A stretch of 64,000 nucleotides of DNA from Branchiostoma lanceolatum (lineage: Eukaryota; Chordata; Leptocardii; Amphioxiformes; Branchiostomatidae), in contig NC_089736.1 in NCBI RefSeq assembly GCF_035083965.1, positions 9,758,207 to 9,822,206 on the forward strand. The letters run 5' to 3'. The position numbers and the translations under genes are program-made. Positions 1-64,000 of the stretch are shown one piece after another; the stretch's first letter is position 1, and every line of letters begins with the position of its first letter. The notes under the pieces are model-generated. The model worked only from the letters and a program-made list of their open reading frames with translations. It had not been told where the DNA came from and searched no databases.

Positions 1-170
1 GCATGCTGTCGTGGTTCGGTAGGGGGCCCAACGTTTACGCTACGTCAGCTGCTGGCGCTGCGATTGGCTACATCACAACGGTCGGCGGGAGAGTCTGCGA
101 ATTCTACGAGCAACACCAGGAGTTTATTGACAACATCATCAATGCCGTTAAAGGTCAAAGTCAATCGTAA
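1..170 (+). CDS. Terminal exon of an unidentified gene, 5' part outside the window
   Basis: An open frame runs from the window edge (frame set by the ATG at position 3) to a TAA at 168-170, giving 55 visible residues. The peptide has a small-residue stretch (ATSAAGAAIGYITTVGG) that could be a short membrane or amphipathic segment, then a polar tail rich in E, Q and N. An AATAAA at 665-670 in the same orientation fits a 3' UTR of about 500 bp. The frame may continue upstream of the window, so the visible ATG need not be the start. I do not recognise the family. Calling it coding rests on the open frame, the composition and the downstream poly(A) signal only. Confidence 0.45.
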   Translation, partial: MLSWFGRGPNVYATSAAGAAIGYITTVGGRVCEFYEQHQEFIDNIINAVKGQSQS

Positions 171-664
171 AGCCTTTGTATTCCACTAACTCAAGTGCCT
201 AGTTAGCTTCCTGTTGTCGTTGGAGTTCTTTGTTTAAACACAGTGTAGTATTGTGTAAAATTGAAACAGCTATGGATCTATGCATAAATCTTCATTTCTG
301 TATACATGTAGTCTCATTGTTTGATATCCTTTCCAGAACTAGCTTCTGTGAAGAGTATAAAAGTTAAAATTAGACTGTAGCACTACCATTGCGCTTGGGC
401 TGTAAGGGTAGAAATAGGTTTATGATTATAGATTATAGGTTTATGGCCATGTAACGCACTATAATTAAAAATCATGTACGTTCAAACTTCAAAGTACTAA
501 ATGGTGTTTTGCGTGTTTAGGTTGGGATTAATGAAATAGAATACAAAATGAAATGTGTGCAAATATCACAAGACACATTTGTTTGACAAGATTTCTATAA
601 TATTCGGCTATATACATATTCTGAATTCTCGTTCAACATTCTTCTTGGTAACAGGCTATTGAGC

Positions 665-670
665 AATAAA
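665..670 (+). terminator. Poly(A) signal AATAAA
   Basis: This is a canonical hexamer in AT-rich sequence, about 500 bp after the stop codon at 168-170 and the first good one on that strand. It is the likely 3' end of the gene entering the window. The rest of 171-959 is AT-rich 3' UTR or intergenic sequence in which I see no coding exon. Confidence 0.5.
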
Positions 671-959
671 GATATTGGGTGTAATAAAAAGTTTTGAACA
701 AATGTGAACACATCAGAATAGCTTGTATTTCTTTTCTATTTTATAGATGTTGTAACGCATAAATATCGGTAGCAAGCTGAAACATTTGAGAAGTAGGAAC
801 ACGTAAAACCACATTTGAAAACAGTTTCTTTTTTTTATGTACCAGGAAACAACTTTAAATTTGCATAAGATTATTCTGAATATCTAAGTGTTGGCGTAGG
901 CCTAGGGCATTTGCAAGGTGAGAGTGAAACTCTACAGACCGATATATTTCGACAATAAA

Positions 960-3900
960 TCAACCCATCAGGAGCCTCTTGACCGTGTCACACTGCGCGT
1001 TCTTGGCGTGACCTTTGTGGACCTTTTTACCAATCACGTGACGTGGCCTGGTGCCGTCATTCGCCTCCTGCCAATCATCGGCGCCCCTCTTCAACAGTTC
1101 CCGTGTGGTCAGCGCGTTGCACTCGCCAGCCGCCACATGCAGGGGTGTGAGGCCGAAGATTTCGTCCTTGGCGTTGACGTTTCCGCCGGCTTTGGCGAGG
1201 ACGCTGACCATGGATGGGTTCTTCTGGGCGGCTAGATGGAGCGGGGTTAGGCCGCCACTGTCTGATTTGGTGTTTGGGTTGGCATTGCCTTTCTGTGAGT
1301 AATGGAATGACAGGATAAAGCGGTCGTTAAACAATCAGCCGAAATAGGACTGTAATTTCACGGTGTAAACTGACACAGTTTGTCAAAGACTCCAAAAACA
1401 CTTAAACGTTACGCAAGGCCCCGGCCCGCATTTTCTGAACTTCTGTAGTCTAAAAGACTCTTTGAATTGAAGCCTTGAGCCTCATTTGAATTTCACACCC
1501 GTTACTTTCGCGATATACCAGTCACGTGTTACGCGATATCAAGCCTTCCTTACGCGATATTTCCCACCTCACCTAGTGTACGCGTGAGTACGTTCCAGTA
1601 CCATTAGTGAGTCAAAAGTGACTATAGCTAGTTTCTGTTCAGAGTACTTTTTCTATATGCATATCTTTTTCAGAACGATAAACATCTGACTTTCATCATA
1701 AATCATTTATATATATATATATATTCAGATACTCATTTACATACAGGTTACACTCATTCTCAGTCACTGCTCACTAGTTAAAGATACTGGCTGCTATCTT
1801 TAGAGAATGTATCCATTTTTTTGTATTACGTAATAAACATCACTACTAGAGTTAAGTATTTGCACTACATATACTTCAGATTTGCTATATTAGTTTAGCG
1901 ACTACGTGGTCTTTTTATAAAGATGAATTGGTATTGAATTTTTATTTGAGTTGAACTTGTGATAATTGTGTGCCGATTTGTTAAAATTTAATAGAGAGAA
2001 CGCTAGCGACCCCAAAAAACACCCCTCACAATAAATGCTATGGCGAGCCTGTGACGTCACAATTCAAGATGGCGGCCACCCCACATGCCAACGGATCCAA
2101 CAAAGGTTTTGCTATGCAAACCAGTAATTACCTCCAAAAGAGCCCGAACGGTCCCCAGCTCATCCGCCTTCACAGCCTTCATCAGGGGAGTCCAGCCGTC
2201 ACGTGACTGGAGCTCTGGGTCCGCGCCGTATTTCATAAGATTGGCTGTGCAAGGAAAGAAACATTGTCTTTGGGATGCATAATCATCTTGAAAACAAAGA
2301 TGACTTGCAGACACCCATTCGCTGTTGATACCATGCGGTTACAGAGGGTGGTGTGACTAAGCCAATCAGAGCTCTTGCTTACATCTCGAATGTTCAAAAT
2401 ATAAAAAAATCGTCGATTAACAGGTGTGCCAGACTAGTCTGTGGAAAGCAACGATCACGTGATGATCACATGACTAAATCCAACTCCGTTATCGGCCAAA
2501 TCTACGTACGGATAAGGACGTCAAGTCCATTGGTCGCTGCCTCGTGTATGGCTGCCTCGCCCATGAGATTGAACAACCAATGGCTGGCTCCCTCGCTCAA
2601 CAGCAAGATGGCCGCGTCTTCCTTTTTGTTTCTACAAACGAAAATACAAATGTCAGGCTCTCCAAAAACAGCAGAATATATAGGCACCACACATTTTCTG
2701 CTTGTCACAATGAATTATTGCATGAGTAGAGTAGAGTAGAGTAGAGTAGAGTAGAGTAGAGTAGAGTAGAGTAGAGTAGAGTAGAGTAGAATTTTCGGTC
2801 ATGTAGGACTGTTCCAGTTTAGATCGCTCTTCATTGTTGAAATTCCTTTTCACTCAACTGTCATGGTGGGTTTGTGTGGGTGTTCCAAAGCTCTGTGGTT
2901 ATACTTAACAGGGTGCATCAAGGGACATTGGTGTGGTTTATATTCAGGGAGACTAAAAGTTGAATAACTCTCCTAAATACCTTTTAAACGAACCTCTTTT
3001 CCCCATCTGCGATGCTGTTGTTAAAAAATAATGACGTTATCTTTGTTCAAATGTCTCGGATGAAACTGGTGTAGTTACCTGATTGCCAACATAAGCGCGG
3101 TGTCTCCCATGGTGTCTTGTTTGTTGATGTCGATGTCCTTGGGTGCTAAGAGTCTCAGGAGCCGAGTGACGTCACCTTTCGTAGCTGCCGTGTGAAGCGG
3201 GGTGCGACCTCCAACCTAAAAAAAATTAAAATGTTAGCTCTAGTATCGACTAAACTAAGTATATGCATTAGTGTAGTTCCGTATATTTGCTATTTTCATT
3301 GTAGCTCTTGAAACGGACTTATCAAGAATGCACAAAATAACAACACCAGACATAGAATAATGAATGAATGAATGAATGAATGAATGAATGAATGAAGACC
3401 TTTATTGCACATTTCTGCCACACTTGGCTAAGTACAGGTCACAACAAAACATAATACAAGTACAGTTAGCGGATACAAAAGAATATAACTATCATTAAAT
3501 AAATTCTACTTCTCCTCGCTTTTCGGTTATAGTAGATATAAAAGAACAGACGTAATAATGTATAACACTATTAACACCTTGATATGTTAATTTCTGTAAT
3601 CATATTTCGTATTTTGTGATGTATGATACATTGAGCCCATGTGCAGCCTATGTAAAGAATGACCGCCTACGTATTACGCTAAATCCATGTAATTACAAAA
3701 AGGCTACAAATTACTAGCTTTCCCTACGGAATTGCTGGCCTATGCCTTATGAAAAAGGGTATGCAGACCCCATATGACACTGGCATTGTTACGTCATAGT
3801 TGAGTTAGATATTTCGTATTCGTGGCAAATATTGTTTTACGTACCTTCCTTTCATTCTGTGCCATGTGGAAGCTACACACACAGTACAGGACCAATGCAA

Positions 3901-4699
3901 AACAGCAAGTCACCGCTACTAAGATCACAGGCAAGTTAGTTTCCTCATCTAGTCGTGCATCGCGCTGTTGTGGGCGACTCCTATTCTTCTCCTTGGTTTC
4001 TTCTTCGTCTTTCACCTCTTCGCGAGACTTTCGCTTTCGTCGCCGTACAGTGCTTGTTGCAGGCTCGTCGGTTCTGACAGCTGCACTTCTGTCAGTTTCC
4101 GCTTGGAGCGCTGTGGAATGGATAGTTGTCCATGCATCTCCGTTGTCGTCTTTCTGGGCAGTGACCTTGGAGTCGCCATCTTGTTTTTTCTTCTTACGGA
4201 CTCTCTCTGTCTCAGAATCGCTGCTTGACTCGCTCTCGTCGGTTCCAGTTTCTCCTTCAGACGTACCGCTTTCCTCAGAAGAATCAGAATCCGTTTCTTC
4301 TTCTTCAGCGTTTGCCTCCCTTTCTCGCGAACTCGCCTTTCTTTTACGTGTCTTTGAACCCCCCTCGTCTTTTTCGACAGCGACTTCGTTCACTATCTTG
4401 GCGGTAGACTTGTCCTGTTCAGATGCTTGTGTTATCCCCGCTTCTGCCCTGTCTGCTTTGCCATATTTGCCGTCATGGTCGCCACTTTCAGCGGGCAAAG
4501 ACTCCGCGGTAACGGTCACAACTTCAAAACCGTCGTCCTTGGCATCGTCTTCGAGCAATTCCTTGACTTGAGTCAACCGTTCGTCTCCTTCGGCAAATTT
4601 CTCTTCTTTCTTGGCCGCTACATCAGCTTGGTCGCCATCTTCAACAGACTGGACAAAATCACGATCCATATCCCCTGCACTATCAGTAATTTCCGTCAT
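960..4699 (-). CDS. Acidic single-pass transmembrane protein with ankyrin repeats (5 exons, 519 aa)
   Basis: Exons read on the minus strand are 4699-3845, 3215-3079, 2631-2510, 2244-2132 and 1292-960. All have GT-AG boundaries and the phases (0, 2, 1, 0) join without a break. Exon 1 (285 aa) is charged and disordered: Asp/Glu/Ser runs and Lys/Arg clusters such as RKKKKQ and RRRKRK. It ends with one hydrophobic helix at about residues 256-277 (VILVAVTCCFALVLYCV). Exons 2-5 carry ankyrin repeats with GRTPLHTAA, DGWTPLMKA, GLTPLHLAA and GLTPLHVAA signatures. There is no obvious signal peptide, so the side of the membrane holding the repeats is unknown; a tail-proximal anchor with cytosolic repeats is one option. 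The start is the first ATG of the long frame, just downstream of the shared promoter. I do not recognise an orthologue. Confidence 0.8.
2724..2790. repeat. Pentanucleotide microsatellite (GAGTA)n
   Basis: About 13 near-perfect copies of a 5-bp unit lie in an intron of the ankyrin gene. The unit creates an artificial open frame on the minus strand (LYSTLLYST). Confidence 0.95.
3359..3480 (-). mobile_element. CR1/L2-type LINE 3' end (fragment)
   Basis: Read on the minus strand, the sequence ends with AATAAAGGTCTTCATTCATT followed by more ATTC units. A short tandem repeat ending right after the 3' UTR is the usual form of CR1/L2-clade non-LTR retrotransposon tails. Only the 3' end is present, with no reverse transcriptase. 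It lies in intron 1 of the ankyrin gene. The family assignment rests on the tail structure alone. Confidence 0.5.
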
Positions 4700-5027
4700 G
4701 TTTTAGGAAGAAAGGCAGACAAACAAAAACTACCGCATCGCCGTTGCTACCGAACGTTCGAGAACCCGTCGAATCAGCGTTCGAACGAACGGTCACGTGA
4801 CGGGTGACGTCACAGAGGGGTCATTGTTCGCGAATAACCTCTCTGTGGTTTGTTTATTTCTGTTGAGAACGTGGATACGCACATCGTTCTATGGACGAAC
4901 TAACGTTCTCTCGCAACGGTTAATCTTGAAAATGATGCCGGAGATGTAAACTCGGCGTTATTCCTTGTGAACTTGAGAAAACATCATCGTTTCACTCCTT
5001 CCAAGCGAAAATTCGTTGATTTAAAAG
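4700..5027. promoter_or_regulatory. Bidirectional promoter between the ankyrin-TM gene and the giant MYND gene
   Basis: Only 328 bp separate the two divergent start codons. The interval holds a palindromic E-box context TCACGTGA (4793-4800) and, 4 bp further, a perfect CRE palindrome TGACGTCA (4805-4812). I see no TATA box at a sensible spacing. Divergent sharing is inferred from the distance. Confidence 0.6.
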
Positions 5028-8000
5028 ATGGCGATGGCAGGAGGAGACGCGGCCACTTCGTGCCAGTGCGAGATTCACGTCAACTGGGCGAAATGGTACA
5101 AGGGCTTCATGCACCAGGTTTTCCTTCACACCAAAATGGAAATGAAAAAGGTTCTCGACAGAAAGAAAACCACCGAAGTCAGGGAACCGGACGGCGAGCT
5201 CTCAATCACCGTACTGGTAAGTCAGACCAACTCTCGTATCCAGTTCACCATGGATTTAGCCAAAGAAGCAAAAGAGCTGAAGAAAGCTAACATACACGAT
5301 TTACAAGAGCTTAAGAAGAGGATTGTTCAAGTGATTAAGTACAAGATACGAGCTTTCCATCATCAGGAGTTTTATGACGTTGCTCCGATGTTAGTCCCCA
5401 AAATCATGGCTGAAGGGAAGGGACGATCGCTTGAAAGCATCGTTGATTTCGCAAACTTTAGCTTGGGCAACATCCCGGGCACGAAGGTGGCCATCATGCA
5501 GCGTCCTCTAGCGGAAGGAAAGATAACTGCACTCAAGAAGGTTCTCTTCGACAAATGGGGTTTGACTGGAAAGCTAGCATTCCTGTTGGCTTCGTACAAC
5601 ATGTACCGTTTGTGGACGAAGGGGGAAAAGCAGTTCGGACTGGACGATCTGTTCGAGACCGTTAAAGCTGGCGTGTACAAAGTCAAACTGGAGGAAAAGG
5701 ACAAATCACTGACCGCTGCTACCCTGTTCACCATGGCCAAGTTCATGGACGATCTGGACGTAGACGGTGACCTTGTGATTGTGATCCCTGTCCCCTCAGT
5801 TCTATTGGTTACCGGGTCGCGCAACTACGATGGCCTGTGTTACATGGGACAGCATGTGCTTTCCCTGACTAGAAATGGTGGTTCGGCTAGAAATAAGGAC
5901 GTCATCACTACGAAGGCCGTAAGGCTCGCGTACGCAAGCGAATGGAAAACGCACGACCCGATCTACACGTTGTATCGGCCGCTACTGCCGAAAGGAGAGG
6001 GTTCGGTTCCGGAGAATGCCGAACAGTTGCAGATTCTGACCGACGGGTTGTCGAGGCGTGCTCGGGCGACCAAGCTTGCTGCTGCGAACGCAACGGCGAG
6101 CGCTTCGGCAAGAGAAACTCCAGTGGCTCAAGCTGATGATGGATCTTCACAGAATAACCTTCCGCCACCACCGCCTTCCTCGCCAAGGTGCACGGAAAAA
6201 ACGACACAGCAGACCACCACCACTACTCGGCTAGAGGAAGTTCGGAAGGAATTAGTCGAGCTTCGTCGGGCAGATGCGTGCAGTCCAAAACCTACGGAAA
6301 AACTACGGCGTTCCTCTGCGACTGTGAATAAAAACAAACCGGATACAGTTTTACCTGAAACGCAACAAGTTACTCAGAAGAAAACACAACAAGCGACTCA
6401 GAAGGAAACACAACACGTATACGTAACTCAGAGGCAACCACAAGTGACAAAGAAGGAAACACAACAAGTGACTCAGAAGGAAACACAACAAGTGACTCAG
6501 AAGGAAACACAAGCGATTCAGAAGGAAACTCAAGTGACTCAGAAGGAAACTCAAGACGTGACTCAGAAGCAAATACAAGAGACTCAGAAGGAACCACAAC
6601 AGGTGACTCAGAGGCAACCACAAGTTACTCAGAAGGAAACACAACAAGTGACACAGAAGGAAACACAGCAAGTAAATCAGAAGGAAACACAAGTGACTCA
6701 GAAGGAAACGCAACACGTGACTCAGACGGAAACACAAGAAGTGATTCAGAAGGAAACACAGCAAGTGACTCAGAAGGAAACACAGCAAGTGACTCAGAAG
6801 GAAACACAGCAAGTAACTCAGAGGGAAACACAGCAAGTGACTCAAAAGGAAACACAGCAAGTGACTCAAAAAGCAACACAACAAGTGACTCAGAAGGAAA
6901 CACAGCAAGTGACTCAGAAGGAAACACAGCAAGTGACACAGAAGGGAACACAGCAAGTGACACAGAAGGAAACACAGCAGGTGACACAGAAGGAAACAGA
7001 AGTGACTCAGAGACAAACACAACAAGAGACTAAGAATCAAACACAACAAGTGACTCAGAAAGTCAATCAGGACCAAACACAACATGTGACTCAGAACGGA
7101 AGTGTACTGCAAAAGGTGGATGCTCAATGTTCTGTGCCCTCAGCAATCAAAACGCAGATCACGACAAAGGCGGAAACCAAAGTGACTGAGAACAACACTC
7201 CCGTAAACTCTACAAAAGCGCCACCTGGCGAAGTTGCAAAGGGAATGACTCGAGTTCAACAAAAACATAATGGCGGCGACATTGCTGTCAAGCAGGTCAC
7301 AGATCAGTGTGACGTCAGACTGACTAGCCAATCATCAATGGAAATGACCACGCCCCGGTCAGTGTCTACTACAAGCGCATTAAGCAAGACAGTTGACCGC
7401 ACAGTACACACAATTGCGACTCCTAGCGGAACTATAGCGTCGAAGGTGACAACAAACGCTGCTATCACCATCAGTTCGCCTCACCCTTGTTGCTCATTTA
7501 CAATTCCAATAAGTATATCAACTGCAAATCTACAGCTTCTACCTGCAGCAAAAGTCACCACTCAAGTCGCGACAACAGTTGCACGCTCAAAGACGTCAAC
7601 ATCGTCCATTTCAGTGTGTGGAATTAAGGCGCCAGCCTCTACCTCTGAAGGACCTGCTACGGTGAAGTCCGAGGAACCACCCCAACTCTCACACGGATTG
7701 GCTGAGCCAGCTGAAGAGCAAACGCAACAGCCAATGAAAAGACCTGTTCCAAAACAGATAACTGATTTGTGTTCAACATTGAGAAAACAGGTCCTTGCCA
7801 CACAAGAGACTCTGAGAGCTGCACAAGAGCTCGTGCAATTAGAGGAAAATACTGGAAAGCAAGACCACATAGAGAACACTGCTACGCTATTAGTGGACAG
7901 CCAACGCAACGCAAAGTGTGGTTTTCAAGAAAGTTCGGCGACACAAAAGCCCGTGCTGTCTTCCAAGAATGTACAACAATCCCCCAAAACTATATCTGTC

Positions 8001-11000
8001 ACCAGCTCTGACACATTTTCTGACGTCACTTGTGGTGTTTCTGAACCAGCATCGCTCAAGCCACAGCGGACCAATGAAATGATGGCTACGATAAAGTCCG
8101 TGACGTCATCTGCTGGAAAGGTTGCTCCGAAACCAACATCAGCCGCTCGTCCGAATCCAGACCTGTCTACGCCGGAGTCATTTGCACAGGCACAGCTAGA
8201 CACTTCAAAGACTACGATCTGCTCTCAGATCAATTCCACGGCAGTTACATCTACTGCACATTCTTCTGTACCTGCGAATACATTACCAACCTCGCAAGTA
8301 CCTGAAAAGATCGTTCCGTCAACACAGTTGCAGACTGCACCTGTCAAACCAGCTGTTTCAACCCAGTTGTCTCGAAGCGATGCCAAGAGAGTGACGTCAG
8401 CTCAGGTGCAAAATGTACCAGACAAAACAGATGTGTCTACCCAGGTGCTGCCAACAGCTGTTAAACCATTGATGACGTCTACCCAGGTGCAACAACCAGC
8501 CGTAAAATCGGCTTTTTCAACTCAGATGCAAGCTACAGCTGTGACGCCATTCCAGATGCAAGGTGCTGTAGCAAAGTCACCTGGGGGTGGCCATGTCGAA
8601 TCAACATCTGCCAAGAAACAAGTTTCGTCTCCGGAGCAACTGGCAGCTCTGAAGACCGCCGCGGATTCTCATATGCCACTTGCGGCTGACAAAACCACCA
8701 AGCCTTTCCAAGTTAAGCCTTCAAGTGTCCAAATAACAAGTATGTCTCAGTCGGTGGCCCATAAACAGGTGCCACCTTTGCAAGTGCAGACTTTAATTCC
8801 AAATGCAAGTACTGCATCACAGATGCAACCAGCAGCTGCCAAACCTGTGACTCCCACAACGAAGCAGACAGTGCCCGACGCCATTGCACCAGCTGGTAGG
8901 ATGTCTGCGGTGCTGACACCTGCAAATTCGTCTGCCATCCAGTCTACCGCCGTCCAACAAATGACGTCAGCTCAGACAAGGAGTCTAGCTTCCAAAGCGG
9001 TGACGTCGACAAAAATGGCGTCTTCTGCTTCCTCTCCCTCTCGTCCTATGACGTCATCTCAGACAGAAGCTATGGCCGTTAGACCACTGATGCCTGACCA
9101 GATGCAGACGACAGATTCAAAGCAAGACACTCCTTCCCGTCTTCAGTCTACCGTGCCGAAGTCGTTATCTTGTTCAGTTCTTTCAGCATGTTCTAACACT
9201 ATGACATCGCTTCAGGCGAAGTCAACAGCGATATATACAGTGGGTTCCATGTCTGAGAAACAAAACAAAGCCCCTCATGCGCAGCTAGCGCTAGTGGCGC
9301 TTAAGGCAAAAACGTCATTCACAGAAACTGATGACGCAACACGTGGACAAGTGACGTCAGCACAAACGCCATCCATATCTCCCAAACCTACAACGCTGAC
9401 ACAACCTCAGTCAGAGTGCAACAGAATGGCGGCCTCTATTCCTCTACAAAAAACAGTCATCCAACAGAGAGTGAAACAGGTTGGCCCACCTGCTTTACCA
9501 TCTGAGCCTAGCCTATCTTTTACAGGGAAAGGTGTCCCGTCTATCAAATCAAGCTCAAAAGTCGCGGCAGCATCTGAAGTAACGGCGCGGAAAGATGTAC
9601 AGATGCCAAAGCAAAATATGGCCAGTCAACAAGCAGCTACGACACTGCCCACTACGACTAAACAGCCAATGAGAGACGCGGTTACTCCCGGCTCTCAGGA
9701 TGCTGACGTCACGGAGAAATGTCCCAAAACGTCTCCGGGAAAGAAGTTGTATGTTAAGATGGTGCCTTATGTCGCACCACCTCCAAGGGGCTTGAAAGGA
9801 CCAACGTTAGAGATGTTGACGGTCTCAGAGAAACAGCAGCATGCGCAATCAGAAGTTCCAACAACAACACCAACAACTACATCTGACACATCCATGACTC
9901 CCTTGGCTTTCGGTGACAAAAAAACATTTGCTGGACCACCTTCGCCATCTACTTTTGCTGAAGAAGAAAGTAAAGCTACAATTTTGACTAAGACAGCGTC
10001 CCAAAATGACAATACGGTGTCATCCAAGCAGCAACATGTAGTCTTCACACCAGAGGCGTCGCCAAAAACATCAGCACCTCATGCAGTTCCAATGTCAACC
10101 GCTACAGTAGAACCGGCGCCACAACAGTCTCTGGGCAAGAATTTTAAAGCTGGAAAAGACACTTCAAACAAGCCTGAAGGCAACGTGTGCGGATCGCTAC
10201 AACAACTTCAACATGACAAACACGACGCCATAAATGCACTTTCTCCTGAGCCAGCGAGGAACGTTCTTTCGGTCAAGATGGTACCGTACAAACCTCCCGC
10301 GAAACACGACATGACGAGTCAACCAGCGCCACCTGGCGAAGATCTTGAGAGCAACAATGAGAAGTGTCAGCCCTTCGCTGAGGCCGAAAAGGCCAAACAG
10401 CAGCAACCAAAACAAGCTGTGCCTACCTTGAAATCTGATGATGATCAGGCTCAGAATGGAACGGCTGAGGGCACAAAAAATCCAGATACTCCAAAAGTCG
10501 CAAGTAAGACAGAGTCTCTAAATCCAAATGCGCAGACATTCAAAAGCAAAACCACATTGAACATGGCCCCCGTTGTGACTTCAACGCCAACGTTTGTCGC
10601 CGCAGTGACAGAAACGTCCGATAGCACAGCTCAAGTTGCATCGGAAAGCATCCCTCCACAGATTCAGCACCAGGAACAACAGACCATCCAGCAACGCCCT
10701 CAAGCGGTGTACCCTGGTACTACCAATAGAAACGGCCTGGACCTTTCTGAGGGGGTCAGAGTTAAAGAACAAGCGCAGATGGACAACCTCCAAATGCCCT
10801 ACAGAAACACCTCACAGACTACTCCACAAATTCAGTACCAAGGCCAGCAGACCGCCCAGCAACGCCCTCAAGCGGTTTACCCTGGTATTACCAATGGAAA
10901 CGTACTGGACCATTCTGAGGGGGTCAGAGCTAAAGAACAAGCACAGATAGACAACCACCAAATGCCTTACAGAAACACCTCGCATGACACTTCACAGATT

Positions 11001-13730
11001 CAGCACCAAGGACAGCAGGCCGTCCAGCAACCCCCTCAAGCGGTTTACCCTGGTATTACCAATAGAAACGGACTGGACCATTCTGAGGGGGTCAGAGCTA
11101 AAGAACAAGTGTATATAGACAACCGTCAAATGCAGTACGGAAACACCTCGCAGTACCAAACTCCAGCCGACGTGCTACCGAATCAGAGCTGGCTTAACCA
11201 TGGTGAACAACAACAGGCTCATCAGCCAACCTGGGACAGAGATGATTACCCGGATGCAGCTCGTCCCCAGGAACATCCGAGTACGCAAAGAGCAGCAGAA
11301 AGGGGCCAAACGACCAAGGAGAAACTGGCAAGCGCCTTCAAACCTCTTGCCGACAAATTCCAACAGTTCAAACGGTGGCGGAAGAATAAGAATCAGCACA
11401 AAGAGGAGCCATATATCACTGAAAGTTACGACTTAGGACACCAGGTTCAAGAAGGCATGGGAGATGTTGTCAGCCATATTGGTCACTGGCAGGATTATGA
11501 AGGGAATTTACAGTATCATGGACAGGTGAATGGCTATGATATGCCCCCAGCGGACCAACAGGGTATTGCACAAGACTGGACCTACGAACAAAGGCAATGG
11601 TACCAAGAGCAAGCACGTTTACGTGACATGCACAGAGAGCAGTTTGGCGTTACGGATTCTAATGGTCCTGTCCAAATGTCCGGTCCGGCGTACACTGGTC
11701 AAGGCTGGAATGACAACAGCCACTATGGACAACGCAATGTGGTCAACCCAGTTGTCAAGACAAAGACAACACACCATCAAGCGCCACAACAGCAGCAGTG
11801 GTCCGAAAATGCGCCACCTAACGACAACCAAAGGTACGGCAACCCAGAAAGGTCAGGCACCGCCTCCCAGCAACATGTAAACGGCTACCATGCCCCTGTG
11901 GATGGTAACCCTTTTAACAAGGCCACCTGGCGGAACTACAGGAGTAGAAATGCCAGCGAGCCTAATCGTAGTCACATACAAAACACTACGGCCCAACGGT
12001 ACGAGAGAATGAGTCAGAATTCCAACCAGCAAGACATGCCAGCAAGAGATGCACAGAGGCCGAACGCGCGTTCGGGAGATGCCGGAGTACGTCGGAGCGT
12101 CAGCTTCTCGCGATCGGGGCCGAGAGCTCACGGAAGGACGCCGAAGGGCAGTTTGGCTGTCAACGCTGACGAGTCTGTACAGCAGCCGGAAATGCAGACA
12201 TGGATCGGTGGAGGGAGGGTGGCGAACCTTCCCACGGGAACCAAACCGCCCAGATACTACAGGAACAGAGTCAACTCGCACTCATACGCGCAAAATCGTC
12301 CCTACCACCAGACACAGGCAAGGCCTGTGGAAGAAAGCAAACCTAAACCATCTCCTCCAAAACCGCCAGCAAAGAGGTATAAACCTAACACTCAACCCGA
12401 GAAGGGGAGAAAGAACACACTGACAAAGGGTTCTCACCCCCGACAAGCAAATACCACAGCACCTTTACGAGATAAAAACCAAGAGAGGCACACTGTCGAG
12501 AAAAGGCAAGAGAATACTCGAAACCTGGATCCAAACACTCGACCGAAAACGCCTAATCCAAAACACGACACACCCAATCAAGAGAACACTACCAAGCCAG
12601 AAGAGACAGAAGGTGAAACGAATGAGGAAGAAGTGAACGAGGAAGAGGAGAGGAAAGCTCTGAAAGCTCGGCGGAGGCTGCTGACCCGAAAGCCGTCTGA
12701 CGCTCAGAAGAGCCGCCCGACCAAGATCCCGCGGATCCCAGTCTTCTTGGGGGCAATAGAAGCAGGTACACACGTGTTTAAAGTTTTTTTATAACTCAAA
12801 TAATAATCCAAGTCAAATGAATCACTCACCAAATTTTCGACCGTACTCATTTGTTTTCATAATTACTTAAACTCACTTTTATGGAGTGCACTGACCTTTG
12901 GAGTGTGTGACGTCACAAGTAGGTCAAAGGTGCCCAGAAGTCGATACCTGCCGCCGTCCCGGTCCAACGTGTAGACTTATTTGTTGCATAGACGAGGGAG
13001 GTTATGTTTTTACTAGCGTTTGTTTTAATTTTTTGTCTGGTCTCTATATTGTCGTTGGTGTTGGCCATATCAGCCATGTATTGTCATCAATCGTCATGTA
13101 TCATATTTCTCTTTCTCACCTGCGGCGTCTGACAGGTGTGCGTGAGGAGGCGTGGAACAGGGCACTAGTGACGGCCGAGGAGGATCCCGTGGGGACGAGT
13201 CTGTGCGTGCAGCTCTGCTTCTACTGTGGAGTGGTCGGGTCGTGGAACGAGGACGTAGTGCTCAAGAAATGCAGCACGTCAGTACAGTTTTGTTGCTGCT
13301 ATCTTCGTGAATTCGCCAAGGTCATGTTTTCGGTAGCGATTGTGCTATAACAGCATGACGCCCTCTGATGCTTATCTTTGGTACTGCAGCAGATAATTTC
13401 GATTTCCCTTTTTGTATCTCATGTTATGGGCATGCTATGGTCATAAGTTTGGGTGGTAGGCAGTTCATATGCATGAGCTTGGACATAAATGGTTGAGCTT
13501 CCTGGCGCTTTACAACGGAATGGCAGGTGCATTTTTGTTGGGGAGTTTATCATTTCATTTGGTTGTATTTTTACCATTGTAACTTTAAGTTACTATTTAT
13601 CTCGATCAGGTGTGGCACAGCGAGTTACTGTTCCAGAAAGTGCCAGTGGAACCACTGGAACCAGCACAAGTCCAGGTGCAGGGGCCTGACTACAGACCAC
13701 CAGAAGTTCAAGGTCATCATCCAGCTGTAG
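5028..13730 (+). CDS. Giant protein with unrecognised N-terminal domain, repeat-rich middle and C-terminal MYND zinc finger (2,666 aa)
   Basis: There are three coding exons: 5028-12765, 13136-13277 and 13610-13730. Phases 1 and 2 join cleanly (GAAGCAG|gtacac; AGCAC|gtcagt; the following acceptors end in cag). Residues 1 to about 340 form a folded-looking, Lys-rich domain with motifs IVIPVPSVLLVTGSRNYDG (about 246-264) and EGSVPENAEQL (about 324-334). Both recur in the minus-strand gene at 28.6-32.4 kb. Residues about 445-690 are degenerate 8-residue VTQKETQQ repeats. Residues about 1879-2041 hold three 56-residue repeats. The rest is Ser/Thr/Gln/Pro-rich and probably disordered. The C-terminus is a MYND finger: LCFYCG, KKCSTCG, SYCSRKCQ and HKSRC, ending ..VIIQL. 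MYND fingers bind short proline-containing peptides, so a scaffold role is inferred; catalytic function is not indicated. The ATG at 5028 opens the conserved domain. No named orthologue is recognised. Confidence 0.85.
6355..7100 (+). repeat. Coding tandem repeat, VTQKETQQ octads
   Basis: A 24-bp (8-codon) unit, with frequent 21-bp variants, is repeated roughly thirty times inside the giant exon. Many codon differences leave the protein unit almost unchanged, so selection or gene conversion is likely keeping the reading frame. The period and Gln/Thr/Lys/Glu composition suggest a flexible or helical polar spacer. The opposite strand is also open here, as a Leu/Ser-rich artefact. Confidence 0.9.
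10662..11151 (+). repeat. Three tandem coding repeats of 168 bp (56 aa)
   Basis: Units start at 10662, 10830 and 10998; the last is slightly shorter. Each contains PQAVYPG, SEGVR.KEQ and the NTS ending. Nucleotide identity between units is high, so the duplication is recent relative to the surrounding sequence. This is internal to the giant MYND gene. Confidence 0.9.
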
Positions 13731-14239
13731 AGGTCAAGTTCAAAGTCACCCAGAGGAAGCTGAACAAAGCCTGCACTGTTGAACAATCAAAAGTGCAGTG
13801 ATATAGTAGACTAATCGCTTTCAAGATGGAAGTTCTCATGTGTCTTATGATGGTCTTCAAAGGAGATAAATTAGCTGTGGCTTTGTTCAATTAACATTTC
13901 TGATACTATTGATATGAATTTCCTTGACCACCCTATCTATAGGGTTTTGTTCATGCTATTCTGCAGTGCTACCTAGGGTTACAATGGAGCATTTTTGATC
14001 ACCATTATCACACCCTAACAATGATGTTTATATCATGGTGGAGTATCAAGACCTGCTTGGCAAGAGGGAAGTCAATAATTGACCTTTGCACTTTGATACC
14101 TGTAGATTACAGTGTCATGTTGCTTATGTTTGATAACGTTAGGCATTTGCCATTCTGCCGTTCCTCATACAGTCACAAGGAGGCAGGTGACACAGAGTCC
14201 CTGAAAAATCTTTCAAAACAGCATTTATATGTAAAATGA

Positions 14240-14245
14240 AATAAA
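14240..14245 (+). terminator. Poly(A) signal AATAAA for the giant MYND gene
   Basis: The hexamer is 510 bp after the stop at 13728-13730; a second one follows about 60 bp downstream. The interval 13731-14974 is 3' UTR of this gene and then of the convergent dysbindin gene, with no further exon seen. Confidence 0.55.
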
Positions 14246-14974
14246 AAGGAATCATCATTGTGTTTTTCAGGGAACTATTTCTTTATCAGAAACTTGAAAT
14301 AAAGAGATTTACTCCCAGTCTAAATCTCTTTAAATTTCTTCTAAAATGATTATCTTATATTCATAGTTATAAACAAAAAGTAAAATTACACAATTTAGTT
14401 AAGTGTACAATTTTTCTGATGTGACTTTAAACATATAATGCAGGATCTATAATGAGAAGATTGAAATGCAACAATAAATCAGACTTCATAAACATGCAAT
14501 AGTCAACCCGGAATGAACATTGCTAAATTAAAAGACAAGACAAAAGCCATTGTGGGCTTTAGTACATGCTGCACACCCTCAAGTCCAGGAAATACTTCTG
14601 AAGGAGAAACTTTATACGGGAATGAAGGATATCCCTCTATTTAAAAGGAAGAAATGAGTTTCAGTTTCCTCAACCTCTCCAATTTTAGTCAATCTAAGGG
14701 GAAAAAGGTACTTTCTTGTCAAGAATGATACGAAAAATTGGGCATTTTCATATGGAATCAAACCCATCACCTATACTTTATCTGCTCTACAAGGTCTATA
14801 ACATAGGTATATGAACAAAAATGTAATTTTAAAAAGCAAATCAGACAGCATGACTGAAAACTTAGAAGGAACACAGTAGGCCATCTAACTTCCAATGTAA
14901 CCAAAATATTATTGGCGTTGTGCAGCACCCATAGGTTGCTAAAAATTGAAATACTGTCCAAGCAGAAGCAGTAT

Positions 14975-15736
14975 TTAGCTGCTTTGCTCCTGTGTATCTT
15001 GGCTGTCATGCTGTTCTGTCTCAGTGACCTCTGACCCAGTCACCTCTGGCATTTGGGTCACATCTTGCCTGGTGACATCAATGGATTCAGCTGCAAAAGG
15101 AAACAAGTAGAAAATTTTTGTTTTCGTAAAAAAAAACAGGCTGCCGCAGGCAAATTACTTTGGGGTACAAACAGATGTTAATTGTGCATGCCCGGACAAG
15201 CAAGGAAATGCCTGTACAATTCCTAGAACTCTTACAAACTGCACACAATACTTTACTATTAACCTAGCCCCTGAGGATATGCCAAAAATTAGAATTCTAC
15301 AGGAGCAAACCAAGTTCAATAAATTCTATGAGTAGCGAACTATATTCCAACCAGACAGACAGCAGCCTCTTTATACAGTCTTAGGTAGGGGTGCCCAATC
15401 CTATGTGTATTTTATTATATAATATATAAGAGTACCTTGACTGTCCGTATCCGTGGTAACACTGTCTGACTCCTCCTCTTCCTCCTCCTCCTCCTCCTCT
15501 TCTGCTTCTACTCCCATCTCACTACACACAGAACATAAGAACACACAATTTTGCTATGCAGTCACAAAACATTGTGTTTAACTAACAGTAGCATGCTTAG
15601 TTCAGACTTATTCCAGTTTTTATGCTGCAGTACCAGAAAACTTTTCCTTTGTCATATTCATGATTAGCATGCACACACAAAACCCCACACATATGCACAC
15701 ACACACATCTGTATGCACATACACACACACATGCAT

Positions 15737-15771
<35 letters not shown>

Positions 15772-18700
15772 CAGTATATGCATACATACACACACACACA
15801 AATACATACACACATACAAACACACATAATAACAACACAAATTTAACTCAATATGCCCACTAAGACCTACCCAGGGTCATCCATTGGTCCTAAGAAGTTG
15901 TCAAGTTCACTCTGATCCATGATGTCATCCAAGGTCAAGGCTGACAGCTCATTGGTACTGGTGGTTACTTCAGCAGATGATGATGCACCACTGTTAGAAA
16001 TTAATAAAAAGGAAAATGACAAGAATAAGAACATTTCATAAAAAGGTTTTGGGCACCATGATATGACACCTACTCAACAAGTACATGTGCTGCAATGATA
16101 ACTCATTCATTTTTATCGTATTTATTCTACCTTTTTGTAATTTGTTTTTTTTTTTAATTTCAGGGATAACACAACAAATGTTAGTCAGTTTTGAGGGATA
16201 AGACATTGAAAGGTACATCTAGGCTAGAATTCATACATGTACATGTAATAACAGACTTGCCTTGCATGAGGCAGGGTGGACCGTGTTCCGTACAGCTTGT
16301 AGTGTTGTAGGTCATCGTTGAAGGCGTCTTGGAACATCTTGTGTCGCTTTTTAAGACGTTCCTGTTGGCTGAATTCCATCTCACGTACCTGACAGTCAAG
16401 ACATTTTTTTAAACAAATGAGTCATATCTATATATAATAAATACATGTAGTAATAAAAGAATACTGTAGAAAATCATGATAGACTTCATATTCATATCAA
16501 AACATAGTAAAATAAGATAGAGGACATCATATAGTAAATATAAACAAGGACATCAGAGATGGCAGACTTCAACCCCTTGCCCATACTGCTTTGTCCCACT
16601 GACAAAACTACTGTACTAGCACTGAGGATTTAGGGCAACACTGCATATTGGGAATTGCAGAAGCACACACACACACAGACACATATTCCATACAACATGT
16701 AAGCCAAAAACTTCACTCCCATGGGCCGGGTTGAGTATCCAGCATATTACTACAAATATATCATTAGGTAGCATACATACCTTACGCAGATAAACCAAGT
16801 CCAATTGCACTTGGAGGTTTTCTCTCTCCAACACTTTGGCCTGGTGGTACGATGCCAGCTTGTTTCTGTGCTGTGATTGGTTGGCCTGTAACTCCTGTTG
16901 TTCGCACACGTCCTCCAGTTCATTCAGCAGCTGTTCCACCTGTTCGAAGTCCGAGGACAGGCCAGCCACCATTTCTGTAGACATCATACATTAAACACTA
17001 TCATTGTTATATCTAACAGGAGAAAGTTAGTCCTAAATTTGATCACAAGGACTGAAACTAGCACTGAATTTAGCAACTACAGATTCTGACAAAGCCTTTT
17101 TAACTTGTACCTACAAAAATTAACATGTTTTCTTTCAAATGCAGTATATGCACATATAACAACTTAACCTATATCTTAGTCAGTTAGTGTTAAGAAATCC
17201 ACATTTTTAGTCACTGAAAATCTAACTGAACTTGCAAGTATATTTAGGTACAGTACTCAGGGACATTGGCATAAGGTATTTTGGACCTGTAACGTTGGGT
17301 AACATAAATTCGCGGGGTACTTAAATTCGGGATTTTTCGAAAACGGGATGTTTAGGGATATGTGCTAGAGGCAACATCAGTAATACCGCTAGAAATGCAA
17401 ACTTGACAGACTAACGTCTTCGGAACACTGTCTGAAAAGCTTTGATAACCATGCATTAGAAGTTGGCGACGTCAAAAACTCTCCGTCCCTTATTGTCACA
17501 GTCTGAGGGCTTCGAGGGAGAATTATATGTACATAGTTGTTCGCTGGTTTATAAGACAAATGTCACATCCGCTTCCTGCTAAACACAATTATTTACAATA
17601 CAACTTATTAGAATCTCCTTTGCTAACCTACAACTGGACTCTAAGTGTGATTAATCATCAAAACGCCTCTTTGTTGCTACAACCAATGGCTACGGCACTA
17701 CGGTGAATTTTCCCGCCATATTCGTTACCCAGAATCCTGCTATTCGGCAGACGACAAACGTTTGCGAGGAACACTTTTTTGTCTAAATGTTGTGTGTGAT
17801 AGTGGACTGATGGCGATATTTTCCTCAAAGTTTGCTCTTAGCACAAGCAGAAACACATGGACATAGTAGTATTACCATTTCTACGGCATCCAGCTAATGC
17901 CCCGATGAATAATGTACAAATTTCCATGACGGTGGGGGTGAACTTTGAGTGACATTCTACCGACTCAACACACGGGTTGTTCCCGAAGGCCTGATGCGTG
18001 CGGTACGGCCGTTTTTTCGTGTATTTTTTTTACTTGGACACGTCTATATCCATAGCACTCTCCTCAAGCCAAGGATGGAACGAATAGCTGCTGTATAAAA
18101 TGTGATTAGCGGTAAGATATTCAAGACGAATCTTCTCTCCCGAATTAATGTGCCCCCCTGTCTGACAGCACCGTCATTCTGCGTGCGGCGGGCGGTAGTT
18201 TTAAGTTGAATTATTATGGTGTCAGCACGACTAGAGACAAAATCTACCATATATATGATTAGTGCAAAGATAGTACATGATACTGACAGAATAATAGAAA
18301 AAAAGGATGGTTTATTGTTCTGCTAGATTGATTTCAGTCAACCATTATCGGAAAAATCCCGAATTTATGTTACCCAACGTTACCTACTAGTAAGAGATTT
18401 TTTAGATATCATACTAGTAGCCGACCTGTGATAGAGCTGAGTTCTTGCACCAGTCCAGGGAAAGTCTCCAGTTGTGTGTGTAGTTGTGACAGTGCCCTGG
18501 CCTGTCCCTCGTACCTCTCCACCATGTTCCACACCTCTGTATCTACAGCCTCTCCCACCACGGCGGTCTCCTCTATACTCTTGTGGATGTGCATCCAGGA
18601 CTCTTTGTACCTGTGTGAGTAGATATGCATTTTGGCATGTATTCATCACAAAAAATTTGCATCAGTACTAGTGAAACAAATAATCAGTGCACAAACAATT

Positions 18701-19189
18701 GTTTACCCTGCCCGTACAATAGCCAATTGCTTGCTTTGCATTGAGGGTATGTACTGCTTATCATAAGAAGATAACTGTCAGATGACACAGTCTTTACAGC
18801 CCAAATCTTACAAGCTGGGAATGCAGACAATAAAATAAAAGTTTGATTTTGTTTGAGATCGTCGAAGAAGCAACACCACCCTCCTCTGCCTATAAGTGCA
18901 TGCACAACAGTGTGGGATATAGAAACAGAGTTGGGCAATGCCCTATACACCCAAAGGTGTGGAAAATTTATCTCAATCTTCAGAAAAAAAACTCACAAAC
19001 CATTGCAACACACACTCACCTGTACAATAGTTCAGCACCAGCAAAATCTCTTTTCTTCGACCTGTCTCTGGTAAGGCCAGGTTTTCCCACCTCTTTGGCC
19101 TTGTCTGTCAGGTTCTTCAATCCCGCAGAAAAATCGTGCTGAACAGTCTGAAGCCGCTCGCGGAAATTTCCGAACATTTTTCCCGACAT
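14975..19189 (-). CDS. DTNBP1: Dysbindin, BLOC-1 subunit (7 coding exons, 332 aa)
   Basis: Exons are 19189-19020, 18610-18426, 16974-16781, 16388-16261, 15990-15871, 15521-15436 and 15090-14975. All phases join. The N-terminus (FRERLQTVQHDFSAGLKNL, then AGAELLYRY) matches vertebrate dysbindin (RERLLSVQQDFTSGLKTL, AGLELLSRY). Residues about 119-210 form the expected coiled coil (DFEQVEQLLNELEDVCEQQ, then RKVREMEFSQQERLKKRHK). Next come MFQDAFNDDLQHY and an acidic tail. Known role: dysbindin is a subunit of BLOC-1, acting in trafficking to lysosome-related organelles and at synapses. Length is close to human (351 aa). The start at 19189 gives MSGKMFGNF; an in-frame ATG six codons upstream is possible. 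The exon 4 donor is AAG|GCAAGT, a GC-AG intron. Intron 2 contains a 1.1-kb transposon-like insertion. Dysbindin lies tandem with, and just downstream of, the C15orf61 homologue. Confidence 0.93.
15671..15829. repeat. (CA)n/(TA)n microsatellite in a dysbindin intron
   Basis: These are imperfect CA dinucleotide runs with a short (AT)n core near 15759-15771. It is purely low complexity; the long frames here on both strands are artefacts. Confidence 0.95.
17289..18383. mobile_element. 1.1-kb non-autonomous element with terminal inverted repeats, in dysbindin intron 2
   Basis: GTAACGTTGGGTAACATAAA followed by TTCG begins at 17289 and reappears inverted, ending at 18383: a perfect 24-bp terminal inverted repeat. 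The inversion continues through GGGATTTTTC after a 17-bp insertion in the left end (CGGGGTACTTAAATTCG). The terminal repeat is itself partly palindromic (GTAAC..GGGTAAC). There is no transposase frame inside. The target-site duplication is not clear, so the superfamily is left open. Confidence 0.75.
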
Positions 19190-19314
19190 CTTTCCTTCTG
19201 TATACACTATCTCTTAGTCTTGATAATCTTAATATCAGTCGGTTTCACCTTCAATTGTGACAATGAAATATGCTGAGAGAATCCGGTAGAATTGATATTC
19301 TTCAATAAGACGTC

Positions 19315-20508
<1,194 letters not shown>

Positions 20509-21243
20509 TTATTCCCTCAACACGCGCCTACTTGTTCCTCCGCTTTACGGTCTTCAAAAGCCGCGAAAAGTGACAAAAAAGGGTGAAAAATTCTGCAAAA
20601 TCTACGGGCGCGGCCATCTTGGATTTTTATCAGCCAATCACAGCTCGAGAAATTATAGCCTCGTTTTGAGAATATGTGACCTTTAACCTCCTAGCCATCG
20701 TGGATTGCATGTCCGGGTGCAAGACTGCAGAAAAGGGGGTTTGTGTTCATAAAAAGAGGCTCTTAAGGTATGGAAGTGCTTTTTCTATCATCATCTGTCA
20801 ACCTGAGAGATTTAGAATCATGTCTAGAGTGTACTGAAATACTATAGAGAGAGTTTAGGGAATGTTTTTGAGGGATATTTTCGTGGAATTGTTGGAATCT
20901 AGACTTCATGGCAGCTGTAAAAGCATGGTGATTTAAGGGGGTGGGGGGCAAAAAGACATATTTTTGGAATTTTGCCCAGACTCCAACCAGTTGTATATTA
21001 TGTTTATGATATTGTTGTCTATATTAACCTATCAAAGCATACTGGATATGCTCTCTGTTTCTGATTTTTGCTATAAAATTGACATATGATTTGTATACAT
21101 TTTTATTTCCAAGCAAAATAATGTGCCCAATTAAGTGCATGTATATTCAATTTGTGCAACCAGCTTCATGTGTATGATCGATTTCTTTCGTTAGCCTCCA
21201 CTGTCTAATTTTGATATCGCTGTTTGCAGGGTGTAACAAAAAG
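20509..21243. promoter_or_regulatory. Shared upstream region of C15orf61 (-) and OLA1 (+)
   Basis: The region contains a YY1-type element GGCCATCTTGGA at 20612-20623 and a CCAAT box at 20634-20638, about 100-130 bp upstream of the C15orf61 start codon. OLA1's coding exon 1 begins just after a typical acceptor (tttgcag at 21223-21229), so OLA1 probably has an untranslated first exon somewhere in 20640-21100. I could not place it. Confidence 0.55.
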
Positions 21244-24200
21244 ATGCCACCGAAGAAGAAGGGAGAAGAGCCAAAACCACCCCCACTGATCGGGAGAGTT
21301 GGTACATCCCTGAAAGTGGGCATTGTGGGATTGCCCAATGTTGGGTTAGTATTACATCAAACTGACACTAAAATGAAGTGCATTCAAATTTCATTTAATG
21401 TACATTATATATTATATACATACTTTGTCATATGGTGGACTTCTGTAGCAAAGTCTGACCATTTCAGGAATGCTCTTCACAGGGCTGACTCCAGGCCCCG
21501 ACCTGGGACAGAAATTTGCTTGTTGGGATGGACACAAAGTTCCCACAATCTGTTCAAAAATCTGGACTTCATGAAAGGAAAAAGACGAATATGTATTTTG
21601 ATATTTACTTAAAAGGGCAGATTTAACAAGGAAAATGAACCACATGGGCTTCCGAACAATGAGTGTGATGGAAAAAATGTAAAGCTGGAGACAGCCCTGG
21701 TTCTTCATGAGTTTTAAATGGATACAACATACACGTATCTTTCAAATGTATTTCTTGGTAAAGGTTTTGCCATAATGCCATCACATGTACAAAATATAAA
21801 TGTACATGTATAACATGTAAAAAAACATGATTTTTTCTTCCCTTCTGCCAACAGCAAGTCAACTTTCTTCAACGTGCTGACAAAGAGTCAGGCGTCGGCG
21901 GAGAACTTCCCCTTCTGTACTATAGGTCAGTGACCCCAACTAAAATTACATACATTAACCAAGATAACTGTTACATTTTTGGAAAAAGAACAAGGCTGTA
22001 ATTAAAATGAGTGTGCAGAATGATGATTTTCTTGGTATTTATGTTAGGATGTATGTTAGGATATGTGTATCAAAGATAAACACATCAAAAGCACTAGTCA
22101 TGTCAGGCAAAGTTATCTTGAACCAGTTAAACAAAGCTCTGCATCAGATGACACGGGAAAATGATTTCACTTTGCCTTGTGCATATTCTATTTTTTGTTT
22201 TTCATGTTGGAAATACCTCCTGATATCCAGACCCCAATGAGAGTAAGTACATTTCATATCTATTCTGTATGTCTAAAATAAACTCTTTATATTATCTTCG
22301 ATCTAAAAGGTACAATTTTTCAAAAACTAAGAACTACATTAAGTTGCAATTTTTTTAATGATATGTCTGAAGTATTACATAAGAAGATTTTTGTCGTGCT
22401 TTTATGATAAAGCTTGTTTCTTTTCAAGTTATGTTGACTATGTATGTGCAAAGCCCATATTCTTGAAATTTGGATCATGGTATCATACCAATGTTTATCA
22501 GTCCAGCAATGGTCTCAACTGGAAGTTCACAAATGGGCTTGATATTTTTGGAATAACACAATGCTATGTTCTGTTTCAGGTAGGGTACCTGTACCTGATG
22601 ACAGATGGAAATGGTTGTGTGAGTTCCACAAGCCAGCAAGGTACTATACTAGTTCAGAATTACATTTTCCATATTAAGTACTGTATACAGACAGATATTT
22701 TGTGTACATCAGTAGATCAAAACATATACAGGGCTTCAGATTACATAGAATAGCTCAAAGATTGACTGGATTTTCACTATTTGGAATCATGTCTTTCTCT
22801 TTTTATTTTTCCAGCAAAGTGCCAGCCTTCCTGTTGGTGACGGACATAGCCGGGCTGGTTAGGGGCGCACACGAAGGTCAAGGGTTAGGGAACGCCTTCC
22901 TGTCGCACATCAAAGCAACGGACGCCATCTTCCACATGACAAGTGAGAACTATTTTCTGGGATTATTTTATGTAGAGCAGTATTTTAGCATGTCATTCTT
23001 AGTATGAAAATATACCTCCACCCTGAGGTGTTGCCAAAAAACATGATACATTTTTGTACATATAGGGTTAATGAGGTCTATACGGTGTGATAAGGCATGG
23101 TCGTATCTATAACCACCGAATAAAGTGCCGAGGTCGCGAAGCGAAATAATGCTCATTAGATTTATACCTTTTGGCGACACCTCATGAATAGCTGATTCTG
23201 TAACATTTGTGTAACACAAACATTTGATGGCAGAGAAATCATTATAGACCTAGTTACACCTTACAAGTTCATAAAATCACAGTAAGAGGGCACCCTCCCC
23301 TCCATATGGTTTGTGTTATTCAATGCCCTGTCTTCATCCCAAAACAAAAGGAGCTTTTGAAGACGAGGACATTGTTCACGTGGATGGCGAAGTAGACCCC
23401 GTCCGCGACTTGGAAACTATCTGGGAGGAACTCCGCATGAAAGATCTGGAGTACCTCAATGCCGCCGTTACCAAACTGGAGAAAACCAGCAAACAAACCA
23501 AGAACCTAAGGCCCGAGTATGTAAGTATTAACAGCCTTGTATTCTCTCCGTAAAAGGAGCATTCGAAGATGACGATGTAACGCATGTCGAGGGAGACGTC
23601 AATCCCGTTCGCGACATGGAAATCATCCATGACGAGTTGAGAATGAAGGATATCGAATACGCGGCGTCGCAAGTCTCCAAGATGGAGAAGACCTGCATTC
23701 GCGGGGGAAATAAACAACAGAGGCCGGAATACGTGAGTACTGTAAAACTGCTAATTTTTGTTGTACTCTTCTGGAGCAGAAAACTTTGGTTTTTGTGCTG
23801 GACTTTCTGTTCCTGTTTGGTTTGCTACTGTCTTTCTGTGAGGTGCAGTTCTTTTCTTTGTCAAAAGAGGGAGCTTCCTTGTCAGGACAAACAGAAATTC
23901 AAACTGTAGCACAGACAGTCATGAAGAGACATAAAAATTATGCTTTTTACAGTATTCAGTGTTCTTTTGATTTTGCAATATAGTCGTTTTATATAAAGAT
24001 GTGTGAAGTTGCCAACTTGTGTGTTTTACTATTTTGCGACACCTCGGGATCAAAAATATTTTACAGTTTGATTCTAAGCTGTTATCATGATGAATTGGTG
24101 TTTTGTCCCTGTTTTTTCCAGGATTGCTTACTAAAAGTTCAAACTCTCTTAACGGAGGAGAAGAAACCTGTCCGCTTTGTGGAATGGAATGCTCAAGAGG

Positions 24201-26588
24201 TAAGCTACATTCTCTCTGTCTTTTTTTTAGTTTGTGTGTGTGTGTGCATGCGCGTGTGTGTGTGCATGTGAGTGCGTGTTTCTGTGTGTGTGCGTGCTCG
24301 TGTGTGTGTGCGTGTGTGTGTTTGTGTGCCATGCAGGCTTAGTGTTCCTGTTTTTAGTGGGACTGGAAGGGTTTCAAAGCAGTATGGGTAAGGGGTTGAA
24401 GTCTGCCCTCTCTGACTGCCTTGTTTGTCTACTTCCAGATCGAGATCCTGAACAAACATCTCCTCATCACCTCCAAGCCGATGATCTACCTGATTAACCT
24501 GTCGGAGAAGGATTACATCCGCAAGAAAAACAAGTGGTGAGGCTGAGTATGGCTCTCAATTCGTAGACACCTATGTTGGGAGTCAACAATACATGTCCAA
24601 AAGGAATAATTATACAGATATGCTGAGAGTCAACACTATATGTCTCCCAAATATGAATATATTAAAGTTTATAACTTTAAGGTTTCAGTAGCCCTTCTAG
24701 AGAGTAATTATGTAGGTTCTACTTCCCACCGCTAGGTGGCGCTGCAGTGAGAAGAATGCAGTCCCAAATGTGACTAAGCTTGTATCCCCCCTCATCATGG
24801 TTCATGATTGGAGTCAATTTTTAATACAAGCTTGATTCTTTCTGGCAGTGCAGCCTATATCCAGTTATTATTGTTCTGAAGAAAGTAACAATTATAAACA
24901 ATTTAATGATTATGGCATTCAATTCCCTATTGGTTACAGGAGTTAGGCAGTAGGGAGAAGGTTTAAAGCACATGTACTAGTTTACATCAATAGGTACATT
25001 TTTTCTTTCTTTCAGGCTTGTGAAGATGAAGCAGTGGATAGATGAGCACGACAAGGGTGCGCGGGCGATCCCGTTCAGCGCAGCCTTCGAGCTGAAAATG
25101 CTGGAAATGGAGACGGACGAAGAACGAGAGAAGTACGCAAAGGAAGTGGGCGCAACAAGGTTTGTATTCATCAGTATGCCTTTTCTAATGATGTATTCTT
25201 TTAAAAAATTAGATGTTTACATGTAAACATCTAATTTTTTAAAAGAAATTCGTTAAGCAGAAATTACTACACTTTCTGTACGTACAAATGTTCCTAGTGC
25301 TTTACCTATGAATGTAAGATCATAGCAAATAGAGTACCATTGTAAAGTTAATAAATAAGCTTTCCAATTATATGTATGAAGTAACAACAGGGATAGAATC
25401 TACTGAAATCAACTTTAAAAACCATACCAACGATTTTGAAATTGTCAAGAAAAAACAGCCAGCAATAGCAAGTCCTTTACATTTTTAGGACATATACATG
25501 TACCGTTACATAAACCACAAAAGAGCCTTTATGAGAATGTTGTTTTATAGAGTCCTAAAAGGTGATATGGACTTCCATATTTATTAAAATGTCCACACAA
25601 TTTCTACAGTGTCCTGGACAAGATTGTCGTGGATGGATTCAAGGCCCTCAACCTGGAGTATTTCTTCACCTGTGGGCCTGATGAGGTGAAGGCCTGGGTC
25701 ATCCAGAAGGGCACCAAGGCCCCCCAGGCGGCCGGCAGGATCCATAGTGACATGGAGAAGGGGTTCATCATGGCCGATGTCATGAAGTTTGCAGACTTCA
25801 AGGAGGAGGGGTCAGAAGCAGCAGTCAAGGTCAGACAGCATGGAGCTAGAATTACTTTGTTTCAAAGCAATAAGTGATCATGTGATTGAATTTTCAACTG
25901 TGTTCCTCACACTACCAACTGGATTTGGGGTTAAATGGACATTTCGAGGATCCTCACCCCATTTTACCTCGACCCAAGGAGTTAAAAGTCGGTTAAAATG
26001 AGTGACTTTTCCTTCCTTTTCACCCCCCATTTTGCATGAGGACCCCCAAAACTTCTTTTAAACCCCAAATCCATTTGGTAGTGTCAGAGGATATTGGAGT
26101 TTTCTTTTACATAACCAGTAGTCCAAATGGTAGATAACCTACTTCACATGACCTTATAGGGGCTCAGGTTTAGGGTTTTTTTACCGATCCAAGGTGATTT
26201 TCTGGTCCAGTACCAGTCCAGTGTACCCACTCCTACTAACAGTCCAAAAGAAAGTTATCTGAGAATTCGGTCAGGACTGAAACTGGCACGGCATTCAGTT
26301 ACTGGGCATACAACCATACCCATACCCAATTTGGTCAAGACTGACCCTAGCAAAGCATTCAGATTCACCAAACATACACTTACATGTACTTCTAGTTATC
26401 AATACATAGGATGAAGTCCATGTGCTTTCAGTTACATGTTCATTCAATGACGTTGTTCTTATCTGTTTTCAAATCTCCAGTCCGCAGGCAAATACAGGCA
26501 ACAGGGGAGGAATTACATCGTTGAAGACGGTGACATCATCTTCTTCAAGTTCAACCCTCCGACACAAGGTGGCAAGAAGGCAAAGTAG
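21244..26588 (+). CDS. OLA1: Obg-like ATPase 1 (396 or 398 aa depending on the alternative exon)
   Basis: Exons are 21244-21344, 21855-21925, 22231-22242, 22580-22640, 22815-22942, [23351-23520 or 23557-23732], 24122-24199, 24439-24536, 25016-25159, 25610-25829 and 26481-26588. All phases join and the length matches human OLA1 (396 aa). The P-loop GLPNVGKST is split by intron 1. Switch II is [10 protein letters not shown]. The G4 motif reads [10 protein letters not shown], i.e. NLSE in place of NKxD, the hallmark that turns this Obg-family member into an ATP-preferring enzyme. A TGS-like region follows ([20 protein letters not shown]) and the end is [12 protein letters not shown]. Known role: a cytosolic ATPase linked to stress responses and translation. 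Start: [18 protein letters not shown], as in other animals. Two alternative versions of the exon after switch II are present. Confidence 0.95.
21480..21699. mobile_element. hAT-like MITE, copy 1 (OLA1 intron 1)
   Basis: The left end CAGGGCTGACTCCAGG and the right end CTGGAGACAGCCCTG are inverted. Flanks are gctcttca (21472-21479) and gttcttca (21700-21707), an 8-bp duplication with one mismatch. CAGGG termini plus an 8-bp TSD are typical of hAT elements. A second copy lies at 61270-61472. There is no transposase. Confidence 0.75.
22231..22242 (+). other. OLA1: 12-nt microexon of OLA1
   Basis: It lies between acceptor gatatccag and donor gtaagt. The 12 bases supply the last two bases of Asp, then Pro-Asn-Glu, then the first base of the next codon. 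Without it the conserved IDPNESRVPVPD stretch of OLA1 cannot be completed, and phase (1 in, 1 out) is kept. Confidence 0.85.
23351..23520 (+). other. OLA1: OLA1 alternative exon A (170 nt)
   Basis: It encodes [20 protein letters not shown] through KNLRPEY. The acceptor is aaaacaaaag (weak pyrimidine tract) and the donor is TAT|gtaagt. Entry phase 1 and exit phase 0 are identical to the next exon. It is the more diverged version: the segment after KLEK is shorter (KTSKQTKN), losing the RGG motif that human OLA1 has. Confidence 0.85.
23557..23732 (+). other. OLA1: OLA1 alternative exon B (176 nt)
   Basis: It encodes [20 protein letters not shown] through QQRPEY and includes CIRGGNK. It is closer to human OLA1 than exon A (FEDDDITHVEG, VRGGDKK). 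The acceptor follows a good pyrimidine tract (tattctctccgtaaaag) and the donor is TAC|gtgagt. Only 36 nt separate it from exon A. Joining A to B directly would shift the frame and reach a stop after seven codons. Confidence 0.9.
24228..24333. repeat. (TG)n microsatellite, OLA1 intron
   Basis: Imperfect TG/GC dinucleotide runs lie just after the exon ending at 24199. The open frames here on both strands are low-complexity artefacts. Confidence 0.95.
25196..25247. repeat. Perfect 52-bp palindrome in an OLA1 intron
   Basis: The two arms (TTCTTTTAAAAAATTAGATG then TTTACA) meet without a spacer at 25221/25222 and match at every position over 26 bp. It is AT-rich with no other sequence between the arms. 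Confidence 0.95.
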
Positions 26589-26679
26589 GGATCCAACTCC
26601 AGATGCTTCTCCACCCTAAAACAGCAATGGTTTAGCCCAAACATGCTCCCCACACTACAAGCTCAAAGTCCTGTTTGTA

Positions 26680-26685
26680 AATAAA
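26680..26685 (+). terminator. OLA1: OLA1 poly(A) signal (proximal)
   Basis: AATAAA lies 92 bp after the stop at 26586-26588. A second AATAAA at 27300-27305 (ccgtcAATAAAcagagtcc) sits in TG-rich context and is a likely distal site, so alternative 3' UTRs are possible. Confidence 0.6.
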
Positions 26686-28630
26686 TGCTACTGATTCTAG
26701 TTTTAAGTGTCAAACGGAATACAAAATGGGACTTCACTCAATGCATCAAGGAAGTAAATAATGTAGTTGCACCAAACATAAACCTAAAAAAATCCTTGAA
26801 TTGTTTGATAACATTTGGCAGATATGTTCATTTTCCAAGTAGCTAAATGGACATTTTCACCAAAACGTCTGGCATAGTTTGGTTGTAATTCAAATAGAAG
26901 AAATTTTGATTGACCTCACACAAACTGCAAATGCTCAAAGTAAAATAAAGATCATGTCCAGAACACACAATAAAGACAAGGTATTTCTACCAGTTTGCCC
27001 AAAGGCTATGGGATGAAAAAGCAACAAGGCATAAAACTGCTACCAGTTATTTTAAGTAAAAGCCCAGGGATGTAAAGTTGTTGCCCTATGAGTGACTACT
27101 TTGCATCGTTATGTTTGGCTACTTTGGCCCCAGTGATTTCATTTCAGTACAGATATTTTCTTGGCTGCTTCGGTAATTGTTCTAGATATTTCAACTGTAA
27201 GAACAATACTGTTGTCTTGAAATAGCTCATTATGTACAAAATTTGCTACTTTTGATTTCTTCTGCTGCTTCCCTACGTGTTGTTGCTTGTTGTGCCGTCA
27301 ATAAACAGAGTCCACTCAAACTTCTGATGTTGAATTTTTAATTTGTGTGGATTGTTTGAAATCTTCGAGACAGATTTGTTACCATAAATGACTTATTAGG
27401 ATTTTAGCAGGCTATTTCTCTGCTCTAGTTTGCTAGATACTTTTATTCTAATTGTTTTGTTCTGTTTTCTCTGTGTTTTCTGTGTTTTGTTCTGGAAGAA
27501 AATCTGGCTAGCAGATGATGTCTCCCTCCAACGTTGGATGGTTCACCAACAACTAAACAGAACACAACCATCGTAGAGTGAAACTTACTGCCACCAAGTA
27601 GCATCCTAACTAGCGTTAGTTGTGCAGAATGTGCAGAAGTTAAAGGTGACAGGTCGCTCTTTTATAACCAGCTGCTACCATGCCGCATGCCTGCAAAGTT
27701 GGTATATTTCGCCGAAGGGTGGTTATACCGGCTATATAGATACAGAAGCTGCTGTGTTACGTCAAAGGTTGGTCATACCGGCTATATAGATACAGACATA
27801 GATAAAACCAATAAGCAACATCTACTGGCAGTGTTATCTTTGAGCACAATGTCATGCTCCTTGCATGGTTGAATGTAGAAGTTTCTTTCCTAGAATTCTG
27901 CTCTTTAAAGTACCATGTAAATTGTAAACCTTTTTTTCTATCTCTCTCCAGAAAAACTTAGTAGCCTTTCATTTTCTCCTACACTTACCGAGGCTTGTAA
28001 AAGCTCTTGCTTCAGTGTGTAAAACTTTTTACTACTGTGGAATGGAATGTTTGCAGACTCCACCCCTGTGGTGTTGCCAAAATGAGCATGTGCCACTTTC
28101 ATATCCTAAAGCAATTATGGCAGGACTAGAGATGGGGAAAACTAAGGAACTATGGCATATGAACATTAACAATCTCAAGACTGGTGGATTTTTCACATGT
28201 TTATTGATACAAATAGACATAAAATGTGTTTGCATCATCATGGTATGTTGACATTTCTGTTCTGTCATTACATACATGTTGACTTTGAATATTGGGTTTT
28301 GATAATTTTGGGATGTAACATTGGTTAACAATGTCTGGTTGGCCCACTTTTCATAAAGGTACTACATGCAGTAGAAGTCCCAAACTTTCTGGTAGCACGG
28401 CAAATGGTGGTTGGTACTGTGAATTTAAGGGGATTGTTGGTGGTGTTTAAAGTTCCAGCACTACTTTTGACAGCAAATCTGAATTCTGGTGTGATGATAA
28501 GTCACCACGAAAAATATAACACCTCCACAAGAAGAAAGCAGTACATTTAAGACTGTGCATGTGAAGCGTAGGTTCTGAGGAGCCAAATGGGGGAGGGGGG
28601 CACAACAAGTGTGGTCTACAATATGGTTGA
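26686..28630. other. OLA1 3' UTR and intergenic sequence before the convergent MYND gene
   Basis: I see no exon here on either strand. It contains the distal OLA1 poly(A) signal (27300-27305) and a short tandem duplication, in which GGCTATATAGATACAGA occurs at 27730 and again at 27780, about 50 bp apart. The rest is AT-rich and unremarkable. Confidence 0.6.
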
Positions 28631-31600
28631 CTACAGTTGTATGTAGACAGCAAACTTGTCCTTGTTACAGAGAAGGGTCTGACACTTGGGCCTGTGTTGT
28701 CGTCGGTGTTTCTTTTGACAAGCCCTGCAGAAAAGAAAACATGACAATCAGAGATGGCAAACTTCACCCATTTACGTGTTCATGACGTTTTTATCCACAC
28801 TGTTTGACGATCAGGAAAACAGACTAATCCCAAAACAATACTTCAGTCCTTTGCTTTGTTTAATAGCTAAAAAGTTTATTTTGTGTTATCAAAATGTCTT
28901 AATTGAAACAGATCACTTATGCAATGACACAAAGTGTGTGTCACTGTTCCGCACATTGATTATGATACATTCCATGCACACAAACGCGTTCAAAGTTTGC
29001 TAACTGTCCATGACCTTAGTGCTGAAATGACATCCATGCCGGTGTAACGGCCCATTCTATACCCCTGCCCATCATAATCCCAGGTATAATCTAGACTATA
29101 CTCTGGATTGTTATGCAGTAGCCAATTTCACAGTCGTATCGTCACCTACCGTGAACAGTATATGGCGACTCCACAGCCGTTGCATCGCCGAAGTCTTGTT
29201 GCGCCCCCTGGCGATGTTAGGGCACCGCACAGGAAGCACAGCTTCGCACACAGCGTCGTCTTGATCGGCCTCTCTTCGGCAATTTCCGACGCAATCCTCG
29301 CAGCTTCTTCGGTCACGCCCGCTTCCTTCGCCGAGAGAAACACCGGTATCTTCGTGGACCTCTTCCTCTTCGCCGTTTTTACTTTTTTGGGCGCCGCCAC
29401 TTTCGTTTTCTCATTTTTGGCAACGCCACCACCTCCCCTTGCTCCTCCATGAGTTTCGACCCGCCCGGTCAAGTCTTGACCCAGACGTTGGACCTTGGTT
29501 TTCTCACTTTTAGTAGGTTGTAAGAATAGATCAGTTCCACCCGTTGCACCTTCATCGAGAAGTGCGTTCTTTACTGACGGCCATTTTGTTGCTAGGGACG
29601 CCGCAATCGACTCGGACAACGGTTGATCGGTGGAGACGACTCCGCCATTTTGAGAGTCGGCTATCTTCCGTATCGGAGGGAATTCAAAAATTCCTTGTGC
29701 ATTTCTCTTGTGGGCATTATAACTTTTCTCTTGGCAAGAATCTGAACGTACAGTAGGCGAGAGACGGTTCATTTTATTTACCGCATTGGAGAACGGAGGC
29801 ACGTCAGGGTTGTGGTCTATGCGGTAACGCCTCTGCGTGTTGCCCGTGCCGTTCAGCAACTGGCCCCGCTTGTCTTCGCCACACATAACGTCACCCTTGC
29901 CTTCTAAACAGTGTTGTCTCTCCCGGCTCATATCTCCTTTATTAGCGGAGCGGGGGATGTTAGGATCGTGCTCAATGCGGTTACGCTTCTGCCTGTTCCC
30001 CATACTGTCGAACAGCTGGCCCCGCTTGTCTTCACTGTACACCACGTCAACGTTACCATCGAGGTCGTATCGGATCTCCCAACTCGTACTCCCCGCAGAA
30101 GGTCCACCGGACGCCGTCGGCAACTTCGTGACATCCACGGTGGAAGGTGGTCGCGGCGGCTCAGAGATGTTAGGGGTTGTGAACGGCGAAGATTGAGTGT
30201 TTTGCATGATTGAAGCGTCGTGGGGATCTAGTTCCTCCGGTATGCCGACCGGGAGGTCGGACACACTCTGGGTGTCTTCGTGTTTGAGCCCGAAGAAGGA
30301 CATGACTTGTGCCTTGACCTTCTTACCGGACAGTGTTTTTCCTAGCCAAGACTTCCAGCCGGATGCGCTGCCATCCTCCCTCTCATTGGTCGAAGACTGT
30401 GACGTGTTTTCACCATCATTTCTGCCTAGAGCGCCATTTGAAAAGCTCGTGTTCTCTTGGACAAAAGGTAGCACCGAAACGTTATTGATGGATTTGATGG
30501 AGCCTACACTATTTCTCTCCATACCTATACTAGGAGGTGTTTCTCTCTCCACCCGACTTCGTGCTCGGCCCCTCCCCGGCACGGGGGTGGAACAACATCG
30601 CTTCAGCCATGACGTCACCGTCGCGTCTTCCTCGCTACTGAGGCTAGAGTCCAGGGTCTCCCCGCTAGCGCTCTGGTTGCTCTCGTCGGAATCGTTCAGC
30701 TCTCTAGGTATCGGCGGGACGACCGCCACAGAAAGAGGCGGGCCACGGCGGGACGCATAGGCGTGCCCTTGGTTCGCACTAGCCATGTTCTCGAAAGCCT
30801 GGATATGTTTCGCGACCCCGACTCTTTCTTTAGTACCTTCAACAAAGCAGTCATTAGCATCAGTTTGGACCGGGGTATCATTCTGACCACTTGTTAAATC
30901 AGTGATGGACTTGCTCCTGTCTTCACAACTGGTTGTATGTGCTTGCTGCAGATGCGGATACAGATCAGCAACTCGGTTGTTTGTTACTTCATTTTTCTCA
31001 GGATTTCGAGTAGAGTCAAGATTCACTGTGCATCCATTGATGGCGTCACTTGCGTCATAATATTCTTCTGACGACTGTCTTGTCTTCTCTGCTCCGTCAG
31101 AGGACGCTCCTTTATTCTTAGAATTTTGCTCCAAATATTTGATGGCTTTCTTCATCAAAGCTTGAGTGTTATCGTCTGGTACAAGTTCCTCTAGCTCTTC
31201 CAGTGCTGTCTGTACTGCTTTAATGTCCTCAGGGGGAATGAATTCGTCTGTCTGGTACGAACGGGCAATCATCCGTCTAACGTCATTATGTAGTTTTGCT
31301 TTCTGTTGTTCGAGTTCTTGCATTTCTTGGTGCGTTGTTTTCAAGTCGATCAACATTTCAGCATCCGAAATCTCATCGGTTGTGTCAACTTCGCTATCCT
31401 CTTCTTTTACCTCATTTGTTGACGAAATATTTCCGTCGTTTTCCCGTCGAATATTCTCCAAAGCGTCGGAAAGCAGATCCAACTGTTCGGCATTTTCCGG
31501 AACCGAACCCTCTTCTGACGTCACGTTCGGGCGGTACAACCGGAAACGCTGTGATTTCTCTCCTTTCTCATCCACGAATTCAGTCATCCGCATGGCCTTT

Positions 31601-32439
31601 GTGGTGATAACTTCCGGGTCATCCACAAAACGGAGCATCTCTTTGCCTACGTAGCACAGCCCCCCGTAGTTTTTTGAGGTGGTCAGAAGAAAAACGGTTG
31701 GGACGGGAAGAACAACGACTAGGTCACCTTCTCCTTTCGGCTTCGGCATATCTTCGGCCCCCTCTAGCTCTTTGTACCATTTGTGAAACGTGTACAGCAG
31801 CCCACACGCAAGATCAGCAGGCGTCATCCTCGACATTAGCACACCTTCCTCCTGTTCCTCAAACTTGAGCCAGTTTGCCGTCACCATGTTGGCGTACGCC
31901 ACCACCGAGAGGCTCTCGCCACTGCAAGTCCAGCGCGAAACGTCGCTGATTTTCAGTCGAGGATCCTGCGACCCTTCCGGCCTTCGTACCTGCATTCCGA
32001 GCAGCAGTTTGAGATCTGCATCTATCCAGTCCGTCTCAACATAGAATATCTTCGTATTGAGTTTGCACATAGGAATGATGTACGGGTAGATATAAGGGTG
32101 TGACGTATAGAAGTCTGAGTGAACCAAAGGTCTCAGATAGGGCGCCACGGCCTGTTCGATCTTCTTTCTTCGCGTCTTGTCGCCGAATAGATTCTCCTTG
32201 TAGCACTGCGTGCATATATCTTGTAGAGAAAGGTTAACCACTATCCTGGTGTTTGAGATTCTGACCATCAGTCCGATGCGGGGATCGGTGACTTTGGTTA
32301 TGGTAAATCCTCTCTTGTTGGCCTCAGCTATGTGCTTGAGCTTCAACTTGACCGCTGAAGTTGCCTGATCCAGGAAATTGGCGATGTACTGTTTCTTGGG
32401 GCGTACATCGGTTTTTCCCGGACCCTGCTCACTTGCCAT
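28631..32439 (-). CDS. Paralogous N-domain plus MYND zinc-finger protein (2 coding exons, 1,127 aa)
   Basis: Coding exons are 32439-29150 (donor TTCACG|gtaggt) and 28724-28631 (acceptor ttctgcag); phase 2 joins. The N-terminal domain (about 1-330) shares VVLPVPTVFLLTTSKNYGG, GLCYVGKE, DPEVITTKAMR and EGSVPENAEQL with the giant gene at 5-13.7 kb. The middle is Ser/Glu/Asn-rich and probably disordered. The C-terminal module is STKIPVFLSAKEAGVTEEA, then MYND ligands LCFLCG, RRCNGCG, YCSRACQ and QHRPKC, ending VYIQL. The start at 32439 (MASEQGPGK) opens the conserved domain; a frame 53 codons longer upstream reads through an apparent UTR acceptor (tttcatttcag) and is rejected. A likely noncoding first exon ends near 32963 (AAAG|gtatgt). 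Role unknown; peptide binding through MYND is the only family-based hint. Confidence 0.85.
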
Positions 32440-33351
32440 ATTTGGTAAAATCGCCCAGAATAAAGGGGGCCGTAACTGTGGTAACGAGACTGAAATGAAA
32501 ATCGGTGTTATTGTGATGTGATGTAATCTACTCTCCTTTGTTACGCACAATAGATACATGTACAACACAAAGCAATACAGCGTTGAAAAATGAGGCATAC
32601 TTTCACAGTAAAATTAATCTTTCTGTTTTCATACCAAGTCTTGTAACTGCTCTGTTTCGCTTTGTTAAAAATGGAAAGAAGCATGTATTAGATCAAATAT
32701 TTACTACAAGAAGGCAGTACTACATATAAGCATATGGGTGAACACAGATCAGCACCAAGGACAGGAGTTGTTCATTATGAGTACACGTTTAAAGAGACGT
32801 ATATTTACAAGTGAATGTAAGGCGCGCACTGTTTACGTTCGCTTGAAAGAAAATCAGTACCAAGGACGGGTCTATTCATCCCAATGCACTGTGCACAACG
32901 TACCATAGCCTTGATTGTAATTTCAACTTAGGTAATGTAACGGTAAAACTTTTTATTACATACCTTTTACGTTGCCGTTGCCGTACACACCGTAGACTGT
33001 AGTACAAGCTACCCTCGTGGACGAACAACAACAACAGCGTGCTGTTTATTTGTTTGCGCTTCTGTTGCTATGGAGCATCGTAACGGAAGGTTGTTCCAAG
33101 CTAAGGGTACATGACGCGGGTTTGTTTTACACTGTTCTAGAACAAAGGAGGTGGGGTTTGTGACGTTCTTAGTTACATTTGTATGTTTTAGACGAAACAA
33201 GGCGAAGTGAAATTCGTTGCGCGATGGTTGTCGTAGGACTCGGTTGTCGTTAGTGAGGCTATAACATTAACCGAACTGGCCGTCAATAATGATCTCAACC
33301 GCAATGTAACAGTCACTCAAGCAACTGGATAAAACTTTGAACCAGTCTGAT

Positions 33352-33382
33352 GTTTCAGACAGCGTCCGTTGTCTTTCGTCAG
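33352..33382 (-). ncRNA. Hammerhead-ribozyme-like core motif
   Basis: Read on the minus strand: CTGACGA, a stem AGACA/TGTCT closed by an 8-nt loop, then GAAAC. CUGANGA and GAAA are the invariant core boxes flanking stem II of hammerhead ribozymes. Stems I and III and the cleavage site are not convincingly closed here, so this may be a decayed copy. Hammerheads of this kind are known in Penelope-like elements and other repeats of many animals. Confidence 0.35.
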
Positions 33383-34760
33383 TGACTGACTACGACAGCC
33401 GCTGCTGGGTATTGTACGACACATTCTCGGCGACTGTCACGAGACTGTCTTCAACTTGCTGTTTTAAACCTAGCATACGACGTGTATGACAGGGCTCTTA
33501 CTATATGTGTATGTTTGAGATGAATAATGCCTGGGAAAACTCAATGTTGATGCACAAGTTAAAGAATGTGTGTGCCATTTTTGTATATGGAGTTAAGTGT
33601 ATACAGAGACGTGCATTGTATTAGCATTTGAGCGTTACTGAAGTCATTTAATCATAAACGGTGTAGGATGGCATATGATTGCCTAAAGACACATGTACAG
33701 TTCATGTGAATCTTGGCTGGGTTGCTTATGAAAAGAAGTCCTTGAAAGATAGCCAAAGAAGCCACAAACCTCTACAATACCCTCAGACACTAAACACAAC
33801 CTTGCTCCCATCATTCGACAATTAGGATCATTAACATCTTTAAACATCTTTAACGCAAGCCAATCAGCGAGAAGGCCACTTGGACCACGCGGTCCAATCA
33901 TACTACAATCTATCCTACCATCCATAACGTTAGCCAATCAGCCAGCAACCCACTCAACAAGGAAAGTTCATTACGGGGTAGCTAAGCCCAGGAGCACTCT
34001 TGACAACGGAAGAGCGACAGCAAGTTTATTTGCTGCCAATCAAGAACCTAGGCGCACAAGACAAAGTTGACTCCTATCACTGGGGTAAGTGTTTTACGCT
34101 TTCGACATATACTGTGAAAGGTATGTACTTTCAAGAGTATGTATACACGCAAAATGCATCCAGTTGTTTGAGGGCTTTATTGTGTGTCATCAAGAATATG
34201 CCATGGGGTGTGTTATACAATATGTAGGAAACGCAAAAGAATGCGAAAGTTTTAGACTACAGTTCACAAATAACAGACGTGAACACGTTCGGACATGAAT
34301 CCTTTTGAATTTGCTTTCTTCTTTTTGTGGTTCAATGTCGAACTTGGCATTTTCCCACCTTTTAAAGTCCTCCCGCCCTTTATATCATTTTCCCATCAAA
34401 GTCTATCAGTTCTTCAAACATTGCAGAACTGCTTTTACTAAGATCTATCGCTACGTAGGGCTAGCTAAAGAAAGGCAGTTTTAAACTTGTCATTGCATTC
34501 CGCGATTTCAGAAATTAGCCCATGTCATGAAGAATTGTGGTTCGGCACATATTGAGACGCAATACTTATAATTAGAGCTACTATCTTAGATTTGTGGGCT
34601 TTTTTTTCACGGAGGGTTGGGAAGCGCGCTAATTTGGAAAACTCTCCCAACACGTTTCTTCTAGCTTTCTGCAAGAGCAGGGTAGAAAACTTAGTGTTTT
34701 CATTGATAGTTATCACAAGGCCAATGTGTCTCGCAAAGGTATGGGATGTTTTTCTTTGAC

Positions 34761-34895
34761 AGAACACCACCCACTACCCCAACCATATTTGTGTTTTCAT
34801 TTTGGGGGGAAGATAGTTAATCTAAGTGTTGAAATTTCAACACTATCTTCCCCAAAAAAATGAAAACACACATCTGGGTGGTGTGGTGGTGTTCT
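34761..34895. mobile_element. Foldback MITE (135 bp)
   Basis: AGAACACCACCCAC at the left pairs with GGTGGTGTTCT at the right. The inner arms TGTGTTTTCATTTT and GGAAGATAGT pair with ACTATCTTCC and AAAATGAAAACACA. Nearly the whole element is inverted repeat around a short loop. No clear TSD. Confidence 0.8.
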
Positions 34896-35082
34896 AGTGG
34901 CGCCAGTTGCACAGAGATATTCCTAACTTATCTATAGCTTTAACTTAAACCCATTGTCGTGGCAGTTGTTAAATTGTATATACTTAATGTTGTGAATTTT
35001 CTGACACTTTAGGGTTTAAAACCGTTATGGTTTGTTTTTAGTGTTTTTGTCTTCACCGTTTTCTAAAAAATACATTTTCAGT

Positions 35083-37264
35083 ATGAAGACGTCTCTAGTG
35101 TTCGGATTGGCGGTGGTACTCCTGGCTTTTGCCGTGGAAGCCAACGGGCTAGAGATCTGCCCTTATGGAGGTATGACTCCTTTACCACACACTTACAATA
35201 CAATTATATCCTATATAATGACCTTGGTTAAGGCATGCATCAATAAAAACACTTTCCCACTATGCGCAAAATGGTCTCTATACACAATTGAACTTTATCA
35301 TATAATCCATATGATTCAACCCGTTAACTAGAAAAAATCGACTGAATTAGACATTTCTTAGATTGATATGCGTAATTGTGTGATCAAAAGTTATAAAAGT
35401 ATTGGTTTTGAGAACGCATTCATGAACCAAACAAATTTGACTGACATGCATAGTCTTGTTGAAAGAGAAACTCAACAATTTAAGCCTCGAGCTTAAGATA
35501 GATACCAATCGGTTCAGATGCTAAACTAGCCTGAGTACCAGCCTCCGTAGTGACTGCTCAAAATAAATCGCTTGCTAGCCACGGAGCGATTTTTTTGAGC
35601 CAGCGGTCACTACGGAGGTTGGTACTCAGGCTAATGCTAAACGCCATGAAAATTACACCGGTGACTAACTAAACCAAGTTGAAAGGTGTAAAAATAATGC
35701 TACATCATATCTTGCATGCTGTTTTTCTTCTCTCTAAATTTCAAAATCAACTTCTTGGCTTCAGTACGTGTACAAGTTTTCTCAACTCACAAGGCTTCAT
35801 TTGTTGTCATTTCTAGTGTCTGAAGAGAACAGTGTCACCCCGTGCCGGGACGCTTTACCGGAAGGGGCCTGTGGCGTCTTCCAGGGAGACGGTATGTTGT
35901 GCCTAAGAACCGCTCTAGAGACAGATACAGTAGGGGTTGATTAGATAAGGCCTAGGAAAAATGTTGTGTTTCTGATAACCCAACCAAAAATCTATCTTTC
36001 AAGAAGGTCTAAATATCGTACCAATGATAGTGAGCACTGACTTCTTTTCCGTTGATTTTTTTTTTTACTATGGGACTTTTGCCTAGCCTATCTTTGTTTT
36101 ATTTGCTGACTGGTCTAGGCTGATCTAAGACTTGCGGATCAAGAAAGGTATTCCATTAGAATCATTTCCTGTTCAAATGTTTTTTTTTAACTGTAGTCAA
36201 GTCGTTTACCCCGAAGTGTTTGTGGCGGATGAATCGCTACCGCCACCTGCACAACGCACCGGCACTACGGTGGGACCGCGCCCTCGCCACCTCCGCTGAA
36301 AAAAGGGCTGAAAATCTCGCGAGAAACAACGAGATCACCGACACAGGTAGCGGTGACAGCGAAAACGAGCTGTTCCATTTCCCCATCGTCACGTGCCAGG
36401 CTGCTGTCAACACGTGGTACAGCGAGGCCGCCTGTTACCACAAGGACTCTCCAGGGCCAAACTTCCAAAACATCGCGCATTTTTCCCAGGTGAGACATAA
36501 TATTTGGAGTTTACCGGTTACCATGGGGGCATACAGGCTCCCAGTATCTTCCCTCGACGCTTTGGGGTCTAGATAATCGTTGAAAATATGCATGAACAAT
36601 ATCAAAGTTTGCCGTAGTGAGTACTGTAGGTTTTCCAATAGAGTACTGAGGGGCAGTGGTTTCATTTTGGTCAGTTTTCAATTTTGGGTGAATTTTACGC
36701 ACGTATCTAAGCCCCATAGCTATATACACATTTTCATGGATCCGATTGCATGCTGGGAGACTTGGTGCTCTGTGGGTATCTCCGTGGGCAGACAGTATCA
36801 TCACCATGACAACACGTATGTTGAGCTACCCATAGTGCCCCGCGCCTCCCAGCATGCAATGGGACCCTTGAAAAGGTCTTCATATGAGATGCCTTGACCA
36901 AGACACTAGTACCACCATGTGAGAGAGATGTAGGGAGTACAGCTTATATTCAAGCACAACTTTTTCCACCATGAAACTTTGACCTGTACTTCTTCCATTG
37001 ATGTAGTTGGTGTGGAAGAGCTCTCGTCGGGTCGGGTGCGGTGTATCCGGGCGGTACATGTGTTGTGACTACAGCCCCCATGGCAACATCCTCACCGACG
37101 ACGCCTTCCAACGAAACGTCGAGATTCCCAACGGTTGGACCCTGCCCGCCGGCCTGACTCCACCCAACAAGTGCGGAAAAAAACCCAAACCACCTCCTCA
37201 GTCAAATGTGATTCGTCAAAGCCTGGGCACAGGATTTGATGACGTCATCAATAATTTGTTTTGA
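35083..37264 (+). CDS. Secreted CAP-superfamily (CRISP/PR-1-like) protein (4 exons, 237 aa)
   Basis: Exons are 35083-35170, 35817-35891, 36197-36489 and 37007-37264; phases 1, 1, 0 join. Residues 1-21 are a clear signal peptide (MKTSLVFGLAVVLLAFAVEA). A short Cys-containing linker leads into the CAP domain from about residue 57. It begins NRYRHLHNAPALRWDRALAT; conserved acid and Asn positions follow in KRAENLARNNE. The CAP signature HFSQLVWKSSRRVGCG spans the last intron, and YMCCDYSPHGNI follows, equivalent to the family's C-x-Y-x-P-x-GN. His and Glu of the CAP cavity are present. The C-terminus is a Pro/Lys linker with an Asp-rich end. There is no Cys-rich ICR domain, so it is nearer GLIPR/PR-1 proteins than true CRISPs. 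It is secreted; sterol or lipid binding is a family-based possibility. It is convergent with the EGF gene. Confidence 0.88.
35527..35633. mobile_element. MITE with TAGCCTG termini and 9-bp TSD (CAP intron 1)
   Basis: The 107-bp element starts TAGCCTGAGTACCAGCCTCC and ends with the near-perfect inverse. It is flanked by a perfect 9-bp direct repeat ATGCTAAAC (35518-35526 and 35634-35642). The same terminal heptamer and TSD length are seen for the element at 52798-53119. A 9-bp TSD suggests the Mutator-like group, tentatively. Confidence 0.88.
36738..36867. mobile_element. Inverted-repeat element (MITE) in CAP intron 3
   Basis: GGATCCGATTGCATGCTGGG at the left and CCCAGCATGCAATGGGACCC at the right are inverted with few mismatches. 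The match continues about 45 bp inward (TGTGGGTATC / AGCTACCCATAG). No clear TSD, no coding capacity. Confidence 0.7.
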
Positions 37265-37916
37265 GTATCATGGTGCATTGCGCCATAAGTAAGATGATTG
37301 ACAGTACGAAAGTACGATAAAAGATTTTGAAGAATGAAACAACGCTAAATGATATAGTCTTGTAGTCGTGGGATTACTTACTAACTAAAAATTTTAGGTT
37401 TGATTATATAACAGTTATATCTCAAGTCTTTTGCAACCTTCACCGCCAATGTCTATTGGTTTGTGATTATTCCAAGCAGTACCTAACGTTACATTAAAAA
37501 GTTACTAATGACATGAAGGTCTTTCAACTGGGTGCCTAATATATGTAGATCAAGAGGCAAACACAGAATATTTCTTTGAACAGTTTAATAGCTTTGACAC
37601 AGCTAATAAGTACATACACTGGGCACAATGACAAGAAATATATCTCTGTAACACACTTAGCAGCAATCTTGTACCTTACAAATATACTTGATTCGACTTT
37701 GCAACAATCAATCATGATAATCTTTGTCTTTTTCACTGTATTTCCAATTGCAACAGTTAATTTTAGAAATGTTATAATTCAGTCTGAAAGTAAACCATAT
37801 TTAGCCTAAACACCCATTTACGTATGATGTTCTTGGCACTTTTCTGGCGACGCCCCAGGGGCGAAGGCATTTTTGAAAGAGCGAGGACGAACAGAATCAT
37901 GGGATATTGACAGAAA

Positions 37917-40900
37917 TTATGGGATGTCGTTTGCTTCGAACGAGGTCCCATACTCTGCCAGTGTCACATCCGGGGCACTAGAGTCAAACACTCTGTAGTA
38001 AATATCATCGAAATAGAACCCCGCGTGTCTGCTGTCCTGATTTCTATGCTGTGGTTGGAATTTTATCCTGTCTATATACTCGTATGGATCGCCAAAGTCG
38101 AATCGCTCCACTGCAAGAAAAGCGCCCCCTATCAGAGTTGCTTTTTCATCCACTACGTACTTCCATTTGTCCATATAGTCTCTAGGATTTGCTACAAACG
38201 TCATGTCTAATCTGTGCCATTCATACAAGGGCAGGTTGGCTACAATGAGATGGTAAGAATTTCTGAAGCAGTCCTGGGTACGAGCACAGAATGTATAGTT
38301 CGGATAAATCTCGGTCGTCCGAACCGCCAACCCGAAGACGTCGTCTGCGAATATTTCCATGTAGTTCGACGATCGGACGGTTCCGTCGGGATTCGCCGCG
38401 ACGACGGCCACTCGGGAATCGTCGGGTCTTCTCGGCGCCGCCATCTTGAACCAGAACGATACATAGAACGAGTCTCCATCGCCCACGTAACCCTCGTCGA
38501 CTCTCCCGGCTATTTTTCTGAGAGGGGGCGAAAACGGGGTCCCCTCGGATGTAGACGTAGAACCTCTCTTCAAATGCCAGGAGAAATTCCCAGAATGCGA
38601 CTGCTCGTTGGTGACTGCTTGTCCGCCATCTTTGCCGAACCGACAAGTGTTCCAGGTCCGGAATACGAACCTGTCCGGTTGGTAGCAGTCGCCATCAAGC
38701 GTCTGAATAGCCCCACCGGACCAGTTTCTGTTTACAATGGAGTCGCCCAGCTTCCACCCAGTCTCGACGTTGTCGCCAAGGTACACTAAGATATAGAGAG
38801 AGACTCACGTTGTTATTTACAAAACCAGCCCACTTATTACAGATTAATTTTAATCTGTCTCAATTCCCTATCACTCTCTTGGTATAAATGTCTTCTGTAG
38901 TAGAAGGGTGAAGTAATCTTACCTTTTTCGCAACTTTCCCGTCCCAGCCAAGCGTACAGAAGCGCTTGTCTCAAATTGGTTTCTCTCCCTCCCTCATTCA
39001 TTCCCCTGTCACTCTCTTGGTGTGAATGTCTTCAATAGTAGAAGGGTTAAGAACTTTTACCTTTTTCGCAACTTCTCCCGTCCCAGCCGAGCGTACAGAA
39101 GCACGTTTCGCCCGTTACCAGCAGCATACAGGTCCCGCCATTTTCGCAGAAGTTGACGTCGCACGGACGATCTGTATTTGAACATAATTTATGCAAATGA
39201 AGAAAATGATTTTCCCCCATTTTTGTAAACACCAACTCAGTTGCCGGCACTGGAAACAGAAGAACTTTTGTTATAAACCCCAAAACGTACATTTTACTAA
39301 AAAAAATACTAAATATAGATTTACATTGATTGCTACTACAGTCGGACATCCACTTTACCTGGGCACCCCACCCCCCCAGTCACAAGCTACATTAAAACAG
39401 TCCGTCCGATTTTACATAGTTAACCCCACCCTGTCCTGAGCAACCAATTTTCCTGTCCCCTGAGTGGTTGCTGAATCCAGGTTTGACTTTATTATATGTG
39501 CAATCCTCACCAATCCAGCGGTTACATGTCCGCCCCTCCCACCCTCCTAGACAGGTGCACTCAAACCCTGGCGCCGTTTCGCTACACGTGCCTCCGTTCT
39601 GACACGGGTCCGACGCACAGAAGTTACCTGGAAGAACAATACAACACTAGACCTTCTTTCTAGTATAGATACAACAAATGCATAACTGTATGCTTATACT
39701 GTGATTTCCCTTGTATATTTCAGATATTAGACTCACTGTAAATTTGTCACAGACGTTACAATGGGAGTTATCATTGACAAATATCCAAAGCTTTCACAAA
39801 ATCAGCTGTTGCTGCATTACGTAGATAAGATTTTGTGTTAGGGACATGAAATATCAAAAGCTATCCCAGACAAGAGCTATTCACACATCGGGATTTTTCT
39901 TCTTTAAAATAAAAATACAGATGCTGCCCATTGATTGAAACTAAGAGATAATTGGTAAATTTTGGTCAAACTCACTTGTCTCACAGTTGGTGCCGACCCA
40001 GCCGAACTGACAGAAGCAGATGTAGAAGTTGATAAAGTCACGACATCTTGCACGGTTTTGACACGGCCTTGACGCACACTCGTCTGTGTCTAAAGACAGA
40101 ATAACACACAAACACATATCTACTGCATGTTATATAATAGGCTTCGCAACTAAGGCGTCGCTAAAAAATAAACCCTGGCTTATACAGGCTTAGATGTTGA
40201 CACTAAGGAATCAACAGATTTATCATCTAGAAAGTCGTGTTGACATGTTTAAAGGAATAGTCATGGGTTTTGTAGGGATGTTCAAACAGCTCAACTGGTA
40301 ACATGGGACTGCACCCGTCTTTCAGATGGGACGTAAAATGGAGGTCCCGTATTCGGGGAGGTGCCTTGAGCATGTTAAAGCCAATAATGATAAAGGGGAA
40401 GAGCTAGCAACCCCTACCTGTACAAATATACCCTGCAACTAGACTGGAACAGCAAGGAAAGTTACTGTCCTTTGTGCCACTAGGCACTACAAGGGTCTGA
40501 ACGAACGAACGAACGAACGAACTAACGAACATAAGTTTTGTACAGCAAAGCTTACCTATCTCGCAGTGGACACCCTCCCACCCTGGCAGACACTCGCACG
40601 TGTAACGGTTCACCCAGTCGTGACACGTGGCGCCATTTTGACACGGGTTAGAGGCACACTCGTCTATATCTGCAGAACAAATGTACAGCAGTCGTTAAAC
40701 CATACAACATGGCGATCAATGATTGCGTCACGTGGTTGCAAATATCCCACAGGTCTGGCAAACTGACTTTCTTACATGGTTATGCTATTAACCTTTAGCA
40801 CACGGAAGTATACCATTTGGCAGTCAATTCTCTATTGTTTACAGAGTTAGGCAGCAGGGAGAAGGTTAAAATAACAAGCTGAAATGTGCAGTTTGGTACC

Positions 40901-43900
40901 ATGGTATACATTTCACAATCTCGATTTAGTTGTTTTCAGAAGAACCCGTCCCTAAGGTGTCGCCAAAAAATGTACTCACTTATTTCACAATGGACGCCCT
41001 CCCATCCGGGCCCGCACTCGCAGGTGTAGTAGTTTACGTAGTCGTGACAGGTGGCGTTGTTTTGGCACGGTAAAGAGTCGCACTCATTGTTATCTGCAAT
41101 GTATAAAATATGATCAAAATCTCGTCAAACATCTAGCACTTTTAAAGCAAGTTTCCGGAATAACCTTTACATATAACACTCGTAGGGTGGAAAGGATTGA
41201 ATATATGCATCGGCCAATATTAGCTTGTAGATGTTGAGAGATTGGTCAAAAAGTTTGAGAAAACTTTAATACCGTCTTCACAATGAACTCCTTGGTAGCC
41301 TGCCACACACTCGCATGTGTAGTAGTTGACGAAGTCGTGACAAATGGCTTGGTTTAGGCACGGGTTCGACCCGCATTCGTCCGTATCTGTTGAAGAAAAC
41401 AACGAACACACAAAGAATCATAAACAGCAAAAAACATGATTTTTCCTCTAGCTTGCAGCCCAGCAAATCCTTTGACACTGAGTTGTGCCTTACCGGTAGT
41501 GACGTACATACTCACAGGAAGTGACGTACGTACTACCTGTAGGGCACATTTTGAATATCCGGGACCTGATGCAGTTGTACCCTGGGATATCTATGGACAA
41601 GAGACTCCCGGGTCCCGTTCCCAGGGTTCACCTGGGTAGGTTAGCTCAGGAACTCACTGATTTCGCAGTGGACGCCCTCCCATCCTGGGGCGCATTCACA
41701 AGTGTAGTAGTTCACGTGGTCGTGACAGGTGGCGTTGTTGAAACATGGGTCAGAAGCACACTCGTTCGTATCTGCAGAAGGATGTACATGAACATGGGAT
41801 GTACGTTAAAAAGAACCACCATTTGAAAACACGACGACAAATGCTTTACAGGTGTAGTCTATGACACATAAAAACCTTGTTTACCTTTTGACACAGATTT
41901 AACAACACTGGAGTAAGAAATAACTAAGCTAAATATCGTGCATTTTATGTAATGTTGTACTTTCGACCATTGCATTTCCTTTTACTCACTGATCTCGCAA
42001 TGAACGCCGTGCCATCCGGGCCAGCACTCACAGGTGTAGTAGTTCACATAGTCGTGACAGGTGGCGTTGTTGAAACACGGATCCGAGGCACACTCGTCCG
42101 TATCTGTATATCAAAAGATACAATAAAGGAGTAAAAAGCATGAGATAAAGATATTTATCCTAATCGCGCCTTTCTACTCATTAGGGGTGTCCAGCAAATC
42201 CTTGATTTTGTTTGACGCTGTTTTTGTGCACAGCTTTGTGTGTTTGGTCTAAGCTACTTACTGATCTCGCAGTGGACGCCCTCCCACCCCGGTCTACACT
42301 CACAGGTGTAGTAGTTCACGTGGTCATGACAGGTGGCGTTGTTGAAACACGGTTCGGAAGAACACTCGTCGGTATCTGAAATGAGTGGAGTGTTCAGACA
42401 GTAAAGAATTTGCTAGGAAAATGCAATCAGACATGAACTTTCATTCGGTATTCAAAAACGGACCAGAAAAACGTGGTTTACAACTTTTTTGTGGTCAGGT
42501 TTGACGTTTGCACAACACAAAATAAGGTTTGTCGTTAATTTGCAAAATGTTCAAGAGGCTATTGTTAGATTACGAAGGCCAACAATGAACTGTCATTGCC
42601 AACGCAAACCATTTCGTCGTCTGCGCGCATGGAAATCTTGTGAGATGCGACAAAAGTTGTCACTGTGGGCCTTCGTATTTCCTGTGTTTTGCATTGTACA
42701 TGAGCATCATTTAAAAAACTTACTAATTTCGCAGTGAACGCCCTCCCATCCAGGTCCGCACTCGCACGTGTAAAGGTTGACGTCATCGTGGCAGGTGGCG
42801 TTGTTTTGGCACGGGTCGGATTTACATTCGTCATTATCTGCGATAGAATGAAGTTTGCAATGAAGAAAATGCAGCCTTGCGAACCAATCATGCTATTATT
42901 TTTAATGAAAAATTAGATATACGCAATAGATCAGGTCCTTAAGATTTAAACAAATGGGAATTTTGGACACTTAACCGGATCATTTCCTAAGAGAAGTTAA
43001 AGAGACCATCTACATCAGAGCCCATAGATCATCCCTCAATAGAGACGGGGGCCGATACAGACTGCCAGGCACCTTTGACCCGTTGCTGACGTCACACTTC
43101 CGTTCAGGTCACGTGACAAAGGCTCCGGATCATTTCAACTTGAAAAGGGTCAGAGGACTGACCGAAAGCTTGTTGGTGAGTTCTTTGTATTGTGCACGGA
43201 AACAACTTGTAAAAACGTGTAAAACTTTCACTAGGTCCTTTCCACCTTCCCTCCCCCAACGACCTGGAGGTCAAGGGACCAGGTAGGTTAGATATATAGC
43301 ATGTATTCATTCCTTAGGGGGAAATGAAGATGTTCTTACTGTCGTCGCAGTGTGTTCCCTTCCAGCCGCCCACACATTCACAGATGTAGAAGTTGATGTA
43401 GTCGTGACAGCTGCCGTTGTTAAGACACGGGTTGGAACCACATTCGTTTGTGTCTAGGAGAGGGAGCACAGTCGCAAAGTCAAAGAAATTATCAAATACC
43501 AGAAGACTTTTGCAACAAAGTTAACGTCATCGTATGTGCAATAGATTATTGCTTTGCATTACTTAGCAACCGAGTTGTCACGGTTTGTATATGCTGATTA
43601 CACCTTTAGTAGTGTGTGATGGTTATGGTCAAGATGATTAAGTTACCGGCATTAACGACAAGAGCTTACTGATTTGGCAGTGGACGCCTTCCCATCCTGC
43701 AGCACACTCGCATGTGTAGTAGTTGACATGGTCATGGCACGTGGCGTTATTTTGGCACGGGTTAGACCCACATTCGTCTGTGTCTGTAAAAAAGCGAATG
43801 AATGAACGATTCAACGGACTGATGGATGGATAGAGGGGAGAATGGGTGCATGGAGGAAGGTCGAAGAAAGAAATCCATGCATGATGGAATGAATGCATGA

Positions 43901-46034
43901 AGGGAAAGGAAGAAAGATGGAAGGAAGGAAGGAATCCATAAAGGAAGGAAGGAAGGAGTGCATAAAGGAAGGAAGGAATACAAAAAGGAAGTAAGGAATG
44001 CATAAAGAAAGTAAGGAAGGAAGGAATGCATAAAGAAAGGAAGGAAGGAATACACAAAGGAAGGAAGGAGGGAGGGAAGGAAGGAAGGAAGGAAGGAAGG
44101 AAGGAAGGAAAGAAGGAAGGAAGGAAGGAAGGAAGGAAGGAAGGAAGGAAGGAAGGAAGGAAGGAAGGAAGGAAGGAAGGAAGGAAGGAAGGAAGGAAGG
44201 AAGGAAGGAAGGAAGGAAGGAAGGAAGGAAGGAAGGAAGGAAGGAAGGAAGGAAGGAACTGGCGGTTGTTGGACTGGACTTACTGACTTCACAGTGGGTA
44301 TTTTCCCACCCCGGTCCACACTCACACATGTAGTAGTTCACGTGGTCGTGACAGGTGGCGTTGTTGTAACACGGCTCTGAGGCGCACTCGTCTGTGTCTG
44401 GACAAAGAAACAACGAAGATTCTGGTTAAAGTGAAACGAAAAAATCGTTTTGCTTTTTTTCCTGGGTCCAACAAATCCTTCTGTATCTGACATGTGTGCA
44501 TGAGTTCTACCATACGTGAGGCCTGACGTAGACTCACTGATCTCGCAGTGGACGCCCTCCCACCCCGAAGCACATTCACAGGTGTAGTAGTTCACCCAGT
44601 CGTGGCAGGTGGCGTTGTTGTAACATGGGCTGGAGGCACATTCGTCCGTGTCTGTAAGAAGAAAGGCAAAGTAAAAAATGCACCCGTGCCCGAGGCGTCG
44701 CCAAAAACTAAAAAAAGCTTAAATGCTGATATACAGATCATTTTATGATACATGATTCAATCAGAAGGTCAGAATTATGTACAAATACAATAACTTCCTG
44801 CTTTGTTTTCAAAATGATACATGTAGCATTCTATGATATCATTTATTTCCAACAAAATACTTGCATATGGAATTATGGTATTGCATTGACTCTTCGACTC
44901 TGGGGATAAAACATTCAAATCAAGTTGTGTTCCAGTAGTTAAATTTAGAAGCAGTAGTGAGTGTATTCGCCCCTGAGGTGTCGCCAAAAAAGTACTCACT
45001 TATTTCGCAATGGACGCCCTCCCATCCAGGCCCACACTCACACGTGTAGTAGTTCACGTAGTCGTGACAGGTGGCGTTGTTGAAACATGGGTCGGAGGAA
45101 CACTCGTTCGTATCTAGTGTCAAGAGTAAATAGAAAGCAAAATATGCCAGCGGGGTTAAACATATCACACGTTCATTTTCAGTAGGGTCCAGCAAAACAT
45201 ATCTGTTCGAGACTTATACTTACCGATTCCTGAATAGAAGTTTACTTACTGATCTCACAATGAACACTCTCCCATCCGGGACCACACTCACAGGTGTAGT
45301 AATTCACCCAGTCGTGACAGGTGGCGCTGTTGACACATGGGTTGGAGGCACATTCGTCTGTATCTGGAAGACGAACATACAACAGTTGATTTCAGTAAAA
45401 CACCGCTCCGAACGTCACACTTAATGTCCCAGCAAACCACATGCCGTAATGCATTCAAATTGTGGCTATTTGAGACACAGAATTCAGGAAAGCTCTATGG
45501 CGATAAAACATTAACATCAAGTTGCGTTCCAGTGGGTAAATTTAGAAGCAGTAGTGAATGTATCCGCCTCTCAGGTGTCGCCAAAAAGGTACTTACTTAT
45601 TTCACAGTGGACGCCTTCCCATCCAGGACCACATTCGCAAGTGTAGTAGTTCACGTAGTCGTGACAGGTGGCGTTGTTGTAACACGGGCTAGACGAGCAT
45701 TCGTTGGTATCTGTATGTGCGGAAAAGATGTTGTATCAAATATGAGAACAAACAAAACGGTTTTCTTCAAGTTCACGATTTTCTAACATGCAGCATCCTA
45801 TATATCAGTTCTGTATTCCAGAAACAAAAGAAAAGAAACAAAAGCATGGAAGACCCATAAGAAAATAAAAGACATTTACTGATTTCTTATGATTTGGGAA
45901 AGTTCTATGTTGATACTCACTGATTTCGCAGTGGACGCCCTCCCATCCAGGACCACACTCGCAGGTGTAGTAGTTCACGTTATCGTGACAGGTGGCGCTG
46001 TTGATACATGGATTCGATGCGCACTCATCTGTGT
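37917..46034 (-). CDS. EGF-repeat protein with 18 EGF domains and a C-terminal beta-rich domain (5' end not found)
   Basis: Nineteen exons, all phase 1. Sixteen EGF exons of exactly 114 nt start at 46034, 45710, 45363, 45113, 44651, 44397, 43783, 43453, 42837, 42375, 42103, 41771, 41386, 41093, 40669 and 40089. Two variant EGF exons follow (39627-39511, 117 nt; 39171-39061, 111 nt), then the terminal exon 38785-37917. The visible chain is 973 aa. Most repeats read (D/N)[33 protein letters not shown]. They carry the acidic N-terminal residues and the C-x-D-x4-Y-x-C pattern of calcium-binding EGF with Asp/Asn hydroxylation. The last two EGFs lack the calcium signature. The C-terminal 289 residues contain [21 protein letters not shown] and [14 protein letters not shown], resembling a concanavalin-like jelly roll; that fold is inferred. 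It is presumably extracellular, but no signal peptide exon is established. Confidence 0.85.
38865..38965 (-). pseudogene. Partial duplicate of the last EGF exon's 3' end
   Basis: Sequence matching the 3' end of EGF exon 39171-39061, its donor and about 60 bp of following intron recurs here about 130 bp away. The exon piece at 38933-38965 reads CGCTTGGCTGGGACGGGAAA on the minus strand. There is no upstream half and no acceptor, so it is an exon relic inside the last intron. Confidence 0.75.
40280..40530 (+). mobile_element. tRNA-derived SINE, uninterrupted copy
   Basis: It shares with 51310-51545 and 52660-53195 the blocks CCGTCTTTC.GA.GGGACGTAAAA and AAGAGCTAGCAACCCCT..CTGTA, then a tail (ACAGCAAGGAAA, TGTGCCACTAG). 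It ends in a short (CGAA)n run. It lies in an intron of the EGF gene. It serves as the empty-site reference for the interrupted copy. Confidence 0.7.
43895..44259. repeat. Long (GGAA)n microsatellite
   Basis: Imperfect, then nearly perfect, GGAA/GAAG tetranucleotides run through an EGF-gene intron for about 350 bp. The long frames here (LPSFLPSF and EGRKEGRK) are products of the repeat. Purine/pyrimidine asymmetry is complete, which favours triplex formation. Confidence 0.97.
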
Positions 46035-47159
46035 CTATACATAAAGAATATAGGAAGGTAACGCCATGCTTAACTGTTACGACGCAATGCATTCTTACAT
46101 AAATAAACGTTTCTGTTGGGTCCAGCAAATAGTTCTGTCAATAACTAGTGCTTTTATGACATAAAACCTTAACATACTTACCTGAATCGCACATATAGTG
46201 CGAAAGTTATACTCACACTACCGTTGCTTTAGTTGCTTCCTTCACTACGATTCTTAATGGAGTGAAACTGTCAGACAGTCATCTTCATTGAGGCGTTGTT
46301 CATTGGACACACTGTGACCAATCAAATCGTTGTTTCCATGGGAACCGTCATGACGTGGACGTCTCATCTTCAGGACGACAATTCCTGTTGTAGCTACAAA
46401 GAGAACATTACAACTAGTCGATACAAAACGATGTTGTAACTTTTAACATTCTATGAAACATTTTAAAAACGAGTAATTTTGTACAGTGTGGGTCCAGCAT
46501 ATCGGTTTAGGAGTAGTTCGCACGGTATTTTGTAAATACTTACCTTTTAAAGGCATCCAGAGCATTTTATGTGGCTTGAAAATTGGAAATATTCTAGTTG
46601 CTGTAATCTTTATGAAATTGTCATTTAATGCCACTGTTTACCACATTTGCGTGATGATTACATGTCACAAGCACTCAAAAGCCACGCGAAAATAAGCTAC
46701 ACAATGACCCCTTTAGTTTCACGCGCCTAGTGTAATTAGATTGAAACAGAACTCAAAACGGTTTTTTCGTCGGTAATGGACCGTTCCCGTCGAACACCAT
46801 ATAGAACCCCCTGTTCTATTTGGAACACCTCCGTCAAAAACAGCGCTAGTGGGACAGAAATGACAAGCAGAAATGACAATGCATATCTGGGACAGATATC
46901 TCACTGCATTGGCTACATGATCGTACATGAATACCCAAGAAAAAAACGAAATGAAAAAGAAAATATCTCGGGCACTCAAGGGGACGGAGCTTACGTAACA
47001 CATTGCCAACTACTACCAAGTCCGTCTCTCATGTACTTGTGCGTTATTCCTGTGTTCGACTGTAACGGTCAGTTCTCTGCAAGTTCCGGCGACGGGACGT
47101 CACGTTCCAAGAAGTCGGAAAATTTGAGAACAAAAACGGCGGCGCTGACAGCGCTTGGA

Positions 47160-47330
47160 TTTTTTTTGAGTGCTCAACACACAGCGACATCGCATCTTTG
47201 CTCCTTGAATATCGATATGTAATGGTATAGTGTTATTGAAACTTACTATGTGTAGAAATGGCTAAAAACTGGAGTTTTTTAATTTGAGTTTGAAGCCACA
47301 TAAAGTGCTCTGGGTGCCTTTAATGATTCA
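47160..47330 (+). repeat. Dispersed repeat, copy 1 (partner at 49911-50070)
   Basis: Shared blocks in order: ACGACATCGCATCTTTGCTC (here with GCGACATC), TCGATATG.AATGG.ATAGTG, CTTACTATG..TAGAAA, then GTGCT.TGGG..CCTTTAA. Copies are diverged but collinear over about 160 bp. A third fragment with the last block occurs near 46547-46580. The family is not recognised. Confidence 0.6.
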
Positions 47331-48499
47331 GAAAGGATACAAGTTTTGTAAAATGATTCAGCAGAACACCATTGTACTGCCTTCACTGTGATCGTTCTCC
47401 TTGGTCATGGTAGGGCCGAATTTACACCAAGTACTGACCTGAAAACAAAAGAGAAATTTGGTGCATTTCTGTGCTGGGCATCAACGTCTTACATGTGATT
47501 TTGGGTATATCCTTCGAAGTGCGAAGCAACGTTTCTCGAAAGTCCTTCTACAGCGACAGCTTCTTTCCACGGACAGCCAGACTTTAGAACAGTGTCGAAG
47601 ACAACTGTTTCCCCCCTGCATAAACGTGTCGTGCATTCCTTTAGAACCAATGTTCACTGCTATATCCTGGCATAAAAAACATTTTTAGCTTGATGTTTTC
47701 CGATAACAATTTTCTAGAAAACTAAGAAAAATTTTCTTTTGCTGTCTTACTATAAGATTCGGTTTTTGTTTGGTTAGATAAGGTATTCTTACAGGTTCTT
47801 TTCTTAAGATATTTTTCCTTGAAAATTTGATTCTACTAGAATAATTTTCTTGTCAACAGGAAAAACAAGAATCATAAGAAAAGCGATTGCGTTGAACAAA
47901 TCCGTTTGAAAAACGTGTTAAAATTGATATCCCGGCCTTCCAAGTATTTTTCTTCGGGAGCCTTTCAAATCTTGGCTTTCCGGAAAAGATTTTAAGTCAT
48001 ACAAAGGCTTTTGGTTTAAATTTTTGTTTGTCAGAATATTCTATTGTACCGTTACACCAGATTAACACGCGTCACGCAGATTGAAATGATTGACAGCTCA
48101 AGCAAACGACTCGGAAACAGGACGTGCGTGTCCCCAACACAAAACCGTTTCACTGATTTCATTATCGACTGATACCTATATAATCTTTCACTTATCCTTT
48201 TTAAGCATTCCTGGATGTCACAAAAGCTTTCTCTAAGCAGTTATTTGTGGTGTTTTGTACTGTAAATGCCAATACAATTAAACTGACATAAAACAAATAC
48301 AATAGATTCGTGAGGAGCGCTCACGCGCCAAAGCTTTAGAACAAAGAAAAGTTGATTTATTTTACAATTCTTTTCAAATGGAACCATGGTTATCATATTG
48401 ATTTTGATAATGACGTCAATAGAATAGGAACTATTGAAGACATTTTTTGTCATTGAAACTAATGCTATGGATCGTAAGGACCTTTTATTGTAACGGAAA

Positions 48500-48930
48500 C
48501 CTTGGTAATAGTTTGTTTCGTGGCGTCGTGTTGCGTAACGGCTAGAACATTCGGCCGTCAAACAAGGGAACCCGACTTCGAAGCCGGCTTGCCCCCAGAC
48601 ATGTCTGGACATGCGACCGGGCGTTGTGACCTTGGGAAAGGCACTTAACACAAATTTCCTCACGTGACTCAGGGGTAAATGAGTACCTAGCTTCGGTTAG
48701 GGACGTCCCTCGGATAGGACGTTAAATAGAGTGTTTGAGCAGAGCCATTGCATATCAACCTTCGCGCACGTTAAAGAACCCACCACACCTTTCGAAAAGA
48801 GTAGGGGCATGCCCCGGTGTTAGCGGTTCAAAACCTACAGTCCTATGGACGCACATGGGTTCGCCCTTAATAATAGCCTACAAATAGATGGGCTACCGTG
48901 GCATGTACATGCTAAACCAATAAATAGAAT
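48500..48930 (+). mobile_element. tRNA-derived SINE with recognisable A and B boxes
   Basis: TGCGTAACGGCTAGAACA resembles a tRNA A box and GACTTCGAAGCC a B box about 45 bp later. The body contains GGGACGTCCCTCGGATAGGA and a long conserved-looking segment, and it ends AT-rich. It is not a tRNA gene: no cloverleaf closes. It is a different family, or a much longer version, of the SINEs at 40.3 and 51.3 kb. Confidence 0.65.
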
Positions 48931-48974
48931 TAAAAAATAGTTTGTTTTGTGTTGCATAACCGGCACCAGGTCGG

Positions 48975-49325
48975 GGTACATAAGTTACATAATGTACCCC
49001 GACTTGTAGCGTATGTACCCCGACCTGTAGCGTATGTACCCGACCTGTAGCGTATGTACCTCGACTTGTAGCGTATATACCCCGACCTGTAGCTTGTAAC
49101 GTATGTACCCCGACCTGTAGCGTATGTACGTACCCCGACTTGTAGCGTATGTACCCCGACTTATAGCGTATGTACCCCGACTTGTAGCGTATGTACCCCG
49201 ACATGTAGCGTATGTACCCCGACTTGTAGCGTATGTACCCCGGCCTGTAGCGTATGTACCCCAACTTGTAGCGTATGTACCCCGACCTATAGCGTATGTA
49301 CCCCGACCTGTAGCGTATGTACCCT
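48975..49325. repeat. 21-bp minisatellite
   Basis: About 16 copies of GTACCCCGACTTGTAGCGTA plus T, mostly exact with T/C and A/G variants; one copy is a base short and one is expanded. Because 21 is a multiple of three, both strands are open through it (YVPRLVA and YIRYKSG), which is not evidence of coding. Confidence 0.95.
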
Positions 49326-49789
49326 TAATTCGCCGCAAAATTCAGAACACGTTAGTGAAGTTCGTAGATGAATATGAGCCAAGAAGTCGACTTCGTCTCA
49401 CTTCGTTGCCAACTGTCTCTAAAAGGTCAATAAAGGTAAAGCAGTCATCCTCAAGACCTCAACTTATGTGAATGCGCGATGCTATTTCAAGTAGTAGTGG
49501 TAGTGTAATGCTGCTTCGCTACGGCTCGCGTTAGCAAGCAGTTACGCCGGGTCAGCCCTACTGTTTTATTGTGTGGGTTCTTTTACGAGCAGAAGTTTGG
49601 TGCTTGAGGTTAACGCCTGAAGCTATCCTCATCCTGGGGGTTGTCTACTTAACAGAAGCCCAAAGCATTTTCACAACGTCAAGACTAAAAATATTCTGGA
49701 TATGGCAATCTCCAGTGTGATGTCAACATTTACTTGCTCATATTAGCACACGTCTATCACGATTTCATACTTTGGGCGTTAAATAAGAG

Positions 49790-49912
49790 CACTGAAAATC
49801 TGGGCGCTATTTTTTTGGTGGTCCCAATATATAAAGGACCACTCGTGCGACTTGTTTCTGTCCTTTCTATATTGGGACCACCAAAAAAAATCAGCCCCCC
49901 AGTTTTTCAATG
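49790..49912. mobile_element. Foldback MITE (about 120 bp)
   Basis: The left arm CACTGAAAATCTGGGCGC..TTTTTTTGGTGGTCCCAATATA and the right arm TATTGGGACCACCAAAAAAA..CCCCAGTTTTTCAATG are inverted, with a loop around CTCGTGCGACTTGTTTC. It sits immediately next to the second copy of the dispersed repeat. Confidence 0.8.
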
Positions 49913-50467
49913 AGTTCTCACCACACAACGACATCGCATCTTTGCTCAAGGTCGATATGCAATGGGATAGTGTTATCTAAGCTTACTATGCATAGAAAGG
50001 ACTAGACAATTGAATTTGAAAATCGGACTTCCAACGTTGTGAAATTGCTTTGGGCTCCTTTAAACCTTCCGAAAGTACGAATGTAACCCCTCACACCGTA
50101 TGCCCGACACAAAAGCTTTTAAAGCTTTAATGTTTTCAGTGTGTTCATGAAGACACACAAGAAATGATCAATATTTCACTTCATACTAAAACTATTTTCA
50201 ACAAAATCACTGAGAAAACACGTTTTGACTGTACGACATCATGACAATAAGACAGACATGCGGCACAGGAATGAATATTTCTACCATTACATTGCTGAAA
50301 TATCTGGACACAAATTTACCGGTATGTATATTCACTGCAATCATATTTTCAAACTAATATTTTCTAGAATTTCTATATCTACGTAGAACTTTGTAAAATC
50401 ATATCAAGGCGTCAGAAGAGCTTCTAACCCACCATAATAACTTTAGATGGAAGTAAAAACAACTTAC

Positions 50468-50574
50468 CGATAGTTGCTTCTTCGTGTGTTGTTCGCTCCC
50501 CACGACCGCATAGCATCAGAGGAAAATAATGCAGTAAGGAAGGTAAAAAGGGGGAAGACGAAGACTTATATATA
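50468..50574 (-). promoter_or_regulatory. Candidate TATA promoter and first exon, possibly of the EGF gene
   Basis: On the minus strand a TATATATA box (50574-50566) is followed about 50 bp later by an ATG (50516). A 49-nt frame (MLCGRGERTTHEEATI) then ends at a strong donor, ATCG|gtaagt. It exits in phase 1, exactly what the first EGF exon at 46034 needs. Against it: the peptide is not a signal peptide, the distance is 4.4 kb, and other exons may intervene. Confidence 0.3.
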
Positions 50575-51079
50575 GGAAACGATTAAAAATGATAGACTTA
50601 AGTTGCAGATAGGTAGTAAAAAAAAAAACGAATCCACTACACCCTCAAAAATGCTATGAGACTACTTATACCTTTACCTTTGTAGATAAAGAAAGATCAG
50701 AGAGTAAGAAACAAAGACGGGAGCAACTTTTTTCGAACGACTGGTAAAAATGAAATCAACAAGAAACAGCCCGCAACTTGTTGAGAAATGTCTCCAGTCA
50801 AAAGAAGCGTCCTTCTCTAGTGTAACCTTGTAGAAGAAACCAAAGCGGTGTGCCGCTCTGGGCTGGTACGCCCAAGGTTTTAAAGCCTCTGTCATGAACA
50901 TGACAAATGGAGAAATCTTTTTTGATGAATTGTGCAGGTAATCTGCCCTATTATTTCGAATAATGGTCATCAATATTTAAAATTTGCATGTAAGGATATG
51001 TCAAAGATTATCATTACGTTTTACTAAAGGACAGTTCATTATCGGACAACTACGTTCTTGTTGCCTTTCGTCTATCTGG

Positions 51080-51235
51080 AACCCCGTCTGTTGCCAGGGC
51101 CTATGCACATGAGCTCTTCGGCACCAAGGCCTACATACCCCCGAGGAAACTTTACCTCGGCCCCCACCGGAGAGTACGTTGCCGAAGAGCTGGCCTATGC
51201 CGGCCCTGGGCGGCATGGCTACAGTCTTGATTTGA
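51080..51235. repeat. Imperfect inverted repeat (MITE-like)
   Basis: GCCAGGGCCTATGC..GAGCTCTTCGGCA at the left matches the complement of TGCCGAAGAGCTGGCCTATG..GGCCCTGGGC at the right. The GC-rich + strand frame across it (51058-51330) follows from this structure and has no splice or family support. Confidence 0.6.
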
Positions 51236-51309
51236 GGTTATTTGAAATGATTTATTTTTCTATGAATACTACAACTATCTCAACTAGCAACAGCCTCAAA
51301 GTTGAGCTC

Positions 51310-51545
51310 CTGGTTCCAATTCGTCGTTAACTGGGAGACCCGGTTTAAATCCTGGGACAGGCATCTCGGTTGAGACTGCGCACGTCTTTCGGAAGGGACG
51401 TAAAATGGGAGCCCAAGTACATTAAAGGGAAAGCGCTACCAACTCCTCCCTGTAAAAAATATACCTACTACAGAAACATGAAGAAAACTTGCTGGCTTAT
51501 TTACAACTAGATACAAGGGTATAAACAAACGAACAAAAAGTCCAA
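51310..51545 (+). mobile_element. tRNA-derived SINE copy
   Basis: It contains the family blocks TGGGAGACCCGG, GTCTTTCGGAAGGGACGTAA and GAAAGCGCTACCAACTCCTC, then an A-rich tail with AAACAAACGAACAAAAAG. It is collinear with the copies at 40.3 and 52.7 kb. Confidence 0.65.
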
Positions 51546-52797
51546 TGCTAACGAAGTCCGACAAGAAGGCGTTGGTCGTTCCCCGCTGCCTGCTGATATT
51601 GATGGTAATATCGCGTGGTGGAGGTCTTTATCACGCATTTATCGACCGGCCCTAATCCACCTGCCCCGACCAATGACGGCGTAATAACGTTGATAAAGAC
51701 TCGGCATGTTAGCACTGATGGAGGTATTGGTTCTCATTACTTTTTCATGGCGTTTTTTAACCAAGCGGAAACGTGGACCTGGGCTTTTTAAAAAGTATAA
51801 ATCCTTTAAAACCCCTGTTCCGACATGGAATTAAAGGCACCTTTTGTAAGATTTTGACGCCCAAACTGGACATATTCTGCAGAACATGATTTTGACTGTG
51901 TTCTTTTTCAGCGACTTCTTAAACATATCTTAGTCATTCTATGCACATTTCAACAAGTGTTTATCTATGGCTAAAACGCACATTACATTATCTGTTGAAC
52001 TAGTCTCTCGACAAAAAAAGGCAAATTTGTAAACAAATCCTAAGCTTTAAACACATTCGTACGGCACAACAACGTCATATTTCAAATGCTACCCTCTGAA
52101 TATCGCTTGGCAATGTGATAAGAAAAAAAGGTACCAAAACATTGACTTTTTCATCGTTCCGATCCTACAATAGAAGCCTGTAAGGTCTAACTACCCTAGG
52201 ATTTATACCCTGATTTAAATGTATCTGTGCTAGAAAAAACTGAAAGCGTGACAAAATGTTATATATGCTAGACAATTATGATTTATGATATCAACTGTAT
52301 ATTACCTACTTTACAACATCCTATTGTACATTTATCGACGACAGAATAAGGTTAATGTGATTACAATGCGAGCTCAAAAGGGACTATAATTAATTGCCTA
52401 TTTGATTGACAGTTTCATAGGACAGCAGAAAACATAAAAGACAATTACGTCATTGTGTCTACAAATTTGGGACGCACAGGTGTTTTTATTGTTCACATCT
52501 AAGATCGGGATAGAAATTCAGATTATTCACCTTTTACAATGTAAGCTTAAAATTTGTCAAAAAGGATCACAATTGTCAATTTGATTGGCAGAGATTAAGT
52601 TTTTTTTTAACGCATTAGATTTATGTCCGGATGCCCATACATATGGGATGTCCCTGTGGCATAACTGGTATATGTACATGTAGCAGCCTCACAGTTTCCA
52701 ATTTGTTCGTAACTTGGAGACCCCGGGGTCAGGACATCTCGGCTGGGGCTGCCCCGTCTTTCGGAAGGGACGTAAAAAGGGGGAAGAACTAGCAACC

Positions 52798-53119
52798 TAG
52801 CCTGTGGAGTCCAGCCTTCTTAGCTTTAGTCCGCTACCCAAGCTCTGCTCCTCGCTTGGCCAGGAGCGGAGCTTGGGTAGTGGACTATAGCTAATGCTTT
52901 GGTCACATTTCCAAGCCGGGGCCCGGCCGAGCTGTTTGAGAAAACAAAGAATAAAAGACGCATATCAAGGATATATATAACGTATGGTAAGGAATAATTT
53001 TTCAAAAGTTTTGTGTGTTTTGTTGTCTTTTATATCATAGTTTTCGTTCCCACAAGCTGCCCGGCCGGGCCCCGGGTTGGAAATGTGACCCTAGCATAAG
53101 AAGGCTGGACTCCAGGCTA
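52798..53119. mobile_element. MITE with TAGCCTG termini and 9-bp TSD, inserted in the SINE
   Basis: It starts TAGCCTGTGGAGTCCAGCCT and ends AGGCTGGACTCCAGGCTA. The flanking direct repeat CTAGCAACC is perfect (52789-52797, 53120-53128). It contains a second foldback (GTCCGCTACCCAAGCT / AGCTTGGGTAGTGGAC) and a nested TAA-TSD MITE. Confidence 0.88.
52895..53096. mobile_element. PIF/Harbinger-like MITE, copy 1 (nested)
   Basis: Termini are TGCTTTGGTCACATTTCCAA and TTGGAAATGTGACCCTAGCA, with GC-rich inner arms (GGGGCCCGGCC). It is flanked by TAA on both sides. A 3-bp TAA/TWA target duplication is typical of PIF/Harbinger. It is nested inside the TAGCCTG element. Confidence 0.82.
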
Positions 53120-53256
53120 CTAGCAACCCCTCCTTGTAAATTAACACCCTGCTACTGAAACAGCAGAGAAATTTGCTGCCCTATGTGTCACTAGAGAGAG
53201 GGGGAAGAGAGAAAGGGGGAGAGAGCTGAACAGAAAAATACAAAAAGTCCCTGTAA

Positions 53257-53454
53257 TGCTTAGGTCCCATTTCCAATCCGGGGCCCGGCCGGGCTGTTTG
53301 CGAAAACGAAAAAATAAACGCATATCAAGAAAATACACAAAATATAGTTAGGAGTATTTTTTTACGTTTTGTGTCTTTTCTTGTCTTTTATATCATATTT
53401 TTCGTTACAACAAGCTACCCGGCCGGGCCCCGGATTGGAAATGTGACCCTAGCA
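53257..53454. mobile_element. PIF/Harbinger-like MITE, copy 2
   Basis: This is the same element as 52895-53096 at about 85-90% by eye (TGCTTAGGTCCCATTTCCAA..TTGGAAATGTGACCCTAGCA). It also has TAA on both sides (53254-53256, 53455-53457). It lies only 160 bp from copy 1, in direct orientation. Confidence 0.85.
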
Positions 53455-53457
53455 TAA

Positions 53458-56400
53458 GTCGATCGTGACACACGTCGCCTACATAACACAGTCACCATCT
53501 ACCAAAGCAAACAGACAAAACCGAAAATCGAAACGTCGATTGATTAATATGGATCCAAAAACACAACTGTACTCATATTAGCTGTCAGGTTGTTTTTGTC
53601 AGCTGTCATAACTGTCAAGTTGTTTTTTGAGAAAATTACACCGCTTTTAATGGCCCTTAGTCCTCTTAATATTCCCTTCCTTACCCCTATTTTGTTTGCC
53701 AGTTCTATGTGCATTTCAATGACACAGCGGTACATTGGGAACATAGATGTATCTGTAACAAAAACAAATTAACTCCGACAAAGTGACTTACAGTTGGTAT
53801 TATAGGATTTTATTTCGTGACTGCAGAGGCTAGTGGGTATTTTCATGGATTACTGCTAAACTGGGAAAGCTTTTCTGTTGTCGACCCAACCATTCCAATG
53901 ATGTTATTTCGACTTATGATATTTTTCAACTGAAAGGATTTGTCCTGATGGCAGAATTGTGCTTGTCAGATACGTTTTCGTAGTGTTTCATCATTCTGCT
54001 GTGATATTGGCATAAAATCTATCCATACATTTTTCGTGTGTTTGTGCGTTGGTGTTGATATGAGCTAGCGGACACGTGATTGAGAGATCACTGCTTCAAA
54101 AGCTCCTGGCATTTCTGACTAGACGTTGTGTCCATAGCCGGGGAAAGATATTTTATCCCCAACTTTCCTCACTCCACCCAGTGGTAAAATGGGTACCTGA
54201 CTTCAGTTGGGGAGGTGATAGGCGATAGAAAGAGAGGAATGTGATCCGCTTTCCAATACCGTACCGTGTCCAACACATAGTGAAAAACAACTCACTGTCT
54301 ATACGGCCTCAAAAAGGCTATGAAACTTTTACCTTTATCTTTTGCAGTAAATCATTTTAGACAGTTATGCCTTTATCATCCCTCGTGGCCGTCTCTGACT
54401 GTCATGATAGTTTTGTCTAAACAATAAAAAGTTGAGTTTGATATTTCGTCTGTCAATATAATTCATCTGGGATGAAATAGCGCACAATACATGCGTGATG
54501 TCGAAATCAGTGCTATAACTTGGAAACAAAGGAAATTCTACAATAAAATACCTATTCAGCAAATGTACAATGACACTATTGATTTCGTTAATCATATAAT
54601 ACTGTCGTTTCTAAGGGTACAACATCGGCGCCATGGTTAGTAGAATCATAAAAGACATCGCTATAGATTAGAGACATCATAAATTGTTTGGTCATGAAGG
54701 AGGGATTAGAATAGATAGATACAAAGAAAATGTTTAAACTTTTTGTGCTATGAGTTGGCTGAGACTTTCTTTTTCAGTCCGACGTTATTTCCTCAAAAGT
54801 AATTATCTATATTCTACTGATATTCTATTCCCTATACACTGTTGCTACCTTGGATGAGCCTATTTGGGTAGTGACAACTTTCTCTTAATAAGCGACCATA
54901 GATATTTTGATGATCTACACGATAGCATTCTTTCACTTAAAGATTTACTGAAGATTGGCGGTCAAAAACCTGTCAGAATAATAATGGTCTGAAAAACAGT
55001 TCCAGTGTTCTCTGTACGTATGAAAGAAAGAACTTTTTGTGCTAGTCTAATCCCCCACCATACACAGTGAATGATATTTTGTGTATACGTGCTATGTTTG
55101 AACTTCCAGATTCGATCTTTCTTTAAGTACGACTGTAAGTCCCTATCTCCCAATGCCGTGCAGATATAAAAGAACTCTCCAACTAAGCAGAGGTTCGTTT
55201 TTTTCAGGCTTTCTATTTTGTCAGGTTTTGTTCTTTCCTTGTTATTGGCTCGCGAACAAAACCTGATAAAATAGAGAGCCCGACAATAACTGCCTGTAAA
55301 AAGACGTCAAAAACAAGCCGGAGCCAAACCGGCTCTGCTTGGAGAGTAATATAGAAGATGACAGTATTTTATGACATCTATTAACAGCTCATGACTGTCT
55401 TCATGATTCACTGAACATCTGGTAATAAAACCACAATAGGAATCAATACGGACATCAGCAAACTTCTGTGTGATTTTTATCAGTTTTATTACACCTCATT
55501 GGATTGGGCAGGTGTAGAATGCTGGATCAATACAGTCATGATAAACGTCCATTCTACACGATAGCATTAACAAAAGAACGGAAACAATGGTTTTGTAAAA
55601 AAGTACCAAGGCACGCTAATGTCCCCAGTACAGAATGTATTCTGTATATTTTGTACGTGATTATTAAACAAAGAAAAGCTTATTTTGCATTGACAATGTT
55701 GATTAAGTACTGCTGTTAAGTCTCTGACAGAAGCGTTGGGTTTTCAATAAGACTCTAGAATTGTCCAAATATGGTGATTGGCCAGGAGATTACTTTGTGT
55801 AATTCTTTGGCCAGTTAACTTCAGCAACTATTCAGCATACAGACAATTCATACATTTTTAAAATATATAATATATAATATATAGCAAATATAAATAAAAT
55901 GCAACAAAAAGAATGCAAAATCCAACTGTTGTTACTGTTTCGTGAGAAGCATTAGACAGAAACCCCCTTCACATGGGTGCCCAGTATTTCTCACTTAGTG
56001 CCATTTTTTACCAGGCTTGACAGTACAAGACAAAAGCAAGTTCCTCCCATCATCAGCACAGTAAAACTGATGCGACATGATCAAATTCTGAAGCACGAAA
56101 ATGTAAAAATACATCAAAAATGTCTGTCTAAAGCAATTAACCTTGTGGTAATAGGTTTCTCCTGTGATTAACTTTAATGTCTACCAGGTCTTTATTCTTA
56201 TGTTACTTTTGTGTGTATTAATAAAAGTCAATGACAGGTTGTAAAATATTTACGACAACATGCGGATGTCAACTTGATCAAAAGACAGTGGTGGAGAAGC
56301 AAGAGATATGGATTGCTTAATGCTGTTCATTTTCCAACTCCTAACAGTTTACATGTCATTCTTGGAGACATTTTAAATTATATTTTCAGATTTGTATATG

Positions 56401-56692
56401 ATGTTCTTTTAGACTCTTAGTCATAGAGTTTGACAACAGAAAGCTTGCAATAATTGCACACAAAAAGGCAACACCAAAATATGCCAGATGGGACACCCAT
56501 ATTTAAGTTGAATCAACTAAGGCCTTTGACATGTCAATGTTGTCCATGTACGTGTCCTTTGCATTAAGATTCCCACCCTTTAAAGTTGGAACAATTCTTT
56601 AACTGTTGAAATTGTTTTCTAATTCAAATACATATTGCACAGCATACACATCGGTGTCAACACATGACTGTTAACACAATGGTAATTCTATC
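53458..56692. other. Intergenic sequence, no gene seen
   Basis: It is AT-rich. A SINE-like stretch at about 54060-54345 (CCACCCAGTGGTAAAATGGG, ending ..ACCTTTATCTTTT) and a MITE at 55173-55348 are the only structures I can support. The short open frames here lack splice sites and family signatures. Confidence 0.5.
55173..55348. mobile_element. MITE of the ACTCTCCAAGCAGAG family, copy 1
   Basis: The left end AACTCTCCAACTAAGCAGAG is inverse to the right end CTCTGCTTGGAGAGTA. An inner second inverted pair is present (GTCAGGTTTTGTTC / GAACAAAACCTGATAAAATA). The possible duplication ATATAAAA/ATATAGAA is imperfect. Second copy at 63620-63746. Confidence 0.75.
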
Positions 56693-59479
56693 TCAATCTC
56701 TGTCATACCAACGTCCATATAAGCCAGCAGACAGCACTGGTTTTGACACTCCCTTCGTGCTGCTTATTGCCTGCGCTTCATACTTCCACTCACTAGGTGG
56801 CGCTAGTGAGACACCATCTGTGGTGACCTCTGGATACACATAAGAAGTGCTGAAGTTTCCAGACATGTGGAGGAAGGAGAAGGATGTAGAGGCTGATGTG
56901 ATTCCTGTACCACAGGATGAGTGGCTGTTTGACTGACATTTCAGAAGAACACAGACCTGTAGGAACAAAAATATTGTACAGATTAGATTGTGTTATTGCG
57001 AAAATTATACTTTTGATAATGCATATTACAGGTGTCGATCTTACAATGTATACCTTTTGTACCCATGTACCTAAGTCACCAAAATCACCATATTAAGTAC
57101 CATTTCTTTTATTGAAAATAGGAAAAGGAAAAAAAAAACAATGTATTGATCATATTACTATCTACATGTGTTAGCCAGCTTCATAATATTTATAACTTTT
57201 GTTTTGACATCTATTATATATGTTATTATAGCAACTTCATATAGTATTGAATTTTGACATGGTGGAATGTGTAAAGTTGAGGAAATAGTTTGCTCTATGA
57301 CATGGCTAGCCATTGCACATTGGAACAGATGAGTCTTTCAAGAAGTATATACAGTTTAGTTAGTATGGCTTCTTTTGCAATTGTTAATGTACTATTAAAC
57401 TGCAGTTCATGTATTCAACACAAGGTGGCACTTCTGCTACATCAAGATACTACCACATACCTGCAAGTAGTACTGCCCCTGGAATGTATGGAGTCCATCA
57501 AAGGCACCAAATGCGTACAGCTCTCCCTCCTTCAGTGACATGGTATAATCCAATTGGCAGCACAGTGCATTGTCACAGACTTCTACATGGCCTGTTCCAT
57601 CTTCAAGGGGTGAGAAAGTGTACATGTCTTCTTCTAGCTTTGACTGAAAAGTCCCTGCGATGAGATTTGTAGATCTAGATGACCTGTCTTCACCAGAAAG
57701 CTTAGGAATAGCATTGTGATTACGGTCTTGTTTAGGATAGTCTTTCTTCTCGTTTTCTGTGATTTTGTTACAAAAGTTTTCATCACTAAAACAAGCAGGA
57801 TCGGTAGGCACTGTAGCAATAAGCAGTTTACCCCCACTCAACCAATCAGAGTCATGATAGTAAACCAAGGCTCCTGATTGGCCAGAGTAAATCCCACTGC
57901 CTGTCATGTCAAAGAAAGTAAGATGCTGATTGGCTGACAGAAGATTGACATTCTCTCCCATGGCCCATGCCTGGTGGTATTGTATAGCATGTCTCAGAGG
58001 CAATGCATTCCCCCATGCTGTAGGAAAAACCACATTCTTAACACCCAACTTCTCAACAACTTCTACTGAAGGATCTTTGAAGAGAATATCGAAACAGGTG
58101 AACATACCGAATGTCACAGAAAACACTGTGAACTTCACATGTTCACATTTGGGTGGGGAATCAAACTGATTTTCATAAAACAGGTTGTATTTGTGATATT
58201 TCGCAAGAAATTTTCCATCATCGTCAAATGCAACATCTGTGTTAAACTGGTAGTGACCATCGTTTGGGCAGTTGGGATCTTCTTTTGTGGAACAGTTTTG
58301 TTTATCGCCTATGTTCGCTACCACAACAATGCTGTTATTCCGTGCGATACAGCTCAGGATATGTAGGACTTCCGTGTTGGAATGCTGGTCTGGATGAAGG
58401 CACGGATTCCAAGATTCCACTGAGGGGTCCGGAATGTCCTCCAGAAATGGGAAAATGGAATGACGAGTGTAAGCCATGCCGTAGATGCCGTCCTCTGGAA
58501 AAACAATGATCTGGGCTCCCTGTAGAATTCCATAAAGAAATTAAAACAATATGAGAGTTAATATGTTATTGTTTGGCCCCACAAATATGTCACCTCCTAC
58601 CACTAGGAGCTTTTCTGCCTCTACCATTTTGGGACAAGAGACCAATGTACCCTAAAACCCCAAATTGTACTGTAAATGCATTTCAGTTCGCAGTGGTCCT
58701 AAGGTCTTGGTATATTCTTCATCGTGAACTTGAAACCACTGCGAAAAAGCTTGTTTTATCTTCTACCCACCTACTACCGTGTTTCAACCGCAATCTAAAA
58801 ACACTCTCTTTTCTACCTAGTATGAAATCAAAACACTGCGAACTTAACTTTACTAGTATTTTCAATTGGTAGTTCAGTAGTTGGACAAAGGTCAATGTCC
58901 TGTAGGGCGCCTCTTCAAACAAAGAAAATTACCTCACCAGTGAAGTCTTTAAAAAAAAAATATTCAGGTATAGGACTAGCATTAAAAAGATGTTGGACTG
59001 TCAAAGGGATGTATGTCAGTGGTAAACATTGGTATGGATGATATCCAATACGTCCCGAATTCAAGGACATTTTCACAGTGCCCCATCACTTTCACCAAGG
59101 AGGTTTTATAAAACCTCCTTGCTATCACTGAATTATTATGAAACAACCCCTTCTTCAATCACCTGCTCCACGTACGTCTCACCTGTTTGCTAGCAGCTCT
59201 AGCCTGATCTTCAAACACCTGGAGGTTTTTCTTCATCAGTTCCAAGGCGCTGGAACGGTTCAGGACGCGGTGAGTGCCCTGTAGAAGGTACGTTTCGTGC
59301 TCGTACACAGCTGCAACATACGAGGTGGGCGTTCCCTGTTGAAGTTGATCATGACAACATCGCAAGGGGGAGGGGGGCTTATCGGCCCTGTACTGGGAGT
59401 CATACGCTCTAGTCCCGCTCCCATGAGTGTCAAAAACTCCTAGGAACACTACCAACACAACTGACGCATGCAAAGACAT
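56693..59479 (-). CDS. Secreted biotinidase/vanin-type amidohydrolase (3 exons, 539 aa)
   Basis: Exons are 59479-59183, 58519-57461 and 56956-56693; both introns are phase 0. Residues 1-20 are a signal peptide (MSLHASVVLVVFLGVFDTHG). The nitrilase-superfamily domain follows: SYVAAVYEHETYLL near the N-terminus, and a catalytic triad of Glu108 (IVFPEDGIYG), Lys209 (KYHKYNLF) and Cys241 (FTCFDILF). The spacings are nearly those of human vanin-1 (79/178/211). The tail (CDNALCCQLDY..YAFGAFDG, then VCVLLKC) is the C-terminal domain shared by vanins and biotinidase. Known reactions: biotinidase releases biotin from biocytin and vanin hydrolyses pantetheine. Sequence alone does not say which applies; length favours biotinidase (543 aa). 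Several N-glycosylation sequons (NNS, NCS, NFS) fit secretion. No GPI signal is evident at the C-terminus. Confidence 0.93.
59096..59121. repeat. Perfect 26-bp palindrome in biotinidase/vanin intron 1
   Basis: Thirteen bases (CAAGGAGGTTTTA) are followed without a spacer by their exact complement. It lies about 60 bp downstream of the exon 1 donor. Confidence 0.9.
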
Positions 59480-60398
59480 CGTTAAAGAAACCAGAGGGCC
59501 TCAACACAAGAAGAAAACATGTGATCGTGAAACAACCTTGTCAAACCCGGAAGTAATGTGAACGTGTGCCGCAAAACGTGTACTCTGTAACTTTACGTCG
59601 TAAAATCGCAAAATCTTCCTTGATATGCGTATTACGCTCTGATATCAGCTATGTGAAGTTTTAAAGCAGCGTGTGACGATCAATTGTTTAACCCATCTAA
59701 ACGAAAGTCTTTATATTACATTTTACAACTTGGGAATTTTCCTGGGATTGGAGAAAGTTTGGAATAGTCCATCGTGCACACCACTTAATTATATTCATAT
59801 CAATTAACAAAGCTAATGGGAAAGTATGTCGCAGATTCTATGGCGAAAAGGTAATGAAAAAGAAGACAAATTATCTACCAAAAAAGAACAAAATCATCTG
59901 CCCACAAAACATCACATTAAGATCCTTAAGATAGATTTAGAGCCCCCCTCTTTATCCTTGTTGTTGGACCAGTCCATATATTGATTTATAAGCCAGGATC
60001 ATCATGCGGGTTGGAGAGTTCTGAAATCTAACGAGAAGAGAGGAGTGTGTTTGCGCTCCGGACTAACCCAAGGAAACCCGCCTCTCTTAGCCGTTTGTCT
60101 TCCTTACAACTGTAACGTCTTAATCATCACCCCAAGGTCTGCCCAGACCATTTCTGAGCCGTCCCGTTAGAGCGCCCACGTGAAGAAGAAGGGCACACCG
60201 GCGGCTCTTCAGTTGTTTAACCCAGTTTGTTGACGAGGGCTGAGGGGGTGAAGACAGCTCCGTAGAAAGTTGTCCCACGTCGAGATCGTACCGTACACAC
60301 ACTGTCCCCTCGCACGGCAGCGCGCGCCTGTCCTCCCGTAAGCCATGCGGCGGGCGCCGCGGGGATGAGACAGCGGTCCGCCGGCGGGAAGGAGCGGA
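59480..60398. promoter_or_regulatory. Divergent promoter region, biotinidase/vanin (-) and unidentified gene (+)
   Basis: The start codons are 920 bp apart. The right 250 bp become GC-rich (CACGGCAGCGCGCGCCTGTC, GCGGCGGGCGCCGCGGG), which looks like a CpG-type promoter with the 5' UTR of the + gene. No TATA box was recognised. Frames on the minus strand at 60120-60660 are composition artefacts of this GC-rich DNA. Confidence 0.5.
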
Positions 60399-60552
60399 AT
60401 GAGGGGTACGGAGACAGCGGGACGAGCCTTGCTGGTGCTCGGGCTGGGGCTGCTCCTCCTCCGAGGCCATGCGTCGCTGTTCTCGGAGTGGGAGGAGGAG
60501 GGGGACGAGGAGGAGGGAGGACCAGGCAGGGCCAACGATCCATGTAGCTCAG
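60399..60552 (+). CDS. Signal-peptide first exon of an unidentified secreted or membrane protein
   Basis: The ATG at 60399 opens MRGTETAGRALLVLGLGLLL and then LRGHASLF: a textbook signal peptide with cleavage expected around residue 26. A short acidic stretch follows (SEWEEEGDEEEGG), then ANDPCSS. The exon ends at GCTCAG|gtagga in phase 1, as is common for extracellular module genes. No downstream exon was recognised in the remaining 3.4 kb, so intron 1 is at least that long. I cannot name the gene. Confidence 0.7.
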
Positions 60553-60709
60553 GTAGGATAGTGGACTTTGTTTGTAGCATTTGAAGAAGACTTTGTTTGT
60601 GCCAACTTCTTTTCCATCACTCATTCCTTTGTTCCTTCCATCCTTCATCTGTTCCTTCACTATTCATTTGTTCAACCAATCATCAATCAATCAATCATTC
60701 AACCGATTG

Positions 60710-60742
<33 letters not shown>

Positions 60743-61269
60743 ATACATCTCTCTACAACTTGTCTAAGAAGTGGTCAATTATGGACATGCCTCCAGCAAT
60801 GTCATTAAAAAATCAGTGAATCAATCAATCAATCAATCATTCATTTTTTCAGTCATTTTGTACATTTTACTACCTGCATTGTTATATATGATCTCATCAA
60901 ATACATTTCAAGAGTGAAAGATTAGCAGTGCATTTTATTACTTAAATCATTGCCATTTGGTTGCGTTTTCATTTTTGATTTGTCTTCAAATAATGTCAAC
61001 TTGCATCCTTCATTGGTCGGATCTGCTGCTCAATGTTGCCTGTTTGAAATTTATCATAACTATGTCCATTGCTTATGAAATAGATAGAAGCAAGCCTAGA
61101 AAATACAAGAAAGAAAAGAAAGAAAGAGTGAAATATTGAATGTATTTTGTATAAAAAATAACATCAAGATGTATTTGATGCTTGCTTCTTGGTAATACAT
61201 TGTCCAACAACTTGCTTGCAAATTTCTGCTTGGAAAATCCCTTAAAGAATTACATCGGTTAAACAGACC

Positions 61270-61472
61270 TAGGGCTGTCTCCAGGACCTGTCCCTCCGTC
61301 AGATAGAAATTTACTTTTTGGGACAGAAAAAAATTTCACCCTGTCCGTCAAAAAAATCTGTAAGAAATACTTTCATAAGCTTAAGATGACAGATTTAACG
61401 ACGAAATTCAGCAACATTTCCTTACAAACAATGAGTGGGAAGGAAAAAGATTTAAAGCTGGAGACAGCCCTG
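61270..61472. mobile_element. hAT-like MITE, copy 2
   Basis: It starts TAGGGCTGTCTCCAGGACCT and ends CTGGAGACAGCCCTG. It is flanked by a perfect 8-bp duplication AACAGACC (61262-61269, 61473-61480). Internal blocks (GGGACAGAAA, GGAAAAAGA) match copy 1 in OLA1 intron 1. Confidence 0.85.
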
Positions 61473-63619
61473 AACAGACCTAACATCTACAACCGAGAGA
61501 TAGTGCACAATCAATCCATAGTAAGACACCATCAAACTTGCAGAACATCATTTCCCAAGATGAACTCAGCTTCATGAATGTCGCTTGTTAGTTTGTGGGG
61601 GATGAAAAACCAGACGATTGCGCCGTGAAGTGCGAACAATTTTTCCACGGAGTCACGCAATCAGGATCGGAAGCCAGGTTGATTGGAGGGGTTGGAGGAC
61701 CTGGGAGCACGCACCATGCTTAACTGTGAATCAGTGCAATAATGATGGCCTGCATGCCTGTGATTTTCCATTATAGAAGATGATAAAGAATATCATATCG
61801 GGATAGAAGTATGTGATGTGCATCCCAGTGGAGTATTTCAAGGGATTGGCCAGTAATGTCTCTGGGGAGGGACTTAGTTCGAATAGATATATACCGGAAA
61901 TCTTGACTTGGGAGTAGCTTAAAACTAGACAAGGTTTGAACATAGGTTTAGATGCATGGACAGAAAAAAGTGGAAAGCTGTGGTGGTCCGTATAGGCGCT
62001 AGCTATTTAAAACTGTGTGGTGATGATGATGATGATGATATCTTGTTCTGATTTCAAAAAGCTTTCATGCCCATGGGATTTACACAATCATGAACATTCT
62101 TGTAGAGAAACAGTTGGTACTATTATGAACTGCAACACTTTTAATTGTTAGTGGTCCCCCCTAGAAAACATGCCAAAAACAAATACAATGTACTGAATTT
62201 TATTACTTTGGGCTGTTCAACTAAAATATTCACGGGACAACTTTTTCCCTCTTTTCCCACCAGACAATGATAATACTGACTACTCCCTTAAAAAAAAACA
62301 GGTAAAGAACTGTGCCCCCCCCCGTCAGCTTGAAAAATAGAACAGTCCCTGTCAAAAATAAAATTGTCCCCACCCAAAAAAACTGTCCAGCCCCCCCCCC
62401 GTTGACTTGAAAAATAAAACTGTCCCCCCATGTATTGAAAAATAGAACGGTCCCAGAGCGACGTGTTGAATAATTGCAGAGACGTGTAAGAAGAGAAGTT
62501 AATGGGTGAAATGGACTGTTGTCCCCGGTGATGTTTATGTATGACATGTCATTTTGCGGTTAATGATGCAGAAGTAATGGGACCCAATCTGTAACATTTC
62601 TGGCTTAACATCCGACCTCTTCATCAATCAAGGGCACAGCCTTTTTAGGAGTCATTCTCAAGTTGTCATCTTCTCCATTTACTGTAGATATGGAAATCTG
62701 TGCACCATTTACTATCGTTTCAACCCCGAGCTCAAAGATACAGTGAACTCTTGATTTTCTCTGTGCTGCAAAATTTAAGTGCCTCAATTTGCCCTCAAAC
62801 TTAATAGATTAACACTATGCTTTTTATGGGGAATTTTAAGGAACAAACGTCAAATATACATTTTTAGACTGAGGCTGTAAATATTTGGGCTTAACTGTAG
62901 TTGTTCAAACAGCAACAGCAGTATTTTAACATTCAACATGCTTATGTCACCTGGGTACCTTAAGGTATAGAGACATCATTAGCATTTTGAATGTTAAAAT
63001 GTTGTCACTGTATATCAGATTCACATGAAGGCTTAGTGATTGCTCTCAAGACTATTTTTGATTTTGGGTCCCAAATGTCACATAAATGTGTCCTTAATCG
63101 ACTTTTACTGTATTGAAATTAATAAAAATAGGAAATATGTGATTAATTAGATCACAGAATTATGCTGTAAGTTCTTGATAAACTACCTCTTACCAACAGT
63201 GACCTCAGGTTGAAGAAGAAGGGAAAGGACGCCATCTGAAACCTTCTCACATCCTGTCACATGACCACGCCGAATATCTCCCAACTCTTCAAATAGTTGT
63301 GCAGATTAAAGGTCTTGAGGGTGAACTACTTCAAACTTAACCTCCAAGGAATTACAAAGTACAGGATTCGACGCTTCCGTATTTGCATTTCTGCCTCATC
63401 CTGATCACAGACGGCACTCAAATCAATCAATATAGGGTGCTGCGGTTGGTCTGAGAGGCTAATTTTATTACTGAGCTGAATATCAAGTAGAGTACTCCTA
63501 GTCCTATAGCTGGCAGATGGCATGTTGGGTTCCAGGAATTACTCTCTTCTATTGCTGTAATATGCGCTGCTGTGAAAGGGGTGAATCAGTAGATATCATG
63601 GGGATATGGCACCCTTATA

Positions 63620-63746
63620 TACTCTCCAAGCAGAGGAGGGGTTCAGGCTGGTTTTTAACATGTTTTTAGGCGTTTAAGTAGAAAGCCGGACAAAAACGCC
63701 TAAAACACTTAAAAACAGCTGGAACCCCTCCTCTGCTTGGAGAGTA
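63620..63746. mobile_element. MITE of the ACTCTCCAAGCAGAG family, copy 2
   Basis: This 127-bp element has TACTCTCCAAGCAGAGGAGG at the left and CCTCCTCTGCTTGGAGAGTA at the right. A perfect 8-bp duplication CCCTTATA lies at 63612-63619 and 63747-63754. An inner inverted pair (TTTTTAGGCGTTT / AAACGCCTAAAA) is present. The 8-bp TSD suggests the hAT superfamily. Confidence 0.88.
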
Positions 63747-64000
63747 CCCTTATAAAGGCATGTGGGTTTCCATAAAAGTTCTGTTTCCAAGTTTGTTGGT
63801 GTGGAATAGATTCAATCATTGGTTTCATCATTCCAAGTTTATATTTTCTTGTCTCGCATAACTGGCAAACTGCTATCTATGATAAGCACTACGTAAATGT
63901 GCAGTATTGGTAACGTTTTAGTACACTTAGCTGCATATAAGACCGGGCTGACCAGGTTTGATCCACCCACAACAATAAGGACCCCAACTACTCTTATCTA

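What the first reader, a model, noticed from the sequence alone, without database searches (positions are those of the whole stretch)
23351..23732. Tandem, mutually exclusive exons inside OLA1
Two versions of the same exon (170 and 176 nt) lie 36 nt apart, both in phase 1 to 0. They encode alternative forms of the FEDDD..VRD..MKD.EY..RPEY segment that follows switch II. A 36-nt gap is too short for an ordinary animal intron, and joining both would shift the frame to a stop within seven codons, so mutually exclusive use is expected. Exon B keeps the RGG seen in human OLA1; exon A replaces it. OLA1 is normally a single conserved housekeeping protein, so two isoforms differing in the ATPase region would be unexpected.
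Basis: partly seen in the sequence, partly recalled or inferred. Interest (0 to 1): 0.82.

Follow-up and report, generated by a model that had tools for sequence, protein, structure and literature searches.

The report
Lancelet OLA1 with two swappable exons
In a lancelet, the gene for the housekeeping ATPase OLA1 carries two alternative versions of one exon so close together that only one can go into each message, so the animal probably makes two OLA1 proteins that differ in one helical arm.

Summary
OLA1 (21244-26588, +) has two homologous exons, A (23351-23520, 170 nt) and B (23557-23732, 176 nt), 36 nt apart, both phase 1 to 0. Joining both, skipping both or retaining the spacer breaks the frame. 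They share 34 of 57 residues; differences pile up at third codon positions (40 against 16 and 10), so protein-level selection has acted. Isoform A equals the first 396 of 399 residues of a protein named 'obg-like ATPase 1 isoform X2 [Branchiostoma lanceolatum]'. The spacer holds one branch-point-like motif, 11 nt from exon A's donor, far under the roughly 50 nt steric limit, so A-to-B splicing should be blocked.

The exons do not encode the nucleotide-binding motifs. They encode the first arm and tip of the helical hairpin domain. B keeps the tip RGG; A has KQT there and is two residues shorter. Of 167 other OLA1 proteins, only a bryozoan's shares that shortening, and it keeps an R.

This is a new case of a known kind: sterically enforced mutually exclusive exons, a splicing type already reported in lancelet G-alpha genes. 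No transcripts or second lancelet genome could be examined, so use of B, tissue pattern and functional difference remain open.

The parts
21244..26588 (+). OLA1 coding region; 11 coding exons per message, one of them A or B; isoform A 396 aa, isoform B 398 aa
   Evidence: exon-by-exon model with consistent phases; isoform A equals residues 1-396 of P0001; Pfam PF01926 and PF06071 in P0001
22815..22942 (+). upstream shared exon 5 (donor at 22943)
23351..23520 (+). alternative exon A (57 codons with the split codon; no RGG tip)
   Evidence: present in P0001
23521..23556 (+). 36-nt spacer between A donor and B acceptor; holds an in-frame stop when retained
23526..23532 (+). TATTAAC, holding the only yUnAy motif between 23400 and 23556; predicted branch A at 23531, position +11 from the A donor and 26 nt from the B 3' splice site
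   Evidence: heptamer itself not rare in the window (8 found, 9.2 expected)
23557..23732 (+). alternative exon B (59 codons with the split codon; keeps RGG)
24122..24199 (+). downstream shared exon 7
23726..23965 (+). predicted hairpin that takes in the B donor; role unproven
   Evidence: z -6.28 for 23720-23970; donor about as accessible as donors 1 and 8
27499..27511 (+). coding part of exon 12, which accounts for the C-terminus of P0001 (KAKKSG in place of KAK)

Best explanation
One OLA1 exon was duplicated in tandem. The two copies are now spliced as a mutually exclusive pair, giving two full-length OLA1 proteins that share the nucleotide-binding and TGS parts and differ in the first arm and tip of the helical hairpin domain. 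Exclusivity is enforced in two layers. First (inferred), the branch site for exon B lies inside the 36-nt spacer, 11 nt from exon A's donor, so the spliceosome cannot assemble across the spacer. Second (shown by translation), a message with both exons, neither exon or the retained spacer is out of frame or stopped and would be expected to be destroyed or to encode a truncated protein. B keeps the family-typical tip (RGG); A has a two-residue-shorter tip without it. The likely effect is a change in what the hairpin tip contacts (ribosome, eIF2 or other partners), not in ATP binding; this last step is inference.
For: Coordinates, phases, splice ends and frame logic. Third-position excess 40 against 16 and 10 over 57 codons, chi-square p 1.1e-5, and no stop in either copy. 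Of 22 columns at least 90% conserved in 167 other OLA1 proteins, B keeps 22 and A 19; two of A's three losses are the R and G of the tip, the third is E to D. A lancelet database protein labelled isoform X2 carries exon A exactly. Branch-motif position against the published limit of about 50 nt (PMC7969005 and PMC5740500, passages). All 9 other acceptors of exons 2-11 end in CAG, while A and B both end in AAAAG. Models place the exon over helix 141-171 plus turn 172-174 in isoform A, against helix 140-172 plus turn 173-175 in a hemichordate OLA1 with RGG.
Against: No read, EST or proteomic evidence was available for either junction; isoform X1 was not seen and might differ from X2 elsewhere, for example at the C-terminus. 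The branch site is predicted from a motif that is common by chance. The effect on protein function is untested. One lancelet sequence plus the matching database protein was all there was, so conservation of the pair is unknown. A and B did not pair in either segment tree (0% of 200 bootstrap trees in each). Exact RGG is present in only 89 of 167 other proteins (R followed by G in 153), so the tip is not rigidly fixed in the family.
Confidence: 0.84

Rival explanations
1. One copy (most likely A) is a decaying or unused duplicate and only the other makes protein.
For: A is somewhat more diverged: median identity to 167 other OLA1 proteins 58% against 61% for B, and it lacks the R-G tip. Its branch in the second tree is long (0.75 against 0.32).
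Against: A is intact, keeps 19 of 22 highly conserved columns, has an AG acceptor and a GTAAGT donor, and is the exon in a database isoform. If either is unused, B is the one without a direct record here, yet B is the family-typical one.
Confidence: 0.07
2. The 36-nt spacer is spliced as an ultra-short intron and the A+B message is a regulated non-productive (NMD) product that tunes OLA1 level.
For: The spacer has a GTAAGT donor, an AG acceptor and a branch-like motif; A+B gives an early stop.
Against: It is shorter than the 43, 49 and 56-nt introns shown to splice in human (PMC4463651, passages), and the motif lies 11 nt from the donor. It would not explain why both exons keep coding constraint as complete alternatives.
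Confidence: 0.05
3. RNA structure in the flanking introns decides which exon is used: a hairpin covering the B donor hides it so that A is taken unless the hairpin is opened. (This could act on top of the best explanation.)
For: 23720-23970 folds at -88.4 kcal/mol, z -6.28, 0 of 200 shuffles as stable, and the hairpin persists in a fold of the whole 1179-nt interval.
Against: The stretch was chosen after seeing the inverted repeat. 11 of 510 grid windows reach z -6. The B donor's mean unpaired probability (0.12) is not special: donors 1 and 8 have 0.07 and 0.13, and 10% of 60 random GT sites are as low. No second species to test conservation.
Confidence: 0.12
4. The exon duplication is very old (before the chordates) and A is a relic lost elsewhere, not a lancelet invention.
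For: A and B are no closer to each other (60%) than to many other animals. The first tree separated them, A falling with a long-branched, unnamed database row, P0054 (starred 100/85); the second also kept them apart. A bryozoan OLA1, P0128, shares A's two-residue shortening and scores nearer to A than to B.
Against: Long-branch artefact is likely: with ten rows removed and three segments added, one lancelet clade was not rejected (p-AU 0.369). A and B share two residues rare elsewhere (M of RMKD, R of RPEY); 64 of 4062 control pairs share as many. P0128 keeps an R at the tip and has 30 identities with each exon, so its shortening looks independent.
Confidence: 0.12

Closest known systems
Mutually exclusive exons of cephalochordate G-alpha genes (preGNAI exon 6, preGNAQ exon 5; PMC5896119, section 41 read)
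   Same: Lancelet nucleotide switches with a single duplicated exon; raised substitution rate on the branch to one copy; the exons lie in protein-contact regions.
   Different: Different gene family; found in two species there; gap length and branch position are not discussed in the section read.
OGDH exons 4a/4b (PMC7969005, abstract and passages) and alpha-tropomyosin exons (a title in that paper's reference list; otherwise recalled)
   Same: Exclusivity enforced by a branch site too close to the upstream exon's donor.
   Different: In OGDH branch points were mapped, 25-41 nt from the donor in human; here the site is predicted, at 11 nt, in a 36-nt spacer.
Human mutually exclusive exon clusters with steric interference (PMC5740500, passages)
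   Same: Donor-to-branch distance under 50 nt, frame-breaking joint inclusion.
   Different: The term OLA1 does not occur in the main text of that paper.
OLA1 / YchF family (human 2OHF, rice 5EE0)
   Same: Fold, P-loop, DIAGL, NLSE, helical domain, TGS domain.
   Different: Isoform A has no R-G at the hairpin tip and is two residues shorter there.

Membership tests
Mutually exclusive exon pair | Adjacent homologous exons with the same phases | tested here: met
   34 of 57 identical residues, phase 1 to 0 in both
Mutually exclusive exon pair | Joint inclusion and joint skipping are non-productive | tested here: met
   A+B stops after 7 codons, neither shifts the frame
Mutually exclusive exon pair | Both copies under coding constraint | tested here: met
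   third-position excess, p 1.1e-5; A keeps 19 and B 22 of 22 conserved columns
Mutually exclusive exon pair | Junction reads for each exon and none joining them | not testable with these tools
   no RNA data; one database isoform with A seen
Mutually exclusive exon pair | Pair conserved in related species | not testable with these tools
   no other lancelet-like protein among the 224 held; next-best flank identity 77%
Steric (branch-site) type of mutual exclusion | Donor-to-branch distance under about 50 nt | tested here: inconclusive
   11 nt by motif; the branch site is not mapped, though any branch site inside the 36-nt spacer is under 50 nt
RNA-structure (docking/selector) type | Conserved competing intronic pairings | tested here: inconclusive
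   inverted repeats exist but no second species; accessibility not special
OLA1/YchF ATPase | MMR_HSR1 G domain, YchF C-terminal domain, NLSE in place of NKxD, matching fold | tested here: met
   PF01926 and PF06071 above cut-off; NLSE in the translation; 2ohf TM 0.95 by target length

The most novel reading that the evidence does not exclude
Cephalochordates run a splice-controlled switch between two OLA1 proteins: the canonical one with an RGG hairpin tip and a second with a shortened, RGG-less tip that contacts the ribosome or eIF2 differently, so a translation and stress regulator usually treated as single-form in animals has a tissue- or stage-specific second mode.
Probability: 0.3. Interest if true: 0.62.

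Novelty: new member of a known kind. Interest (0 to 1): 0.44.

Why it matters
OLA1/YchF is near-universal, and a 2021 review says that the exact roles of its helical and TGS domains are unknown (PMC8779481, passage). A natural isoform pair that swaps one arm and the tip of the helical domain, with the rest constant, offers a ready-made experiment on its role. The locus is also a compact candidate for branch-site-enforced mutual exclusion.

Tried and rejected
Own-genome search: none is held. A plasmid search with the exon region found nothing, as expected. My first gene model started exon 4 three bases late and lost one serine; one search corrected it, without change of frame. Pollicipes OLA1 (P0131, 554 aa) at first looked like a second joined pair; its two copies are identical over 158 residues, so I read it as an assembly or model artefact; P0132 (Acipenser) and P0134 (Toxocara) show repeated stretches elsewhere (by eye). 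Dating the duplication by tree failed. The idea that the B donor is specially hidden by a hairpin was not upheld by the accessibility control. The two acceptor tracts are alike by shuffling (119 of 5000 shuffles as good), but several pairs of other acceptors of the gene score higher, so I make nothing of it. The repeats around 23025, 23173 and 24035 looked like a docking/selector set, but one lies downstream of both exons and pairing there would loop out both; I think they are mobile-element debris (inference).

Rows dropped before counts: one search used 167 of the 223 non-lancelet proteins held (length 385-420 aa; P0131, P0132, P0134, P0193 left out). One search dereplicated these to 100. 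One search dropped ten rows (nine flagged as long, plus P0055), dereplicated harder and added three segments, 66 rows in all.

Results against a simple reading: by BLOSUM score 124 of 129 non-lancelet proteins of the two regional searches are nearer to B, but by plain identity 58 of 167 are nearer to A; B's advantage is mainly the tip.

Full report
What is there. The window holds a lancelet OLA1 gene on the + strand. I rebuilt it exon by exon: coding exons 21244-21344, 21855-21925, 22231-22242, 22580-22640, 22815-22942, then A 23351-23520 or B 23557-23732, then 24122-24199, 24439-24536, 25016-25159, 25610-25829 and 26481-26588. Isoform A is 396 aa, isoform B 398 aa; 373 of 398 positions are identical. 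A protein search restricted to exon A found P0001, named by its source 'obg-like ATPase 1 isoform X2 [Branchiostoma lanceolatum]', 100% identical in that segment; isoform A equals its first 396 of 399 residues. P0001 ends KAKKSG where the unspliced reading ends KAK; a further exon at 27499 accounts for the difference.

The pair. A and B are homologous: 34 of 57 aligned residues identical, alignment score 177 against a shuffled mean of -15 and maximum of 22 in 2000 shuffles. Differences by codon position are 16, 10 and 40 (chi-square p 1.1e-5), and 21 of the 34 shared residues use different codons. The duplication is therefore old, and protein-level selection has acted since. Both exons run phase 1 to 0. 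Using both gives seven new codons and a stop; using neither shifts the frame; retaining the spacer meets a stop in it.

Why only one at a time. The spacer is 36 nt. Human introns of 43, 49 and 56 nt are reported to splice (PMC4463651, passages); 36 nt is below these. Scanning 23400-23556 for yUnAy found one site, TTAAC inside TATTAAC, whose A (23531) is at position +11 from the A donor and 26 nt from the B acceptor. The heptamer is not rare (8 in the window, 9.2 expected), so the argument rests on position: any branch site in this spacer is inside the about 50 nt limit used for steric mutual exclusion (PMC7969005 and PMC5740500, passages). In human OGDH the sites lie 25-41 nt from the donor (PMC7969005, passage). 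Both A and B acceptors end in AAAAG, whereas all nine other acceptors of exons 2-11 end in CAG; the exon-12 acceptor, also alternative, ends in AAG. These steps are inferred from sequence; no branch site or junction was observed.

What differs in the protein. A model of P0001 (mean pLDDT 85) places exon A (residues 125-181) over the end of a strand, the loop after it, helix 141-171, the turn 172-174 and the start of the next helix. A hemichordate OLA1 with RGG (P0070; mean pLDDT 80) has helix 140-172 and turn 173-175, the R closing the helix and the glycines in the turn. So the exon encodes the first arm and the tip of the helical hairpin domain (residues 141-199 in rice OsYchF1 by PMC12480156, passages). 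The P-loop, DIAGL and NLSE motifs are encoded by shared exons. Foldseek's 15 best matches are YchF/OLA1 structures, human 2ohf with TM 0.95 by target length. Isoform B itself was not folded.

Comparison with other OLA1 proteins. In an alignment with 167 others, the tip R is present in all but 4, R followed by G in 153 and exact RGG in 89. A's shortening (both glycine columns empty) occurs in 1, the bryozoan P0128, which keeps an R. Of 22 columns at least 90% conserved, B keeps 22 and A 19, the losses being E to D, the R and a G. Median identity to the others is 58% for A and 61% for B, with shared flanks at 73%; the baseline for this segment in 7953 other pairs of like flank identity is 66%. 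By per-row medians A is 6th and B 26th from the bottom of 162 rows, ties counted and both lancelet rows included, so both copies, A more so, are diverged. By BLOSUM score 124 of 129 are nearer to B; by identity 58 of 167 are nearer to A. No second lancelet cluster appeared in the three protein searches (and 79 proteins listed, best 120 of 3646, itself limited to the 7994 candidates sharing most words); the next-best flank identity is 77%. Because the database is clustered at 90% and the isoforms are 94% alike, isoform B would sit unseen inside P0001's cluster of 11 members, and the same could hide pairs in other species.

Age. A 102-row segment tree put A with a long-branched row and apart from B (0% of 200 bootstrap trees with the two together). 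After removal of long rows the free tree still kept them apart (again 0%), but one lancelet clade was not rejected (p-AU 0.369). Two residues shared by A and B are rare elsewhere, a level reached by 64 of 4062 control pairs. I favour a duplication in the lancelet lineage with faster change in A, as reported for lancelet G-alpha exons (PMC5896119, section 41 read), but the data do not settle it.

Regulation. The interval 23720-23970 folds into a long hairpin that takes in the B donor (z -6.28) and persists in the 1179-nt fold. Controls weaken it: 11 of 510 grid windows in this sequence reach z -6, and the donor's accessibility is matched by donors 1 and 8. I leave it as an untested lead.

Print record. 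No held paper contains both 'OLA1' and 'mutually exclusive exons'. Of 6 papers with 'Obg-like ATPase' and 'mutually exclusive' 4 were listed; in passages of one of them, on C. elegans OLA-1, the phrase is used for something else. OLA1, YchF and 'alternative splicing' together gave 2 papers, not opened. Papers with lancelet or Branchiostoma and 'mutually exclusive exons' numbered 1 and 8, none with OLA1 in its title (listings, plus passages of PMC5703972). The library lacks most subscription journals. The label 'isoform X2' implies at least one more annotated isoform for this species, so the annotation may already hold the pair without comment.

Verdict. A well-built mutually exclusive exon pair in a gene not known to me to have one; a new member of a known kind, of moderate interest because the swapped part belongs to a poorly understood domain of a near-universal translation ATPase.

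Noticed in passing
5025-12794 (+) and 29146-32613 (-): Two very long open frames (2589 and 1155 aa) flank OLA1 and are related to each other (103 of 352 identical over their N-terminal parts, E 1e-26), with no Pfam match; the first carries QVTQKET-type repeats. A pair of uncharacterised paralogues.
   Followed up: partly
26584-27511: Alternative C-terminus of OLA1: splicing at 26584 to an exon at 27499 gives the end of P0001 (KAKKSG) where read-through ends KAK.
   Followed up: partly
23025-23035, 23162-23183, 24024-24045: Inverted and direct copies of a GGCGACACCTC-type repeat in the introns on both sides of the pair; 8 matches in the window with up to one mismatch against 0.5 expected, four of them at 40.9-45.6 kb. 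Perhaps mobile-element debris plus unrelated coding matches.
   Followed up: partly
P0131, P0132, P0134 (database proteins): OLA1 models of Pollicipes, Acipenser and Toxocara contain repeated internal stretches (158 identical residues in P0131), probably assembly or annotation artefacts.
   Followed up: partly
39000-46200 (-): Array of EGF-like exons, many pairs 70-91% alike (hEGF in the one frame tested), interrupted by an 88-copy AAGG repeat (43906-44258).
   Followed up: no
57437-58540 (-): Vanin/biotinidase-like open frame (Vanin_C and CN_hydrolase).
   Followed up: no
P0128 (Bugula neritina OLA1): A bryozoan OLA1 lacks the two glycines of the hairpin tip but keeps an R, the same shortening as exon A, and is one of 5 of 129 proteins scoring nearer to exon A than to B.
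   Followed up: partly
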